This document shows positions 1 through 64,000 of a stretch of DNA of 64,000 bases, one piece after another. The notes under the pieces are model-generated. The model worked only from the letters and a program-made list of their open reading frames with translations. It had not been told where the DNA came from and did no database searches. Origin of the DNA: a virus; the IMG/VR virus record IMGVR_UViG_3300008108_000413, positions 1 to 64,000 of that record; one strand, written 5' to 3'. Each line of letters starts with the position of its first letter. Position 1 is the first letter of the stretch. The position numbers and the translations under genes are program-made.

Positions 1-426
1 CTTTCTACCATCTTCAGAAGATATTATACCTGTTTTGTTAACATGATAAACAATATCTTTTACTTTACTATCAGGAAATATGGTATCAAGATATGCTGAG
101 TATTGTTGAGGTGTACCTACAGAAGCTAATTCAGGATTAGAATCAAATAGTTCTGATACTCCTGGTTTTACTACTTCTGTAGTAGGTTCAACAGGTAACT
201 CTTCTTCTCTACCTTCTTCTTGCTCCATGAGAGCTTCATCACCTTGATAGTATTCAAGATCTCTTTTGAAATCTTCTCTGGCTTGAATTTTGGCAAAAAC
301 TATTTCAGGAGATCTTATCTCGCCATTATTTTCTAAATAATCTCTGTATGCTTCAAAGGTTCCTACTTTAGCAACAAGAGCTTTCCACTCTGGTGAGCCT
401 TTATAAGGACAAGATAAGTTCGCCAT
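1..426 (-). CDS. Partial large virion protein, N-terminal part (continues beyond the left edge)
   Basis: The frame opens with ATG at 426 and stays open to base 1, giving the first 142 residues of a longer protein. It begins MANLSCPYKGSPEWKAL and has an acidic stretch near residues 70-85. Around residues 95-130 it contains LFDSNPELASVGTPQQ followed by FPDSKVKDIVYHV. I recall similar segments in large multidomain phage proteins, sometimes ahead of a toxin-like or ADP-ribosyltransferase-like fold, but that fold would lie outside the window. It starts 16 bases after the RNA-polymerase gene, so it is probably co-transcribed and part of the same set of injected proteins. The presence of a gene is well supported; the function is not known. 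Confidence 0.7.
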   Translation of the reverse strand, partial: MANLSCPYKGSPEWKALVAKVGTFEAYRDYLENNGEIRSPEIVFAKIQAREDFKRDLEYYQGDEALMEQEEGREEELPVEPTTEVVKPGVSELFDSNPELASVGTPQQYSAYLDTIFPDSKVKDIVYHVNKTGIISSEDGRK

Positions 427-442
427 TTTATAGTAATTCTTA

Positions 443-3400
443 TTATAAGCAATATCTCATGAAATCCCTAACTGTTTGATCATCAACCTCTAAAGGTTCA
501 AATTCAGGTCTTTCTTGGAAGTTGTTATTAATATAACCTAATTTTTTGTAAAGTTCTCTAGACAAATGTACAAAAGTATTTTGAGCTCCACCAGTTCCTG
601 CTACAGGTTTACCTGTAATATCACTTATACCAATCATATTTTGTCCATAACCTAAGTCACTCATTACTAGAGTTTTACCTTGGTTCTTAAGTTCAGCTAA
701 CTGATCTATTATTGGATATACTTGAGCCATATTAGCATCAAAATTCTCATCTTTAAAGTGAGTCTTTTCACCAAACTCTTCTCTTACAGGAATTCCTATA
801 ACTGAAGCACCTGTACCTTTAAGGATAGCATTTAACTGATCTTGTTTAGCTCTCTTACTCTTTACAGCTGTATTAATAACAAATACTAGATCTGAAGCAG
901 GTTTACCAGAACGCTCATAGTTTTCAATAGCAGATAAGAAGTACTCTTCTGCCTCTGCAAAGTTCTCAAAGTTTACACCTTCGTATCTATATACACCTGG
1001 TACATACTCTCTAAACTTAACATCTAACCCTGGTTTTCTGTAAGGTTTAACTGTATAATCATTAAGTCTAAATCTTTTCTCTGTTGTTACATTTTGAATA
1101 AATGTATCATAGATTTGATTTAAAAGATTCTCATTTACAACCTCTTGGAAGTTTTTAAGTACACTTTTAGATCCTGGATTATTTGGATTAGCAGGACTTG
1201 TAAGAAGTCTGGAATATAATTCCTGTAAACCGAGTTTTTGTATACCAAAGTTACCTTTACCACCTATACCGCTTTGTAAGAAAGCATAGTAGGTAAAGCG
1301 CTTAAACATTTCACTAAGCTTTTTGATTTCGCTAGGTTCTGTAAGTCCAAGCTCTCTACCTTCAATAAGCATTGTATTATAGTTAGCCAGTTGCTTTATT
1401 TCATCATGTATAACATCAAGAGTATTGCCATCAAGTTGTATACCTTTTATTACAAGGTTTTTAATACTTGATGTTTTAGAATCACTCTTTTCTAAGATAT
1501 TGAAAATCAGATACTTCTCTGATAACTTCTTGTACTTATACTTAAAGTTGTAAAACTCCTGAGCAAAGTTTTCACTAGACTCAAACAGGTGATAGATGTT
1601 AAAAGTATTAGCTAAAGCTTCACTTGTCAAATAAGCATTATATGCAGATTTATTTAATCTTTCATTATAATCTTGTTTGCTTTCAGCTAAAGCTTCAGTT
1701 ACAGTAACATTATATTCAAATCCATCAGTAAGATCTACATTGGAGTTAAAAATTTCTCCAGTAGATACATCAGTTAAATCATACAAACCATTTTCATTCA
1801 ATACAAAAGTTACGGATTGAGGATACCCTGATTTACGGATATAGTTAGTTGGAAAGAAAGTTTCAAGCTCCTTTTTACCTTTACTTAATGATTTAAAAGT
1901 TTTTATATCATCAGCTGGTAAAAGTCTTTTATCTGATAGCTTAGACTTTTCTATCTTATTAGCTTTACGCTTAACTGTTTCTCTAAGCTTAGCTTTTCTT
2001 TCTTTAAAATCCTGAGTTTCTTTATAATCTTCTATGTTATTCTTATACTGCTGATAAGCTTTTTCAAACACGTAGGTTTGATAAGATTTAAGAGTAGGGA
2101 ACATTCTAGAGAAAGCATTTTGATATTGTTTCTCTATAATATCCAAATTGTAATACAACACAGGCACACCATTCTCTTCTACTACTTGAGCTGGGAAGCT
2201 TGCAATTTCACCTATCTTCTTAGTTTTAAGAGAGTCTCTTGATGTTAAACCTTTGTAATATCCATCTACAAGATTGACATTAGTAAGAGCTTGCTGGAAT
2301 ACATAATTAGTTATAGCATCTTGAAATGCACTTGCAGCAGCATTTACATCATCATTAAATACGCTTTCTGTAAGATCTTTAAACCCTTGAGTTTTAATCT
2401 TTTCTGTAAGGAAGTTTATAATCTTAGGATTATCTCTAAACTCAAACAAGTCTTTATAAAGAGCTACAATAGTCTTTCTATTAAAGAAACTGGATATCTG
2501 AGACTCGGTTGCAATTTGATTAAGGATTTTATTTGGGAATGCGTTATCTGAATAAAGATCCGCAAACATCAAATCTCTATTTATAGCTGCAAATAAAGTA
2601 GATTCTGTCTGAGTATCCATACTTGTATTTCTAACAAGTTTGGTATAATACTTAGCATTATCTTCTACTTCCATATAATGAGCAAATACGGCTCTTGCCA
2701 TATTATTATCCATACCCATAGATTCATGCTTCTTAAGATTATCAAGAGTAAAGTCTTTAGAAGTTAAACCTTGAGTATAGTTTAAAGCTAACTCATATAC
2801 TCTAGATGGAGAACCTGGACCAGATACTACATCTAAAGATTGATTAAAGCCGTACTTAGGATCTGAAAGTATAATCTCTCTGGCTTTTAATCTATAGAAG
2901 TTAGGATTAACAAGATCTATACCTTTAATAGGTGCTGTAGGACTCTTTACTTCCTTAAGAAGCCTTAAGTATTCTTTTACAATAGGTTGGTTAATTAATG
3001 ATATAGCCACCTCTACTGGAACACTAGCCTGCTTTAAAAATGATAGAACAGGTGCAGCTTCTTTGTTAGCATTGATATAAAACAACCAAGGATCTTTAGC
3101 TACATCAAGACCACCATTAAGTGTTTGTGAACCAACTTCTGAGTTAGGGTTATTGTTCTCTATGTCATTAAGATTACTTAGTGAGATAGCATTATAAGCT
3201 CCTTCTTGACTTAATGTAAGATTTCCTTTAGCATCTGTAGTAAGAGATCTATGAGGTACCAATAAACGCTGTAATCTAAAAGTCTTATATACAAGCTTTT
3301 GATAATCACTTCTTCCTCTAGGATCAGTATTAGCTGCTTCTAAATAATCTTCGTAAGTACCAATTCCTCTGAAAGGATTCATATATAACCCTACGCGATT

Positions 3401-6400
3401 AGCTACTGGAGCATAACCATTAGATGAAGCAACAATACCTACTACATCTTTACCTACGTTATTATTAGAATGTGTTTCAAGATCAAACTCTGGTTCAAAA
3501 GCTGTAGTTGGAGAAATTGAAGCTTTAAGTTCACCTTTAGAATTATACCACTCTGTTTTTTCTCCTCTCGCGTTTACCTGATAATTAGTAATTTCTCCGC
3601 TCTTTAAACCTCTTTTCTTATAATCATCTACAATAGATTCAAAAATATAGTTAGAGCTGGAGTTAGTCAGATAAGTAAAGTTCTCAGGTCTTTCAAAAAT
3701 AGATCTAAAGTTTTGAATAACTGAATTGCTTGCAGCACTTATATTAAGTGATAAATAGAACTTCTCAAAAGATACGTCAAACTTATCATTAACTTCTTTG
3801 ATTTGATCATAGTATTTTCTAGCCTGAGCTTCAGATACTTCTGATTCTAAGAACTTAATAGAGTTACCTATTCTTGTAATATTAGGTAACAAAGTCATCT
3901 GTTTATCAAAGTCAAAGTCACCACCATTTTTAGCAACAAGCTCTGCAGGTACTATCATAATAGGACCCGCTTCTTCTGGTAAGAACTGATATACTTCAAA
4001 AAATTCTACGAAGTTTCTTTCACCTACAGGAATACGCGCACTAATAACAGTAATCATTTTTCTGTTATCTCTTGTATTAAGCCACTTCTCATTCTTAATC
4101 ATGTCATTAAGTCTATTAATAGTTTTAATAGGCTTACCATCATTGTGTTTAACAGAAAGAAGTTTTTTGAAATCCCCTTGTAAAGAAACTTTTATTTTAG
4201 CTGCTGTTGTATTACTATAAGTACCATCAGGATTTATAGTAAAATCATAGAAAGGAAGATCACTTGAACCGTATTCTTTAAGCTGCTCTTCTGTAGGTTT
4301 TTTAAACCTTACAACATCTCCTTTTTCAAACATGGAGTGAGCAACCTGAACAAGGCCTTCTCCTTTAACTTTTTGTCTAATCAGTCTTTTTTCAGCAAGA
4401 GCAATAAGCATTCTTTGAACTTGACCTGAATCAGCAAGTATAGAAAGATCTCTTATAAGTTTACCGTTCTTATCTACTTGTAAAAAGTCAAGATCAGATT
4501 GAGGTCTTCCTCTTCTAACAAACTCTCTTTCAATAAGATCTAAAAGATTCTTCATGCTTCCTTGTGGAACGCCATCTACAATCTTCCAATTAATCTCATT
4601 TAAAAGATCTTTTTCTATGAAATTCATAAGCCTGTTAAGGCTTTCTTCATAGTTTTTATTTAGTTTATAATTAGGATACTGTTCTTTTTCTGATTCAGAA
4701 AGCTTTTCCCAAGCAAGTCTTTTTTCAGAAGAGTCTTCTACACCAGGCATAAAGTCACTAGGTACACCACCATCATATAAACCAAGAGTACCAATTTTTC
4801 TAAGCTGTGTAGCAAATCTTACTTTACCTTTAAAATAAGGTTCTACATTTACTTGTTTTTTAAGGAAGCCTGTATAGATAGGATTATTAGTAAATACTAA
4901 ATCCGTATTTAATTTACCATCTTTATATAATTGATCAGGCTTACCATCTCTTGTAATAGTAGATATCTTAGATCCAGAAATAGGTACAATATAATCTATA
5001 TTCTGCTGGATCATCATATTATGAACTTGCTCAAGCTTTGTATTCTTAATTAATGTAGGAATAAGAGGCATGAGAGAATACTTATGACCAGCCATAATAG
5101 GTAAAGACTCTGTCATGAGTGCTCCTGCATATTGTAATTTCATTACAGGAAACACTTGCTCAACTTTTGTTCTATCAACTACTTTACCTTTTACAATATC
5201 CTGATACATATCTTCTTGCTCTTGACTCCAGTCTTTTAGACTTCTAGCAAGTATTCTATATGTGTCAAAAGAAATCAAACCTTGAGAGTCATTGGTTTTC
5301 ATTCCTTCATAAGCACCATACTGAAGCTCAGCCTGGTCTCTTATAATGGTTTCTCTTTCTTCTTTGCTAGCATTTAGCCAAGTACTATCTTTTCTGTTTT
5401 TAAATCTTTCAGTTATTTCTTTTTCGGCTCTTTCAATAAATTTATCCTTATATGCAGAGTTTATAATATCATCTGATATAACAGCTGTTCTAAGAGTAGA
5501 AGTATACTTATAATCTACACCTTTAGTTTTTCCATAAGCCCTACCACCAAACTGATCACTATTTACATAGTTAACAAATCCCTCATCAGATCTAGGAATA
5601 GGACCTGTAGAACCAAAAAGTGCAATACGCTTAGACTGTTCAAGTTTAGTGTGATCATAACTTGAAGTATCACCATAGAAGAAAATAGAGTTTTCTATAC
5701 TATGAATAAGTTTATTAGCAAAATAAGAGGTTAATACTGCTGACTTTAAATTTTCAGTAGTTATTGTAGCTGCTGATATCTGACCTCGTATAGCTTCTCT
5801 TTTAATAGACTTAAACAGCTGTTTATCAAATATATTGATTGAGCTGTACATTTTTTCAAGAGATGCAGACTTTAAAGCAAGATATTCTTTGATATTATCT
5901 TTAATTTCTTCACGAAGCTTTATTTGCTCATCAGTACTACTCTTTACTACAAGTCTACCATCATTATATTCATACCCCAGGTATTCCAATAAACTAACTC
6001 CATTATAAGGATCTGTCTTGATTTTATAAAGTTTTTCTTTGATATCTTCTTTTAAGATGCCATTGAATAAAGCAAATTCTTTACCTGCTTTGTTAAATAA
6101 AGGTACATTAGCTGCAGGATCAGATGGGAGTAAGTTATCTAGAATATTGATTCTGTCATGCTCAGCTATAAGATAGCGCATCATGATATTTGCAAAATCT
6201 TCTGACCCAAGTTCTTCTCTAATAAATTTAAAAGTATCTACATATAGCATACCATTAGAGGCTGTGCCATGTATTTTAGAAGCTCTTGAACCAAAAGAAG
6301 AAGTCTTATCAGCATGACGCATGTTTTCTACAACCCCTGTTGTAAGAAAAGAATGTATATCTGTAATAAGCTTAGTAGGTTTATCAACTTTAGCTAAGGC

Positions 6401-9400
6401 TATACCATTAATAAACTCAGCACTATTTCTAAGAAGGGATACACCAGATAAATTATCTATAGTAACTTTAACAGGATTACCTTTAGAGTCAAGTCTTTTT
6501 CTACCTGTATTTAAATCAAATACAGAATTCATCTGAACACTTGCTCTGGTATAAGGGTTTCTATTTGTAGCGAAATGTGATGTCTGAGGTTTAGCAACCA
6601 TTGTTTGGAAATCCTCAGAGTTGTTAACAGAGTTGGCAATCTCAAACATACTGTTATTTTTAGTAATAGTATATTGAGTTGTACCTTCTGCAGTTGTCTT
6701 ACTAAAGTTTGAGAATCTATCTGAATACTTAAGTTCTAGATTAGCAAGATCATTATAGTTAGTTACTTCATTTGTAAAATCAGGATTAAGATCTGTATTG
6801 TCTTTAATCAGGTCATTAATAGAAGTAACTACGCGATTATCATCATAATAAGCTTGAGCTATCTTATATAATCTATCTACTCTACCAATAGAATAACCAT
6901 CAGGTCTTATTTCATTAAGAATCTCATCTATCTCTTTAGCTTCAGATAAATTCATTCCTAAAGCGGATAAAAATCTACGCTTATTATTTAATGCCACCTG
7001 AAGTGTAGGAAAATCTTCGAAAATGTTTTTCAGGTTTAAAAATCTTATATCATCCTGTATAGAGATATACTTACCTCTTGCCGACTTAAAACTATTCTCC
7101 CAAGAAAGTTGTACAGCTTTAAAATCACCATAAGCTTCACCAAAGTTTATTTCAAACTCAGATTCTTTAGTCTCTACAAAGTTACCTTGCTCATCAGTAT
7201 AACCTGTTATTTCATTAATATTTAACTGTTTAAGCTTAGCTTCAGATATTCTTCCTACATAGTTTACCGCATCCCAAAGTCTTTGAATACCACCAACAGG
7301 ACTCATAGGATCTCCCAGTTTAACTAGGAGTTCTTTAAAAGGAGTAAATTCTTCAGATGCTTTTATTAAACGATTATAGATATCTAAAACACCATCATTA
7401 CCTGCAATAGTTCTTACAAATCTATTAATTACAAGTCTCTCATTAACTGGTACATCAAAGCCAAGTCTATTTTTAGTCTTAGACTTTAACCCTTTTAATA
7501 GAGTTTTAATTTCTACAGGTATAAACTCATCTACAGATTGCTCATTACCTTCTCTACTAAATAATCTACCTTCTTCATTTTTAGCATCTTCGAGTTCATC
7601 TTCAAATCTATCATCAAAAGATAAAACCTCACTTCTAAATTTGTGGAATCCTATAACACCAACACCAAGTGAATTATTACTTAGATTATCAGTATCCCCA
7701 AAGTTATCTACCGCATATTGTAGAATTCTAATATCATTCTGAATACGTTGTTTCTTAGGACTTGTAGAGTTAGGATTAGCTTCAATAAGCTCTATTGTAA
7801 ATTTATATACATCTTCAATAGCTTTCCTACCTGCATCATTGAGTTGTCTAGTACCTACTCCTGCGTATCTCTGTGTAAGCGCTGGAGTATCCATAGGCTC
7901 AAACTCAGCACCATTCCACTCATACCAACCTACCTTAGTAGTATTATCTGCTAAAGTACCCTGATGAAATACATATACAGGTTTACCAAGATCTATTGCC
8001 ATTTGAACAGCATATCCTGTTCCCCCATCTACAATAGCTTTTTTGGTGGTATTTTCGTAACGCTTACCTTTTACAGCTTTACCTTTTTCTCCAGGTAAGA
8101 TAATATCACTTACTGCAAATACAGCATCTGAGTATTTAACTTGAAAATAATCTCTTCTTACAAGCTTACCACCTGTAGAATCAACAGAAAGTTCTTTTCT
8201 ACCTAACCTAGCTACAGCAGTTTTATAAGCTTGTTCAGCTTCTTCTTTTAATTCTTCTGTAGCTTCATCATAACTATCTGGAGTAAAGTCTACCTGTTTA
8301 CCTAAACCGTACTCATAACCTCTTTCAGCCCAGTATTTATCAGCACCTTCTGCATCTCCTGCATAGTTTTCATATCCAGAAAGATCTTTGGTAATCTCAG
8401 AAAGTTCTTTCTTTCTTTCTTGTAATCTTTCTTCAAGAGTTCTTTTTACTTCTTTATAGAGAAGAGATCTAGCTTCTTTTTTAGCAAGAATGTTATAACT
8501 GATAGCAGCATTATTAGATAATGCTAGTTTATATGTAATATCAGAAATAATAGAATCTACAGACTGGTTAATCAAGAGTGACTCTGTTCTAGATATAGAA
8601 TGTTCATTTCTATCTTCTTCATTAACAGCCTCCATATTCTTTGTAAGAATATCAAACTCTACATTTCTAGGATCAAACTTATACTCATTAAGATCTCCTA
8701 CATAGAGCTTTTCATACATATCAGCAATTTCTTTTGTAGATCTTATTTCTGATAAAGCTTGAGTATAACTCACCTTACCAAACAAAGATTTAAGAAAAGC
8801 TAAAATCTTTTGGAATATATTCTTCCTTACAGGAGTAGCATCTAATACTTTTTTACCACCAGATATTACATATTCTCTAAATCCTTCTGCTAAATGTTCT
8901 TCTAATTGAAGTCTTGAAGCATCTTTAAACTCTACACGAGTACCTTTGTAATCTATAAAAGAACCAGACTGCTTTCTTGCTTCAGCATAAAGCTTATCCT
9001 TTTGTTCTTTAGTTAGGAATAACTGTGTAAACCCATGCCAAGCTTCGTGATAAAGATCTGACATATCAGACCCTTTAAGCAAAGTAATACCATTAATATC
9101 CCATGTAGCTATAGCATTTGGTGTAGAAGTATTAATAGCGTTAAACATTACCTTAAACGGTATATATTTAGCTAAATCAGTACTATTATACCAAGACTCT
9201 GCATTATCTAAAAACTCTTTAGCGGCTTTCTTTTCAGTAAGCTTTGTTTTTGTGCTTTTTTCAAAGAAGCTTTTGTTTTTTTGTAAAGCTTCAAAAAAAG
9301 TTTCAGGAGCATTTTTACTATCTGTATCTATACCTTGATCTGCAGGAGATTCATCAACCTCATATACATCATCATAAGTATCACTATCCATGGTAGTTTG

Positions 9401-10477
9401 TACAACACCATGATTACCATTAACTTGTTGATCAGCTCTAGTGCCAGAATATATTTCCCATCCTATATGAGGGTGTATTTTAACTACATTGCCTTCACCA
9501 TTGAGTTGTGCAGATGTAACTAAAGTACTTTTAACATAATCACTATAAGGTACTGTTTCTGAATAAGTTACTTTAGGCTTAGAACCTGTAATATCTACAG
9601 AAACAACAGACTTAAACTGATTTGATTTAACATTTTCTCTTTTATAACCTACATCAATTTGTTTAACCTGGTAATACTTACCATCTTTTTCAAAGAATTT
9701 ACCTGTAAGTGTTTGATTACTATTAGGATCAAAAGTTTTTAGCTTTTGACTTTCTTTTTTAGAATCAAAAAGTTCTTTGGTTATCTCTACATATTTTCCT
9801 GTTTTAGGATCTTGAGCAATATTGGTAAGATAATACTGACTAAGAGCAGATGTTATAGCATCTACACCTTCTTGACTAGGTTCTGTAAATGAAGCTTTTA
9901 CATATTGAGATCCTACTTTAACATTAACTGTGTTTGTAACACTATCAATATATACTTGATTTGGATTATAGTAAGTAGATAAAATTTGTTTTTTTTCTTC
10001 TAAAGAAACAGGTTTATTAGTTGTAGCATCTACTACAGGATAGATGAGATACTCAGCTAAAGTTTTTGAAAATTCTTTAGATTGTTTATTTCTATAAACA
10101 TTAATAACATCTCCTGTAGATGTCATTACAAGGCTAGGACCTCCTTTATCATTGATAGAAAATGTAAAATCATCAATGTTCTTAATAGAAGAAACATTTA
10201 CTAAATTTTGCATAGAAGTCTCAATGTAACCAGTACTTCCCCCAGCTATAGGAAAAGTAATAGTCTCTTGAGGATTATCTCTTAAGAATGTACGCATTCT
10301 TTTTACAAGAGCTTCTTCTTGAGCTCTTATAACCTTTGCTTTTTCAAGAGCTTGTTGATAACCCTCTTCTCCAATAAGATTCTCTCTTCTTTGTATATTT
10401 TTAGCAAATTCTTCAATAGACATTACCCCTTTATCAACCTCACCTACAAGCTTAGCACCTCTTAAAGAAAGAACCAC
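443..10477 (-). CDS. Giant virion RNA polymerase polypeptide with zincin and SLOG-like domains
   Basis: This 3344-residue protein carries DFDFD at residues 2187-2191 inside AKNGGDFDFDKQ. That is the metal-binding motif of the double-psi beta-barrel RNA polymerases seen in crAss-like phages. Upstream, MKLQYAG and MAGHKYSLMPLIP (His about 1798) resemble the partner barrel with its conserved lysine. HEAWH at 477-481 is a zincin metallopeptidase motif. Residues about 700-880 contain GDAEGAD (707-713), GGTGYAVQMA and YAGVGTR (about 871), typical of a SLOG-type nucleotide-binding fold. Such proteins are packaged and injected to transcribe early genes; that is family knowledge, not seen here. The listed start is GTG with no ATG upstream in frame; the next ATG is residue 19. 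The gene immediately upstream joins smoothly in frame -1, so both may be one protein of about 3570 residues. Confidence 0.88.
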   Translation of the reverse strand: MVLSLRGAKLVGEVDKGVMSIEEFAKNIQRRENLIGEEGYQQALEKAKVIRAQEEALVKRMRTFLRDNPQETITFPIAGGSTGYIETSMQNLVNVSSIKNIDDFTFSINDKGGPSLVMTSTGDVINVYRNKQSKEFSKTLAEYLIYPVVDATTNKPVSLEEKKQILSTYYNPNQVYIDSVTNTVNVKVGSQYVKASFTEPSQEGVDAITSALSQYYLTNIAQDPKTGKYVEITKELFDSKKESQKLKTFDPNSNQTLTGKFFEKDGKYYQVKQIDVGYKRENVKSNQFKSVVSVDITGSKPKVTYSETVPYSDYVKSTLVTSAQLNGEGNVVKIHPHIGWEIYSGTRADQQVNGNHGVVQTTMDSDTYDDVYEVDESPADQGIDTDSKNAPETFFEALQKNKSFFEKSTKTKLTEKKAAKEFLDNAESWYNSTDLAKYIPFKVMFNAINTSTPNAIATWDINGITLLKGSDMSDLYHEAWHGFTQLFLTKEQKDKLYAEARKQSGSFIDYKGTRVEFKDASRLQLEEHLAEGFREYVISGGKKVLDATPVRKNIFQKILAFLKSLFGKVSYTQALSEIRSTKEIADMYEKLYVGDLNEYKFDPRNVEFDILTKNMEAVNEEDRNEHSISRTESLLINQSVDSIISDITYKLALSNNAAISYNILAKKEARSLLYKEVKRTLEERLQERKKELSEITKDLSGYENYAGDAEGADKYWAERGYEYGLGKQVDFTPDSYDEATEELKEEAEQAYKTAVARLGRKELSVDSTGGKLVRRDYFQVKYSDAVFAVSDIILPGEKGKAVKGKRYENTTKKAIVDGGTGYAVQMAIDLGKPVYVFHQGTLADNTTKVGWYEWNGAEFEPMDTPALTQRYAGVGTRQLNDAGRKAIEDVYKFTIELIEANPNSTSPKKQRIQNDIRILQYAVDNFGDTDNLSNNSLGVGVIGFHKFRSEVLSFDDRFEDELEDAKNEEGRLFSREGNEQSVDEFIPVEIKTLLKGLKSKTKNRLGFDVPVNERLVINRFVRTIAGNDGVLDIYNRLIKASEEFTPFKELLVKLGDPMSPVGGIQRLWDAVNYVGRISEAKLKQLNINEITGYTDEQGNFVETKESEFEINFGEAYGDFKAVQLSWENSFKSARGKYISIQDDIRFLNLKNIFEDFPTLQVALNNKRRFLSALGMNLSEAKEIDEILNEIRPDGYSIGRVDRLYKIAQAYYDDNRVVTSINDLIKDNTDLNPDFTNEVTNYNDLANLELKYSDRFSNFSKTTAEGTTQYTITKNNSMFEIANSVNNSEDFQTMVAKPQTSHFATNRNPYTRASVQMNSVFDLNTGRKRLDSKGNPVKVTIDNLSGVSLLRNSAEFINGIALAKVDKPTKLITDIHSFLTTGVVENMRHADKTSSFGSRASKIHGTASNGMLYVDTFKFIREELGSEDFANIMMRYLIAEHDRINILDNLLPSDPAANVPLFNKAGKEFALFNGILKEDIKEKLYKIKTDPYNGVSLLEYLGYEYNDGRLVVKSSTDEQIKLREEIKDNIKEYLALKSASLEKMYSSINIFDKQLFKSIKREAIRGQISAATITTENLKSAVLTSYFANKLIHSIENSIFFYGDTSSYDHTKLEQSKRIALFGSTGPIPRSDEGFVNYVNSDQFGGRAYGKTKGVDYKYTSTLRTAVISDDIINSAYKDKFIERAEKEITERFKNRKDSTWLNASKEERETIIRDQAELQYGAYEGMKTNDSQGLISFDTYRILARSLKDWSQEQEDMYQDIVKGKVVDRTKVEQVFPVMKLQYAGALMTESLPIMAGHKYSLMPLIPTLIKNTKLEQVHNMMIQQNIDYIVPISGSKISTITRDGKPDQLYKDGKLNTDLVFTNNPIYTGFLKKQVNVEPYFKGKVRFATQLRKIGTLGLYDGGVPSDFMPGVEDSSEKRLAWEKLSESEKEQYPNYKLNKNYEESLNRLMNFIEKDLLNEINWKIVDGVPQGSMKNLLDLIEREFVRRGRPQSDLDFLQVDKNGKLIRDLSILADSGQVQRMLIALAEKRLIRQKVKGEGLVQVAHSMFEKGDVVRFKKPTEEQLKEYGSSDLPFYDFTINPDGTYSNTTAAKIKVSLQGDFKKLLSVKHNDGKPIKTINRLNDMIKNEKWLNTRDNRKMITVISARIPVGERNFVEFFEVYQFLPEEAGPIMIVPAELVAKNGGDFDFDKQMTLLPNITRIGNSIKFLESEVSEAQARKYYDQIKEVNDKFDVSFEKFYLSLNISAASNSVIQNFRSIFERPENFTYLTNSSSNYIFESIVDDYKKRGLKSGEITNYQVNARGEKTEWYNSKGELKASISPTTAFEPEFDLETHSNNNVGKDVVGIVASSNGYAPVANRVGLYMNPFRGIGTYEDYLEAANTDPRGRSDYQKLVYKTFRLQRLLVPHRSLTTDAKGNLTLSQEGAYNAISLSNLNDIENNNPNSEVGSQTLNGGLDVAKDPWLFYINANKEAAPVLSFLKQASVPVEVAISLINQPIVKEYLRLLKEVKSPTAPIKGIDLVNPNFYRLKAREIILSDPKYGFNQSLDVVSGPGSPSRVYELALNYTQGLTSKDFTLDNLKKHESMGMDNNMARAVFAHYMEVEDNAKYYTKLVRNTSMDTQTESTLFAAINRDLMFADLYSDNAFPNKILNQIATESQISSFFNRKTIVALYKDLFEFRDNPKIINFLTEKIKTQGFKDLTESVFNDDVNAAASAFQDAITNYVFQQALTNVNLVDGYYKGLTSRDSLKTKKIGEIASFPAQVVEENGVPVLYYNLDIIEKQYQNAFSRMFPTLKSYQTYVFEKAYQQYKNNIEDYKETQDFKERKAKLRETVKRKANKIEKSKLSDKRLLPADDIKTFKSLSKGKKELETFFPTNYIRKSGYPQSVTFVLNENGLYDLTDVSTGEIFNSNVDLTDGFEYNVTVTEALAESKQDYNERLNKSAYNAYLTSEALANTFNIYHLFESSENFAQEFYNFKYKYKKLSEKYLIFNILEKSDSKTSSIKNLVIKGIQLDGNTLDVIHDEIKQLANYNTMLIEGRELGLTEPSEIKKLSEMFKRFTYYAFLQSGIGGKGNFGIQKLGLQELYSRLLTSPANPNNPGSKSVLKNFQEVVNENLLNQIYDTFIQNVTTEKRFRLNDYTVKPYRKPGLDVKFREYVPGVYRYEGVNFENFAEAEEYFLSAIENYERSGKPASDLVFVINTAVKSKRAKQDQLNAILKGTGASVIGIPVREEFGEKTHFKDENFDANMAQVYPIIDQLAELKNQGKTLVMSDLGYGQNMIGISDITGKPVAGTGGAQNTFVHLSRELYKKLGYINNNFQERPEFEPLEVDDQTVRDFMRYCL

Positions 10478-10506
10478 TGGGTAACCTTCTTCTTTAGAAG
10501 CAACTT

Positions 10507-11163
10507 CTAAATTGCAACTCCTTCATACTCAACACCGTAGTTATTATTAACCTTACCACTATAGAAAAGGTTAACTACTTTACGCTGTACAGCATTCTTA
10601 AGCTTCTCAATTTCCCCTTTATGAGGAACATTATAATTAGGATTTCCTGGAGTAATGCTAATAGCTTCTGAAGTTGTAGAACTTTTGAAAGACTCAGGTA
10701 AAGCCTGAAACCAATTTTTAGGAATAAAAGTCTTTTTAGTAGGAGCTACAGGATTCTGAATGTATGTATTATTTAATGTTATACTAGCATTTTGTTTTTG
10801 CTGTTGAGCAGGAATAGGAGTTTCTACAACCTTTTTTCCTAAATAATCTAATAGTGCATCATTAGCTTCATCAGAATGAAGATCAGATTGTTCAAGAATA
10901 TCTGAAGCCTGTTTAATAACATACTTTCGTATAACGGGATCAATAGCTTGATACTTATTAATGATAGCAGGAATAGACTTAGCATAAGCTGCCGCAAGAT
11001 TAGTATCTCCATTCCTTTTTGCAACAAGATCATAGATCTTGTTCATATAATCTTTTAAACTAAAAGTTGAAGGTGTTTCTTTTGCCAGTTCACCTTTAAG
11101 ATCATTAGCTACTTTTTCAGCAAATCTTACTAAAGCATCACCTTGTAAAGTACATTTAGCCAT
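10507..11163 (-). CDS. Probable N-terminal part of the virion RNA polymerase protein, separated by a frame break
   Basis: This 218-residue frame begins MAKCTLQGDALVRFAEKVAN and ends GVEYEGVAI at a TAG. It has a helical N-terminal part and a low-complexity Pro/Gln/Asn stretch near residue 120. Its last codons run directly into the giant polymerase frame if reading shifts back one base at the ATTT: GVAI is then followed by LEVASKEEGYPVVLSLRG. The polymerase frame has no ATG of its own at that point. I therefore think this is the true N-terminus of the polymerase polypeptide, split by a one-base deletion, a sequence error or a real frameshift. Reading through the TAG does not help, because that frame ends 16 codons later. 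No independent function is recognised. Confidence 0.75.
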   Translation of the reverse strand: MAKCTLQGDALVRFAEKVANDLKGELAKETPSTFSLKDYMNKIYDLVAKRNGDTNLAAAYAKSIPAIINKYQAIDPVIRKYVIKQASDILEQSDLHSDEANDALLDYLGKKVVETPIPAQQQKQNASITLNNTYIQNPVAPTKKTFIPKNWFQALPESFKSSTTSEAISITPGNPNYNVPHKGEIEKLKNAVQRKVVNLFYSGKVNNNYGVEYEGVAI

Positions 11164-11177
11164 TTCTTATGATATTG

Positions 11178-14100
11178 TTATGGTACGCAAGAATCAAGGT
11201 CTTCCAAGAATCCTTTTTCAATTTCTTCTTTTGATTTTGTATTATTTAAAGCAGCTTTTACAGCTTCATCATCCTTAAGAAAATCATCCATCGCTTTAAC
11301 ATTTTCAACATTGATTTCCTTTTCTTCAGGTGTAAGTTCCTCAGTTTCAGGAGCTTCTGCAGAAATGATCTTACTTATTTTATACATATCTTTATTTGTA
11401 AGTATCTCAGGTTCAGTATTTACACGTTCTTCAGCTGGTAGTGCATCATTATAAAGAGTGATCTCTTTATCATTTTTATTAACCACTACAAACTTAGAAG
11501 AAGGATTGCCTTCAAAGATAATATAATCTCCAATTTCTACACGACTTATACTCTTTAATTCTTTACGAATAGCTTGAATTACTTTATCAATAAGAAGAGC
11601 ATACTCTTCTGTATATGGTAATCCTGCTTCAGCTACTTCATTTTCTATTTTATCAAGAGCTTTTTTAATATTATCAGGATTGCGCTCAATTTTCATCTGA
11701 TCTCTTAACTGTCCAAGCTTTACAAGAATTTTATTCTTTACAGCATCTTTTGGAGATATATACCATTCAGGAGCTTCTTCTACTGGCTCTTCAAGTTTTT
11801 CTACTATTTCAGATGCTTCTGGAGAAAGAGCTTGTTCTGGAAACAAGTTTCTATCCACAGTAACTTGCATAGTCATAGCACCCGTGTCATCTTTATTAGC
11901 TATAGCTGATATATAACTTTCTTTAGTTTCTTTTACAGTAATAGGAAATACAACTATATTTTTTACAGTAATTCCTGTACGCTGTCTAAGTAATTCTGCA
12001 TAAGCAGATTGCTGAACAGCATCAGATTGTCTATAATCATAGACAGGTAAACTACCATATTTATTTATTTGATTCTCAAAAGTTTTGATAAACTTATCAG
12101 CAACAGTTTTTTCTTCTTTAGTAAAATTTTTAACAGCTAGAATATTATTAGTTTTTATAGGCTTTTCTTTGAAATTTAATTCCTCAACAGCTTTAATTTT
12201 ACTAATGATACTGTCATAAAGATCACCTCCTTCTTTCTTTAAGAATTCATCCATTGCATAATGAACTCTTCTATCTGGACCTGATGTTTTTAAGTCAATA
12301 ATATAAACTTCACCTTTTTTGCTAATACCAAGTAAGTCTATAGTTCCTGCATATTTTTCTCCATTGAGCACTCCCCATAGTGTAGGTATATCAGAAATAA
12401 GAGTTAAATCTTTTTCATCTGTAATTTTCTTAACCTCTTTAAAAACATTAAAGAGATTTTTTAACATATTATCACTAAATTCTTTATAAATAAAAGGCTC
12501 ATCTTCTCCTAAAGCTTCTTGTTCTTGTTCGTGTTTTTTTCTAAGCCGTTTTATTTCAGCATCATAAATATTTTTTATTTCTTTTTCTTCAAAGGGTTTT
12601 ATAATAAATCTTCTAAGTAAAGCATCTATTATAGTACCTCTAGTAGCAGCTGTCTCACTATTAAATGTTTTATCACCAGTAAGATTTGTAACTCTTTTAT
12701 ATTCATCTTCTGGATTTTGACTATCTATATAAACCTTTTTGTTTGAAGGACTTACTATAAGAGTCTTTTCATTAAGAGCTTTGAGTCTTTCTTTTACTTC
12801 TTGAACACTAGCTGTAGTAACTTCTTCAACAGGCTTAGCTTCAGGTTTAACTAACTCTCCTGTAGTATTATTAAATCCAAACTCTTTTTGAAGTCTTTGA
12901 TTTAAGTAAGCAAATGTTTGTGGAGCTTTTGTAGCAAGTGCTGCTAATCCAGTACCAAATCCACCTTTAGGTAATACAATAGTTTTACCTTCTTTAGCTG
13001 CTCTATCTTTTGCTTTTTTAATATCAGAATCTATAACTGCTTTATTATCAGCAAGTTGATCATCTGACATAAAAGCATCACTTGCATTAGATGGTTTTAA
13101 TTTTGTAGAGATTCCCATAGCATTAGGCTCATCTCTAATTATAGCTTGACCGCCTTTACCAGTTCTAGTATTATTATCTCCAAATAAGAATAACTTATCA
13201 GGATTAGCTCTAAGTAACTCTGGTGTATAGTTTTCAGAAATAACTTCTACTTTACTTTCAGCAGGTTTAGCTCCTTCTATATCAGTTTTCTTATCAGAAA
13301 CAGGAGCTTCAGGTTTAGTAGCAGTAGTAAGCTCTGGTCCTGTAGGAGTTCCATAAGGTGTAGTAGGAGTGAATACTCCAGCTTTAGTTTCTGCTGGAGC
13401 AGGCTTAAGATTATTCTTCTTATTATAAGCTTCTATAATCTGTTTAGCTTCTGGAGATCTTTTTAAGAACTGATCAAAACTTGGATAAGGGAATTTAACA
13501 TCAGGTCTTTCTTCAGCAAAATATGTCTTAAGTGATTCATACTTTCGAATAAGTTCTTCCTGAAGCTCTTTAGGCATAGTGTTAATATCATCAACAACAC
13601 TAATAGCTTTTTGAGCAGGTGCCTCTTCTTCAACTACTTCAGTTTCAACTTCTTCAGTAACAACCTCTTCTACAGGATATCTATCATTTAAGATATTTTG
13701 GAAAGCTTCGTACTTAGGATTATCTGGTGTTATAGGTTCTTTACTTGCAATATCATAAAGTTCAAACTTTGCAGTTCTAGGATTTTTTAAGAACTCTTCT
13801 ACATTCTCTGGTATTACAAATAAACCTTGATCGTAGATAGCATTAAGTAAATCATTAGAATCTTTTAAATCTAGAAACTTTTTATAACCTTCTGTTATAC
13901 GCTCAGCTTTAGTAGCCTGAAGTTGTTCTTGAGCTGTTTCAATTGCAGATATATATCTATCAAAGTATAAAGGGTCATTAAGAATATTAAGTGCTTTTGT
14001 ATAAGCATTTGAATCTGAGTCAAGTAAGTGATAATCTCTTACTTTAGTAAATGCTTTTCCAAGCTCTTTACTCATAAGAGTACCTCCCTGTTCTTCTGCA

Positions 14101-16778
14101 ATAAGCTTAGTATACTTATCAAAAATAGGATACATCTCTGATGTAAGATTATTGATAAGCTTATTAACCCCAGTAAGATCTAAGTCTTTATTTCTAAACG
14201 CTTCTTCTCTAGCTTTAGCAATAAGAGTGAATTTAAACGCAATATCATTCCATTTCTTAAGCTCATCTATTTTTGTTTGTTTGAGCTTAGCTTTTTTCTT
14301 TTGTTCAGGTGTACCTTCTTTTAATGTATCTACCTCAAGCTCAAGAGTTTCTATAAGTCTCTGTCTTTGATAGTTATCTAAAAGTGCTGTAATATCTGAT
14401 GCTCCTGCATCTTTAATTTCCTGAGCACCTCTTCTAAGACTTAACCAAGGAGAAGCTTGAGAGAATTCATTAACAATTCCCATAAGCCTTCCATTAGTTC
14501 TTCTCAAAGCTTCGGTAGAAGTAGTGATTGTCTCTATAGCAAACTCGTGAGCTTGATACTTAGCAAGCATCTTTTTATAAAGATCTTCATTCTTTTTAGG
14601 ATCTATTAGACTAAGATCCACTGGATTAGGATATTCTTTCTTTACTACCTCATAGGTGTCTTTAACATCCAGAGCTCTTTGCTTCGCATTATTAAGTCTT
14701 CTTCTTACATCTTGAGCTTCTGCTGCAGGCATGTTATATGCTTTAGCAAGATCTTCATCTTCAAGAGTAAGCATATCATCTATATGATCTGTAAAGAGTT
14801 TGGTTTTATCGGTAGCAGCAAGAGTATATGCTTTAGATGCAAAAGCTGCATCTACAGCTGATTTATATTTATATTCATTTCCTTCATCTGCAGCTTTATC
14901 TGCTTCATCCATGTAATTCTTAACCTTAGATGCAGTAGTAGCATTTCTTTCTCCTACATTGACCGCATCCATAGCCATGCCATTAACAGCATCTTTAATA
15001 GCTTCTTCTCTTACTCTTCTTCTCTCTTTAGCTGCTTCTACTTTAGCTTTACCAGATTTTGTTCTACTTGCTATAGTTTCAAATATACCAGTAGTTGGTC
15101 CAGCAATACCTCCCATAAGAGTACCAGTAAAGTATCCTGATAAGAAAGTTTCAAGACCTTGTCCAGTAAGTTGACCTTTTACACTTGTGCCAAATTGACT
15201 CATGCCTTCCCAAAAACCTGCAACTGAAGGATCTTTATCTATCTTTTCATGATATGCTATTACAGAAGATGATATAGCATCTTGTAAGTTTTCTTGTAAA
15301 GCTTCTGGTAAATTAGTGACAAAGTATTCTCTTGACCAAGGTAAATAAGGAGAACTCATAAGAAATTCTGCAGCTTTTCTTCCAGCACCCTTTTCTGCAT
15401 ACTCGTAAGCTCCTTTTTCTAAAACCTTTCCTGCACCCACACCTACAAGATATCTGTTAGATCCCTTCTCTACAGTTTTTGCTATAGAACTTAAAGTAGG
15501 AAAACCTCTTAAATATTTACCAAAGAAAATTTTGTTAGTAAGAAATATAGCAGGTAAGTTAGCCATGCTTACAGTAAAATCTACAGATGCAGCTTTTTGA
15601 TATATATCTTGTGCATCTTGACTACCTGGATCAGGCATTCTACCATTCTTAGCATAGTATTCATCAACAAGCTTTTGATGATACTCTGATCTAGCCATAG
15701 CTCCTTCTAACCCTGCTTCCTCTACCCCAAGGCTTATCATTCTAATATCTTTAAAGAAGTGACCAAAGCCATGTGCAGCTAAAGCAAGTTTTTCCGTTGA
15801 TGTCCAAACTTTTTCACCTTTAGCTAAGAAACTAGTAAACTGATAAGTATTTTCTAATGGATTTAAAAACTTAGCTGCAGCAACACCTGCTTTACCTATT
15901 TTAGAAGCATCATAAAATTCCTTTACATTTCGAGCTTGTTTAAGTCCTTTTAAAAAATCATAGGTGCCTTGAATAGCTTTTGTAAATCTACCAACATTTG
16001 TAGCCTGCCTTGTTGCAGCAGCAGCTACTGTAGGTAAGGTAGCACCAAGTGTCTCAGGAGCTAAAGCTAAAGCACCAGCTTCTACAGCAAATAGTACAGC
16101 ATTTTCAGCAAGTATCTCAGCACCTATACCTAACGTATACATGGAACTGAGTCCAAAATTAGTAATAGATGATCCAATACCTTCTTTACTTGAAGATCCT
16201 AAAGCAAGACCTTCTTTCATTGTTTCAGCAGCTTTAAAATCATCTGATCCAAATATAGATGATCCAAAAGCATTAGATAATAATTTTGAATATTGAGAAG
16301 TAGATCTTCTCCAATCATCAGCCCACGTACTGTTTTCATTATAGAGTTCTTCATTATCTCTATAAGGAGAAAATCCTAGCTTTTTATAATTAGGATGGGT
16401 ATAGTATCTTTCAAATTGCATATTCTTCCAGCCTGCGCCATAAGAATATGTTCTACCATACTTATATTCATCTTTTGCCCAATTTTCTGCATCATCTAGG
16501 TAATCAAGTGCAGCATCTGTAAAAGACTTGTTTCCTTGAGGAGTTGCATTATTAACTCCTGGAGCTGGACCAGTTACTTCATTACCTACAAGATTTTGAT
16601 TAACATCTACAGCTGTTGGTGTAGTTCTTGGAATAGGTGCGCTAATTACAGGATATGGATTAGTAGGAATACCCTCATTAACTTCAGAGAACATTCTATT
16701 AAAAGCTGAAAGCGGATCTTGAGCCGCTTCAACTTCAGAAATAGACTGATTTATATTTGCTAGAGGATCTAGTGCCAT
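11178..16778 (-). CDS. Large virion protein (1866 aa) with a PD-(D/E)XK nuclease-like domain
   Basis: This is one of the giant proteins encoded next to the crAss-like virion polymerase and is probably packaged and ejected. Residues about 205-260 and 545-575 are rich in Ala/Gly/Leu and could contact membrane; the middle is long, charged and helical. Around residues 1185-1310 is a conserved module with FGDN (1199) followed by RTGKGGQA and PKGGFGTG. I know this pattern from phage proteins but cannot assign a function. Residues about 1390-1610 look like a RecB-type nuclease: GTIDLL with Asp1481, IIDLKT with Asp1495 and Lys1497, and QQSAYAELL with Tyr1593. The C-terminus is acidic. It starts 6 bases after the previous gene. 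Nuclease activity is inferred from motifs only. Confidence 0.82.
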   Translation of the reverse strand: MALDPLANINQSISEVEAAQDPLSAFNRMFSEVNEGIPTNPYPVISAPIPRTTPTAVDVNQNLVGNEVTGPAPGVNNATPQGNKSFTDAALDYLDDAENWAKDEYKYGRTYSYGAGWKNMQFERYYTHPNYKKLGFSPYRDNEELYNENSTWADDWRRSTSQYSKLLSNAFGSSIFGSDDFKAAETMKEGLALGSSSKEGIGSSITNFGLSSMYTLGIGAEILAENAVLFAVEAGALALAPETLGATLPTVAAAATRQATNVGRFTKAIQGTYDFLKGLKQARNVKEFYDASKIGKAGVAAAKFLNPLENTYQFTSFLAKGEKVWTSTEKLALAAHGFGHFFKDIRMISLGVEEAGLEGAMARSEYHQKLVDEYYAKNGRMPDPGSQDAQDIYQKAASVDFTVSMANLPAIFLTNKIFFGKYLRGFPTLSSIAKTVEKGSNRYLVGVGAGKVLEKGAYEYAEKGAGRKAAEFLMSSPYLPWSREYFVTNLPEALQENLQDAISSSVIAYHEKIDKDPSVAGFWEGMSQFGTSVKGQLTGQGLETFLSGYFTGTLMGGIAGPTTGIFETIASRTKSGKAKVEAAKERRRVREEAIKDAVNGMAMDAVNVGERNATTASKVKNYMDEADKAADEGNEYKYKSAVDAAFASKAYTLAATDKTKLFTDHIDDMLTLEDEDLAKAYNMPAAEAQDVRRRLNNAKQRALDVKDTYEVVKKEYPNPVDLSLIDPKKNEDLYKKMLAKYQAHEFAIETITTSTEALRRTNGRLMGIVNEFSQASPWLSLRRGAQEIKDAGASDITALLDNYQRQRLIETLELEVDTLKEGTPEQKKKAKLKQTKIDELKKWNDIAFKFTLIAKAREEAFRNKDLDLTGVNKLINNLTSEMYPIFDKYTKLIAEEQGGTLMSKELGKAFTKVRDYHLLDSDSNAYTKALNILNDPLYFDRYISAIETAQEQLQATKAERITEGYKKFLDLKDSNDLLNAIYDQGLFVIPENVEEFLKNPRTAKFELYDIASKEPITPDNPKYEAFQNILNDRYPVEEVVTEEVETEVVEEEAPAQKAISVVDDINTMPKELQEELIRKYESLKTYFAEERPDVKFPYPSFDQFLKRSPEAKQIIEAYNKKNNLKPAPAETKAGVFTPTTPYGTPTGPELTTATKPEAPVSDKKTDIEGAKPAESKVEVISENYTPELLRANPDKLFLFGDNNTRTGKGGQAIIRDEPNAMGISTKLKPSNASDAFMSDDQLADNKAVIDSDIKKAKDRAAKEGKTIVLPKGGFGTGLAALATKAPQTFAYLNQRLQKEFGFNNTTGELVKPEAKPVEEVTTASVQEVKERLKALNEKTLIVSPSNKKVYIDSQNPEDEYKRVTNLTGDKTFNSETAATRGTIIDALLRRFIIKPFEEKEIKNIYDAEIKRLRKKHEQEQEALGEDEPFIYKEFSDNMLKNLFNVFKEVKKITDEKDLTLISDIPTLWGVLNGEKYAGTIDLLGISKKGEVYIIDLKTSGPDRRVHYAMDEFLKKEGGDLYDSIISKIKAVEELNFKEKPIKTNNILAVKNFTKEEKTVADKFIKTFENQINKYGSLPVYDYRQSDAVQQSAYAELLRQRTGITVKNIVVFPITVKETKESYISAIANKDDTGAMTMQVTVDRNLFPEQALSPEASEIVEKLEEPVEEAPEWYISPKDAVKNKILVKLGQLRDQMKIERNPDNIKKALDKIENEVAEAGLPYTEEYALLIDKVIQAIRKELKSISRVEIGDYIIFEGNPSSKFVVVNKNDKEITLYNDALPAEERVNTEPEILTNKDMYKISKIISAEAPETEELTPEEKEINVENVKAMDDFLKDDEAVKAALNNTKSKEEIEKGFLEDLDSCVP

Positions 16779-16784
16779 AATTAA

Positions 16785-19703
16785 TTATTGTCCCATTTGA
16801 TTAAACATATCCATAGGATTTGGAGCAGGTTGGCTCTGATCAAATATGCTTGTTGGTTGAAGCATAGATGGATCAAATATCATATTAGTTCTTTGATTGC
16901 TATCGTAATTATTATTAGCAATATCAATTTGAGTTAAAAGATTTTTATAACCCATAACAAGATTTTGACCACCTACTTCAGCACTAAGTATTTTTTGTGC
17001 AGGTTTTGCAACAGGTACACCAGTACTATAATCCCACAAGAAACCTGTTACATTATATCTACCATCATTCATTTTATTAATGGTAATTTTTCCACCCTTT
17101 GGTTCTTCTACTGTATATGGTCTATGTTCAAGAATAATATCATAAGGTTTAAGAGCAAATGATTCTGTAAAATCATTTTTTAAATCTTTCTTAGGTACAT
17201 ACATTGTAACACCATTAGTTACAATATCGGGATTGCTTCCCCAACCTGCGCCATCAGTACCTTTATATTTCTGAGCATAACCAGGAGCAAAAGTAATATG
17301 TATTGCTTTATAGTTAGGATTACTTAAGGCAAGATCAAGATATGTAACTGTACCAAAAGGTCTTCCTTTATCTTTATTATCAAATGCTCCAGATTTAATA
17401 TCTGTTACTACAGTGTTTATAGCTTGGATATAATCATCATTTCCTTTCTCAGCATCACTTTGATCAGCTACAATACCAGCACTAAATAATGCATTAGAAG
17501 AAATTAAACCATCTTGTGCAAAAGTTAATAAACCTCTTGTACCAAAAGCTGCTGGAGCTGCTGCATCAAAAGCATACTGAACTCCACCACCTGAAGATTT
17601 ACCTTCTGCAAACATTCCAAAGGATTTGTTTGAATCATAGATAGCGGTAACAAGAGGTACTTTTTTATTAGGATCAAGTTTATCTACCCCTGTTGATGAT
17701 CCACTATTATATGCATAAACATATTTTTCATACATATCATCATAAATTTCTCCACCATCTTCACCTCCCCAATTCATGCTTGCGTATTCTTTTTTAGTTC
17801 TAAGATCTCCATTATCTTTAAATAAAAGACCAAACATGTCTCTTTCATCTTCAGCAACTAATCCAGAAGTTAAAGCCCAGGATCTTACATTGAAATTATT
17901 TTTTCTATAAACATCTCCTGTAATATCTAAAAGTTGTTTAGAGTCATTATACTTAGTTGCAATAGGATCAAGAGTATTTGTATAAAATCTATCATACAAA
18001 GCATTATTATTTTTATCCTGTCTAGTTATTATAGCCTTGTTATAATAACTAGTAGGATCTTCAGCTAACAATTGTCTGTAATCAACAGTTTGATTATCTG
18101 ACTTAAAAGTATTTGAGTTTTCATCATATTTGTCTCCCCAAATACTTTTTAGTGCAGCTTTTGCTGCATTTCTACTTGCATCTGTAAAAGTTGTAGTATT
18201 AACATAATTTAAAAGATCAGCGGTAGCAGCTTCCACATACTGAGAAGCATATCCTACAGTATTTGTTTTTTGCTGATTCATGTAAATAAAAGCTTCTGCA
18301 GCTTCATCAGTTAATTCTGTAGCAGCAGAAGTACCTGGAGTACCTTCTATAAATCTACCTGCATTAAGAGCAGAAGTTGCAGAACCTCTATTTTGAGTTT
18401 CTGAATTTTCTTTCATTTGCTCTTTAACAATATCAAGCTTTGTTTTATATAAAGCTTCTTCCATAGAATACTTATGCTGCTGTGCCATTCTTGACATAGA
18501 CAAAGAATGGTCATAATAACTTTTAGCATAAGGATCTGCTTCAACTTTTTGCTCACCTGTAAGATTTGCTACATTTATAGCAGCCTCTTTAAAATCATTA
18601 TCCATCAAAACTCTTGCTATAAGAGAATCAACATAATTTGCTTTTGCTTTTCTATTCTCTGCATTTAATTGAATAGCAGTTGCTGTTTTAGCTGTGCCAT
18701 CATCATACAAAGCAGTTTTCATTTTTTCATTGTAATTAACGCTTTGTAATTTCCAAGCTTCTGCTAAACTATCATTTCCTGTAGTACCTTCTTTTTTAAT
18801 TTTTTCTTCTAAAGCCAATTTAATATCTTGAGACTTAGATGCATCTTTTAATGCACCTATAGCTATCTGTTTATACTCATCAACTTTTGAAGTAATAGCA
18901 TTTATATATTCTTCTTCAGCAGCAGCTTCATCTCCCCCAAATCTTTCAGCATTATTAAGTATGTAGTTTTTTCTTTGTACATAAGCCATGGATTTATACA
19001 TGTTTTGTATTTTAGAATCTACACCGTATTGATTTCTAAATAACTGATACAAAGGAATTTCTAAGTTCTTACCATCTTTTGTAGTAACAATATATCTACC
19101 ATCTGGTGACCAACCTACAGTAGTAACACCAAAACCTTGTTTCTTTAATTGAGAAACATAGTTTATAGCCTTCTCTGTAATATTTATAAAAGGGTTATAA
19201 GTAGGCGCAGCCATACCCATAGCTTCTTCTGCAGAAGCTTTTTTATATTCGTCAGCTCTAAAATGTAATTCATTAACACCTACATCCCAATAACCTCCAC
19301 CACACTCTTCTTGATTTAAGCAGTTTCTATAATCTTCAGCTAAAGTAAGTTGGTTTCTGTATTGTTTAGTAAAAGACATATCCTTGATAATATTTTTATT
19401 ATCATAGATAGACTTAAATACTGATCCCGCAGCATCTGCATTTTGCTGAAGAGATAAATCAAGACCAGACATCTTCTTGATATCTTGGTCAACCATTTTA
19501 AAGAATTGATCCCTTTGTTGAATGTTGTCATCCCTAAGCATAGGAGAGTATAGCAATGTGCCATACATCTTGTTAAGTTGCTTATGAGCTTGATCATATC
19601 TACTCTGTCTAGTTTGTAAAACATTAGAAAGGAAGTTATAATCAGGTTGAAAAGGTTGCAACTGAGGAATGTAATCTGTAACACCTTGGATATATGAAGC
19701 CAT
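16785..19703 (-). CDS. Conserved crAss-like virion or cargo protein (972 aa)
   Basis: The protein starts MASYIQGVTDYIPQLQPFQP and is followed by tyrosine- and glutamine-rich helices with heptad-like spacing. Proteins with this N-terminal pattern occur in crAss-like phages just before the giant polymerase-region genes, which supports a structural or internal cargo role. I see no catalytic motif and no membrane segment. The C-terminal end is Pro/Met/Gln-rich. It sits between two other large virion genes with gaps of 53 and 6 bases and no terminator, so it is part of one long transcription unit. Exact function is unknown. Confidence 0.8.
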   Translation of the reverse strand: MASYIQGVTDYIPQLQPFQPDYNFLSNVLQTRQSRYDQAHKQLNKMYGTLLYSPMLRDDNIQQRDQFFKMVDQDIKKMSGLDLSLQQNADAAGSVFKSIYDNKNIIKDMSFTKQYRNQLTLAEDYRNCLNQEECGGGYWDVGVNELHFRADEYKKASAEEAMGMAAPTYNPFINITEKAINYVSQLKKQGFGVTTVGWSPDGRYIVTTKDGKNLEIPLYQLFRNQYGVDSKIQNMYKSMAYVQRKNYILNNAERFGGDEAAAEEEYINAITSKVDEYKQIAIGALKDASKSQDIKLALEEKIKKEGTTGNDSLAEAWKLQSVNYNEKMKTALYDDGTAKTATAIQLNAENRKAKANYVDSLIARVLMDNDFKEAAINVANLTGEQKVEADPYAKSYYDHSLSMSRMAQQHKYSMEEALYKTKLDIVKEQMKENSETQNRGSATSALNAGRFIEGTPGTSAATELTDEAAEAFIYMNQQKTNTVGYASQYVEAATADLLNYVNTTTFTDASRNAAKAALKSIWGDKYDENSNTFKSDNQTVDYRQLLAEDPTSYYNKAIITRQDKNNNALYDRFYTNTLDPIATKYNDSKQLLDITGDVYRKNNFNVRSWALTSGLVAEDERDMFGLLFKDNGDLRTKKEYASMNWGGEDGGEIYDDMYEKYVYAYNSGSSTGVDKLDPNKKVPLVTAIYDSNKSFGMFAEGKSSGGGVQYAFDAAAPAAFGTRGLLTFAQDGLISSNALFSAGIVADQSDAEKGNDDYIQAINTVVTDIKSGAFDNKDKGRPFGTVTYLDLALSNPNYKAIHITFAPGYAQKYKGTDGAGWGSNPDIVTNGVTMYVPKKDLKNDFTESFALKPYDIILEHRPYTVEEPKGGKITINKMNDGRYNVTGFLWDYSTGVPVAKPAQKILSAEVGGQNLVMGYKNLLTQIDIANNNYDSNQRTNMIFDPSMLQPTSIFDQSQPAPNPMDMFNQMGQ

Positions 19704-19756
19704 ATCAGTATATAAATTTACTCAAAAATATTTAAAGTTTACTAAACTTATAAAGT

Positions 19757-22207
19757 TTATTCACCTTGATAACCCTGTGTTTTAGCAAACCACTCAGCCA
19801 TTTTATTATCATTTGTGTTACCAGATTTTAATCCATACATCTTTTCAGCAGTTGCCCAAAGCTTTTCAGGATTACTTCTCATGGTAGGATTATTCTGATA
19901 AAGCTTTCTATAGATACTATCTATTGATTCATCTTCACTATATTCTGGATCTAATGGAGCACCTTGAGTAAATTCTATAAAGCCTCCTCCAGATGGATCT
20001 GTAGAATATTGAGGAAACAAGGTATTCATATTATAGGTGTTAGCTCTATTAGTAATAGATTGAATATAACTATTTCTAAGATTTTCTCTTGCAGCTTGTG
20101 TAGCAGCATCAAATTGCTGATTAGCAATAGTTACTTTATCATAGAGTTGAGTAGCAAGAGCTGCTTTTTCTCTAGCAGCATTATTAAGAATGCTTGTTTT
20201 TTGAAGCTCAAACTGATTAGCTACACCAACATTTAAGTTATTGTACTTACCTAAAATATCAGCAGCAGCTCTAGCTGTTTGACCTTGAATAGCACTAGCT
20301 CTAGCAGATAAAGCTTGAGGACCAGTAAATGCAGCTAAACCTTCAGTAAGCATAGCAGCTTGTTCTTCAGCAGAAGCTAATTCTCTACTAGGATCATAGA
20401 AAGTAGGCTCAGGTAAAAAGGTTTGAGGTACAGCTTGCCAAGGCATGTATTTTTCAATACCCATGAGATCTCTAGCTGCACCTTTAGTTTTAATAACATC
20501 TTGTAACCAAAAAGGTGCTGCACCTGGTGCTGCTGGAGGAGGAAGATGTTTAACACTTGGAGGTTTAACCGCTTCAGGTTCAGTGAGTTCTGTACTAAAC
20601 TTAGCTTCTATATCAGGTAAAGCAAGTTGTCCTGCGGTGGTATCACCATAGATACCATCTATAGGAGATAGTTGTCCTTCACCAGGTATATATTTTTCAT
20701 CTCCTCTACCTCTTTTTTCAGGCTTAAGATAAGTAAAGTATTGTTTAGTTTCATCATCTTTAGCTGCTTGAACAAAACCAATATAAGCTGCTTGACCTGA
20801 TTTAATAGTTAAATTGTCTAAAGGACTTAAACCAGCCTCTGCAATGTATTTATTATAAGCTAGTTGAGGTTGATTTTTATTTCCCCATTGAGGCTCTGTA
20901 AAATTTTTACCTTTAGCTTGCAAAGCCATGTTGTGTTTTTGCAAAGCAAGAAAGTCATTGATTACAGCAGTTTCATCTTTAGCTAAAAGCTTATCTTGTT
21001 CAGCTTGAGTAAGCTTCTTATCGTCTTCTATAGTTTGTTTATAGTTATTATAAATAGCTGCTCTAGCATCAGCATTGATCAAAAGCTCATTTTCCAGATA
21101 AGCATAGTCATCTCTAAAATCACGATCTGGATCTTTATCATTTCTAAGAGGTTCTAAATCTTCTCTGTTTTCATAATCTATTTTACCAGGAAGTCTATCT
21201 ACTCTCTTATACTTACCAGATTTTGGATCTTTTACATAAGCTTTACCAGATTCAACAAGAGTTCTTGCATTAGGATCTGCATATAAATCATCAAGTGTTT
21301 CATACTTTATAACTCCAGGAGCATTACTACCACCTTTTTGAAACTTAGGCATAGTAACTCTAACTCTTCTTTTAGAAGAACCACCTCTTACAAATCTGTT
21401 CAAATCTCCGCCAAAGTTTCTTTTAAGAAGCTGTGGCATTATATTCATACCATATCTAGCTTCAGGCATCATTACTTCTTCTTCTGATTCAACCGGTTGA
21501 TCTTCATATTCTTCTGTATCAACTTCTTGTTGAGACATTTGCTGAGGTTGACCTTGTATTAGTTGTTCAGGTTGAATACCCATATGCTCCATATAAGGAA
21601 TAGCAATTGCTGGGATACCTTGAGGAAATCCTTTAATAGATTCTTGAGCTAAAGCTAACTTACCAAGTTTAAGATTATACTTACTAATCATTTGCTCAGC
21701 ATTCTTTCTCTGGAGATCATCTGTATCTGAATCTGCAAGTACTTTTCTATACTTGTTAATATCATACTTTTTAGCAATGTCTGCAGGAGTATAACCACCT
21801 TTTTTAGGAGGCATACCAAATTGATTAAGAAGAGAAGGATCTTTGATTTTCATAGATCTATCTCTAGAGAAGATAAATGAATTATCAGGAAGATAAAGAG
21901 GAGTACCTCCTTGACTGTGTCTTTTACCACCTATTTTATAGTGCTCAGGTAACCCATCACCATTAAGATCTGTATAAGCAGTTTCTCCTACTTCAGCTTC
22001 AAGATTAGCTTCTTCTCTAGGTACTGGTTTAAGAGTACTATTAGTCTCAAGTCTTGGTTCAGAAAACTCACCAGCCATAACAGGCCAGCTAAGCTGATTA
22101 GCATTATAACCTAAGCCTGGAGACATTCTTACCTCCAAGCCTGAAGTTCTTGCTTCTAATCCTTTTTTAGCTTTTGGAGTAAAGCTTACTTTAACTCTTC
22201 TCTTCAT
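19757..22207 (-). CDS. Conserved virion or cargo protein with Ca-loop-like and Gly-Gly motifs (816 aa)
   Basis: A basic N-terminus (MKRRVKVSFTPKAKKGLEAR) is followed near residues 80-115 by DLNGDG, which resembles a calcium-binding loop. Then come KIGGKRHSQGG and PLYLPDNSFIFS, a block I recognise from crAss-like and other Bacteroidota phage virion proteins. Further segments are PKKGGYTPADIAKKYDINKY near 135 and an acidic stretch near 230. Two basic Gly-Gly motifs (NFGGDLNRFVRGG and MPKFQKGG) lie near 265-290. The remainder is helical and Ala/Gln-rich. It starts 5 bases after the preceding gene. Its position among very large late genes suggests an internal capsid cargo or ejected protein; no enzyme motif is visible. 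Confidence 0.8.
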   Translation of the reverse strand: MKRRVKVSFTPKAKKGLEARTSGLEVRMSPGLGYNANQLSWPVMAGEFSEPRLETNSTLKPVPREEANLEAEVGETAYTDLNGDGLPEHYKIGGKRHSQGGTPLYLPDNSFIFSRDRSMKIKDPSLLNQFGMPPKKGGYTPADIAKKYDINKYRKVLADSDTDDLQRKNAEQMISKYNLKLGKLALAQESIKGFPQGIPAIAIPYMEHMGIQPEQLIQGQPQQMSQQEVDTEEYEDQPVESEEEVMMPEARYGMNIMPQLLKRNFGGDLNRFVRGGSSKRRVRVTMPKFQKGGSNAPGVIKYETLDDLYADPNARTLVESGKAYVKDPKSGKYKRVDRLPGKIDYENREDLEPLRNDKDPDRDFRDDYAYLENELLINADARAAIYNNYKQTIEDDKKLTQAEQDKLLAKDETAVINDFLALQKHNMALQAKGKNFTEPQWGNKNQPQLAYNKYIAEAGLSPLDNLTIKSGQAAYIGFVQAAKDDETKQYFTYLKPEKRGRGDEKYIPGEGQLSPIDGIYGDTTAGQLALPDIEAKFSTELTEPEAVKPPSVKHLPPPAAPGAAPFWLQDVIKTKGAARDLMGIEKYMPWQAVPQTFLPEPTFYDPSRELASAEEQAAMLTEGLAAFTGPQALSARASAIQGQTARAAADILGKYNNLNVGVANQFELQKTSILNNAAREKAALATQLYDKVTIANQQFDAATQAARENLRNSYIQSITNRANTYNMNTLFPQYSTDPSGGGFIEFTQGAPLDPEYSEDESIDSIYRKLYQNNPTMRSNPEKLWATAEKMYGLKSGNTNDNKMAEWFAKTQGYQGE

Positions 22208-22212
22208 GTTGA

Positions 22213-24120
22213 TTAGTCTAAAAATTCTACTTGACCACCCATTTGAGTAATGTACTCAATTTCTTCTGGAGTAAGCTCCATCTCAATACCATCTTCACTC
22301 ATAACCCCACCTTGCTGCATTCTAACAGGTGCTTGTGTCCACTGTGAATACATACTCATTTCACCAGTAGGTATACCATAGTATCCATTAACAGGAGTTT
22401 GACTCCAATCACTGTATGCAATAGAACCACCTCTATCATAGCTATAGGTAGGTCTATTAGCATAGCCTCTATCATAACCAGTATCAAAAATAGGTGTAGT
22501 TTGATCAGGTCTAAACATACCATATTCTTGACCTGTAGGTACATAATCACCGCGCTTCTTTTCTACTGATGTAAACAAATTATCTGCAAGTTTACCTGTA
22601 GCCATTTGCTCTTCAAGAGCTTTTCTTTCTTTACCTTTTGCAATATTAGTTAATGCTGACATACCTGTAAGCACTGTATCTGCAGCATAAGGTGAAGGAC
22701 CTGTTTTCCAAACAGCTTTTTCATCAGTCCCTCTTTTCTCTCTTCTAGCATCAGCTCTTTGTTGTTTGAAATCTTTGATACTAGTTAATCCTGTTTTAAT
22801 ATCATGGAAGGTATCCATGATAGGAATATTGATATCTAGATTATCAAACTTAAAACCTGTTTCTCCAAGTACTTGATGCTTAGGTAGGAATCTATGAAGA
22901 CCTCCGTGTTTCTTAGTAGGTCTATATATTTGCTCTAATGTAGGCTCTTCTACATTTTCAGGTTGCATAGTACTTTCTATTGGGGTAAGAAGTCTTGCCT
23001 GAGCTACAGGATCTATTCCAGCCTGAATCATTTCATTATAAGCTTGTTGATTAGCATATTCTTGTCCTTCTTTTATAGCTTGTTCTTTATCAAGATTATA
23101 TCTATCCATATCTGTCAAAAGAGGAGAAGGAGCTTGTTGATTTACACCCCATGTTGGAGATGGAGTTTTTGGAGCTTCATTCTCTACTTCAGGAGCTCTT
23201 TCTACTTTACCAGTAGATGGGTTATACTTAGTCTTAATAACAACTTTTCTACCACCAAATAAAGTAGGTCTTGATTTACCATAGAACTCATAACCCATTC
23301 TATTAGCTTGTTCTTGCATAGCTGCAAGATCACCTACTTCTGGTACATAACCTCTATCCCAACCAATAGATCCATAACCACGGTGTTTATATCTATAAGG
23401 TACCATAGTAGATACTCCATAACCATAAGGTTGTTGTGTACCCGCACCCATAGTACCATAAGAAGAAGTAATCATCTGATAATTTTGCCAAACCTCATCA
23501 GGATTTTGACCTTTAGCAATAGCGAAATCTCTTACTGCTTTTTCTTCAGGACTCATCTCACCTGTTGTTGCAGCAGGAGTAGTTGTTCCAGCAGGATCTA
23601 CCCATTGTTTACCATCCCATACTTTATTTGCAAGCGCTGCACCATTCCATCCTCCTCCAGGTATACCATTTCTACCAGCCCATTGAGAATGAGTTTCTCC
23701 TAGAATTGGATTCATATCAGGCTTATAGCTCATTGGAGGTACACCCTCTTTTTTAGCAGCAGTAGTAGTTGAAATAATATTACCTGCTTCATCAGTTATT
23801 TCAATTGTACCATCTTCATATGTAGTTCTTACATGATTAGTTTGTTTTGACTGTTCAATTTTAACTACTCCTCCTTTATCAAATTTATTACCGCCTTTTT
23901 TAAAATACTCATCTACTATAATTGTATCTACTTTAGGTTTAGCTTGTGGAGCAGGTGCTTTAGGTGCAGGTTTTGCTGGTGCTTTTGCTGGTGTTGGTGT
24001 ATCGGGAGCTGCAGCAGGAGCTTGTAAATCTCCTGTTTGTGATTGAGTTTGATATGTTTTATTTTCTTTACTTATTGCCCAAGCATTTTGTCTAGCTAAA
24101 TCTTCTGGAGTTTTATTCAT
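22213..24120 (-). CDS. Virion or cargo protein with Pro/Ala-rich linker (635 aa)
   Basis: The start is set at ATG 24120 (MNKTPEDLARQNAW) rather than an ATG 28 codons earlier. The longer version adds an implausible Leu/His-rich leader lying wholly over the preceding gene. With this choice the two genes overlap by 8 bases (ATGAATAA), typical of tight phage gene packing. Residues about 30-70 form a Pro/Ala/Lys linker, followed by YFKKGGNKFDKGG. Tyr/Gly-rich segments occur near the middle and the C-terminus (SYDRGG, RMQQGG), ending in an acidic tail. It shares the basic Gly-Gly pattern with its neighbours. No enzymatic domain is recognised; the context suggests a packaged internal protein. Confidence 0.75.
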   Translation of the reverse strand: MNKTPEDLARQNAWAISKENKTYQTQSQTGDLQAPAAAPDTPTPAKAPAKPAPKAPAPQAKPKVDTIIVDEYFKKGGNKFDKGGVVKIEQSKQTNHVRTTYEDGTIEITDEAGNIISTTTAAKKEGVPPMSYKPDMNPILGETHSQWAGRNGIPGGGWNGAALANKVWDGKQWVDPAGTTTPAATTGEMSPEEKAVRDFAIAKGQNPDEVWQNYQMITSSYGTMGAGTQQPYGYGVSTMVPYRYKHRGYGSIGWDRGYVPEVGDLAAMQEQANRMGYEFYGKSRPTLFGGRKVVIKTKYNPSTGKVERAPEVENEAPKTPSPTWGVNQQAPSPLLTDMDRYNLDKEQAIKEGQEYANQQAYNEMIQAGIDPVAQARLLTPIESTMQPENVEEPTLEQIYRPTKKHGGLHRFLPKHQVLGETGFKFDNLDINIPIMDTFHDIKTGLTSIKDFKQQRADARREKRGTDEKAVWKTGPSPYAADTVLTGMSALTNIAKGKERKALEEQMATGKLADNLFTSVEKKRGDYVPTGQEYGMFRPDQTTPIFDTGYDRGYANRPTYSYDRGGSIAYSDWSQTPVNGYYGIPTGEMSMYSQWTQAPVRMQQGGVMSEDGIEMELTPEEIEYITQMGGQVEFLD

Positions 24121-25297
24121 AGACTTGTCCTCCTGGTGTAGTAGTTTTAGCAGCAGGTTTTGTTTCAGTAGCAGGTGTAGTAGGAGTAGGTGTAGTTGAA
24201 GCACCTATAGACTTTGCATAATTATTGTATGCGTTATAAGCATTTACTATTTCTTGCGCACGAACTTCTTTCGATGCAATATTAGTCGGCTGATCAGTTA
24301 TTCCTAATCCTAATTCCCTACTTGATTTCCAATCTCCAAATGGAATTACTGCAACATTATAATTTTTAATAGCTGTATTAACAGCATTTTTTAGTGCTGT
24401 TAATTTAGCTTGCTCTGCATCTGTTTTAGCTTTTAGTTTTTCTTTAGCTAAATCCGCTTGCATTTTCTGAATCTGAGCAAGAAAAGGATCTTCTGTCTGA
24501 GAACCAGTCTGATACTTCTTAAGTGATCCACCATATTTTGCCATGTTATCAGGTATTGAATTAAACTCTGGTACAGTCTGAGCATCTGTACCAAGTTCTG
24601 ATTTCATTTGCTCATCTCTTTTCTGTTGTTCAGTAATACTATCAAGCTTTCTATTTATTAGATTATTAGTAAAAAACTTAGCAAGACCCATCATGTTTCT
24701 AGTAGAATCAGCGTTTTCTTGATTAAGCTGATTATATCTATCCTCAAACATATCTTGGTTATACATGTTTGGCATAAACATAGACCCTGCTTCTGCACCA
24801 TATTGTGCAATAAGCTGAGGCATCATTTCTTGATTCATTTCAAGAGCTTGTTCTGTCTCTTGATCAAGCATAGCTTTATTTACATTCTTTTGAATAGCAG
24901 CTAAGAAGTTATCTTTAATAGTTCCTGTAGCAGCATCAATTCCTCCACCTTGTACTTGGTTACCTTTTTTAGCAAATGCTGGAAAAGCTCCATAGTTAAA
25001 TGGACTAGAGTTTTGACCCATACCACCATCTTCAAAATAACCAAGAGGACCATTAGATGATCCACCATAAGCATAATAAGTTTCTACAGGAATTTGAGCT
25101 CCTGCTCCTCTACCTTGCATACCATAGTTAAAGAACTGATCTGCAGTAGCTTGTCCTGGATAAGGATAAGTAGCACCACCATTAGCATAGTTTCTAGCTT
25201 CTGGATATGCTTGGAAAAAAGATTCTTCTGTTGGGAACATATTGTAAAACTCATCTTCTGAGTTTACACCTGCCATTTTAAGGAATTGAGCTTTCAT
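24113..25297 (-). CDS. Virion or cargo protein, Gly/Tyr-rich N-terminus (394 aa)
   Basis: The first 120 residues are Gly/Tyr/Phe/Gln-rich with several Gly-Gly pairs (ANGGAT, YAYGGSS, FEDGGMG). The middle is helical and Met/Gln-rich. Around residue 250 is YGGSLKKYQTGS, close to KYQTGG in the next gene upstream. The C-terminus is Thr/Pro/Ala-rich. This design, disordered Gly-rich blocks around helical segments, fits a flexible packaged protein rather than an enzyme. It starts 4 bases after the preceding gene and overlaps the following one by 8 bases, so translation may be coupled. I do not recognise a named family. Confidence 0.7.
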   Translation of the reverse strand: MKAQFLKMAGVNSEDEFYNMFPTEESFFQAYPEARNYANGGATYPYPGQATADQFFNYGMQGRGAGAQIPVETYYAYGGSSNGPLGYFEDGGMGQNSSPFNYGAFPAFAKKGNQVQGGGIDAATGTIKDNFLAAIQKNVNKAMLDQETEQALEMNQEMMPQLIAQYGAEAGSMFMPNMYNQDMFEDRYNQLNQENADSTRNMMGLAKFFTNNLINRKLDSITEQQKRDEQMKSELGTDAQTVPEFNSIPDNMAKYGGSLKKYQTGSQTEDPFLAQIQKMQADLAKEKLKAKTDAEQAKLTALKNAVNTAIKNYNVAVIPFGDWKSSRELGLGITDQPTNIASKEVRAQEIVNAYNAYNNYAKSIGASTTPTPTTPATETKPAAKTTTPGGQVYE

Positions 25298-25301
25298 ACT
25301 A

Positions 25302-28300
25302 TTAGTATTTGTCTAACCAACTGTTAGACTGCGTTTTAACAAAGTTAGGCTTTTGGGTATAATTTACTAATTTTTTACCAGATTTTCTAGTAGATCCTCC
25401 TGTTTTCTTTTGCTCTTGTAATGCTCCTGCTCCTATAGCTGCTGGAGCTAAACCAAAAGCATACTTATTCATATTTATTAAAAACTCTTTTTCTGCTTTT
25501 GAACCAGGCTTTATTTTAGCTAACATTTCTGTAATACCATTATCTATAGACCTATTAGCATAATTTTTACGGATAAGGTTTAAATGTCCTAATGTAAAAA
25601 TTTGATCATCTCCTATACCAACAGCATTTTTAAATTGACCCATTCTTGCTAAAACTTCATCAGCTTGATGATTTGCCTTATATCCAGGTATAGGTTTATT
25701 TGTACCAAATGGTTTTAATAAGTCATTTTTTACTTCTTTTGATAAAGTACCAGCAAAAATTCCATGATTTTTTTCATGAGCATTTATAATATCTTTACCT
25801 AAATTATTTAAAGGGGCATCAGAAAATACAACACCTTGCCATCCATAGTCACCAAGTCCTAAATTACCAGGTTGCCTACTTAAATTTTTAGATAAATCAT
25901 ATTCTGTAGAACTATGTATATTTTTTACAAAATCTTCATAGTTTTCAGGTGTTATTCTATTCCCGTAATCTTTTGGTTGCTTCCAAAGTTTGTTTCCTAA
26001 TAAATCTGTTTTAATATAAGGTTCTTCTAAAGGAGCTTGATACTGAAAAAATTTAGTTTTTGTTTCTGGATTTAATAATCTTGATTGTTGAACAAGTACT
26101 TGATTTTCTCCATACATATTACCTTTAGGTGCAGATAGAGACATAATTTCATCAACATTAGGTGAGCCAGGTAGTTGTTTAGGCGTGTTTACTGGTTTAT
26201 ATCCCCTCCACCAATCTTTTTGTAATATTCTACCTTCTTCAATTGGTATAGCTCTATCAGCAACTTGACTCCAAGTCTTGCCCCTACCATATCTATTTCT
26301 CCAATTAGCAACATCCCTTGGAACTTCAGCTATAAATTGATCTCCATAAGTTGCAGCTGTTTTAAAATTAGGTGTAAAATAAGGATTAGTTCCAAAACTC
26401 TTATTTATTTGTAATTTTGTTCCTGGATAATATTCTGGTTTAATATTTTGTTTTGATCTAAATAATCGTGAACGAACAGCATCTTCCATACCTTCTTGAC
26501 CCAACCCTCTCCACATAGTATTTTCTGGGAGATTGTATTGATATGCTTTTGGGTTTAATTTCCAAGCATTTTTTAAAGGACCTTGTGTAAGATAATCTCC
26601 TACTCTATTAACTCCTTTTAAAACATCAGCTCCCTCATCTATTAATCCTATACCTAAAAGGTTTAGAGGATCTCCTGCAATTTGCATACCTAAAGGTATT
26701 TTATCTGTTTGTTGTCCAGACACTGCATCACCAAAACTCATTTCAGGATCATATAGTGCCCCCCAAGCTACATTAGTAGGATAGGATAATATATCTAAAG
26801 CATTTGCTCCAGAAATATTTTTGCTTTCTTCAGGTGTTAAACCTATAGCTTTATCAAATGGATTTAACCCAGGAATTTGAGGCATATTTAATCTACTAAT
26901 ACCTGCGGCTGTAGTTTGAAAAATACTAGGTTTAATTTTATTAGCCTTATTAGAGTTATCTATAAAATATCTTTCAGCTGGAGTAAAGCTCTGATTCCAA
27001 TCTGCTCTTGATTTATCTCCTTTAGGTTTATCTTTAAGAATCTTTCCAGCTACATAGTTATTTTTCTTGTCTTCATACATTGATGTAAGCCTTGCATCTC
27101 TTTGATTAAGATAATCTTCATAGCTCACATTTTTCATGTTTTTCATCATCCTATCCCAAGCAGTTTCTTTTTGCTTAGCTTTCCACTCTTCTAGTGTACC
27201 TTCTTTCTTTTCAAAATCAAGCACATGTTTACCAGAACCTGTTGCTTTATCTGTAACAGTTTGTGTCTGCATTGTAGGAGCTTGATACATAATACCTTCT
27301 GGATTATCTTCAGTAGGTGTTGTTGTATAAGGCTGTAGAACTTTACCAGAATATTTATTCCAATAATCAGAGTATTCCTGAGAATCAAGTCTTACTTGTT
27401 TAGGTTTATTATCTTCTCCTATAATAGTAACCATACTACTAGGTAGATATCCTGGATTATTAGCAATCCATTCTTGAGAAGCTGATGGTTTATTTTGTCC
27501 ACCATCTTGATAACTATCTAACCAACCTGTGTTTCCCCCTGTTTTCTTTTGTTCTGCTGGAGCATTATTATATTCTCTTTCGCTAATCTGATACCACTGT
27601 TTTGCTGTTGAATCATATTTCCAATAAAAAGGAGGCAGGTTTGGTGCTTGTGTCTTTTTATATAAAGGTTGAGTTTTAGGTTGCTCTGCAGGTGTAGAAG
27701 CTTTAGGTTGTTCTACTGGAGCAGGAGTTTGAATAGGCTCAGGTTGTTTTACTGGTTCTGGTGCAGGAGCTGTTCCTACAACTACTGGTTGTACTGGTTT
27801 TTTGTAAATCGGAGACAATGAATACTTATCTCTATATTCACCAATAGGTTTGATTTTACTATGACCGATATCAGGAGAATCATATAATCCAATTAACGTA
27901 GGATAATTAAAAGGAAGAGATTTATAATACTCAATAATATTTCTATTATTGTGTCCAGGATATGCTGATTCCACTTGACTTGGCGTATCATATGTATCTT
28001 TCATAGTTCTCCCTAAAGAGGGAACATATCTTGGAGTACTTCTTTGTTGAATACCTTGATAATAATTAGGTTTATTATATGTTCTTTGTCCTAAATCACC
28101 AGCCTGTTGTCTTTGATATTGATAAGCTTTATATAAATTAACACTGTCCGAATACATTTGATATCGAGGATCTGTTACACTATTTACATATATTGGTGTA
28201 GGTGACCCACCAGTTTGATACTTAGAACTAGGATCATAGAGTCTAGGTCCTTTAGCACCATATAACATATAGTTCCTCTCAAATAGAGGATTCTTTACCA

Positions 28301-28691
28301 TAAGCTTATTAATGCTAGTCTTTATATTCTTAGATGAAGTTTTCTTAGGTAGTTTAGAATACTTATTTAACCAACCACCTTTCTTAGCTTGAGTAAGTTC
28401 TGGTATAGAAGGATCTCCGCCATATTGCATTTGAGGATATTCAGTAACCGTATCTCCAGGAAATTGATAATCAAGTCCAGGATACATCATCTGTTCATAT
28501 CCAAGATTATCTACTCCTAGTACAGGATAAGGTACACCTTGCATAGTAATATTACCTGAAGGAATTTTAGTTACTTCACCTGGATAATCCCATTGACCTC
28601 TAGGATCATAGATAACATCTTTTTTGTAAGGATTTTGCTTCTTACCCGGCTTACCTTTTAGGTATTCATTTTTAGGAACCTTGTTGTGCAT
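25302..28691 (-). CDS. Large virion protein with ADP-ribosyltransferase-like and zincin motifs (1129 aa)
   Basis: The N-terminal third is Tyr/Pro/Gly-rich with KKGGWLNKY and KYQTGG. A Pro/Gln/Thr linker spans roughly 290-350, and KKTGGNTGWLDSYQDGG follows near 385. From about 725 (MWRGLG at 726-731) through PYFTPNFKTAATYGD the pattern of an Arg-Gly start followed by a Thr-rich strand and Ala-x-x-Tyr resembles the ADP-ribosyltransferase fold. This is a suggestion from pattern only. HEKNH at 972-976 is a zincin-type metal site. The C-terminus repeats KKTGG and ends SWLDKY. It overlaps the muzzle-like gene by one base (TAATG). The likely role is an ejected effector or maturation factor, but activity is unproven. 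Confidence 0.78.
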   Translation of the reverse strand: MHNKVPKNEYLKGKPGKKQNPYKKDVIYDPRGQWDYPGEVTKIPSGNITMQGVPYPVLGVDNLGYEQMMYPGLDYQFPGDTVTEYPQMQYGGDPSIPELTQAKKGGWLNKYSKLPKKTSSKNIKTSINKLMVKNPLFERNYMLYGAKGPRLYDPSSKYQTGGSPTPIYVNSVTDPRYQMYSDSVNLYKAYQYQRQQAGDLGQRTYNKPNYYQGIQQRSTPRYVPSLGRTMKDTYDTPSQVESAYPGHNNRNIIEYYKSLPFNYPTLIGLYDSPDIGHSKIKPIGEYRDKYSLSPIYKKPVQPVVVGTAPAPEPVKQPEPIQTPAPVEQPKASTPAEQPKTQPLYKKTQAPNLPPFYWKYDSTAKQWYQISEREYNNAPAEQKKTGGNTGWLDSYQDGGQNKPSASQEWIANNPGYLPSSMVTIIGEDNKPKQVRLDSQEYSDYWNKYSGKVLQPYTTTPTEDNPEGIMYQAPTMQTQTVTDKATGSGKHVLDFEKKEGTLEEWKAKQKETAWDRMMKNMKNVSYEDYLNQRDARLTSMYEDKKNNYVAGKILKDKPKGDKSRADWNQSFTPAERYFIDNSNKANKIKPSIFQTTAAGISRLNMPQIPGLNPFDKAIGLTPEESKNISGANALDILSYPTNVAWGALYDPEMSFGDAVSGQQTDKIPLGMQIAGDPLNLLGIGLIDEGADVLKGVNRVGDYLTQGPLKNAWKLNPKAYQYNLPENTMWRGLGQEGMEDAVRSRLFRSKQNIKPEYYPGTKLQINKSFGTNPYFTPNFKTAATYGDQFIAEVPRDVANWRNRYGRGKTWSQVADRAIPIEEGRILQKDWWRGYKPVNTPKQLPGSPNVDEIMSLSAPKGNMYGENQVLVQQSRLLNPETKTKFFQYQAPLEEPYIKTDLLGNKLWKQPKDYGNRITPENYEDFVKNIHSSTEYDLSKNLSRQPGNLGLGDYGWQGVVFSDAPLNNLGKDIINAHEKNHGIFAGTLSKEVKNDLLKPFGTNKPIPGYKANHQADEVLARMGQFKNAVGIGDDQIFTLGHLNLIRKNYANRSIDNGITEMLAKIKPGSKAEKEFLINMNKYAFGLAPAAIGAGALQEQKKTGGSTRKSGKKLVNYTQKPNFVKTQSNSWLDKY

Positions 28692-31600
28692 TATCTTGGA
28701 GAATAAAGGTTTTTATTAGTAGATGTCATTACTAAGAATTTGCTGTCACCACTTACAAGTTTCCTTAAAAGGATACTTGTTGTATAGTGTCTGAATTTCT
28801 TTCTCTGTAATGAATTCTTATTATAGTCCAGATTATTTGGATTAAGTATTCTTACATAACCATTAGGAGCTGTGTTCCAAATAGTTTGCTGAGCATATGA
28901 TCCCACGTTAGGTGTTGGAGGTGGATAAGGTGATCCAATTGGGAATTCACCTCTATCTCTTGTAATATCCCAGAATTGATTGAACCTATACTTCTGCTCT
29001 ACTTTTGAGAAGAGGATTTCAATATTGGTAGGATTAATAACAGGATAATTAAGAATAAGAGGAGCATTGTTGCGAGGAGTTAAATTAAGCTTCAACAATC
29101 CTGAACACTGTTCTGTATTATATACTACAGCCTCATCAAAGTTAGTATCTAACTTATGGAATCTATCATAGCAGTTAGGTGCATATTTATAGACTTCAAG
29201 TTGATACTCAACACTTCTTAAGCTATTTACCTGATTACCAGTGTTTACCATCCACTCAATTTCAAAAGGATAATCTATACCATAATAGTTAGCATAAAGA
29301 TCACATCTTTCATTATGTATCCAAATTGATTTTTTATCATTAGGATTAACAGACATGAAAGTATTCTTACCTGGTAAAGTAAGAGTAGGATGCCAGTCAT
29401 GGTAGCTTATAAATCCTTGTGTTTTAGGATCATAACTAACTGTCCATGAAGCATCTTCAAAGTAAAGAGGATCTCCAAGAGTAGCAGTACCTATAGGTAG
29501 AGATTCTGATCCAGGTGCACCTACACTTACTGCAAATTGATCATCTTGTAAATAAGTAAGAGATACATTTGCTGGAAGATCTCTCTTAAGAACATAGTCT
29601 TTCTTACAGAAGTAGACAATCTGATTTTGGTTATCAAATGTAGATTGACAACCTACTCCAGCAACAGGGTTATTAGTAAGTTCAAAGTTTTGAATATTTA
29701 TAATATTCTGTTGCAGAAGTTGATAAGGTAGATATTGAGCAAACCACCACTTTAAATTATCAAGTGATACTTCTTCTACTCCAGAACTTAATCTGAATAT
29801 CTTACCTTGGTTTTGACTAATCCAGTAAAGACCTAGTGCGGTATTAATTACACTAAATGTATCTTGACAAGATCCGTACTCATATGGCGCATCAGTATTT
29901 ACAATACTCTGAAGAGGTTGAGAAAATAATCCGCCATCTCCAATAGTAAGCTTTGTACCTAAGTCTGTTTCAAGTTGGTCAGTTCCCTGGAATTGAATAG
30001 GACTTGCTGTATCAAAGAATATCATTGCACCACTCTTATTAACTGACTTTATATTAGTTACATACTGTTTAAAGTCATAATAATTATTAACAAGAAATAC
30101 TCTCCAGTAATCTTTAGAGCTCTCAAATTGAGATCGCAAAGAATAGATAACCCTGTTCTTCTGATAGATAAAGCAAGTCTCTGCTAAATAAGGACTATAG
30201 TTTCTAGGTTGTACAGTACCCCAAGAAACAAGATTTGGTAAAGTCTTAGTTACACTTAAAGATTGATCATACTTATAATAGTTACCAGACTTAATAATGT
30301 TAGTATCAAATATAGTCTTAAGATCTGTTATAATAGGATAATGCTTTTGAGAATCCATTTCACCCCAGTCTCTGAAATCTATATTGATCTCAGTCTCTAC
30401 AAAGAAATCTCTAATACCAGAATTAAATAAGTAGAAGTAAGCATTTCTTACTGTAAACCAGAATGAAAAAGCAAAATTATCTAGATTATAAAAATCATTA
30501 GGTAATTCCCACTGACTTGGTTGAAATGGATTTGATACTAAACTTTCAGTAAAATCACTGGCATCATAAGAGTCAGAGTTTAACCAATAAGTAGGATAAG
30601 GTATCATCTTATAATCATCGTAGTTAAATTCATAACCATCGGGTTGATTATAAAGCCAGTTATAGAAAAAGAAGAAAGTATTCTTTTCTGTATATCTACC
30701 TATATAAATATCTCCACCAAATAATACATCAGAGTTTGGTACAGGTTTTCCTACCTTAATTCCTGTAAAACAATTATCTATTGGTACTTGAGATATAGCA
30801 TCTATTTGACCATACTGATTTCTAATTCTCTGTTTAAGAGCACTATAATGACAAGATGTTCTAGTTGTAAAAGGAGAATTGTTTGTAGGATCTTTTACAT
30901 TGTATGCAGAATATCCTGGTAAACTAGGAACTTGTGTAGCTAATTGTCTTGTGTTATCTCGTATAGAAATATCAGGATCATTAATTAATCTATTAACATT
31001 AAGAGCTACATACTTATTACGGAATAAGTTATTAATTCTTACTGAAGAAGTAAAGTCTACAAGATCTGGCCCTATATAAGACTCTTCTGTAATTTCTCTT
31101 CTTCTACTTGTTGGTATAGGAGCTAAGAAATTACTATAGAATCCATGTGAGTTATACTTAAGAGCAAAGTTTCTATACTTACTAAAAGCTTTAATAAGAT
31201 CAAGTGTTTGATTAACACCTTCTGTCCAATAATAAGAAAAACCTTGTCCTGTCAAAGTTCCAGCTAATCTAAGAGGATATGGTAAAGCAGACCAAGCCGT
31301 ATCTGTATAATTTATATTTCTAGTACCTCCAACAAGTTGAGGTGTAAAACGAGAAGTAGCTGCGGCAATGTCATAAGCAATTAATGCATTATTTGTTTGA
31401 TTAAGACCTGTAGTTAATAAACCTGCAAGCAGTAGTGCAGTACTATTTAAAGCTATATTTGCTCCTGTCGATGCAGTATTTGCAGTAGTAGCTAAAGCTA
31501 TAGCAGCAGCAAGACTTACAGGATCTGATGTACCAGCAACAATAGGTCCTGTTGCTTGTACTCTAGGCATTTCTCTACTATAAGTTCTTTGACCATTCAT

Positions 31601-33550
31601 AGCTAACGCAGCTATACCTATACCTGAAAGAGCCGCAGCAAAAAATGCAAAGTTTCTAAGTACTTTAAATTTAGGATGTTCTTCAGACCACTCAAACTCT
31701 CCTTGCACAGTACCATAATACTGACTATATAACTTAAGCTCGTTATTACCTATAAAAGGTCTTACAAAAGTTGTATCAGGAGAATGGAAAGAAAAAAGAG
31801 TTTGTGAATATTCAAATTGCTGAGCAGGTGGATTTCTATCTCTTGATACAGTTTGACCTATTATATTAGTAATAGGGTTACCATTATTATCTACGGGAGC
31901 TTTGATATTTTCAAATTTAACTCCCATAATTCTGATATTTCCTCCACCCGCTGAATAGTGGTGAGCATCTACCCCTGGTACAATATTATCAGGGAACTTA
32001 TGATGTCTTATTTTTTCACCACAAAGATCATAGTCTGCTATACCAGTACCTGTATAAGGTATACTGTTTAATTGTGACCAAGGATGTGCTGAAGCATTCC
32101 ATACTTCAGGTTTATCATTAGGATAATATTCTGTAGATTCCCAATAACCCATTGTACCTTCAGAAATAATAGTTCCACCATCACCTGTAGGTGTAGATAC
32201 AGGAACTCCTTCTGCAGTATTTACTGTTTCAAATAGCAAGGTATCTCCTGCTAAAGAGTTATTAGGATCAAAATAAGGTGCTGTATCTATAAGACCAAGA
32301 GGCGGATATATTCTTGCAGGTCTTCCAGGAATATGATATGATTTAGATTTATCACCTGTATCATATATCCAGCGAATAAAGAATGCATATACTTCATCAC
32401 GCATATATCCTGTATTAGTACCACCTCTTTGATAATAATAAGAAGGATATTCTACAGCTTGCCACTTAGTAACTATTTGGTTAGCTAAAGGTTGATAGTT
32501 AAAATCGAACTTTGTAGTAGGCGCTACTCTAATAAGATAATCACTTACAGTATACATAGCATCTGTCTTATCATAGACAGGTGTACGCAAAGGAATAAGT
32601 TCAATAGGTACTGTAATTAATGCAGGATCTATTGTATCTAAAGTAACTTTATCTTGAGTAATATTATATATACCTATTCTTTTAGCTACTGTTTGTTGAT
32701 TAATAAGAGATACAATAACAAGTTCAAACTCATCAAAAGTAGTATCAGCATTTGAAATAATAACATCTATAGCACCTGCTATGTTATCATGATCAAATAA
32801 TGGTTGTACATTAGAAGGAGTAAAATAATCTGTAACCTTTTGTCCATCTAAACAATAAGCAATTACAGCAAAGTAAGATCCATTTGCTAAAGTACCAGAT
32901 GCATTGCTTTTTTGTACACTAACACAAGGTGTTTGTACATAAGGTGCAAGTCTTAATTTATCACAATCAATCTGCGGAGTATTTGTACAAAAGATACAAC
33001 CCTGGGGATATAATGGATCATCAGGTGTATTACCATTCTCATCTACACAATCTTGTACCCAAGGTACTGGACTATCTGGATTTGTGTACAGATTAGCTTG
33101 AAAATCACTAGTATTAAGTGTTATAAATCTTGAAGGATTATTTCCATCATCCCAATAAACTCTCCAATTACAATTACTGGTAGCTCTGGATACACCTCTT
33201 ATAAGATGAAACTTACTAAAGTTAAGACATGTAGCATTAGCTATAGCTAAATACGTACAAGTACCTTCTTTAAATAATCCTATCTCAGAATTAGTTTCAT
33301 CTGTAGAAAACAAAACCCAAACATCAGCTTCTGTATGTATAGCTCCAACAATAGTATAAGTTGCTTCAGTACAATACTGGTTTCCAGGTTCATTACCTAG
33401 TTTACCAAGATCACCTGTCTTAGAGTTGTTAATAGCATTTCTTGCTTGAGTCCATGTACTCTCATCTAAGTGAAAATCATTTATATCTTCACTTAGTTCT
33501 TTATCAAACCTTCTAAGATTATCAGAACTAGTTGGATTATATTTTGCCAT
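28691..33550 (-). CDS. Tail muzzle or nozzle-like protein (1619 aa)
   Basis: The protein starts MAKYNPTSSDNLRRFDKELS and is beta-rich with many Trp, Tyr, Asn and Asp residues throughout. Size, N-terminal pattern and position (after the ring candidates, before the cargo block) match the large muzzle or stabilisation protein of crAss-like phages (the phi-crAss001 gp44 type), which forms the distal end of the short tail. Residues about 630-720 hold an Ala/Gly/Thr-rich hydrophobic stretch (GIGIAALAMNG, then ALATTANTAS) that could be a membrane-interacting or gating loop. It has single-base stop/start overlaps with both neighbours. The family call rests on resemblance and context, without a search. 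Confidence 0.8.
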   Translation of the reverse strand: MAKYNPTSSDNLRRFDKELSEDINDFHLDESTWTQARNAINNSKTGDLGKLGNEPGNQYCTEATYTIVGAIHTEADVWVLFSTDETNSEIGLFKEGTCTYLAIANATCLNFSKFHLIRGVSRATSNCNWRVYWDDGNNPSRFITLNTSDFQANLYTNPDSPVPWVQDCVDENGNTPDDPLYPQGCIFCTNTPQIDCDKLRLAPYVQTPCVSVQKSNASGTLANGSYFAVIAYCLDGQKVTDYFTPSNVQPLFDHDNIAGAIDVIISNADTTFDEFELVIVSLINQQTVAKRIGIYNITQDKVTLDTIDPALITVPIELIPLRTPVYDKTDAMYTVSDYLIRVAPTTKFDFNYQPLANQIVTKWQAVEYPSYYYQRGGTNTGYMRDEVYAFFIRWIYDTGDKSKSYHIPGRPARIYPPLGLIDTAPYFDPNNSLAGDTLLFETVNTAEGVPVSTPTGDGGTIISEGTMGYWESTEYYPNDKPEVWNASAHPWSQLNSIPYTGTGIADYDLCGEKIRHHKFPDNIVPGVDAHHYSAGGGNIRIMGVKFENIKAPVDNNGNPITNIIGQTVSRDRNPPAQQFEYSQTLFSFHSPDTTFVRPFIGNNELKLYSQYYGTVQGEFEWSEEHPKFKVLRNFAFFAAALSGIGIAALAMNGQRTYSREMPRVQATGPIVAGTSDPVSLAAAIALATTANTASTGANIALNSTALLLAGLLTTGLNQTNNALIAYDIAAATSRFTPQLVGGTRNINYTDTAWSALPYPLRLAGTLTGQGFSYYWTEGVNQTLDLIKAFSKYRNFALKYNSHGFYSNFLAPIPTSRRREITEESYIGPDLVDFTSSVRINNLFRNKYVALNVNRLINDPDISIRDNTRQLATQVPSLPGYSAYNVKDPTNNSPFTTRTSCHYSALKQRIRNQYGQIDAISQVPIDNCFTGIKVGKPVPNSDVLFGGDIYIGRYTEKNTFFFFYNWLYNQPDGYEFNYDDYKMIPYPTYWLNSDSYDASDFTESLVSNPFQPSQWELPNDFYNLDNFAFSFWFTVRNAYFYLFNSGIRDFFVETEINIDFRDWGEMDSQKHYPIITDLKTIFDTNIIKSGNYYKYDQSLSVTKTLPNLVSWGTVQPRNYSPYLAETCFIYQKNRVIYSLRSQFESSKDYWRVFLVNNYYDFKQYVTNIKSVNKSGAMIFFDTASPIQFQGTDQLETDLGTKLTIGDGGLFSQPLQSIVNTDAPYEYGSCQDTFSVINTALGLYWISQNQGKIFRLSSGVEEVSLDNLKWWFAQYLPYQLLQQNIINIQNFELTNNPVAGVGCQSTFDNQNQIVYFCKKDYVLKRDLPANVSLTYLQDDQFAVSVGAPGSESLPIGTATLGDPLYFEDASWTVSYDPKTQGFISYHDWHPTLTLPGKNTFMSVNPNDKKSIWIHNERCDLYANYYGIDYPFEIEWMVNTGNQVNSLRSVEYQLEVYKYAPNCYDRFHKLDTNFDEAVVYNTEQCSGLLKLNLTPRNNAPLILNYPVINPTNIEILFSKVEQKYRFNQFWDITRDRGEFPIGSPYPPPTPNVGSYAQQTIWNTAPNGYVRILNPNNLDYNKNSLQRKKFRHYTTSILLRKLVSGDSKFLVMTSTNKNLYSPR

Positions 33551-34641
33551 TAGTATCTAGTATATGAATTAGGATACTGTTGATTGTTTACTACACCCTG
33601 GTTCCATGGATATGACTTAAACATATCATAGTACTTCCAGTATTGCGCTTTTCTATTCATTTCCCACAACTGTTTCATTTCTGAGAAGTTAGGTGTATTA
33701 ACTATAGAAAGAGCATTATTTCTTGCAGCTCTAAGTCTTTGTTCTACAATCTGTAATTTATTTGCAGCTGTAGGATCATCATTCATAATTAGGTTTTCAA
33801 GGATACGCTGCTTAACTGCATACTCATAGTATTCATTAAGCATATCATGATCAGGTACCAAAAGGTTACCATTCTCATCATCAAGCATTCCTTGATAGTT
33901 AATATAGATAGTGCCACAATCAAAATTTGTATAGAGCCAACCATCTTTAATCCAAGCAGTTGTGCCTACATTCCAATAAAGATTAGGACAATCACAATCT
34001 ATGCTTTGTGGATTTTGTAAGATTCTAATAGGCCACTGTCTTCTGTAAACTCGCTGAGTAGATTTAACTATCTGAACAAGTTCATAAGAATCTCCTTTAC
34101 AGTTTGTAAATACTTTAGGTGTCTGACAATAGCTACCATAAGGATTAGCAGCACTATATGGAGGTACATTAATTACTCTATTAGCACATCCACATGGACT
34201 TGTATTACAAGTATTACAGGTTTGACAAGATGCTGTATTTTGACAACCACATGGTGTATTATTACATACCTGACAATTAACAGTAGATGCTACACAAGTA
34301 TCTATGTTTGTACTAGTCTGCTGGTAAGGAGTAACTAGAGGTCTTTCTTCAATCCATGTACCCTGATTTACAGGCTCATGAATAACCAGATCATCACAAA
34401 TAAGTGCAAAGTTTAAAACAAAGAAATCATCAGGAAGCTTAACTCGACTCTTCTCTACTTCAAGAATTGCTTCTTTAGTTTTAAAGATTCTTAAGCCAAG
34501 ATCATAATTGACTCTCTTAGCAACTTTAATAAGCTGCTGAGGTTCAATAAAGTTCTCAAGAAGCAAGTTCTGAAAATCAACCTGAACATCTCCAAGAAGT
34601 TGTTCAAAGGTTCTGTAGCGGAGTGTATAATTATACGACAT
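33550..34641 (-). CDS. Tail ring or neck protein with inserted cysteine knuckles (363 aa)
   Basis: Outer segments (YTLRYRTFEQLLGDVQVDFQ at the start, MKQLWEMNRKAQYWKYYDMF near the end) look like a helical tail-tube or ring subunit of the kind found just before the muzzle gene in crAss-like phages. The centre, about residues 115-160, is an insertion with two near-identical cysteine motifs, CQVCNNTPCGC and CNTCNTSPCGC, which could bind zinc or form disulfides. The same motif occurs at the N-terminus of a fibre protein nearby (36738-37277). I infer that the insertion is a docking or stabilising element. The ring assignment is from context. Confidence 0.72.
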   Translation of the reverse strand: MSYNYTLRYRTFEQLLGDVQVDFQNLLLENFIEPQQLIKVAKRVNYDLGLRIFKTKEAILEVEKSRVKLPDDFFVLNFALICDDLVIHEPVNQGTWIEERPLVTPYQQTSTNIDTCVASTVNCQVCNNTPCGCQNTASCQTCNTCNTSPCGCANRVINVPPYSAANPYGSYCQTPKVFTNCKGDSYELVQIVKSTQRVYRRQWPIRILQNPQSIDCDCPNLYWNVGTTAWIKDGWLYTNFDCGTIYINYQGMLDDENGNLLVPDHDMLNEYYEYAVKQRILENLIMNDDPTAANKLQIVEQRLRAARNNALSIVNTPNFSEMKQLWEMNRKAQYWKYYDMFKSYPWNQGVVNNQQYPNSYTRY

Positions 34642-34645
34642 TGTC

Positions 34646-35320
34646 TTAAGATCTTAATATATTTTGACCATTCTCTGCACCTTCTTGAGGAAACTGAGCA
34701 AGCATCATGATATCAGAAAGTACTTGTTTTTCTATTTCTGCAAATAGGTATTCTGGTACATGGGTGTTATCATCTTGTCTAAGTGCACACTGAAGTTCAG
34801 GATCACATTTAAGATAGTTTACACTATCTGACCAAAGTCCTTCAATTCTTACAGCTTCCCACATAACATTAGGTAAATACATGTAACCATCTAAATACCA
34901 GTAATATGCATTTTTATTATACTTAAATGTAGAGTTACCTGTCATAACAGTATAGACAATAGGAGTAGTCTCATAAGCAAGAGTAGACCCATCAATAGAG
35001 CTCACTGTTCTAAAGAGTGGTCCATAAGGACCCTGGAGTACAGTAGGTAGTTTTTCTTTAGTGCGCATAATAGTACACTTAGATTTAATACCTGCACAGC
35101 AAGCCTCAATCTTATCTACCTCAATTAATTCCATACAAGGAATAGTTTCAAATAAATTCTGAAACTTTAAAATTTTGTTTGCTGAATCTTGTCTCTGAAT
35201 ATAGAGTTTAGCATACTTAAGAACAAGACTATAGATGTATCTATCTGTAATAAATGCATCTTCTCTAACACCCTTAATAGTGTTTCTAACTCTAGATATA
35301 GTTTCTCCTATTGTTGTCAT
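34646..35320 (-). CDS. Tail ring or neck protein (224 aa)
   Basis: The first 55 residues are helical (TISRVRNTIKGVREDAFITD, then IYSLVLKYAKLYIQRQD), followed by a beta-rich middle with YYWYLDGYMYLP and WEAVRIEGLW, and a helical C-terminus. This helix-strand-helix plan is typical of adaptor or ring subunits of podovirus-like tails. The gene lies directly before another ring candidate and the muzzle, as in crAss-like phages. It contains a CC pair and a further Cys near residue 70-80. The gaps to its neighbours are 1 and 4 bases. The exact ring position cannot be told from sequence alone. Confidence 0.65.
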   Translation of the reverse strand: MTTIGETISRVRNTIKGVREDAFITDRYIYSLVLKYAKLYIQRQDSANKILKFQNLFETIPCMELIEVDKIEACCAGIKSKCTIMRTKEKLPTVLQGPYGPLFRTVSSIDGSTLAYETTPIVYTVMTGNSTFKYNKNAYYWYLDGYMYLPNVMWEAVRIEGLWSDSVNYLKCDPELQCALRQDDNTHVPEYLFAEIEKQVLSDIMMLAQFPQEGAENGQNILRS

Positions 35321-35321
35321 T

Positions 35322-35912
35322 TTAATCTAGATCAAATTCATTATAGTCATTAAGCCTATCTTTATTAAGCTTCTTCATGATATCTCTTCTTACACTTCTT
35401 TGATAAAGTTTTGATATCATAGTTGTTTTATCTACCTGCACATACATCTTCCAATTATCTCTATATGCTTTAGATACTGTTCTGGTAAAGTTTCTACAAC
35501 CTTTAAATTTCCAGAGTTTTCTAAACTCATATTTATATTTAGAGGCAAAGCTACTATAGAATATCTTAGCTAAGAGACTATCAGAGTTAAGATTAGTATT
35601 CTTAAGCTGTTTGCCATACTTCAAAGAATTTGGTGTATCTATATTTCTACCACTTGGAGGTTGACATGATCCTATAAATAGATATCCCAAACCTTCAGGT
35701 AACTCTACACCATCTCTATTACTAATAACTTCTTTCCATGTATTCTCATTAAAAGTCTTAATAATAGTATTCAATTCAGTACTAGAGACTTGTTTATATT
35801 CAGGAAACTTTTCTTTAAACTCTTTAAAAAACTCAGGCTCAAGAATACTAAGCCTTTCTTTTCTAAATCTAGGAGCTTTTACATCAGGTTTCTTGTATTC
35901 TTTAAAGTCCAT
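35322..35912 (-). CDS. Conserved crAss-like tail-module protein (196 aa)
   Basis: A very basic protein with an N-terminal Lys/Arg/Phe-rich segment (YKKPDVKAPRFRKERLSILE) and a central LGYLFIGSCQPP that I recognise as recurrent in crAss-like genomes. A C-terminal Arg/Lys-rich helix ends acidic. It is the first gene after a strong hairpin terminator and has a promoter-like sequence ahead of it, so it probably opens the operon of neck, muzzle and cargo genes. Function is unknown; a tail-assembly or neck role is likely from position. Confidence 0.65.
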   Translation of the reverse strand: MDFKEYKKPDVKAPRFRKERLSILEPEFFKEFKEKFPEYKQVSSTELNTIIKTFNENTWKEVISNRDGVELPEGLGYLFIGSCQPPSGRNIDTPNSLKYGKQLKNTNLNSDSLLAKIFYSSFASKYKYEFRKLWKFKGCRNFTRTVSKAYRDNWKMYVQVDKTTMISKLYQRSVRRDIMKKLNKDRLNDYNEFDLD

Positions 35913-35946
35913 AATACATATTAATATAATGAAAAATTTGGAGAGT

Positions 35947-35978
35947 TAAAAATAATCATTATATACTAGATAAGCAAA
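35947..35978 (-). promoter_or_regulatory. Candidate Bacteroidota-type promoter for the neck, muzzle and cargo operon
   Basis: On the minus strand TTTG (35975-35978) is followed after 20 bases by TATTTTTA (35947-35954), a 7 of 8 match to TAnnTTTG. It overlaps the tail of the terminator hairpin and lies about 35 bases before the start at 35912. The match is imperfect and AT-rich sequence can give this by chance. Confidence 0.42.
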
Positions 35979-36002
35979 AACCCTGAGTTTCCCCAGGGTT
36001 TT
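35977..36002 (-). terminator. Intrinsic terminator after the cysteine-rich 227-aa gene
   Basis: The minus-strand RNA would form a perfect 9-pair stem AAAACCCTG / CAGGGTTTT around GGGAAACT, which can close further into a GAAA tetraloop. The 3' arm continues as a T-run. It lies 40 bases past the stop at 36043. The 8-base loop is identical to that of the terminator after the capsid gene. Confidence 0.8.
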
Positions 36003-36042
36003 GCTTTTTGCTGCGAAAAAACCAACAAAATCACAGCTTATA

Positions 36043-36726
36043 TTATGGAGGACATACACCAATTGCAGTAGTAATACCTGATGCTCTTTGCACACCTGCT
36101 GAACCTAAAAGAACACATACAACTACATCTGGATCTCCTCCGCTCATTGTACCTGACATAAATTCTTTAGTTGTACAATCTTGGTAGAAGTAAGTTCCTC
36201 CTAAAGCTCCAAATCCACAAGAGAAAGTTACTTGTTCACAAGTACAGCAGTCTGTTGCTCCATCTACTCTTGTATATTCAGGAGGTGCTGGGAAAGTTGT
36301 ACCTGCAGGGAAGCAAAGTGTAAATTCTGTACCTGTAGTTACATTAGGTACTACAACCCCTGTACCACCGCAACTAACATCTGCTCCTAAATCAAATCCA
36401 GGTGCAAATCCACCTCCTCCTGCTGTAAATAAGATTGATATACAAGCATTTGTAGGAGTATAGGTAGCTGTCCAAGCTACTCTACCTGTAAGAGATGACT
36501 CATCTTCACAAACAGCTTGTACATATCCATCATATACATAATCATCACATCCTTCATCATCAACTATAACATTAATAGTTGTTGAGCAAGGTGATCCACC
36601 ACCAAGACATGCTACAATAGTAGTACAATCATATGGTCCTACACCACCAAGTCTATAACAAACTCGGTGATTTCCAGTATAGTTACTGGTAAAGTTTACG
36701 GTAATTGTTGCTGGTACTAGTGCCAT
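36043..36726 (-). CDS. Cysteine-rich beta-type structural protein (227 aa)
   Basis: A Gly/Thr/Val/Cys-rich protein with more than a dozen cysteines, including CCTC near residue 165, and no long helices. Composition and position after two other fibre-like genes suggest an extracellular beta-sandwich fibre or decoration protein. It is the last gene before a strong terminator. The leader reads TTAAAACCAAATAAAATG, an A-rich start without a Shine-Dalgarno sequence. I do not recognise a named family. Confidence 0.65.
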   Translation of the reverse strand: MALVPATITVNFTSNYTGNHRVCYRLGGVGPYDCTTIVACLGGGSPCSTTINVIVDDEGCDDYVYDGYVQAVCEDESSLTGRVAWTATYTPTNACISILFTAGGGGFAPGFDLGADVSCGGTGVVVPNVTTGTEFTLCFPAGTTFPAPPEYTRVDGATDCCTCEQVTFSCGFGALGGTYFYQDCTTKEFMSGTMSGGDPDVVVCVLLGSAGVQRASGITTAIGVCPP

Positions 36727-36737
36727 TTTATTTGGTT

Positions 36738-37277
36738 TTAAGCAAGGGTTGTTATTCTAATGTACATTGATTTCTGATTAGTAGTAGCGCCTTCAATATA
36801 GAAGTCATAACTAGTATTAGGCAACAATCCTGTAATTGTAGCATAGGTAGTTAAAACTGTAGATACCAATGCAAAACTTCCTACAGGTGCTGAAGACAAC
36901 TTCATGTAGATCTCATAGCTGGTATTACCAGTAATGCTATCCCAGGTAAGAGGAATAGAACTAGAAGTTACAGTGCCATTAAGTCTTAGGTATACATTAC
37001 CTTGATCTGTTGCACCATTACATACATAGTTTACCAAAATCTGAAGAGCTTCTGATACACTTATACCAGTTGGTATAATACTAGTTAGTACAGTAAGAGG
37101 ATTATCTCCACATAATAATTCAGGTCCAGTATATACAATGCAATCAGAGCTAAACTCTTCTGCACAAGGATTAGGTACTGGACAAAATGCTGTATTAACT
37201 GAGCATGGAGGAGGGGTAGTTAACCCCTTCTCACATCCACATGGTGTTGTTTGACAATTACAAGTATTGCAAGCCAT
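36738..37277 (-). CDS. Fibre protein with cysteine knuckle and fibronectin type III-like domain (179 aa)
   Basis: The N-terminus has CNTCNCQTTPCGC, matching the cysteine motifs in the ring candidate at 33550-34641. A further cysteine-rich stretch runs to about residue 60. Residues about 92-179 look like a fibronectin type III domain: IPLTWDSITGNTSYEIYMKL, then ITGLLPNTSYDFYI and a final IRITTLA strand. Such domains are common on phage surface fibres. I infer that the N-terminus attaches the fibre to the tail and the C-terminal domain faces outward. The gene lies 13 bases after the preceding fibre gene. Confidence 0.7.
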   Translation of the reverse strand: MACNTCNCQTTPCGCEKGLTTPPPCSVNTAFCPVPNPCAEEFSSDCIVYTGPELLCGDNPLTVLTSIIPTGISVSEALQILVNYVCNGATDQGNVYLRLNGTVTSSSIPLTWDSITGNTSYEIYMKLSSAPVGSFALVSTVLTTYATITGLLPNTSYDFYIEGATTNQKSMYIRITTLA

Positions 37278-37290
37278 TGTATTTTAAGTT

Positions 37291-38781
37291 TTAGATAGTT
37301 GCTATTACTGCTGTTACACTAGTTGGTGGAGGACATGGTCCAGGAAGTGTATTTGTTGCTTCAAATGGACATGTAGTAGTTGATGCACCTACTGTTACAA
37401 GCACTCTTACTTTATAAGGTGTAGATGCTGTTAATCCAGTAAATGATCCACTAAATGGTGTAAGAGCTATACCTGCTGTAATGTTCTGAGCAATTAATAC
37501 AGTACCAGCATTATTATATAACTGGATTGTATAAGTACCTGATACTACAGGTGTTACAGTATAAGCTATGCTTGTGATATCAGGTGTTAATACAACTGTA
37601 GGACACGCAGCTTCATTATTAAGATCATAGCAAATATAAGTGCAACATTCTGCATTTGTTGTAGCATTACATAAACAGATATTTGCTTCAATTTCAAGAT
37701 TAGATGCAGGATTTACAGGTGTAGCTGATAAATCAATTAACACACCTGCAGCATTATTAAGATTAGTTACTACATCTATGTATTGAGTAAACGAGTTACC
37801 AAGTGTATCAGAAATAGTAAACAAAGTACCTAAAGGATTGCACTGAACAAATCCTGCAGGTATTGTACCATTTATATAAATTCTTAATCCTGTACCTCCT
37901 GTTATTACAGCACTTACACTAAGTGTAATACCATCACAACCTGAAGGACAGCAATTTTCTTGAATATTTCTTACAGCAGCTCTAAGATCACAAATCACAA
38001 GCCACATGTTATTAATACTATCTGCAAGATTAGTTACAGGATTTACCCATCCTGGTAAAGATCCTAAGTTTCCACCACCTGGTCCAAGGATTGGTGAAGT
38101 AGAAAGATTAGGACACTCTTGTGCAATAGCTGTATAAATATCTGTAGGAGTTCCTGTAGCTCCCTGAAGCAAACAAAATTCTGCTTCTAAAGCATCTACT
38201 ACTATCTGAACTTCAGTAGGTACAGAAGGTAATACACAATTAGGAGTTACTGTAGGAATTACAAATACTGGAGGAGGTGCATTCTCAAGAGTTGTAATTC
38301 TGATATTATACTGAACCAAAGTCTGGTTGATAATATCAATCTGATTAAGAATATCACATACCTTATTACCAATAGCAGTTACATAGTCTGTAAGCTGCAT
38401 AGTAGTAATCTGGTTACCAAAAGGATCTAAGTAATAGAAGCAAGGTGCAATATTTACTACACAATCAGGACAACCCTCTCTAGCAGGATTTGCATTTTGA
38501 TTACAACATTCTTCAAGAGCACAGATCTTATCTATTAAAAACTGCAAGAAAGCCTGAAGATCTTTAGGCTCACAACCAGCTAAATTAAAACATGAAAGAT
38601 CTAATGTAGTAACATCAATTTGTTCAAGAACTCCGCAGAGCTCTGTTGCCAATTTGAATACTACATCACTTACTGTATCCCCTTTACATAGATTAATGCA
38701 GGGAATATCAGGTCCTTGCCAGATCACACAATTAGAGGAGATCGGGTTGCAAGAAGCATTGTCATAGTTGATAGGTTTCAT
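37291..38781 (-). CDS. Cysteine-rich tail fibre-like structural protein (496 aa)
   Basis: It begins MKPINYDNASCNPISSNCVI with WQGPDIPCI following. The first 120 residues are a cysteine-rich helical part with CNLCxGD-like spacing, an ELCGV helix and an EECC pair. I know similar N-termini from fibre-like proteins of phages from aquatic samples. The middle holds a coiled helix (LNQIDIINQTLVQYNIRITT) typical of trimeric fibres. The C-terminal third is beta-rich and resembles fibronectin type III strands (LTASTPYKVRVLV). A promoter-like site lies directly upstream. The role as a host-binding fibre is inferred. Confidence 0.7.
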   Translation of the reverse strand: MKPINYDNASCNPISSNCVIWQGPDIPCINLCKGDTVSDVVFKLATELCGVLEQIDVTTLDLSCFNLAGCEPKDLQAFLQFLIDKICALEECCNQNANPAREGCPDCVVNIAPCFYYLDPFGNQITTMQLTDYVTAIGNKVCDILNQIDIINQTLVQYNIRITTLENAPPPVFVIPTVTPNCVLPSVPTEVQIVVDALEAEFCLLQGATGTPTDIYTAIAQECPNLSTSPILGPGGGNLGSLPGWVNPVTNLADSINNMWLVICDLRAAVRNIQENCCPSGCDGITLSVSAVITGGTGLRIYINGTIPAGFVQCNPLGTLFTISDTLGNSFTQYIDVVTNLNNAAGVLIDLSATPVNPASNLEIEANICLCNATTNAECCTYICYDLNNEAACPTVVLTPDITSIAYTVTPVVSGTYTIQLYNNAGTVLIAQNITAGIALTPFSGSFTGLTASTPYKVRVLVTVGASTTTCPFEATNTLPGPCPPPTSVTAVIATI

Positions 38782-38798
38782 GTGATCTTCAGAATATA

Positions 38799-38830
38799 TT
38801 AATATACAGTTTTTTAAGAATTTTTACAAA
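38799..38830 (-). promoter_or_regulatory. Candidate Bacteroidota-type promoter upstream of the 496-aa fibre gene
   Basis: TTTG (38827-38830), 20 bases, then TATATTAA (38799-38806) on the minus strand. The element fills the 49-base gap between two fibre genes. Spacing and the -7 box are identical to those of the site at 43197-43228, which makes chance less likely. Confidence 0.5.
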
Positions 38831-40963
38831 TTAAATAGGTTGACAGTCATTCCCTGTACTACATTGTACAGTACCTCCACCTACAGTACCACCTACAACA
38901 CTACCTTCTTGTGCACATAAGAATACAGCAGCATCTGGATCTAATTGATATTGAGCAGGTAATCCTGTTTCACAGTTTATATAATCTATAGTTATAGGTA
39001 CTCTATTAGTATTAAATACTTCATAGCAATAACAAGGTGAAGGTATACAGCTTTGATTATTAGTACATTGTGTACCTAGTCCTGCTACACTATAAGTTGC
39101 TCCTTGAGTTGATGTAGATAAGCAAGGTATATACTTAGAGCATACTGTTGTTGATTGACCCTGTAATAGAGTTACAACAGACCCTTCCCCTACACAAGAC
39201 AAGTAAGTATATGTACCAGAACCCAGAGTTTGAGTAATTGTCCAGCAAGTACAAGGAATATCCACAAGCACAGGATCAGGATCCAGAATAGCTTGGAGGT
39301 CCAAAAGTTCTTTTTTAACATCCCAATAGTTTATATCTCTATCACAGCAAATAGTAACTCCATATCTTGCTTTTACCATTTCATCATATACTGCAGTAGC
39401 ATAACCACAAGTTACTCTATAGTAGTATTCAGGTGAACAAGCTGGGGTATCATACCCTGGTTTTACAGATCTTTTCTTAAGTTCTCTTGGTATTGGAGGC
39501 ACATAAGAACATGCTTCACATGTAGCAAATGCTTTAGTTACAGTATTATCTGTAGGAAAATATAAAGTACAGCTTGTATCAGAAGTAACTTGATAGCAAG
39601 CTTTTCCACAATTACTAAGGTTTACTACTTGTCCTACATACTGACTGAAATCAGTAGAAGTGTTAATGATATCCGTATTATCAGCACAATTAGTAAGTGT
39701 ATAATATGTCGGTAAGCATTCATCGCAATCTTGAAAAGAGGTAAGACCAGTTGTATCAATCTGAATTACTTGAGTACAATCTTGAGAAAGCTCTACAGTA
39801 AAACAGTTTTTATAACCAGTAAGTTGACTAGTATCGCAGCAACTAGGACAATCACCACTTGGAAGAATAGGTAGATTAATTGTCTGACCTACATAAGCAG
39901 CTAAGTCATTACTTACTACAAATGTACATTCTATATCACAACAGTTTGTTAATAAATAACAAGGAGGTGCTTCATAGTAAGTCCATACTGCCTCAAGAGT
40001 TTTAGCTCCAGGTATAACTTCACTAGTAGCTACAGTATTACCTGAGTTACTAGTTACTTGTTCTGTAGTATTTATTCCTAGATAACCATCATTAATATTG
40101 TAGAAATGACCTGCTAGTCTATTATCTCCAGAAGCTGTAGTAGCTTGAATTTGAGTCCAAGAAGCACCTGCATCTGTAGATTGAATAACTACATTTCTTG
40201 CACCTGTAGCCCATAAGTTGTTATCATCAATCCAAGTAAGATGTTTACCTGCAAATTCAGTAATAGAAACCCATGCATAAACAATGCTCCACGTAGTACC
40301 ACCATTAGTAGATCTTACAATATACTGAGTACCACAAGCTACAATTGTTTGCTCATCTGCAGATATGTGAATACCTACAATATTTTGTGGTAGCTGTTGT
40401 GTAGCACCTGGACTAAATATACTAGTCCAAGTTGTACCGCTATCTGTAGTTTTAAAGATATTGTTTCTACAACCTACAACTCCTGTAGTAGCATTAATAA
40501 AATGTAATGAGTAAGCTGCTAGAGTAATAGAATCTGCACCAAGTACTGGAGATGCTGGAGGAAGTTGAGTACAAGTATTATAAGTAACACCTCCATCAGT
40601 GCTCTTAATTACTGTACCATATTCACCACAAGCATAAGAATTTAAGCTATCTACAACCCAAACTTCATATAATCTAAAGTTAAATTGATTCGCAGTAGCT
40701 TGATAAGTACCTGTAGGTATACTCCAGTTTGTACCACCATTAGATGATACTAATACTCCATAGAAGCTGGGAGAATTACCTAAAAGGGCTTGACCTACAA
40801 CAAATACCTTATCCCCATCAGTGGGGTCTGTCATCACATCATGATAAACAGGAGGAGTAGAACCTGATAAAAAAGAAAAACTCACATTACTCCAAGGAGT
40901 AGTGTTATTAATAAGTTTCCTTATGTATCCTGCATTACCTACATGGTATGTTATTGTAGACAT
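38831..40963 (-). CDS. Beta-propeller (Asp-box) adhesin with cysteine-rich repeats (710 aa)
   Basis: Residues about 1-330 contain at least five Asp-box motifs (SSNGGTNW, STDGGVTY, TTDSGTTW, STNGGTTW, STDAGASW), the mark of sortilin/Ycf48/sialidase-type propellers. After this come repeated cysteine modules of the form Y-L-T-N-C ... YVGQ-x-[IV]-N-L, seen around residues 340-480, then further Cys-rich segments to the end. Propellers of this type often bind glycans or proteins, so a receptor-binding role is likely but inferred. The gene begins three bases after the 59-residue Cys-rich gene and is followed by other fibre genes. Confidence 0.75.
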   Translation of the reverse strand: MSTITYHVGNAGYIRKLINNTTPWSNVSFSFLSGSTPPVYHDVMTDPTDGDKVFVVGQALLGNSPSFYGVLVSSNGGTNWSIPTGTYQATANQFNFRLYEVWVVDSLNSYACGEYGTVIKSTDGGVTYNTCTQLPPASPVLGADSITLAAYSLHFINATTGVVGCRNNIFKTTDSGTTWTSIFSPGATQQLPQNIVGIHISADEQTIVACGTQYIVRSTNGGTTWSIVYAWVSITEFAGKHLTWIDDNNLWATGARNVVIQSTDAGASWTQIQATTASGDNRLAGHFYNINDGYLGINTTEQVTSNSGNTVATSEVIPGAKTLEAVWTYYEAPPCYLLTNCCDIECTFVVSNDLAAYVGQTINLPILPSGDCPSCCDTSQLTGYKNCFTVELSQDCTQVIQIDTTGLTSFQDCDECLPTYYTLTNCADNTDIINTSTDFSQYVGQVVNLSNCGKACYQVTSDTSCTLYFPTDNTVTKAFATCEACSYVPPIPRELKKRSVKPGYDTPACSPEYYYRVTCGYATAVYDEMVKARYGVTICCDRDINYWDVKKELLDLQAILDPDPVLVDIPCTCWTITQTLGSGTYTYLSCVGEGSVVTLLQGQSTTVCSKYIPCLSTSTQGATYSVAGLGTQCTNNQSCIPSPCYCYEVFNTNRVPITIDYINCETGLPAQYQLDPDAAVFLCAQEGSVVGGTVGGGTVQCSTGNDCQPI

Positions 40964-40966
40964 TTT

Positions 40967-41146
40967 TTATTTATTAAGCTGTGCATTTACAGCAGTTATG
41001 TTTATTTGCTGTGGACTTGTGCTTGCCTGGTTTTTTAAAGAAGCTTCATACTGGTGTACACAATTAGTGCATACATGTGTTCCATTAGATGCTACTCTCT
41101 TTTGGCACCCACAACTCATTTTAGTTCCGCAATTTTTGCAAGTCAT
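40967..41146 (-). CDS. Small cysteine-rich (zinc-ribbon-like) protein, 59 aa
   Basis: An ATG at 41146 opens a frame of 59 codons ending in TAA at 40967-40969. It starts MTCKNCGTKMSCGCQKR, with a later CTNC pair, so two CxxC pairs and a CGC that could bind one zinc ion. It fits the gap between two structural genes (20 bases after one, 3 before the next). The leader has AAAACCAATAAAACCAAT, the A-rich pattern seen before other starts here. The CGC element resembles the CxxC..PCGC motif in nearby tail proteins. Role unknown; possibly assembly of the Cys-rich adhesins. Confidence 0.65.
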   Translation of the reverse strand: MTCKNCGTKMSCGCQKRVASNGTHVCTNCVHQYEASLKNQASTSPQQINITAVNAQLNK

Positions 41147-41166
41147 ATTTATTGGTTTTATTGGTT

Positions 41167-41721
41167 TTACTTACAAGTTCTGCACTCCATTTTATTAAGG
41201 AGTTTTAACGCATAATTATAAAGTTGCATGCCTTCTTGAGGTTCATGACAAACTTCAACTTTAGCTTTAGCTGCCTCAAGATACATCCTGATCATCCTAA
41301 GCTTATTAAGTTTTTCTTTAATCATAACTGGAGGATCACAAGTACCAAGATCTAATTCACAAAGAATCTTCTGGTATTGTGTCATAGCATAAGTAATACG
41401 CAGGTGATTATATTCTACATATACTTGATCATTAGGTGACACACTATACTTAATAATGTATACACCATCAGGTAGATTGTTTAATACTGTGCCACACTGA
41501 GCAGTCTGTACTTGTAGATCACAAGCTGTAAGATTTACTATAAATCCTGCAGAAATAGCAGGCTCTGTAAATTCTACACTATAATTAAACCCTGGAAGAG
41601 TTACTGCTAACTTAGGACAAGTTACAGGAATAAGTGGAGAATATACGCTTGTATCAACAATGCGTAAGATACCAAGGTTCATGGTATCTGGTGCTTCAAG
41701 ACTTAAAATGTGTTGCGCCAT
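41167..41721 (-). CDS. Probable tail structural protein (184 aa)
   Basis: The N-terminal 110 residues are beta-rich with Pro- and Val-containing strands (PVTCPKLAVTLPGFNYSVEF). A helical C-terminal half follows (KEKLNKLRMIRMYLEAAKAK), ending in ECRTCK. The strand part resembles a small beta-sandwich with the sequence PNDQVYVEYNHLRITY near residue 100. It is the first gene after a hairpin terminator that follows the 449-aa structural gene, so it is presumably expressed at a lower level. Family not recognised; a structural or assembly role is inferred from position. Confidence 0.62.
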   Translation of the reverse strand: MAQHILSLEAPDTMNLGILRIVDTSVYSPLIPVTCPKLAVTLPGFNYSVEFTEPAISAGFIVNLTACDLQVQTAQCGTVLNNLPDGVYIIKYSVSPNDQVYVEYNHLRITYAMTQYQKILCELDLGTCDPPVMIKEKLNKLRMIRMYLEAAKAKVEVCHEPQEGMQLYNYALKLLNKMECRTCK

Positions 41722-41751
41722 GGTATATAAACAAACAAATATAAAATTAAT

Positions 41752-41793
41752 AAAAAAAAGGAGGGAGTTTTTATTACTCTCCTCCCTTTTTTT
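41752..41793 (-). terminator. Intrinsic terminator after the 449-aa structural gene
   Basis: An inverted repeat (GGAGGGAGT and ACTCTCCTCC on the + strand, one bulged base) is flanked by an A-run on one side and a T-run on the other, so it could work in both directions. It follows the stop at 41811 by about 18 bases and ends about 30 bases before the next start. No full promoter follows, so downstream genes probably depend on read-through. Confidence 0.75.
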
Positions 41794-41810
41794 GAATCGC
41801 AGCCTAGATA

Positions 41811-43160
41811 TTAGGTCAAAGGCTCATTAGGTACTACTTCACAAGGCTCGCAAGTTTTAACCTCAAGAGCTGTGCAGCCATTACCACAAGAAGTCAACCA
41901 TGTAGTCATGTTTGCTTCAAATGGAGCAATTTGACCATTTACAATAATTTCAAGCATGTACTGATCATTATCAAAAGTACCTGTTGGGTTATTGTAACGT
42001 GGCACACTGTGCAAGATGAAGTATCTTCCATATAATGCATTGCGGTTAACATTTGCAATGATATCAGATCCCTGAGTGATTTCACGGATACGGATATCAG
42101 TATGGAAGTAGTTCTGCAAGTAAGACTCAGACAAGATCAAGTCACGAAGAACTTGCTCACCAAAGCCCATACCCTGAAGACCATAGCACTCAGTGTATAC
42201 ACAGATGCTTTCAAATACACATGGATCACCATTGTAATCAACAAGAGAAGCATAGATGCGTACTAATTCTTTCTCAAAGAAATCAGTGATCTGGAAAGAA
42301 CAGTTACCAAACTTAGTTTCTACATAAGCACCAAATAAGCGCAGACCAGCGCACTCACCTACTACGTGTCCTGGAGACACATATGCAGACCACCACTGAG
42401 CTGGAGTTACAGGAAGACCAGAGATAGGATCTACTGTAGTTCCTGGAGCATACCAAGCAACACCTGCTTCATCAAATACAACTGGAAGAACAAAGCTCTT
42501 AGTGTATTCAGAAGTGATGATCTCATTTGCCCAAGAAATCATTACCAATGTAGAATCTACTGGAGTAGGAGTAGGACCAGGGCAGCATCCTGTGTAAGCA
42601 GAAAGTGTGTGGTAAGAGTTGTGGTTCAAGAAACGCAACAAAGGAGATCCTTTAAGATCTAAGCGCAAGTAGTAAGTTTCTCCACACAAGAACTCAAAGC
42701 AGCAAGTAGCAGCAGTAGTTCCACCCTGATATTGATCAGGATTTGTAGGACCTGAAGTACCAGGAGTATTACCTACAGATACAACAGCCTGTTGAGGAGT
42801 ACAAGTATCTACATAGTAGAACTGGTGGATGTACTTAGGGTTAATGTACTTAGACTTGTTAGTCTCTTGGTAACCACCAATGTAAGGGCTGATCTTATCT
42901 TTCTGATAAAGAGAAGATGAAGCCAAAACAAGTGGACAACAAGGTCCTGGAAGAGAAGAGAAGTTTACTTTCTCATAAGTGTCTTTGTTAAAAAGACTGA
43001 AATACCCTGGTCCAAGAGTAGACAGAGTAGCTGTAGTTGTGCCATTAGTTGTAATATAACCAGCAGTTGAAGCAGGGTTAGTTACACTAGGTACTTGTGG
43101 GTTCAAGGTAGTACCTGTTCCCAAAAACACCTTTGTAAAGGCATGATTAAAATAAGCCAT
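41811..43160 (-). CDS. Major tail or fibre structural protein candidate (449 aa)
   Basis: The protein starts MAYFNHAFTKVFLGTGTTLN and is beta-rich with paired cysteines (CCPL, CCFEFLCG, CCPGP, and a C-terminal CGNGC and CEPC). It has its own promoter-like site upstream and a strong terminator downstream, a layout that usually marks a protein needed in many copies. I recall proteins with this N-terminus as structural components in Bacteroidota phages but cannot name a specific role. It follows the ferritin gene by 86 bases. Confidence 0.68.
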   Translation of the reverse strand: MAYFNHAFTKVFLGTGTTLNPQVPSVTNPASTAGYITTNGTTTATLSTLGPGYFSLFNKDTYEKVNFSSLPGPCCPLVLASSSLYQKDKISPYIGGYQETNKSKYINPKYIHQFYYVDTCTPQQAVVSVGNTPGTSGPTNPDQYQGGTTAATCCFEFLCGETYYLRLDLKGSPLLRFLNHNSYHTLSAYTGCCPGPTPTPVDSTLVMISWANEIITSEYTKSFVLPVVFDEAGVAWYAPGTTVDPISGLPVTPAQWWSAYVSPGHVVGECAGLRLFGAYVETKFGNCSFQITDFFEKELVRIYASLVDYNGDPCVFESICVYTECYGLQGMGFGEQVLRDLILSESYLQNYFHTDIRIREITQGSDIIANVNRNALYGRYFILHSVPRYNNPTGTFDNDQYMLEIIVNGQIAPFEANMTTWLTSCGNGCTALEVKTCEPCEVVPNEPLT

Positions 43161-43196
43161 TGTGTTTAAGATTTAAGTTAGACAAACATTTATTTA

Positions 43197-43228
43197 TTAA
43201 TATAGATAATCTTTTTAGGATTACCAAA
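43197..43228 (-). promoter_or_regulatory. Candidate Bacteroidota-type promoter upstream of the 449-aa structural gene
   Basis: TTTG (43225-43228), 20 bases, then TATATTAA (43197-43204) on the minus strand, 36 bases before the ATG at 43160 and inside the 86-base gap after the ferritin gene. Same spacing and -7 box as at 38799-38830. Confidence 0.5.
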
Positions 43229-43246
43229 TTATTTTAAGAAATTAAT

Positions 43247-43843
43247 TTATAGATAGTCTTTTAACTCATGGTCAAACAAACGCATAGCAATCTTGTCTGT
43301 ACCAAAAGCTTCTAACTGATCCATAAGATCCTGCATTTTACCATGCTCTTCTAACTGTTCTTTCAGATAAGCAAGACCAAGCTGATATAACATATGATCT
43401 CCTATCTTAATAGCATGGGTAGAAAGGTCTTTAATTTGTGTAGTTACCTCAATTTCATGTTCATAAGACTTTTCAATAATTTGAGGTAACCCTGTAAAAG
43501 TCTGTTCAGGAGATTCTAAGCTTGGAGTTAAAGGTTGCACACCCATAGCCAAAAGATAAGTTCTAGCATCATTAGCGTGTAACATCTCTTCATCAGAGTA
43601 TTTTCTCCAAAGTTTTCCAGCATTTAAGTAGCCATTATCTTCTAACCACATAGACATAGCAAGATATACTCTAGCTGAGTATTCTTCCTGCTCTATTCTA
43701 TAGTTTAAGTACTTAATACATTCTTCAGTAATTAAAGGATTATGCTTTTTACTAGAAGGCTTTTTCTGTATAGTTGGTGTAGAAACAGCTTTAAATTCTG
43801 TTTTGAGAGTTCTTTTTAACATGTTAGGTGAAGGATTTTCCAT
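43247..43843 (-). CDS. Phage-encoded ferritin (FtnA-like), 198 aa
   Basis: Residues about 37-198 align by eye with bacterial non-haem ferritin (E. coli FtnA) along the whole four-helix bundle and the fifth helix. The ferroxidase ligands all appear present: Glu53 (EQEEYSA), Glu86 and His89 (DEEMLH), Glu130 (SYEHE), Glu162, Gln163 and Glu166 (KEQLEEHG). Tyr55 and Tyr60 match conserved tyrosines. Ferritins of this type oxidise Fe(II) and store iron as mineral in a 24-mer. The first 36 residues are an extra, basic extension not found in FtnA. The gene is 6 bases after a neck-like gene and has no promoter of its own, so it is made with late proteins. Whether it acts in the cell or is a virion part is open. 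Confidence 0.92.
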   Translation of the reverse strand: MENPSPNMLKRTLKTEFKAVSTPTIQKKPSSKKHNPLITEECIKYLNYRIEQEEYSARVYLAMSMWLEDNGYLNAGKLWRKYSDEEMLHANDARTYLLAMGVQPLTPSLESPEQTFTGLPQIIEKSYEHEIEVTTQIKDLSTHAIKIGDHMLYQLGLAYLKEQLEEHGKMQDLMDQLEAFGTDKIAMRLFDHELKDYL

Positions 43844-43849
43844 GATTTA

Positions 43850-44557
43850 TTAGTTGTTTTGTTCTACTGAATTACTTGCTCTTTCCATCTGGATTGTAGA
43901 TTCTATATCTCCAGCAATAATCTTAACAGCTTCATCTATTAAAAGCTCTACAAGATCATCTTTAAATTCACATTCTACATCTACTGTAGAAGCTACTTGG
44001 GTATATGGATCTACACATCCAGCTATTTGAATTTTTCTAGGTTGTCTATAATAAGTAAAGTTTACAGATTCAATTGTAAACTCTCCATTAGTATAGATCT
44101 GCATCTTGTTGTCCATAAATGTAGCAAAGGTCTCAGCCCAATCAAAACTAGGCTTCTTATTAACATCTCTTAACAAGAGATCTACATTTCCTTGTTCTGC
44201 AAGATAAACTACCATAGGTCTAGAGTCTTTACAGCAATCATTTTTAGCTTTTGCTGAAATTCTCTTATATCTAAGATACTCTACTGGGATAGCAGTAGCA
44301 GTTTCATAATAGGTATCAGTACTAACAAGATTTGGAGTATACTCAGTAATTAACACTTGTAAATCATCAATCCTACTAGTAGATGCTTCATCACCCTCTT
44401 TAGGTAAGTTAATACCATGAAGATTTCTGCGGCACCAATCAGCTTGACCCTTATTAAATGCTTCAACCATTTGCCAGCATTCTATGTTGTCATAGTCATT
44501 ACTAGCAAGTTTGTTGAGTCTTTGCTTAATCTTAAGCTGTATGGTTGCGTTATTCAT
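43850..44557 (-). CDS. Neck or tail ring/connector protein (235 aa)
   Basis: A helical N-terminus (IQLKIKQRLNKLASNDYDNI, then AFNKGQADWCRRNLHG) leads into a beta-rich middle (IPVEYLRYKRISAKAK; VNFTYYRQPRKIQIAGC) and a helical C-terminus. I recognise this plan from the connector or ring protein family of crAss-like phages, where it lies between head and tail genes. It directly precedes the ferritin gene with a 6-base gap and follows the basic small proteins by 2 bases. The exact place in the tail cannot be told from sequence. Confidence 0.68.
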   Translation of the reverse strand: MNNATIQLKIKQRLNKLASNDYDNIECWQMVEAFNKGQADWCRRNLHGINLPKEGDEASTSRIDDLQVLITEYTPNLVSTDTYYETATAIPVEYLRYKRISAKAKNDCCKDSRPMVVYLAEQGNVDLLLRDVNKKPSFDWAETFATFMDNKMQIYTNGEFTIESVNFTYYRQPRKIQIAGCVDPYTQVASTVDVECEFKDDLVELLIDEAVKIIAGDIESTIQMERASNSVEQNN

Positions 44558-44559
44558 GG

Positions 44560-44922
44560 TTATTTCTTCTTACGCATTTTACCCAGTGTTTGAGCAAGAG
44601 CTGCTTGTTTCTTAGTTCTAGTACTAGCCTTAGAACCTTCTTTCAATACACTTTTAGCATATGCTGCTGTTGATTTACCTGCTGCTTTAGCTTTAGCAGA
44701 AAAAGCTCCAGGTCTTTTGATAGCACCTTGAATCCAGTTACCACCCTTTTTCATTTCAGGTGTAGCTTTAGTTGCACCACCTTTTTTAATAACCCCACGA
44801 CCTTTGAGTACATCTGCTTTGGTTACTTTACCATCTCCTGTAAGATCTGGGAAGCTACCACCTTTTGCTTTTCTAGGGAGAGATTTCATAGCTCCTCCAC
44901 ACTGCATACATTTCTTAGCCAT
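44560..44922 (-). CDS. Basic small protein with EF-hand-like loop and Gly-Gly motifs (120 aa)
   Basis: It opens MAKKCMQCGGAMKSLPRKAKGG with a CxxC pair. Around residues 24-40, FPDLTGDGKVTKADVLKGRG has the Asp spacing of an EF-hand or dockerin-type calcium loop. Then come KKGGAT and MKKGGNW, and a C-terminal half I have seen in other small phage proteins (IKRPGAFSAKAKAAGKS). The protein is strongly basic and could bind DNA or coat the packaged genome. It is the last of a run of eight small basic genes. Confidence 0.7.
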   Translation of the reverse strand: MAKKCMQCGGAMKSLPRKAKGGSFPDLTGDGKVTKADVLKGRGVIKKGGATKATPEMKKGGNWIQGAIKRPGAFSAKAKAAGKSTAAYAKSVLKEGSKASTRTKKQAALAQTLGKMRKKK

Positions 44923-44940
44923 TGTGTATAAGTTTATTAA

Positions 44941-45195
44941 TTAACATTTCCATTTTCTAAGAGACTTATTGATCCTAGAGTTAGGATCATTAGCTGTTTT
45001 AGCAGAAGTAAGCTTTTTCTTCATACCTGACATTCTTGCACAAAAGCTTTTCTTTCTAGATCCACCTTCTGGTTGAGGAGCTTTAAGTCCAGGTTTACCT
45101 GGGTTAGCTCTATTATAAGAAGCTCTACCTTTAGCATTTAAACCTCCACTAGGAGACTTGCCTTCTTTGCGCTGCCATGCAGGACTCTTAGCCAT
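44941..45195 (-). CDS. Basic small protein of a widespread phage family (84 aa; DUF6321-like)
   Basis: SPAWQRKEGKSPSGGLNAKG, then SFCARMSGMKKKL and NDPNSRINKSLRKWKC make a pattern I recognise as a small, highly conserved family in phages of aquatic and gut origin; from memory it is DUF6321. It is very basic with two cysteines, one at the C-terminus. Function is unknown; DNA binding or virion packaging is a reasonable inference from charge and neighbourhood. It ends 18 bases before the next gene and starts 2 bases after the previous one. Confidence 0.75.
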   Translation of the reverse strand: MAKSPAWQRKEGKSPSGGLNAKGRASYNRANPGKPGLKAPQPEGGSRKKSFCARMSGMKKKLTSAKTANDPNSRINKSLRKWKC

Positions 45196-45197
45196 GG

Positions 45198-45407
45198 TTA
45201 TTTTCTTTTAGTTGTTGATTTTTTAGCAGGAGCTTTACCAGAACCAGATACTATACCACCTAACATTTTAACTTGTTCTTTAGCATAGTTTTGAGCAGCT
45301 CTCATTCTAGCTGCATTATTTTGAATTTCCTTAGCTTGCTTTAAAGTATCAAGATCCCATTTAGCTTGATATTCTTTATCTATTTTAAGTGTTTTAGATT
45401 TAGCCAT
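45198..45407 (-). CDS. Basic small helical protein (69 aa)
   Basis: Residues 8-50 form a charged helix (LDTLKQAKEIQNNAARMRAA) followed by a Gly/Ser/Lys tail ending KKSTTKRK. No family is recognised. It is packed 2 bases from each neighbour within the run of basic small genes and probably shares their role, whether in genome condensation or as an internal virion component. Confidence 0.62.
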   Translation of the reverse strand: MAKSKTLKIDKEYQAKWDLDTLKQAKEIQNNAARMRAAQNYAKEQVKMLGGIVSGSGKAPAKKSTTKRK

Positions 45408-45409
45408 GG

Positions 45410-45664
45410 TTATTTCTTTTTAGATTTTTTTACTCCACCTTTTTTAAAAGCAGGTGCTGGATTAGGTGACATGTAAGATTTACCTACACCTTTGTTTACT
45501 TTATAACCTTCTACAGGATTATAACTATTAGCAACACCAGCAGTGCCACCATCCATAAATTTCTTTTTAGCTGCAGTTCTAGTAGCCATAACCTCTTTAA
45601 CTTTAGAGTCACGCTTATCATTAAAGTGCTTAAGCACATCAACTTTTTTAGAAGTCTTTTTCAT
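45410..45664 (-). CDS. Basic small protein with Gly-Gly motifs (84 aa)
   Basis: The N-terminal half is Lys/Asp-rich and helical. FMDGGTAG lies near residue 37 and the end is AFKKGGVKKSKKK, the basic Gly-Gly pattern shared with several neighbouring genes and the large cargo proteins. No named family is recognised. It overlaps the preceding gene by one base. Confidence 0.62.
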   Translation of the reverse strand: MKKTSKKVDVLKHFNDKRDSKVKEVMATRTAAKKKFMDGGTAGVANSYNPVEGYKVNKGVGKSYMSPNPAPAFKKGGVKKSKKK

Positions 45665-45933
45665 TATCTAAATCTTTTTGCCTTTTGAGCTATGCTCTTA
45701 GGTTGTTTTACAAATTGTTTACCTTTTCTGTTACCCTCAGCTTTAGCTTTATTGGTAGCAGCTTTTTCTCCTGCAGACAAAGAACTCCAAGCAGCTTCTG
45801 GTAAGTATCTTTTCTTACCACTAGATTTTACTTCTTTAGAGGAACCCTTCTTTTTATTAGCATGGGTACCAGAAGTCATCCAATTTTGCTTAGTCCAATT
45901 CTTTAGACTTTGTTGTGACTTAGAGAGTGCCAT
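45664..45933 (-). CDS. Basic small protein (89 aa; DUF5872-like)
   Basis: SQQSLKNWTKQNWMTSG, YLPEAAWSSLSAGEKAATNK and KGKQFVKQPKSIAQKA follow the pattern of a small, widely distributed family I recall as DUF5872, common in large DNA viruses and phages. The function is not known. High positive charge suggests nucleic-acid contact. It starts directly after the TAA of the interrupted gene upstream (TAAATG). Confidence 0.75.
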   Translation of the reverse strand: MALSKSQQSLKNWTKQNWMTSGTHANKKKGSSKEVKSSGKKRYLPEAAWSSLSAGEKAATNKAKAEGNRKGKQFVKQPKSIAQKAKRFR

Positions 45934-46065
45934 TTACTTTACAGGTTTTGACTTAGTTGGTTTACCAGCTTTTCTCAGCTTTCTAGCTTAACAATGTGCT
46001 TTTTGTGAAAACCCTTTAGGATTTTTACAATCTATAGTCTTCTTATATTTATTAGACCAAGCCAT
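45934..46065 (-). pseudogene. Small basic phage gene interrupted by an in-frame TAA
   Basis: From ATG 46065 the frame reads MAWSNKYKKTIDCKNPKGFS then QKAHC and a TAA at 45988-45990. The same frame then continues with ARKLRKAGKPTKSKPVK and a second TAA at 45934-45936, exactly before the next ATG. Both halves look like one small basic protein that I recognise from other phages, where the sequence runs on after HC. A single C-to-T change (CAA to TAA) would explain the break. It may be a real nonsense mutation, a sequence error or read-through. The first 25 codons alone could still be made. Confidence 0.6.
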
Positions 46066-46642
46066 TAGTTCTTATATCCTCCACCAGCAGCTTTATATTT
46101 TTTATCTTTTTGGTGCTTCCACCTTTTTTCATCATAGATTTACCATACATAGCTTTAGATAAAGTACCACCTGTTTTTTTAGCTGGTGCTTTACTTACAG
46201 GTTTAGCTTTTGAAATTGGAAATCCATTTTTGTCATATCCTGGTTTTCCTTTATTAGCTTGTCTAGCTTGAGCTTGTTTAGCTTTTTTTTCAGCTTCCAA
46301 ATATCTAGAGTAAGCAGCTAAATTACCTGCCTCTATGGCAAAATCCTGATCGCTAGTTGCTTGAATAGCTTTATTTCTATAATAAGAAGTGCTATCAGGT
46401 GTAGCTTTTACAGTAGCTCCTTTTTGTGCTTTCTTAAGAGTTTTCATAGATCCACCTTTTTTAAATGTAGTAGGTTTTGGAGGAACTCCTTTCATAGTTC
46501 TACCAAACTTATCTACATATGTTTTAGGTGTGTAAACCTTTGGTTTAGCACTATCTACAGTAGGCTTAGGGGTGGCTGTTGATTTAACAACCATACCCGC
46601 ATTAGCCTTCTTAAGTTTTGCTTTCTTCATGTGAGAGCTCAT
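46052..46642 (-). CDS. Basic Gly-Gly motif protein with a suspected frame break near its end (196 aa)
   Basis: A Lys/Ala/Thr/Pro-rich protein with FKKGGSMKTLKKAQKG near residue 65 and KAMYGKSMMKKGGSTKK near 165-180. The last 19 residues (IKNIKLLVEDIRTNGLV) look unlike the rest. In the -1 frame after AAAAAG at 46106-46111 the end would be DKKYKAAGGGYKN with a TAA overlapping the next ATG (TAATG), a much more natural junction. Either a base is missing in the A-run or the gene uses a -1 shift. The KAMYGK-x-MMKKGG segment is shared with the neighbouring 110-aa gene. Function unknown. Confidence 0.65.
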   Translation of the reverse strand: MSSHMKKAKLKKANAGMVVKSTATPKPTVDSAKPKVYTPKTYVDKFGRTMKGVPPKPTTFKKGGSMKTLKKAQKGATVKATPDSTSYYRNKAIQATSDQDFAIEAGNLAAYSRYLEAEKKAKQAQARQANKGKPGYDKNGFPISKAKPVSKAPAKKTGGTLSKAMYGKSMMKKGGSTKKIKNIKLLVEDIRTNGLV

Positions 46643-46644
46643 AA

Positions 46645-46977
46645 TTATTTCTTTTTAGCTTTGGTTGCACCACCCTTTTTCATCATGGTCTTGCCATACA
46701 TTGCTTTAGGCATAGATCCACCTTTTTTCATCAAACCACGGTTTGCTTGGTTTGTAGGTGACTTAGAAAAGGTAGTAGATGAGCTAATCTTTTTACCAGG
46801 GGTAGCACCTGTTGGAGGAGTGTTTACTCCACCAGAAGAAGTAGCGCGAGACTTAGTACCTTTTCCTGCAACTTTGCTAGGAGACATGAATTCACTAGCA
46901 CTGTTAGGATTTGCCATACCACCAGTCATGTATTTTTTCATTGGCTTAGTGGATTTTTTAACTGCAACTTTTTTCAT
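46645..46977 (-). CDS. Basic Gly-Gly motif protein (110 aa)
   Basis: A Lys/Ser/Gly/Pro-rich, largely unstructured protein. Gly-Gly motifs are YMTGGMAN, GLMKKGGSMP and MMKKGGATKAKKK at the C-terminus. The last 25 residues closely match the C-terminal part of the next gene (KAMYGK-[ST]-MMKKGG), which points to duplication of the tail segment. It is the first of the run of basic small genes and lies 21 bases after the 337-aa gene. Not an assigned family; an internal or DNA-binding virion component is inferred. Confidence 0.65.
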   Translation of the reverse strand: MKKVAVKKSTKPMKKYMTGGMANPNSASEFMSPSKVAGKGTKSRATSSGGVNTPPTGATPGKKISSSTTFSKSPTNQANRGLMKKGGSMPKAMYGKTMMKKGGATKAKKK

Positions 46978-46998
46978 TTTTTTATAGTGTTTAAAGGT

Positions 46999-48012
46999 TT
47001 ACTGATTCCAGAATTTTTCAACTGACTTAGTCAGTGATATTAATATACTCTCATTTAATGGATTTCGCAAGAATTCTACACAATCTGATGGAGTTCTTCC
47101 CATCATTGCAGAAGATTCTATGTGATAAATAAAGCCATCTGTTTTGGTAGCAATCATCTTATAGAAGGTTGCATCTCTAATAATAGCCTTAAGTTTAAGA
47201 GTCTCCATATCAAGAGCTGCTGTATCAAGGAATGATGCTGCTGCTCTCTTTAAGTTTGACTCTACACCCTCACCATTAATGAATTTATCCATGTTGTCAT
47301 AGATGATATCATTAGGTGTGGATTTTTTGTATTGTACACTATTAGCATCTACTACTTTAGCTACATACAAAAGCTTGTTAGCATTCTTGTCATAAAGTTT
47401 CTGAAGTTCAGAAAGAGCTTTGTTTTTAAGCTTTTTAACCTCAGTTTTAGTAGATACAGTGTCAACTGTTTTATCTAGGTAAAACTTAGGAGCTACTGCT
47501 CTTGATCTAGCATCTTCATAGCTTCTAGCTACAATAGAGAATCCACCTGCTTCAATGCCATAAAGCTTAATGAGATCATAAGGATCTTTAGCTGGATCTA
47601 AGAATACTGGTTCATTACCACAGCGTATAGTGATTCTGTTCCAAAATTCATCATTGTTTGGCTTAAGTAATTTTACTTTATTCCAAAACTCTGGATCAGC
47701 AGGATCAATAATGTTAGCAGCTAACTCAGATTCAAGTTTTGCTACAACATTTCTAATCTCAGTAATTTTTGCTTCTCTTAGATCAGGATCCTTAAGATTC
47801 TTGATATCAGGAGCAAATTCATTAAGCCCTGTAATGTAGCGCTTAATACCATTTTGCTCAAGACAAGCAAGTTGTTCTTCATGGAATACTCCATCAAAAA
47901 GAGAAAGACCATACTTTTCTAAACCTAGATTGGATTTCTCTGGTTCAAAATAAGGCTTGATTGAAATATTACCCGACTTAACTGTGGGTAATTCTACCAT
48001 AGTGTAACTCAT
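46999..48012 (-). CDS. Conserved phage protein, probably head- or neck-associated (337 aa)
   Basis: A soluble alpha/beta protein without membrane segments. Segments near residues 36-60 (LSLFDGVFHEEQLACLEQNG), 125-150 (FWNRITIRCGNEPVFLDPAK) and 290-320 (SSAMMGRTPSDCVEFLRNP) are the kind of blocks that stay conserved in phage families; I have a general memory of this type near capsid genes. It has a perfect TTTG-N19-TAAATTTG promoter-like site upstream and the A-rich leader AAAACCAAAACCAAAACAAATG. It may encode an auxiliary head protein; the role is not established here. Confidence 0.62.
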   Translation of the reverse strand: MSYTMVELPTVKSGNISIKPYFEPEKSNLGLEKYGLSLFDGVFHEEQLACLEQNGIKRYITGLNEFAPDIKNLKDPDLREAKITEIRNVVAKLESELAANIIDPADPEFWNKVKLLKPNNDEFWNRITIRCGNEPVFLDPAKDPYDLIKLYGIEAGGFSIVARSYEDARSRAVAPKFYLDKTVDTVSTKTEVKKLKNKALSELQKLYDKNANKLLYVAKVVDANSVQYKKSTPNDIIYDNMDKFINGEGVESNLKRAAASFLDTAALDMETLKLKAIIRDATFYKMIATKTDGFIYHIESSAMMGRTPSDCVEFLRNPLNESILISLTKSVEKFWNQ

Positions 48013-48033
48013 TTGTTTTGGTTTTGGTTTTTA

Positions 48034-48064
48034 CAAATTTATTTATTATTAACTAAAAAACAAA
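48034..48064 (-). promoter_or_regulatory. Bacteroidota sigma-ABfr-type promoter (perfect consensus) before the 337-aa gene
   Basis: TTTG (48061-48064), exactly 19 bases, then TAAATTTG (48034-48041) on the minus strand, matching TTTG-N19-TAnnTTTG in every fixed position. It begins immediately after the stop codon of the 164-aa gene and sits 21 bases before the ATG at 48012. Confidence 0.7.
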
Positions 48065-48559
48065 TTACTGTGCTATATTCTTGATTTCATAGAAAACATA
48101 GAATGGAGATGTCCACTGATTAGCTCCTGCAACTGCAGGGCTTGCATTGTAAATCTGAAGAGTAACTTGATTTAATAAAGCTCCAGTAACAAGTAAGTAT
48201 GGAATAGAATTGTCATTAATTACTTGATTGTAATAAGGAGTTATTTGAACATAGTTATCATCTGAGTTTATTGAAATATCTAAATTGTAGATATACAAAG
48301 GCGCTGAAGTAGCAAATGCTGGATCAGGTAATGAAAGTGCTGTGTCAAAATTAATAATCTCTATAATACCCTTACTTGTAGTTACATTAGCAACTTGTGA
48401 TACAGAATAATCTAAAGTATAGTAAGCAATATCATTGATATCAGCTACCACCTCATTAAGGTGAGCAAAGCGGGGAATAGCTGCTTCTCTAATCTGATGT
48501 GAAGCAATTACTGGGTCAGGTGACGCAGGAAATAATTTCTGAAGGAGTTTGATAGCCAT
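48065..48559 (-). CDS. Head decoration or fibre-like structural protein (164 aa)
   Basis: The N-terminus contains IPRFAHLNEVVADIND, a helical segment of a kind that often precedes trimeric beta-domains in phage fibre and decoration proteins. The rest is beta-rich (APLYIYNLDISINSDDNYVQ; FYVFYEIKN at the end). It lies directly after the capsid gene's terminator with no room for a promoter, so it probably depends on read-through and is made in smaller amounts than the capsid protein. A head-fibre or decoration role is inferred from position and fold pattern. Confidence 0.65.
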   Translation of the reverse strand: MAIKLLQKLFPASPDPVIASHQIREAAIPRFAHLNEVVADINDIAYYTLDYSVSQVANVTTSKGIIEIINFDTALSLPDPAFATSAPLYIYNLDISINSDDNYVQITPYYNQVINDNSIPYLLVTGALLNQVTLQIYNASPAVAGANQWTSPFYVFYEIKNIAQ

Positions 48560-48572
48560 TTTTATTTTTTAT

Positions 48573-48604
48573 TAAAAAAGGGAGGAGTTTCCCCCTCCCT
48601 TTTT
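48573..48604 (-). terminator. Intrinsic terminator directly after the major capsid gene
   Basis: The minus-strand RNA forms AAAAAGGGAGG / CCTCCCTTTTT around GGGAAACT, giving an 11-pair stem that can close to a GAAA tetraloop, with a T-run. It is 20 bases past the capsid stop. Its loop is identical to that of the terminator at 35977-36002. Confidence 0.85.
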
Positions 48605-48623
48605 AGGTTTACATAATTAGTAA

Positions 48624-50249
48624 TTAGAATGATCCACCAGTGATTGGGTTTCTCATAACAATTTTCAACACTTTGGTTGGGTCTTTTACCCAGATTGCTG
48701 GCATTGTTTGAGTCATCATTACACGGTAACCATTGAATTGACCTGAGCTTTGGAACCCTTGAGTTCTACCCATGTAATCCATAGTACCGTTCTGATACCA
48801 CCACTTCAATTGATTATCCCAAGATAACTTCAACATGAAGATGTTGTCATTACCTGTGTCAGTGATATCAAAGATAACAAAGCTATAAGATGACAATGGG
48901 TTACCATCAATGATTGGGTTTTCAATGTCATTTGTATGCAAGTTATCAAAAGCAGGGTTCAAGACAAACTTAACATTTGCCAAGAATGGGATCACATAGC
49001 TAGTGAATGCAAATCCGTAGTTCAGATCCATTCCTTTACCAGTGATTGCTCCAATACCATTGTTGTCTGCAGCCTGGATAACCAAACCTGAGTTAACTGC
49101 TTCACGCTTAATAGCTTCATTAACCATGCGCATACCACCCATACCAGTTTGTACAATAAGCTGACGCTTAGGATCTGGACCTTGGAACTCAACGCGACCT
49201 GCATAGAAGTTGTAAAGCTCACCACGGAATAATTCCAAAGAGAAGTTATTCTTGTTGTAAACACGCTTGAAGGAGTTATCCAACTGCTTCCACAAACCTA
49301 CAGAAAGACGCATATCATCTGGACCATCTTGCTTAATGCGACCACCATGACCCCACATCAAGTAAGTTTCAATGTCAGTAGCAATTTTAGTCAAGTGTGC
49401 AGATTCCATAGTAGTCAAGAATGTGCGAGTCAATGTACCATTAGATACTGCTTTCTTCACATAATCTTTACCCATTACAGATACCATGTCTTCAATCTTA
49501 GTGATTGATGGATCCATTTGCTTGTCAAAGTTTCTCCAGATCTCAGTTACAGGTACAGTGCCATCAGCATTTAATCCACCCTTAACCATAAGGTCAGCGC
49601 GAGAAGATACTGAATAGTGTACATGTGCTTCAGCTCCACCTACGAAGTTGTAGAACTCACGGAAACCAGAGCGGGTCATGATGTCAGAGAATCTCTCACC
49701 ATACTCACCACGCGCAGAACCTTTTCTGAAGATCTTAGTACCATTTGACAAATACTTGTTATCTAAGAACTTGTAGTTGTCATTGTTTACTAATTGTACA
49801 GTGTAGATGAAACCATCTCCCATAGGAAGAATGTCATCAGCAGTGATGTACATTTCACAACCATTGTACTTGTCATAAGTGATGATATCACCATGTCCAA
49901 ACTCTCTACGGTTGATTTTGATTTTGAAGGTAGTACCATCAATACCTTTGTTCTGGTTGTTTGGTTCAATATCCTCAATGATATAAGGAAGATCCTGAGA
50001 TACAGGAGTCTGCCACTTATACTCACCACGAGCATTGTCTACCATGATGATGTTCTTACCACCAAAGCTAGAAAGCTGGTAAAGAGGCATTTCTACTTTC
50101 TGAGCCATAGCCCAGATATCTACTGGACCTAAGTCCATAGGTTCTGCATTCTTAAGCATGTTTACCAAGTGGTATGAATCCACATGGGAACTTGCTTGAT
50201 AATTGGTATCGCGCAGGAAAATACCATTATTTAAAACTGGAGTTGCCAT
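48624..50249 (-). CDS. Major capsid protein (HK97-fold, crAss-like), 541 aa
   Basis: The position after terminase, portal and scaffold candidate, the length close to that of known crAss-like capsid proteins, and composition (few Cys, many Asn/Gly/Trp, dense aromatic residues) identify this as the capsid subunit. Segments such as FGHGDIITYDKYNGCEMYIT, YLMWGHGGRIKQDGPDDMRL and the C-terminal VKDPTKVLKIVMRNPITGG follow the pattern I know for this family. The + strand over this gene is richer in GC than its neighbours, in keeping with high expression. It is flanked by tandem heptamers before the start and a strong terminator after the stop. The start (MATPVLNNGIFL) has an A-rich leader. Confidence 0.9.
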   Translation of the reverse strand: MATPVLNNGIFLRDTNYQASSHVDSYHLVNMLKNAEPMDLGPVDIWAMAQKVEMPLYQLSSFGGKNIIMVDNARGEYKWQTPVSQDLPYIIEDIEPNNQNKGIDGTTFKIKINRREFGHGDIITYDKYNGCEMYITADDILPMGDGFIYTVQLVNNDNYKFLDNKYLSNGTKIFRKGSARGEYGERFSDIMTRSGFREFYNFVGGAEAHVHYSVSSRADLMVKGGLNADGTVPVTEIWRNFDKQMDPSITKIEDMVSVMGKDYVKKAVSNGTLTRTFLTTMESAHLTKIATDIETYLMWGHGGRIKQDGPDDMRLSVGLWKQLDNSFKRVYNKNNFSLELFRGELYNFYAGRVEFQGPDPKRQLIVQTGMGGMRMVNEAIKREAVNSGLVIQAADNNGIGAITGKGMDLNYGFAFTSYVIPFLANVKFVLNPAFDNLHTNDIENPIIDGNPLSSYSFVIFDITDTGNDNIFMLKLSWDNQLKWWYQNGTMDYMGRTQGFQSSGQFNGYRVMMTQTMPAIWVKDPTKVLKIVMRNPITGGSF

Positions 50250-50264
50250 TTGATTTGATTTAGG

Positions 50265-50299
50265 TTAATTATTGATTGTTAATTGTTAATTGTTAATTA
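50265..50299 (-). repeat. Five tandem 7-base repeats before the capsid start
   Basis: On the minus strand the sequence reads TAATTAA, CAATTAA, CAATTAA, CAATCAA, TAATTAA, five contiguous heptamers ending about 15 bases before the capsid ATG. The first copy overlaps the stop codon of the scaffold candidate gene. The run is unstructured and A-rich, which could help ribosome loading. Confidence 0.8.
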
Positions 50300-51535
50300 G
50301 CGTTTAAAAAAACTATTCTGTGCTCTCTGAAGCTTTTGAGGTGATGTTCTTCTTGGTTCATCATTATCATCTGCTACAGAGGATACATTCTTACTTGCTT
50401 GCTCAGTTTTGAGTTGTCTTACTGTTTTAGCTACTGTGTCTTTAACAGCTACTTCTCTAACTTTAGCTTTGTACCCATCAGGATCTGCAAGAAGCCAAAG
50501 TGCTTCTGCAATTAGATCATGTCTAGGTTCTACATATTGATATTTCTCAAGAAGGTGCCCCAACATATTAGTAGGTCTTCCACTTACTGAAGGATAGTTA
50601 GGTTGAACAAGACCAGTATAAAGCATGCTTTGTACTTTCTTATCCACCTTGAGTCCATTAAGCTCTCCTGGAGATAATACATTGTATACATTCTCCATAT
50701 AAGCTTGAGCCTGAGCATGTTGTTGGTGACGCAGCTTTTCTTGCTGAGCCAATCTCTGTTGAACTACCTGCTCTTGCATAGCATCCAACTTTGGCTTAAA
50801 CTTATTAGCTTTTGACTCTAGATCTCCTCTATCTTTCCAAGCTTCAATCTCTTCTTCAATTTCTTCAGTTGTACCAAAGTTTGTTGCTTGCAGGTAAGAT
50901 CTTACAATAGTCTCTTGTCCATCTTCAGTAGAAGGATCTAATGATCTTACTTCTTCTACTTGAGCCAGAACTTTAAACAGACCTCTAAGATCTTGTCCTC
51001 CATCAGCTACATACTTAGCAGCATACTGAAGTTCTTCAGGAAGAGCTTCAAAGAACTCCACTGGGGTTTGTTCTCTAAGCTTGCGCTCCTTCTCTTGCAT
51101 GTTAGCTTCAAACAACTCTTCAAAATCTTGAGCTGAATACTTTTCAATAGGCTTATCATCATCAAAAGGAATAAGTTGTCCTTTTTCAATAAGCTTCTTT
51201 GCAAGCTCAATCATTGCATCTTTAGACATTTTAGGTCTTCCAGTAGACTTAGAATCTTCATCCTCAGTCTCCTCCATACCCATGTCCTCTTTTACAATCT
51301 CATCAAGAGCTTTAGAAACTACAGCAGGAGGTGGAGTTGTACCTTCTTCTGGAATATCTTCATCTTTGTCAAGGAACGAGGTATCTACAGTTGGTTGTGC
51401 AAATACACTTGGTTTCTTCTCTTCTGCTGCAGGTAACATTACATTCTCTGCACCAGGTGAACCTAGAAGATTATCTAGATCCATTTCTACCTCTTGTACA
51501 GTGGTAGATGCTGTGTTGGTTTTGGTATCAGACAT
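50297..51535 (-). CDS. Probable capsid scaffolding protein (412 aa)
   Basis: An acidic, helical protein lying between portal and capsid genes, the usual place of the scaffold. The first 100 residues are disordered and Asp/Glu/Pro/Thr-rich. The middle has long Glu/Gln/Lys helices (LDAMQEQVVQQRLAQQEKLR) and the C-terminus is basic and short (LQRAQNSFFKR), as in many scaffolds where a basic tail binds the capsid subunit. No protease motif is visible. It has a 112-base upstream gap with an A-rich leader (AAACCAAAACCAGCAATATG). The call is from position and composition. Confidence 0.7.
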   Translation of the reverse strand: MSDTKTNTASTTVQEVEMDLDNLLGSPGAENVMLPAAEEKKPSVFAQPTVDTSFLDKDEDIPEEGTTPPPAVVSKALDEIVKEDMGMEETEDEDSKSTGRPKMSKDAMIELAKKLIEKGQLIPFDDDKPIEKYSAQDFEELFEANMQEKERKLREQTPVEFFEALPEELQYAAKYVADGGQDLRGLFKVLAQVEEVRSLDPSTEDGQETIVRSYLQATNFGTTEEIEEEIEAWKDRGDLESKANKFKPKLDAMQEQVVQQRLAQQEKLRHQQHAQAQAYMENVYNVLSPGELNGLKVDKKVQSMLYTGLVQPNYPSVSGRPTNMLGHLLEKYQYVEPRHDLIAEALWLLADPDGYKAKVREVAVKDTVAKTVRQLKTEQASKNVSSVADDNDEPRRTSPQKLQRAQNSFFKR

Positions 51536-51647
51536 ATTGCTGGTTTTGGTTTATTCTCTAATACTTATTTATAATATAAGCAAATTTATGTAAATAAACA
51601 TTTTAAGTTTAGGTAGCTAAAACAAATTTTCCACTAGATAGCTAAGT

Positions 51648-54422
51648 TTACTTTTTCTTGTTCTTATTTTCTCTAGACTTTGGTTGATCATACTTGTTTT
51701 TGTTCTCTTTAGCTATCTGTAACTCAGTATTCTTCATATCTCTCTGAGCCTGAATCTTTTCTCTTTCAATAGCAAGTTTTTCTCTAGCATTCATTTCTTT
51801 GTTAGATTGAACCTGCTGTTTTAGACCCATAGTTTGTTGGAACTCATCAGATTTGCGGATAATATCCATTTGATCTGCATAATCAGATTGTAGATTCTGG
51901 TTAATGTCTTGCATAGAACCATAACCTGCAGCTTTAATCTGAGCTTCAAGAAGTTTAACTCTGCGGTCTTTTTCTTTCTCCATAGACTCATGATCAAGCT
52001 CAAGCTGCTTCTCTTTTGCTTGTTGTTCAAGTTGAGCTTGTTGCATTTGCTGCTCATGCTGCATTTGCTCTTGTCTTTGTTGATTCGCTTTATCTTCAAT
52101 CTTCTTAAGACTATGAGTAAGCTCAGCCATAGATTCTGCAGTCATGATATTACCCAGGTCATAGATACTTGCACCTGATGTATTATTAGAAAGAGCCAAT
52201 TGCTTCATTTGTTCTACCATAGCTCTGTGATTAGCTTTAGTAGTGCAGAATACATTGATGTCTCTGAGCAATAGATCTGTACCATTAATCTCAAAGTTTA
52301 CCTTCTCATCAAGAGTAGTCATGTACTGAAGTCTCAAAGAAGGTTTCTTAGAGTGATAATACTGAGCAAGATCAGTTCTCATTTGGTGAACTCTAGGCAT
52401 CAAATAATCAGAGTGTTGTACAAAGTACATCTCTGTTTGTGCATAAGATCCTGCCACAGCTTGCTCTACTCCAGTAGCTGTATTAGTTTGACCAATCTGC
52501 TGACCAAGTCTTTGTGGTGTAATACCTATTACTTCAAAGCATTGCTGCTTAAAGTAATTAGCCAAGTTAATCCTAGACATCATACGCTGAGTCTGTTCTA
52601 GGTTCATAACCTGGAAATGTTGGAAAGCAAGTGGGTTTTCTGTATTGGTAATACTTGTATCCAGAGGTAACATCTGGAAATTCTTCATAGCTACATAAGC
52701 CTTAGCAAGATTGTTCTTACCCCAATCTTCACCCAGAGAATGTCGGGGTAGCGCATTTTGATCCAACAAAATTACGGTCCCCAACTCATCTACTAGGATG
52801 TCAGCAATTTGATTGTTGACAATATTATAGCCAATCTGGAAAGGTTTCATAAGATCTACCATTGCTGTAGATCTTGTATTTCTATCTGAGAACACTGAAC
52901 CCTCTACTGGAAGTTTGCATCCATAGAGTGTATTATCTCCTTTAAACTGGAATCTAAGCTTACCAATGCGGTTTTGATCTATTCCAAGATACATAGGATT
53001 GATACCTCCTGGGTTATTCATACCCCAGAAGGATGGGTGGTTAGGACCAATTTTTACACCTCCCCAAACTTCATTGATCCAGATCCACTCGATATGCTCT
53101 CCAAAAATAAGATTGTCTTTAGTCTTATTTTTAAATAATGCTGTGTTGTAAATAGGTTTGTCAGTAATCTTGTAGTCTTCATCAATGATATCTACAATTA
53201 CTTCACCTGACTCTGTAATCTTTGTAAGGTGACCTACTTTGCGTTGTGATTTCCAATAAGCTGTAGTTGTTCTGAGCATGAAAGCCATACCCATGTCTTT
53301 ATAATCTTCAGACTCACCCATTACCCAGTTTACAATATCTCCACCATTATAGATGAAGTTATCATACATGGATACAAATTGTCTGTATTGTAAAGAAGGC
53401 ATGTTAGTATTCCAATCATGACCCTTAGTAGCATCATAGTAACTACCATCATTTTGGTATCCCTGTAGAGGATAACCTGCAGATCTTACTGGATAAATAG
53501 CTTCAAGAGATTCAAGCTGTTCTTGAGTCATAAGATAACCATACTTATCTATAACATCAGCCACAGTCATCATCTCAATTTTTCCTACCCAGTTACCCTG
53601 AGAAATATATCTTACTTCAGGTGATTTGTGGTAGAAAGTCATTACAGGATTCCAGAGTTCAATATCATAGTCATCATCCATCATGCGGAAGTGCCAGAAC
53701 TCTCTATCTGTAATTAACATATCTCTGAAAGCTCTCTCCTCAAGCTCATCCATTTTGAAGCGCTCTTCATCTACTTTGAACTGGTGTTGAGCCCATTGCT
53801 CACCCATAGATCTGTAGTTTTTAGTAAAGAAATCTTCAATTTCTGGAAGAGTTTTAAGATTTTCAGGAGCAAGCTGCTGTTGTAATTTCTCTTGAATCTC
53901 AGGATCATTGGGATCAACCCCCATCTCAATCATATTAGTAATGAGCTTTTGCTCAGCTTGAGAAAGAAGAACCTGCTCTACAGCTTGTCTTTTTTGTTCC
54001 ATGAGTTCATTATATGTGAACTCATCTACAGCTTTAAAGGTAACTTTTGTATTGCGCTTTGCAAACTCAGATACCATTACATTAATAACATTTGGAATAA
54101 TTGGATAGAACTTAAGTTCTAATGCACTAAAATCTTCCTGAGTTAGAGTTTCAAGAAGATCTCTATTCTCATTATCCTCAGAAACAAGGTAATCTGTTTT
54201 ATCTATAATACCTTTAGCTAGCTTATAGTTCTTCATAAGTCTTCTAGCATTTCTTCTGATTTGCTTAAGACCTTGCCATTCTAGCCAATCTAAATTCCAA
54301 GCAGTCCAATCTTCATCTTTTTCTTTTCTTGGTAGAAATTGTATAGGTTGAGTGATTGAGCCCATGCGGTTATATTCCGCCTTAGCTCCACTCTTTAACT
54401 GCATTGCATTTAAAACCTTCAT
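51648..54422 (-). CDS. Portal protein (crAss-like), 924 aa
   Basis: It lies one base after the terminase gene. The N-terminal 400 residues alternate helices with Trp/Tyr-rich strands, including VTFKAVDEF, ELWNPVMTFYHKSPEVRYIS and the segment around residues 300-330 (YGYLMTQEQLESLEAIYPVR), a pattern known from crAss-like portals. The C-terminal 150 residues are a Gln/Glu/Lys-rich coiled coil that would form the long barrel inside the head. The length is at the large end for portals but usual in this group. The portal forms a twelve-fold ring through which DNA is packaged and ejected. Confidence 0.88.
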   Translation of the reverse strand: MKVLNAMQLKSGAKAEYNRMGSITQPIQFLPRKEKDEDWTAWNLDWLEWQGLKQIRRNARRLMKNYKLAKGIIDKTDYLVSEDNENRDLLETLTQEDFSALELKFYPIIPNVINVMVSEFAKRNTKVTFKAVDEFTYNELMEQKRQAVEQVLLSQAEQKLITNMIEMGVDPNDPEIQEKLQQQLAPENLKTLPEIEDFFTKNYRSMGEQWAQHQFKVDEERFKMDELEERAFRDMLITDREFWHFRMMDDDYDIELWNPVMTFYHKSPEVRYISQGNWVGKIEMMTVADVIDKYGYLMTQEQLESLEAIYPVRSAGYPLQGYQNDGSYYDATKGHDWNTNMPSLQYRQFVSMYDNFIYNGGDIVNWVMGESEDYKDMGMAFMLRTTTAYWKSQRKVGHLTKITESGEVIVDIIDEDYKITDKPIYNTALFKNKTKDNLIFGEHIEWIWINEVWGGVKIGPNHPSFWGMNNPGGINPMYLGIDQNRIGKLRFQFKGDNTLYGCKLPVEGSVFSDRNTRSTAMVDLMKPFQIGYNIVNNQIADILVDELGTVILLDQNALPRHSLGEDWGKNNLAKAYVAMKNFQMLPLDTSITNTENPLAFQHFQVMNLEQTQRMMSRINLANYFKQQCFEVIGITPQRLGQQIGQTNTATGVEQAVAGSYAQTEMYFVQHSDYLMPRVHQMRTDLAQYYHSKKPSLRLQYMTTLDEKVNFEINGTDLLLRDINVFCTTKANHRAMVEQMKQLALSNNTSGASIYDLGNIMTAESMAELTHSLKKIEDKANQQRQEQMQHEQQMQQAQLEQQAKEKQLELDHESMEKEKDRRVKLLEAQIKAAGYGSMQDINQNLQSDYADQMDIIRKSDEFQQTMGLKQQVQSNKEMNAREKLAIEREKIQAQRDMKNTELQIAKENKNKYDQPKSRENKNKKK

Positions 54423-54423
54423 G

Positions 54424-56619
54424 TTATCTCATGTTTTTAAATGGAGATTTAGGAAAGCTCATACCAGGAACTTTCCTCATCTTTCCCATGTGCCTAAAAG
54501 GGCTTGTATTTAATTTATATAAATTATCAGACTTTTGCAAGTTATTAGTGTTTACCTGGTCTACTCTTTTCTTGTATCCTCTATTAGCCTGCTGAACTTT
54601 AGCAAAGGCAATAAGCGCTGCTAAAGATACTAATCTATCCACGTTTACATCATCATCATATGCTTCCATTTCTGTAAAAGCCATAGGATCTGGTATTCTT
54701 TCTACCCCATAAGTAGTCTTTACTATGGTACCATCATCCTTAGTTTCATGAGTTAGTTCTTCTTTTAAGAACTCAATCAGGTAGCTAAGCATGTGACTTT
54801 TGAAGAGAGTACCTGTGTTTTTCCACCCATACTCCTGGAACACGTTAGTATTACTACCCAGATCCTTAAGGAATAGAATTTGATTTTTAGGTACTAAATA
54901 CTTCTGTTTCTTCCTTTGTATCATGTAGTTAATAAAGTGGGATATGTTATTTTCCACAATGGTCCATGCATTATACCACTCTATTATAAGTTCTAGTCTT
55001 TCATGGGTTTTGTTAATATCATCAAATCTACCACACCATGCAGCTACTATTCTATCATTTTCTATATGATTAGTAGTCTCATGTTTATCTACTCTGGTTA
55101 CCTCTACTGGGTTTTTATAGACATAGATAGAACAGAGTGATTCTGAAGTAGTTGTTTTACCCTCACCAACGGGGTCAATAGATGCATAATAGGTACCCCA
55201 TTCTGAGTTAGCTTGTGGTCTTTCCCATACTACTAATACTCCTGTTTTATCTTCAGTGTTCTTAGTTATAGGGAATTCTGAGATAGGTAGCTTGTTTGTA
55301 AGCTTAGGTTCTATTTTACCAGCAGCATCCCTCTCCAGATTTATAAACTCATAAGGATATTCTTTTTCATCAATCCTTCTTTTTTGAGCTGCAACTAGAC
55401 TCATAGGGAATTTAGATACTTTTCTAAAGGCAAATGCTTCAGCTATATTCTTAGGATGCTGGGATATTCTAAGCTGATATTGCTCAGGTGTAAGATCTTT
55501 TTTCCACTTAAGTCTTTGATTATCAATAGCTTCTACTGATTCTTTTACTAGAGAATTACCATACTGATCTATAAATGGAGGCATAGACCATTGCTCAGGT
55601 ATAAATAAACCTGTCTTACCTATAGTACCTTTGTCATCTAATAGATCAGATTCTACTGAATAAATACTATTAGACTCTGGGTAGAGTATCATTTGTTTTA
55701 AAGGTTGACACTGATCTAAGTCACCCACAGATCCTGCAGCAACAAATAAACCTGTAGTAAGCATACCTGATTGCATAGCAGGAAACAAGAATTCCACTGT
55801 TACATCCATCTTAGGTGCAATACCAGCTTCCTCATGAAAGAAGAAAGTACATGGTCCACCTACACCAGATGTAGGATCTTTCTCAAAAGTAACTCCTTGA
55901 AGCACACCTTTTAGACCAGTCATACTTTTTCTACCACCTATAACTTGCTCAATCTGCTGTTGCCACAAAAGAACCTTATTAGGATTCATAGGTCTATACC
56001 AAGCAGTGTGCAAATCCAGGAAAGACTTGTACTCATTTAGAAATTTCCAAGATCCTTTTTCATTGATATAATCTTTAAGGCTTGCACCCATCTTTACAAT
56101 AGGTGTTTCTTCAAACCATATAAGATTTATCATCTTAGCACAGTGGAAATAAGAAGATGCTATTTGTCGCTTTTTGAGGATAGCTGCATGTTGATAGTTG
56201 AGTTCTGCAAGGAGCTCGTATAATGCCATGTGGTATTGTGCATCCCTGACACTTGGAAAGTCAAACTTTCTTTTTTCTTTGTCATTGATTGGTAAGAAAT
56301 TGAGCCACATGTAGTATTCTCTGGGAAGGTACCATGTGAGTTTACCATCTGTAAAGATTGCTCCATATCTGCATTTTTCTTTTTCTGCATCCCAATATTT
56401 TCTATAATCCTTGCTACCCATAGGTCCAGAGAAATAGTAACCCTGATTCCTAAATTTTTGAGCTTCTTCATTAAAGTATAGAGAAACTTCATTAAAATCA
56501 TATTTTCCAGGTTCTTTAAATACAGAAAGTACAAAGTCTTTGTACTCATCACGAGTAGCAAATTCAGTGTATTCCCAAACACCTTTATTCCAAGTAGGTA
56601 TTTTAATGTAACTACTCAT
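54424..56619 (-). CDS. terL: Terminase large subunit (packaging ATPase and nuclease), 731 aa
   Basis: The ATPase part has KKRQIASS at residues 149-156, a degenerate Walker A of the type found in crAss-like terminases (no classic GKS). FFFHEEAG at 259-266 is the Walker B with catalytic Glu. The nuclease part has YASIDPVGEG at about 478-487 with the first metal-binding Asp, an acidic ENNIS segment near 570, and DDDVNVDRLVSLAAL near the end. The enzyme translocates and cuts phage DNA at the portal. It overlaps the short gene upstream by 8 bases and stops one base before the portal start. Confidence 0.93.
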   Translation of the reverse strand: MSSYIKIPTWNKGVWEYTEFATRDEYKDFVLSVFKEPGKYDFNEVSLYFNEEAQKFRNQGYYFSGPMGSKDYRKYWDAEKEKCRYGAIFTDGKLTWYLPREYYMWLNFLPINDKEKRKFDFPSVRDAQYHMALYELLAELNYQHAAILKKRQIASSYFHCAKMINLIWFEETPIVKMGASLKDYINEKGSWKFLNEYKSFLDLHTAWYRPMNPNKVLLWQQQIEQVIGGRKSMTGLKGVLQGVTFEKDPTSGVGGPCTFFFHEEAGIAPKMDVTVEFLFPAMQSGMLTTGLFVAAGSVGDLDQCQPLKQMILYPESNSIYSVESDLLDDKGTIGKTGLFIPEQWSMPPFIDQYGNSLVKESVEAIDNQRLKWKKDLTPEQYQLRISQHPKNIAEAFAFRKVSKFPMSLVAAQKRRIDEKEYPYEFINLERDAAGKIEPKLTNKLPISEFPITKNTEDKTGVLVVWERPQANSEWGTYYASIDPVGEGKTTTSESLCSIYVYKNPVEVTRVDKHETTNHIENDRIVAAWCGRFDDINKTHERLELIIEWYNAWTIVENNISHFINYMIQRKKQKYLVPKNQILFLKDLGSNTNVFQEYGWKNTGTLFKSHMLSYLIEFLKEELTHETKDDGTIVKTTYGVERIPDPMAFTEMEAYDDDVNVDRLVSLAALIAFAKVQQANRGYKKRVDQVNTNNLQKSDNLYKLNTSPFRHMGKMRKVPGMSFPKSPFKNMR

Positions 56620-56821
56620 TGATTATTTTTTTCATCTTAGCTAACTTACCTTCCCCTTTATTGATTATGTCTACAAGGGTAGAATGTTTACTAGATTGAA
56701 TCAAAGTTTTACAATTTAATCCATTAAAGTAAGGTACCAGATCTTGTCTTTCAAAAGCTGACCAAATTTTTGAATAGGGGTTATAGTGAAATAACCAGTC
56801 ATTAAAGAATTCTTTTTCCAT
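56612..56821 (-). CDS. Small conserved gene before the terminase (69 aa)
   Basis: The start is placed at ATG 56821 (MEKEFFNDWLFHYNPYSKIW) because a longer in-frame version would overlap the preceding gene by 41 bases and add a Cys/Met-rich leader with no sign of conservation. The protein has aromatic residues in the first half and a Lys-rich end (LAKMKKIINE). It overlaps the terminase start by 8 bases, so translation may be coupled. It could be a small packaging accessory; no family is recognised. Confidence 0.6.
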   Translation of the reverse strand: MEKEFFNDWLFHYNPYSKIWSAFERQDLVPYFNGLNCKTLIQSSKHSTLVDIINKGEGKLAKMKKIINE

Positions 56822-56825
56822 GATT

Positions 56826-57344
56826 TTACATTTGATCATATGCAAGACCTGCTCCACCTCGCACATGTGATTGTTGTTCTTCTTTTAAATCTTTATATGC
56901 TCCTTTAAAGGAAGCTCTTATACCATCAAAGTTCTTAGCTGCAGCTACTAAAGAGTTGATGTTTCCATCTCTACCATGTGTAATAGGTGTATTTTCCATA
57001 TAGACAGCTAATCTATCTAACATAGATTTAAGACCTTTATATGCTCTAGATGTAGGGGTTTCATACATCTTCTCACATTTTTTAAGAGCTATCTGTACAA
57101 GATCCTCATCAGTAGAGAAGTCTGCTTCAATATCTTCTAGAATAACTTCTTCTTTCTCTACCTCACTCATATGAAAGTAAGGATTCATATCTGGATTAGG
57201 ACATGTCATGTAGAAGAGATACTTGTAGATCTTTATGTAGTTATCAGGAAATTCATCCATGATATCTTTTAAAAACTTCAAAGCATAGCAGTGCTCTGTA
57301 GGTTTAACCTCCCCATTCTCTATGTCGAATAATCTTGTTGTCAT
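56826..57344 (-). CDS. Conserved crAss-like hypothetical protein before the terminase (172 aa)
   Basis: A mainly helical acidic protein. EHCYALKFLKDIMDEFPDNY and FYMTCPNPDMNPYFHMSEVE near the N-terminus follow a pattern I recall as conserved ahead of crAss-like terminases. The C-terminal part is helical with GGAGLAYDQM at the end. Position suggests a small terminase subunit or packaging partner, but no DNA-binding motif is clear. It is overlapped at its start by a 48-codon gene. Confidence 0.62.
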   Translation of the reverse strand: MTTRLFDIENGEVKPTEHCYALKFLKDIMDEFPDNYIKIYKYLFYMTCPNPDMNPYFHMSEVEKEEVILEDIEADFSTDEDLVQIALKKCEKMYETPTSRAYKGLKSMLDRLAVYMENTPITHGRDGNINSLVAAAKNFDGIRASFKGAYKDLKEEQQSHVRGGAGLAYDQM

Positions 57345-57450
57345 CTTTAATCTCTTTAATTATTTTTTTACCTGACTCACATTTAGGTGAAGCTTTCTTT
57401 TTTACTTTCTTATTCCAAAAACTTTTTTGTTGGTATTGATCATTACTCAT
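57304..57450 (-). CDS. Very small basic protein (48 aa), overlapping both neighbours
   Basis: ATG 57450 overlaps the stop of the nuclease gene (ATGA), and the frame runs 48 codons to TAA at 57304-57306, reaching 41 bases into the next gene. It starts MSNDQYQQKSFWNKKVKKKA and is Lys-rich. It fills a gap of about 100 bases that would otherwise be empty in a tightly packed region, and the stop/start overlap is typical of real phage genes. Still, a short AT-rich frame can arise by chance. Confidence 0.5.
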   Translation of the reverse strand: MSNDQYQQKSFWNKKVKKKASPKCESGKKIIKEIKDDNKIIRHREWGG

Positions 57451-58277
57451 TTTTTAATTGTGTCTTTATTGTCTTTTAACCAGTTAATCATTGCAATTAC
57501 CTCAGATTTAAGATAAGGTAGCTCATAAGGTACAACTTCTTTTACAATAGGGTTGCCATCATTATCTCTTTTAGCTACTGGATTACCATACTTATCTTTG
57601 CTTTCTTCTTCAAAAATAATATGGTGAAGAGTAAGTTTACCAGGTTTAAACTGAGGATTATGCTTTAGTATAATATACATATAAGTACTCAGTTGTAAAG
57701 CATAGTGGTAGAAATTGCAATCATCTAAGTGTGAACAAGGGCCACTCATTTTTTGAGATAGCCCTTCCCAGTTCTTGTAAGATTCTGTCTTAATTTCTTT
57801 GTTGGTTTTGTAATCAATGATATTGACAGTATTCTTTACTATTTCTACAAGATCTGATTGTCCACATAAACCTGCTGATTTAAGATATACCAAGTGTTCT
57901 GGATATATCCCTTCAGTAAGTTTTTGATCTGGTGCATGCTTTACACCATCTTGAATAATTGGTTTTATAATAGGAATTGCAATACCTTGTCTCTCAATAG
58001 TATCTATACCAGTAATATCTGTTTCTCTCTGGTTATGATACCATGTACCCAAATCAGTTGCTCTCTTAGCCTCAGCATTCCATATTTCCTGAATCTCTTC
58101 AGGTGGAATACCATACCATTTTGATCTCTTATTTTTAGATGATTTCTCTGCTATTTTTTTAGCATCAAACTTATCTTTAAACAAGCTTACAAAGCTGGTT
58201 ACACTAATCCAATTTATTTGTTCATTTGGATCTTTGCTGGTGTAGGAGTGGGTCTCTGATTTGAATATGAGTGTCAT
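57447..58277 (-). CDS. PD-(D/E)XK nuclease (RecB/Cas4-like), 276 aa
   Basis: Motifs in order are HNQRE near residue 81, YPEHLV with Glu about 127, GQSDLV with Asp142, IIDYKTNKEIK with Asp155 and Lys157, and QLSTYMY with Gln195 and Tyr199. Together these are the RecB-type PD-(D/E)XK core. A nuclease of this kind is a known part of the crAss-like set near the terminase. It may trim or resolve replicating DNA before packaging, or aid recombination; the substrate cannot be read from sequence. CSHLDDC near 181-187 is an uncommon cysteine pair but not a Cas4 iron-sulfur set. The leader has ATACCAACTCAAATG. Confidence 0.85.
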   Translation of the reverse strand: MTLIFKSETHSYTSKDPNEQINWISVTSFVSLFKDKFDAKKIAEKSSKNKRSKWYGIPPEEIQEIWNAEAKRATDLGTWYHNQRETDITGIDTIERQGIAIPIIKPIIQDGVKHAPDQKLTEGIYPEHLVYLKSAGLCGQSDLVEIVKNTVNIIDYKTNKEIKTESYKNWEGLSQKMSGPCSHLDDCNFYHYALQLSTYMYIILKHNPQFKPGKLTLHHIIFEEESKDKYGNPVAKRDNDGNPIVKEVVPYELPYLKSEVIAMINWLKDNKDTIKK

Positions 58278-58288
58278 TTGAGTTGGTA

Positions 58289-58603
58289 TTAGATTCCTAA
58301 TTCTAAGTTGAGCTTATCTTCATCATCCTCATCCATATATGCTTCCCATTTAGGTCCTTTAGGATGAGGACACTCTGATGAAAGAGATCTGGTTTTAAAT
58401 TCTAAACTACATCCACATTCTCCACAACAAGGCTTAGTACCAGATACCAAACACTTATCACCTTTAAGATCAATAAGATCGCACTTATCACAGATAGCTT
58501 GTCTTTCTGCAGCTATAAGTTCAACATGTTCTTTTTTAAAGATGCTATTCTTAATCCCCTCCAGAATCAGGGCTTTGTCTTTCCAGATTTTTTTGATATT
58601 CAT
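58289..58603 (-). CDS. Zinc-ribbon protein (104 aa)
   Basis: CDKC at about 38-41, a lone Cys near 51, CCGECGC at about 59-65 and a further Cys near 77 (SSECPHP) form a zinc-binding arrangement. The N-terminus is basic and helical (KKIWKDKALILEGIKNSIFK) and the C-terminus is acidic. This pattern recurs in phages between IHF-like and nuclease genes. It may regulate or assist late transcription or packaging, but that is inference. The gene overlaps the IHF-like gene by 53 bases; an internal start would be needed to avoid this, and none fits better. Confidence 0.7.
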   Translation of the reverse strand: MNIKKIWKDKALILEGIKNSIFKKEHVELIAAERQAICDKCDLIDLKGDKCLVSGTKPCCGECGCSLEFKTRSLSSECPHPKGPKWEAYMDEDDEDKLNLELGI

Positions 58604-58958
58604 CTTTTTTGGTTTTTGAGCTTTCTTTTTTAATGTATTGAATATCTAACATCAACTGCATGTTTACTAGTCTCTCAAGTCTGCTCTCTATTACTTTCAT
58701 TCTCTGAAAGCCACCAAACTTCTTAGGGTTTACATACTTTTTTAGATTGACATGTTCTTCTGTAAACTCCTTAAGCTTGATAGGTCTTATTGACATTTCT
58801 CCTAATCCATGCAGTGTTATAGTTGGAAATTCTAATCCTGTTAAAGCTTTTCTTATTCTACTCCAGTAGAATGAGGTTATGTCTTTTACAAGATCAGAAG
58901 TGACATCCAACTCTTTAGCTGTGATATCTACTATTGCTTTAGACTTTTTCGGGTTCAA
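58551..58958 (-). CDS. IHF/HU-like DNA-binding protein (135 aa)
   Basis: Helical N-terminal half (IVDITAKELDVTSDLVKDIT, then FYWSRIRKALTGLEFPTI) followed by TLHGLGEMSIRPIKL, which matches the beta-arm entry of the HU/IHF fold. A gene for an IHF-like subunit upstream of the terminase is a known feature of crAss-like phages. It probably bends or binds phage DNA for packaging or transcription. The start overlaps the end of the winged-helix gene by 20 bases. The C-terminal 40 residues are an acidic/basic tail not present in HU. Confidence 0.8.
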   Translation of the reverse strand: MNPKKSKAIVDITAKELDVTSDLVKDITSFYWSRIRKALTGLEFPTITLHGLGEMSIRPIKLKEFTEEHVNLKKYVNPKKFGGFQRMKVIESRLERLVNMQLMLDIQYIKKESSKTKKDEYQKNLERQSPDSGGD

Positions 58959-59349
58959 CGTACACTATTTTATAATCAAGAACTATGTTACCTGTTGTCT
59001 GAACTTTTAGAGAATCTGAAAGGAATATCTTCTTTCTATTCTTACCCTCCTTAGTTATAAGTCCCATTTTTTCAAGTTTAGTCAAACAGTTTCTTACTGT
59101 TTGTGGATTCTTGAATATGTGAGACTTATAAACTAAAGCAGGTTCTTTATCTCTTTGGTCTTCTGCACAAGAAGCATTGCAAAACTCTGCAAGCTCAGCT
59201 TCCTTGTTTATTCCTAGAAGAGTCAAACAGTTTAATTCAGAATCAGACAAAGCCAAACCTTGAATATAGCAGTGTGAAACAAGCTGGAACTTTATAATAT
59301 TCCAGTTGTCCATTGTTACCCGCTTTGTTACAAGATTTACTTTAGCCAT
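58939..59349 (-). CDS. Winged-helix DNA-binding protein (136 aa)
   Basis: The central part (LSDSELNCLTLLGINKEAEL, then SHIFKNPQTVRNCLTKLEKM, GLITKEGKNRKKIFLSD) has the helix-turn-helix and wing order of MarR/replication-initiator-like proteins. Cys residues near the middle could be structural. The protein probably regulates transcription of the late operon that it nearly begins, or assists packaging; both are inference. It follows the 96-aa gene by 2 bases and overlaps the IHF-like gene by 20 bases. Confidence 0.7.
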   Translation of the reverse strand: MAKVNLVTKRVTMDNWNIIKFQLVSHCYIQGLALSDSELNCLTLLGINKEAELAEFCNASCAEDQRDKEPALVYKSHIFKNPQTVRNCLTKLEKMGLITKEGKNRKKIFLSDSLKVQTTGNIVLDYKIVYVEPEKV

Positions 59350-59351
59350 GA

Positions 59352-59642
59352 TTATGCTTGTGTTTTAAGCTTTCTTTCTTTTTTAAATTCAGCAAGTTCT
59401 TCTTGAGATTGCTTTGCTTCAGGATCAGCTTGTGGTCCAGCCATGATTTGTGCAATACGCATAGAAGCTACAAGTCTTCTAAGTCTAGCTTCTTCTAGAT
59501 CAGCAGCAAGTCCTTCTGCTTCAAGCTGTAACTTAAGCATAGGAATCTGATCATTGTAGTACTCAGTCATGTTAGCTTTAAGAGCTGCAATCTGTTCAGG
59601 ACTAAGTTCCTGTTCTTGATTTTCAATTGTTTCTTTTGACAT
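59352..59642 (-). CDS. Small helical protein opening the late operon (96 aa)
   Basis: A Glu/Ala/Leu-rich protein with near-continuous helix (SPEQIAALKANMTEYYNDQI, then LEAEGLAADLEEARLRRLVA), likely a coiled coil. It is the first gene after a perfect host-type promoter and a terminator, with leader AACCTAAAAACCAATAAACATG. Proteins of this size and shape occur at this place in crAss-like genomes, but no function is known. Confidence 0.7.
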   Translation of the reverse strand: MSKETIENQEQELSPEQIAALKANMTEYYNDQIPMLKLQLEAEGLAADLEEARLRRLVASMRIAQIMAGPQADPEAKQSQEELAEFKKERKLKTQA

Positions 59643-59671
59643 GTTTATTGGTTTTTAGGTTAAACATTTAG

Positions 59672-59702
59672 CAAATATAATATGAAATGTTTAAATATCA
59701 AA
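59672..59702 (-). promoter_or_regulatory. Bacteroidota sigma-ABfr-type promoter (perfect consensus) for the packaging and head operon
   Basis: TTTG (59699-59702), exactly 19 bases, then TATATTTG (59672-59679) on the minus strand, identical to TTTG-N19-TAnnTTTG. It lies just after a terminator and about 30 bases before the ATG at 59642, giving a 5' leader of roughly 20 bases. Confidence 0.8.
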
Positions 59703-59705
59703 TAG

Positions 59706-59741
59706 TTATAAATAAAGAAACCTAGTCTTACGGGACTAGGT
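59706..59741 (-). terminator. Intrinsic terminator closing the lysis/phosphoesterase operon
   Basis: The minus-strand RNA has an 8-pair stem ACCTAGTC / GACTAGGT with loop CCGTAA followed by TTTCTTTATTT. It lies 28 bases after the stop at 59769 and just before the promoter. A second small inverted repeat (AGTAACT/AGTTACT, 59751-59773) overlaps the stop codon. Confidence 0.75.
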
Positions 59742-59768
59742 CTCTGATGGAGTAACTGGGAAGGGAAG

Positions 59769-60137
59769 TTACTCAGATTCTTTTTCTTCTTCTGTATTTA
59801 AGGTAAGCTCATATACTCCGCTGTCTATCAAGTAGTTATAATATTTAAACCACTCCATAATCACCTTTTTAAATCTGTTATAGCTTAAAGCTACTTTAAA
59901 GTTAGTGTCATCTGATAGTCTTATTACAGTTATAGACTTGCTCTCACCATTAGTAAGTCTAAGAGTGCTTTCCCAGAAATACATAATCTCAATCTGATCA
60001 TAATCCAAAAATAAAGTAGATTTCTCCACTAAAGCTGCAGATTCATCCTCTATATAAACATCAAGTTCCAAGAAGGGCCAAGTCTCAGGTTTCTTTATTT
60101 CTGGATTCATGATTCTAAATTTATAGGATTCTGCCAT
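59769..60137 (-). CDS. Uncharacterised protein (122 aa)
   Basis: The start is placed at ATG 60137 (MAESYKFRIMNPEIKKPETW) rather than an ATG 8 codons upstream, because the shorter form reduces the overlap with the phosphoesterase gene to 17 bases and has AATAAGGAAA before it. The protein is acidic with beta-rich segments (LELDVYIEDESAALVEKSTL; YNRFKKVIMEWFKYYNYLID). No family is recognised. It is the last gene of its transcription unit. Confidence 0.6.
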   Translation of the reverse strand: MAESYKFRIMNPEIKKPETWPFLELDVYIEDESAALVEKSTLFLDYDQIEIMYFWESTLRLTNGESKSITVIRLSDDTNFKVALSYNRFKKVIMEWFKYYNYLIDSGVYELTLNTEEEKESE

Positions 60138-61140
60138 TATGTATTTCCTTATTATGAACACTTATATTACCCTGAGAGTTTACATAAGCTATGGCAAATC
60201 CATGCATCCAATCATTATTAGGAAGATAGTCTGCTCTTAATCCACAAAGACAACCTACTGTATAATAAGAACTAATATTACCAGAAAGCTGATGTTTAGC
60301 ATGCTTTTTATCAGGTCTGTGTTTATCCCCAGTAAGTGTGCTCTCATGTGTTTTTAAAGATACAGCATGTGCTGGAGAAACTCTGGAATTTCCTGATATT
60401 TCATTACCATGAATTATCCATAGATTACCATATTTAATTGGTTGAATATTAGGAATCCATGTAATACCATGTTCACCTAATCTTAGTTTAGATGGTATTG
60501 TGTATTCTTCATCATCCCAAATCTCAATAGCTCTGGATCTAAGCCACACAGGCCAGCGCTTTTCATGATTACCCTCTTTAAAATAGATAGGTATTTCAGG
60601 GAAAGCTCTTTTAATTGCTTCTATAAACTGAAGGCCCAGTTCAAACTCCTTTTTAATTCTGGCTTTCCCTGGGTCTTTAAAGTGTCTTGATACTTGGTGC
60701 ATATCTAATATATCACCATTTAAAAGCAACCCATCTATATTCTCATTTTGCAAATCGCGAATTGCAACTGTAAGTGCATCTATGTCATGCTCAGGAATGT
60801 GTATGTCTGATAAAATACCAAGCTTTGTTATAGATGTAGGGATAACAAAAGGTTCTGTTGGAGAATAATCTGATTGTGGTAATTCAAAAGGATTTATTGC
60901 TTTACAATCATTACCATATTTAAGAGTAGTAAGTTTTTTTTCTTTATTTAACGTAGCTCTACTTTTATTACCATTAGCTCCAGTATAATATCTTAAGCTT
61001 TTATAAGCATTATCTAACTTTCCAAAAACCAATTTATTTTCACTAAAGATTTTTCTAGCTAAAGCTTTTTTTGGTGAATTTGGAAATTTGGTAATATACC
61101 TCTTGATTATAGAATAATATTTAGCATTATTTGCAGCCAT
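60121..61140 (-). CDS. Metallophosphoesterase (calcineurin-like) with helical N-terminal domain (339 aa)
   Basis: Catalytic motifs in order are DIH (Asp112, His114), GDILD (Gly142, Asp143), GNHE (200-203), IIHG (His244) and GDKHRP (His274), the complete set of a calcineurin-like phosphoesterase. The first 95 residues are a separate basic helical part (FPNSPKKALARKIFSENK) that could be a DNA-binding helix-turn-helix. Such enzymes in phages act on DNA ends or nucleotides, but the substrate cannot be told here. It starts 2 bases after the lysis enzyme gene and is co-transcribed with it. Confidence 0.85.
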   Translation of the reverse strand: MAANNAKYYSIIKRYITKFPNSPKKALARKIFSENKLVFGKLDNAYKSLRYYTGANGNKSRATLNKEKKLTTLKYGNDCKAINPFELPQSDYSPTEPFVIPTSITKLGILSDIHIPEHDIDALTVAIRDLQNENIDGLLLNGDILDMHQVSRHFKDPGKARIKKEFELGLQFIEAIKRAFPEIPIYFKEGNHEKRWPVWLRSRAIEIWDDEEYTIPSKLRLGEHGITWIPNIQPIKYGNLWIIHGNEISGNSRVSPAHAVSLKTHESTLTGDKHRPDKKHAKHQLSGNISSYYTVGCLCGLRADYLPNNDWMHGFAIAYVNSQGNISVHNKEIHNGRIL

Positions 61141-61142
61141 GA

Positions 61143-61688
61143 TTAAAACTCTTTAAGCAGAGTGTAAGTAAAGGCTTTTTTCTTACTAGCCTTAGCTTCA
61201 TCAAGAAGAGTCTTGAAATCTGCAGGGTTATTTAATACCTGACATCCAGCAGACCATTTATCAATAAGTCTACTAATAGCCTTTTCATTTGCTCTGTGAA
61301 TATTGATACCAAATAAGCCAGTATCTGTAACTGCTGTTTCTTCAGCAATATCATCAAGATCTTTATCTCTAAATACTGTTACAGGTTTCACCTGCTTAAA
61401 AGCTTCATACTTACCCTGGTGTAAACCTATCTCCCAAGTATCAATATACTGACCTGGTTTGAGAAGTGCTGTACCTTTTGGGTTCATAATATTTTTAAGC
61501 CAGTGAGTCCCTGGATTTGTAGTACCTGTAAACCAAGAAATTTTTCCATTAGCTACTAATCCAATAAGATCATCAAACTCATTGGGCTTGTTAGCTGCAG
61601 ATCTAATACCTACAATCATAAAGTCAAACCACTGGTATCCCAGTCTTTTGAACTCAAACTGCAGTTCACCTATTGTATACTTTTTCAT
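61143..61688 (-). CDS. Putative cell-wall enzyme (L,D-transpeptidase-like; endolysin candidate), 181 aa
   Basis: Near residues 128-151 the sequence INIHRA is followed by DKWSAGCQVL, a His and Cys arrangement recalling the HG...SHGC core of YkuD-type L,D-transpeptidases, with Ser-Ala-Gly-Cys replacing Ser-His-Gly-Cys. The N-terminus has no signal peptide. It lies directly after a two-TM holin candidate and a spanin-like gene, which supports a lysis role. I recall this SAGCQV family from other phages. The alternative is a modifying enzyme for peptidoglycan at entry. Confidence 0.65.
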   Translation of the reverse strand: MKKYTIGELQFEFKRLGYQWFDFMIVGIRSAANKPNEFDDLIGLVANGKISWFTGTTNPGTHWLKNIMNPKGTALLKPGQYIDTWEIGLHQGKYEAFKQVKPVTVFRDKDLDDIAEETAVTDTGLFGINIHRANEKAISRLIDKWSAGCQVLNNPADFKTLLDEAKASKKKAFTYTLLKEF

Positions 61689-61699
61689 ACTGTAAGTTT

Positions 61700-61978
61700 T
61701 TAAGAAGCTTGTTCTGTCTCAGTTTCAGCTTCTGTGTTAGTTGACTGATGTTTCTTATTTGTATACTTATCAACAGACCCTATTGCAAAGGATCCGAGTA
61801 CAAGTATAAGAAAAGAATTGAATATGAACTCATTAACTATAAGTGAAGTTCCCATGAAGCCTGTGATAATATCTGCTATTGCAAACAAAATCATCATTAC
61901 AAAAGCCATGAATCCCACTACTGACTTCTCATTTATAGAGTTGCTATCACAGAACAACTGATTAAAAAACTTTTTCAT
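61700..61978 (-). CDS. Holin candidate with two membrane segments (92 aa)
   Basis: Two hydrophobic stretches, about residues 20-43 (SVVGFMAFVMMILFAIADII) and 48-68 (VNEFIFNSFLILVLGSFAIG), are joined by a short loop. A charged, Glu/Thr-rich tail follows. That is the usual layout of class II holins, which form the membrane lesion for lysis. It lies between the spanin-like gene and the putative cell-wall enzyme, with gaps of 4 and 11 bases. The family is inferred from topology. Confidence 0.65.
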   Translation of the reverse strand: MKKFFNQLFCDSNSINEKSVVGFMAFVMMILFAIADIITGFMGTSLIVNEFIFNSFLILVLGSFAIGSVDKYTNKKHQSTNTEAETETEQAS

Positions 61979-61982
61979 TTCT

Positions 61983-62486
61983 TTAGAATTTAAGATTAAC
62001 TAAACTATCTATTTCAGAGCGCTTTACTGGAATACCTGGAGATTCAGGGTCTTCTTTTGAGGGGTAAAACAGCGCCTTATTATTTAAAACCTCAAGTAAA
62101 CTGGCTTTATATTCTTGTTTGGTTGGACCATTATCTAATTGAAATATAAGTAACTCAAATACATAATCAGGTGTTGCCCAACCATACTTTGTTTCAATCT
62201 TATCCTGAACCACAACTTGTACTGGTTTTTCTTCTGTTGCTTCTACAAGGCTATCTGCCATCATAGTTACCTCTTCAACTTTTTCTACTAACTGTTTATT
62301 TTGAGTAACAAGCTCTGTATTTTCAGTTTTTAGTTGAGTGTTTTCAGATTTAAGCTGAGTATTTTGCTGAGCCAGGGTAACATTTTTATCTACTACTGTA
62401 ACATGTTTATCTCCAGCAGAAAAAATTCCAAAGAGCACAAGTGCTACAACAGCCAATAAAAGTACTGGTAATAAAGATTTTTTCAT
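61983..62486 (-). CDS. Spanin-like membrane-anchored coiled-coil protein (167 aa)
   Basis: An N-terminal segment (LLPVLLLAVVALVLFGIFSA) is a membrane anchor or signal anchor, followed by about 65 residues of heptad repeats (NTQLKSENTQLKTENTELVT), then a globular C-terminal part. The topology resembles an i-spanin (Rz) subunit. In the lysis neighbourhood this fits disruption of the outer membrane, but no o-spanin partner is apparent. It starts 33 bases after the preceding gene, within a short direct repeat. Confidence 0.6.
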   Translation of the reverse strand: MKKSLLPVLLLAVVALVLFGIFSAGDKHVTVVDKNVTLAQQNTQLKSENTQLKTENTELVTQNKQLVEKVEEVTMMADSLVEATEEKPVQVVVQDKIETKYGWATPDYVFELLIFQLDNGPTKQEYKASLLEVLNNKALFYPSKEDPESPGIPVKRSEIDSLVNLKF

Positions 62487-62546
62487 TTTATTTGCTTTTT
62501 ACAATAAGCAAAAACTGCTTTATTTGCTTTTTCTAGTAAGCAAAAG
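62487..62546. repeat. Direct repeat of 28 bases at the end of the single-TM lysis gene
   Basis: TTTATTTGCTTTTT(AC/CT)A(A/G)TAAGCAAAA(A/G) occurs at 62487-62514 and 62519-62546, 24 of 28 positions identical. Each copy contains the inverted pair TTTGCTT/AAGCAAA. One copy covers the stop codon of the upstream gene, the other reaches the next start. Confidence 0.75.
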
Positions 62547-62819
62547 TTCCTTAAAGCTTTCTACAGTTCTTGTATTATTTTCAATAATACTGCGCAACTG
62601 ATTCTGATCATTTTTTATGTACTCTTTAAGCTCCTTTTCAAGCTCATCTACACGCGCTTTTAATCTATCTTCAGAAGCAATCTGTCTTTTAAGCATAAAC
62701 CAAAGAACAGCTCCTAAACCTAGTACTACTACACCCAGTGCGCCATACTGAGTAAGTGTTTCAAATACACCAAGGCTTGGTACACCTGATGCATCTGCAG
62801 ATAAAAGTATAGTACTCAT
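62520..62819 (-). CDS. Single-TM protein with coiled coil, lysis cassette (99 aa)
   Basis: A short N-terminal segment, one membrane helix (about residues 24-44, LTQYGALGVVVLGLGAVLWF), then a charged coiled coil (RLKARVDELEKELKEYIKND). The topology fits a holin accessory or antiholin of the lysis cluster. It lies 13 bases after the XhlA-like gene. No specific family is recognised. Confidence 0.6.
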   Translation of the reverse strand: MSTILLSADASGVPSLGVFETLTQYGALGVVVLGLGAVLWFMLKRQIASEDRLKARVDELEKELKEYIKNDQNQLRSIIENNTRTVESFKELLLTRKSK

Positions 62820-62832
62820 TTTATATTTTTAT

Positions 62833-63081
62833 TTAAAAGTGATTAGACATCCAATCCCAAAAAGTCTTAAGTCCCCCACCTATTGCTAAAGCAAAGCCTC
62901 CACCAATCCACTTGACTTTTTTATCAACTTCAACATATCTCTCTACTTTCTTAAGTCTAGGGACTATACCTTTGTCTTTATCATAAGCATCTCCTACAAG
63001 AGCTTTATGAATATCATCTATTTTATCAGTTAAGCAGGATATCTTTTTTTCAATATCCTCAAGTTTAGATACATTCTCCAT
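62833..63081 (-). CDS. XhlA-like small membrane protein (82 aa)
   Basis: The start is placed at ATG 63081 (MENVSKLEDIEKKISCLTDK) because the longer version overlaps the preceding gene and adds an unlikely Cys/Phe-rich leader. This start falls in the 29-base gap after the preceding stop. A coiled-coil N-terminus is followed by a short membrane-like helix (VKWIGGGFALAIGGGLKTFW). That topology resembles the haemolysin XhlA family, often found next to holins. Confidence 0.6.
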   Translation of the reverse strand: MENVSKLEDIEKKISCLTDKIDDIHKALVGDAYDKDKGIVPRLKKVERYVEVDKKVKWIGGGFALAIGGGLKTFWDWMSNHF

Positions 63082-63110
63082 GACACAAACAAACAAACAA
63101 ATTAAACCTA

Positions 63111-63365
63111 TTAAAGAGTAGCTAGTGTAAGAAAAGCATACCAAGTAGTACCATCATATACTACGCTTTTAGATACTAAAAACTTAGTAGTACTATTAGA
63201 TAATACTGTATTAATTGCTGTTTCTAAAAGGCCTGCGCTTGCAGCACTAACTTGTGTTTCTCTAAGAAACAAGTTTTGGCTCATTCCTAAAAGTTGGAGA
63301 GCTTGAAGCTGGTAAGGAAAGTTATTTCCTTTATTACCATAGTCTTTTAAATTACCTACTGACAT
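63111..63365 (-). CDS. Small fibre-associated protein candidate (84 aa)
   Basis: It starts MSVGNLKDYGNKGNNFPYQL, a pattern I have seen in other phages near fibre genes. The C-terminal half is beta-rich (FLVSKSVVYDGTTWYAFLTL). It follows a fibre-like gene by 18 bases and precedes the lysis genes. A fibre tip, chaperone or structural role is possible; the function is not known. Confidence 0.6.
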   Translation of the reverse strand: MSVGNLKDYGNKGNNFPYQLQALQLLGMSQNLFLRETQVSAASAGLLETAINTVLSNSTTKFLVSKSVVYDGTTWYAFLTLATL

Positions 63366-63383
63366 ATCTTTATTATTTTAATA

Positions 63384-64000
63384 TTATCTACTTACTTCTT
63401 CCCAGTCAACAGAAGCATACATACCTAGGGTTCCTCCTATAGTATCTATAGCTGCTTCTACTACTAGTTCAAAAGCTACACCTGTTAAACCATTTCTTTC
63501 TAGCTGGTTAGCAAAAAGTGCTTCCTTAAGTATGTTTATACTAGGTGATGCTTGGTTAGAAGAGTTTATATAACCCAGAGCAAGTACTCTACCACCTGTT
63601 ACAGAAGTTCCAGTAATGTTGTATTCTACTGCAGAATCTACACCTGCAGGTACCCATGCTCCACCAGTTATAGTAGCACCTTGTACTACTCTCCAAGCAT
63701 AGTTTTTACCATTACCTAATCCTAATATAGATATTGCTGTAGCTATAACTATAGCATCTAGAGCTGTGGCAGTAAGCTTTAATCCTATAATAGGATAATA
63801 GGTACCTGCTACAGCAAAAGTTCTAGGGGTAGTAATAGGGGTACCTACAGCTTGTTGCGCTCCTCTAAGCTCATAACCTCCTTCAGAGATAACAGTAGAG
63901 CATACTTGTTTTAATGTGCTAGTGCTAGCTGTAACTCCTGTATTGGTAATCTCATATCTTAATGGTAGAGAAGCTGTGGTTATATAAGTAGAGGTAATAA
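63384..64000 (-). CDS. Partial fibre-like structural protein, C-terminal 205 residues
   Basis: The frame is open from the right edge to TAA at 63384-63386, so the start lies outside the window. The sequence is Thr/Ala/Gly/Val/Ile-rich and beta-type, with STVISEGGYELRGAQQAVGT, YYPIIGLKL and WRVVQGATITGG, ending GMYASVDWEEVSR. I recall this block from C-terminal domains of phage fibre or head-decoration proteins. It is a beta-structured receptor-binding or surface domain by inference. Confidence 0.65.
   Translation of the reverse strand, partial: ITSTYITTASLPLRYEITNTGVTASTSTLKQVCSTVISEGGYELRGAQQAVGTPITTPRTFAVAGTYYPIIGLKLTATALDAIVIATAISILGLGNGKNYAWRVVQGATITGGAWVPAGVDSAVEYNITGTSVTGGRVLALGYINSSNQASPSINILKEALFANQLERNGLTGVAFELVVEAAIDTIGGTLGMYASVDWEEVSR

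Follow-up and report, generated by a model that had tools for sequence, protein, structure and literature searches.

Background

The internal proteins of the T-even phages are diverse payloads that have only a capsid targeting sequence (CTS) in common (PMC3012670). The cargo-loading peptide of the family 1 encapsulins has the consensus SDGSLGIGSLKRS, which contains LKR as part of SLKR (PMC8346489). Inside virions of phiCrAss001, zones next to the portal and within the tail barrel hold cargo (PMC10172136). The cargo proteins of that phage, gp45, gp46, gp47, gp49 and gp50, are internal proteins near the portal or tail barrel; none of them is a ferritin, and no ferritin has been reported from phiCrAss001, unlike the phage described here.

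The nearest published phage case is that of Dps and Mn-catalase in the Gratiaviridae (PMC8008677). Phage ferritins and Dps proteins have so far been seen singly and have been classed as auxiliary or stress genes. In the literature searched, with subscription journals outside its coverage, no description of a ferritin in crAss-like phages was found, and no paper was found that names DUF5856, the second protein family considered below.

Is a phage ferritin an enzyme that acts free in the infected cell? Or does it belong with the particle being assembled there? Here we investigate a ferritin gene in the structural region of an environmental phage genome, in a stretch of 64,000 bases, referred to as the window, taken from an IMG/VR virus sequence of 66,816 bases (IMGVR_UViG_3300008108_000413). 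We find that two ferroxidase families, the second of them a likely one, repeatedly replace each other at one structural locus behind one leader.

Results and Discussion

Genomic setting of the ferritin gene

The preliminary description of the window as part of a crAss-like phage is borne out by its major capsid protein (MCP), portal and terminase genes which, with the ring protein gene, place it in the Crassvirales (Table 1). The ferritin gene starts with ATG and begins 6 bases downstream of a gene that had been called neck-like. This neighbour is indeed a ring/neck gene, its product being homologous to the ring protein of csAssE-Sib and to gp064, a virion structural protein of Cellulophaga phi17:2. 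On the far side, a gene of the M[AS]YFNHAF... type follows in relatives, whether the place between it and the ring gene, which we call the slot, is filled or empty.

Table 1. Coordinates of the ferritin gene, its parts and the structural genes around it in the window
Feature	Coordinates	Strand	Evidence or remark
449-aa gene (MAYFNHAF...), downstream slot boundary	41811..43160	-	same gene type in relatives
Ferritin gene, 198 aa, slot occupant	43247..43843	-	PF00210, PDB ferritins, AF2 model and Foldseek, 55-member alignment
Variable linker from leader to ferritin core, about residues 16-36	43736..43798	-	length and sequence differ between phages
Leader peptide coding region, codons 1-15, MENPSPNMLKRTLKT, LKR at residues 9-11	43799..43843	-	shared with DUF5856 occupants
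Ring/neck (tail barrel) protein gene, upstream of slot, 6 bases off	43850..44557	-	phrog_29507 virion structural protein
Major capsid protein	48624..50249	-	PF23898 Crass_capsid, phrog_11589
Portal protein	51648..54422	-	phrog_6547, 312 bits
Terminase large subunit	54424..56619	-	phrog_6681, 192 bits

A profile scan with the ferritin returned 80 loci with related ferritins. A search for the same gene at this locus had been proposed as a check, and many independent viral contigs proved to carry a ferritin there; with dozens of such contigs, host contamination or chimeric assembly was rejected as the source of the gene. Ferritin matches in MT838998.1 and MT839617.1 (L005 and L006) were set aside, as the neighbouring genes look bacterial-chromosomal although both were deposited as Bacteriophage sp. 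A 5.5-kb contig in a Tissierellales MAG (L252, JACIXZ010000027.1) encodes a ferritin 63% identical to that of the window amid phage-like neighbours, and is probably a misbinned phage fragment.

The product is an FtnA-type ferritin

The gene had been read as a complete ferritin gene with every FtnA-type ferroxidase ligand kept, and both readings proved correct. Its product matches the Pfam Ferritin family (PF00210) at 75 bits, against a cut-off of 24.5, and a phmmer search finds its closest PDB relatives in the ferritins of Helicobacter pylori and Vibrio cholerae. Structure prediction, another of the checks proposed, gave an AF2 model (pLDDT 87.9) with helices at residues 40-69, 73-99, 119-146, 150-180 and 184-197, which form a four-helix bundle plus helix E. 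In Foldseek comparisons the model superposes on V. cholerae ferritin with a target TM of 0.95 and an rmsd of about 1 A, and on E. coli FtnA (1eum) with a TM of 0.95.

Across 55 aligned phage ferritins, which share 38-82% identity with that of the window, the ligands E53, E86, H89, E130, Q163 and E166 never vary, E162 reaches at least 90% conservation, and E85 is also nearly invariant. Residues 39-195 align to residues 3-159 of the PDB chain, and with this offset of 36 the six invariant ligands correspond to E17, E50, H53, E94, Q127 and E130 of E. coli FtnA. The product is thus certainly an FtnA-type ferritin. It has the same four-helix fold and short fifth helix as the bacterial non-heme ferritins of this type, and agrees with those of E. 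coli, H. pylori and V. cholerae in all ferroxidase ligands, the third-site glutamates included. Unlike its cellular relatives, it is encoded by a phage, lies in a structural operon, and has an N-terminal leader and linker. From its family membership a 24-mer cage would be expected.

The most similar ferritin, in the same place in L003, is 82% identical, and the adjacent ring protein is less conserved (70%). Between these two ferritin genes dN is 0.135 and dS is 2.87, the latter saturated, which indicates that the gene is under purifying selection.

One slot, two protein families

The gene after the ring gene was surveyed in loci retrieved in searches for ring protein, MCP and ferritin. A ferritin came next in 87 of the 187 loci, a count per locus that includes redundant copies. 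Counted by unique ring proteins (n = 126), the slot holds a ferritin in 47 cases and in 52 a member of the DUF5856 family (PF19174), of about 130-170 aa; it is empty in 18, or roughly 15%, so its function must be dispensable. In 35 large contigs, selected by slot content and searched whole, ferritin was present in 16: 15 had ferritin only, 13 had DUF5856 only, one had both and six had neither. Ferritin and DUF5856 are therefore nearly mutually exclusive genome-wide in this set. Rare genomes do have the two genes adjoining (L194:7549-8513, and L197 and L206 at about 8000-9055), and in the latter two the LKR leader described below is confined to the slot ferritin.

Among isolated relatives, no ferritin or Dps is annotated directly after the ring gene in Cellulophaga phi17:2, csAssE-Sib, the Leptolyngbya phage or Flavobacterium FpV4, and for this reason their published virion proteomes are uninformative about the slot.

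What is DUF5856? In phage databases phrog_858/PF19174 (for example, L084:15957-16409) is labelled a starvation-inducible transcriptional regulator (PHROG) or unknown. Its profile matches HP-NAP (E 5.5e-7) with the ligands equivalent to H25, H37, D52 and E56 aligned, and at the four Dps ligand positions examined all 43 aligned sequences keep H48, H60, D75 and E79. A structural model (pLDDT 87.6) finds only Dps or ferritin structures in Foldseek, with Dps on top (probability 1.00, TM 0.6-0.7, E about 2e-3), and in VIA scores Z 16.1 against MsDps2. DUF5856/phrog_858 is, on the profile and the predicted structure, likely a Dps-fold family with Dps di-iron ligands. It would share with HP-NAP and MsDps2 both the fold and the spacing of the inter-subunit di-iron ligands; it differs from the Dps family in being shorter at the loop and, for slot members, in having the LKR leader.

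Exchange of slot genes between close relatives

The exchange is clearest between L146 (3300042884_000193), which has the ferritin, and L150 (3300042940_000117), which has DUF5856. The two are 97-99.9% identical over about 16 kb. Identity continues through the ring gene and nucleotides 1-35 of the slot gene, which encode MAEQPRNLLKR, is lost across the body of the gene, and is regained about 10 nucleotides before the stop codon. Three contigs have the ferritin version, a further reason for rejecting a chimeric assembly, and one has the DUF5856 version. The slot swap is the main difference between L146 and L150; a second differing stretch of about 250 bases lies upstream of the slot (L146:7307-7562, L150:7336-7562), and in L146 it has a small basic gene starting MAAKSKQMLKRKDG.

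The slot has also been exchanged in the pairs L135/L121, L040/L099 and L086/L083. In more distant pairs the alignable DNA mostly ends near nucleotides 23-53 of the slot gene, and sometimes at the gene start. On the ring-protein tree, a quick tree with many open forks and of a gene that may itself recombine, the label changes between ferritin and DUF5856 at least 19 times, and even when only the well-supported branches are considered, 10 gains or losses are required for one label and 11 for the other.

A leader specific to the slot

Occupants of both families begin with a leader of roughly the form M-E-x-P-R-x-L-K-R. The ferritins start MEAKPRMLKRPE... in L189 and MENPSPNMLKRTLK... in the window, and the DUF5856 proteins MEKPRMLKRDT... 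in L075 and MDFNPPSILKRTLK... in L089. Strict LKR within the first 20 residues was counted in nr90 sets, with Fisher tests to compare the counts. Among the slot proteins, 20/36 ferritins and 31/41 DUF5856 proteins have it; in the comparison sets it occurs in 12/1672 of the remaining ORFs at these loci and in 1/15 non-slot ferritins. The motif was spotted before it was counted in this first set, which makes these counts partly descriptive; a second set, from two further scans directed at relatives outside the slot, is the cleaner test. There LKR was absent from all new non-slot proteins (0/21 ferritins, 0/66 DUF5856) and present in two of five newly found slot ferritins. A loose form of the motif is also absent from five of the 36 slot ferritins, and some other occupants have just a weak form. 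The N-termini of slot DUF5856 proteins are closer to those of slot ferritins than the background is (AUC 0.99). Outside the slot, phage ferritins and DUF5856 proteins almost never carry LKR. Together with the swaps, these observations give strong support to the view that the post-ring position is an interchangeable slot for a ferritin or a Dps-fold DUF5856 protein behind a site-specific leader.

In the AF2 model the leader region is of low confidence (pLDDT below 50 at residues 7-25) and no helix is predicted before residue 40; the leader is presumably disordered. The preliminary description had reported an extra basic N-terminus of 36 residues. The extension exists, but with a net charge of +6 the window lies at the high end, and the family is just modestly basic: the slot extensions, of 11-45 residues, range from +1 to +6. 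Dps tails bind DNA, and a Lys/Arg-rich extension like that of E. coli Dps might enable the cage to coat phage DNA, whether replicating or packaged; all slot extensions but one do carry net positive charge. The charge is mostly just +1 to +4, however, and conservation is focused on one short motif with a proline and a leucine, not on scattered lysines. Since most members have only a mildly basic extension, a simple DNA-binding tail is disfavoured, and we regard it as quite unlikely.

The leader might also have no function. Recombination could be anchored on the ring gene, which is conserved, and on the 5' end of the slot gene, with the first codons merely inherited; in L146/L150, as in many other pairs, the breakpoint does lie directly after the leader. 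Yet the motif is kept between phages whose ring proteins are about 57-65% identical, its L, K and R codons varying synonymously, while the adjoining linker varies freely. In L135/L121, moreover, alignable DNA stops at the gene start and both genes nevertheless encode the LKR leader. Passive inheritance of the leader is therefore very improbable. That the basic extension might attach the protein to something had also been suggested. A role in attachment fits a conserved leader that is common to the unrelated-looking DUF5856, but the element consists of a short leader and a variable linker and is not mainly a basic tail.

A possible second site beside the portal gene

In another crAss-like group the portal gene is followed immediately by the ferritin gene (L336:4001-4525), whose product begins MEVPKVKLGG. 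The syntenic L414, with a portal 68% and an MCP-like gene 84% identical, has a DUF5856 gene (3992-4378) in that place, with the start MEVPKLKSTT. The portal-adjacent ferritins are without LKR; the leader there is MEVPK(V/L)K. This one pair, with a leader of seven residues, is suggestive of a second site at which ferritin and DUF5856 alternate behind a leader of their own. In unrelated podoviruses DUF5856 likewise follows the portal or head-tail connector gene. The homologue g280 of Yersinia phage phiR1-37, which has no LKR leader, is annotated in its record as a phage structural protein, and a DUF5856 protein may thus be able to reach virions without the leader.

Possible role of the slot

We propose that environmental crAss-like phages have in their late structural operon a slot reserved for a ferroxidase cage, at present filled in the window by the ferritin, and that the leader docks this cage; we consider the chances of this reading about even. 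Cage assembly, iron oxidation in vivo, docking and its partner, a location in the virion and the benefit to the phage are what we infer from the genes. The slot gene would yield a catalytically competent ferritin, a 24-mer by family. The N-termini of ferritin and Dps face the cage exterior, and a cage would display 24 (ferritin) or 12 (Dps) leaders outside on flexible linkers. As a docking peptide, the leader would bring the cage to the capsid interior, the portal, the tail barrel or an assembly site. With the slot lying amid structural genes, a partner in the virion or in assembly is the first candidate to consider, and the leader likely docks the cage to one or the other. A docked cage would oxidise and sequester Fe(II) and so reduce the Fenton damage done to DNA as it is packaged or once it lies in the virion; iron delivery is a possible alternative benefit. 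A Dps-fold DUF5856 may stand in for ferritin because selection would act on the leader and the ferroxidase activity: with ligands and leader conserved and the fold freely exchanged, what appears to be kept is the ability to oxidise iron and to recognise a partner. The swapping separates what is kept (ferroxidase and leader) from what is released (fold), and so makes the docking hypothesis directly testable.

The cage might instead be an auxiliary enzyme against iron or oxidative stress, free in the cell during late infection without ever entering the virion, its leader binding a host protein, a membrane or nothing important. The ferritin-like Dps enzymes of other gut phages (Gratiaviridae) have been described as oxidative-stress tolerance genes (PMC8008677). 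The nearest cellular relatives of the slot ferritins are chromosomal ferritins of Flavobacteriia, 44-50% identical and without the N-terminal extension, which group with the phage ferritins in a tree and lie in stress-gene neighbourhoods, and leaderless phage ferritins exist outside the slot. Against this reading, it is only at the slot that both protein families keep the leader, and ferritin and DUF5856 genes occur with structural genes at two separate sites, beside the ring and the portal gene. We consider a purely intracellular role rather unlikely.

A more specific form of the docking proposal is that an interchangeable iron-oxidising nanocage is virion cargo, loaded by a short N-terminal peptide much as encapsulin and T4 cargo are loaded by theirs, which guards the genome against iron-dependent oxidative damage or carries iron to the next host. 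This form is tentative and falls somewhat short of an even chance. As at the T4 CTS locus, different proteins stand under one conserved N-terminal leader at a late phage locus, and the payloads are exchangeable. The T4 payloads are counter-defence proteins, whereas the slot payload would always be a ferroxidase cage; the leader sequences differ, and packaging of the slot payload is a prediction. The encapsulin peptide, too, is short, is borne by ferritin-superfamily cargo and binds an HK97-fold shell, but it is mostly C-terminal and the slot leader is N-terminal. The likeness between the two amounts to three residues; it is a lead, and may be due to chance. A scan of the neighbouring proteins turned up no encapsulin family, and the HK97-fold protein there is the phage MCP; membership of an encapsulin system was considered and not accepted. 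Cages of 9-12 nm could not pass intact through a tail with constrictions like those of phiCrAss001, which are below 50 A. Should the cages prove to be virion cargo, iron enzymes would travel in phage particles, with a bearing on phage-borne iron and on the survival of phage DNA under oxidation in oxic water.

Other observations

Five BFVD proteins of uncultured Caudovirales (A0A6J7XDU5, A0A6J7WPK9, A0A6J7WIS1, A0A6J7WVS4 and A0A6J5N5R9), of 333-763 aa and named prohead protease or Dps, give weak matches to the ferritin fold and are possibly fusions of ferritin-like domains to head proteins. In the window, six small lysine-rich proteins with KKGG motifs are encoded in a run between the MCP region and the ring gene (44560-46977, minus strand), one of which matches eight PHROG families of unknown function. 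The structural module also encodes a cysteine-rich protein of 710 aa with a YCF48/sortilin-like repeat domain (38831-40963, minus strand).
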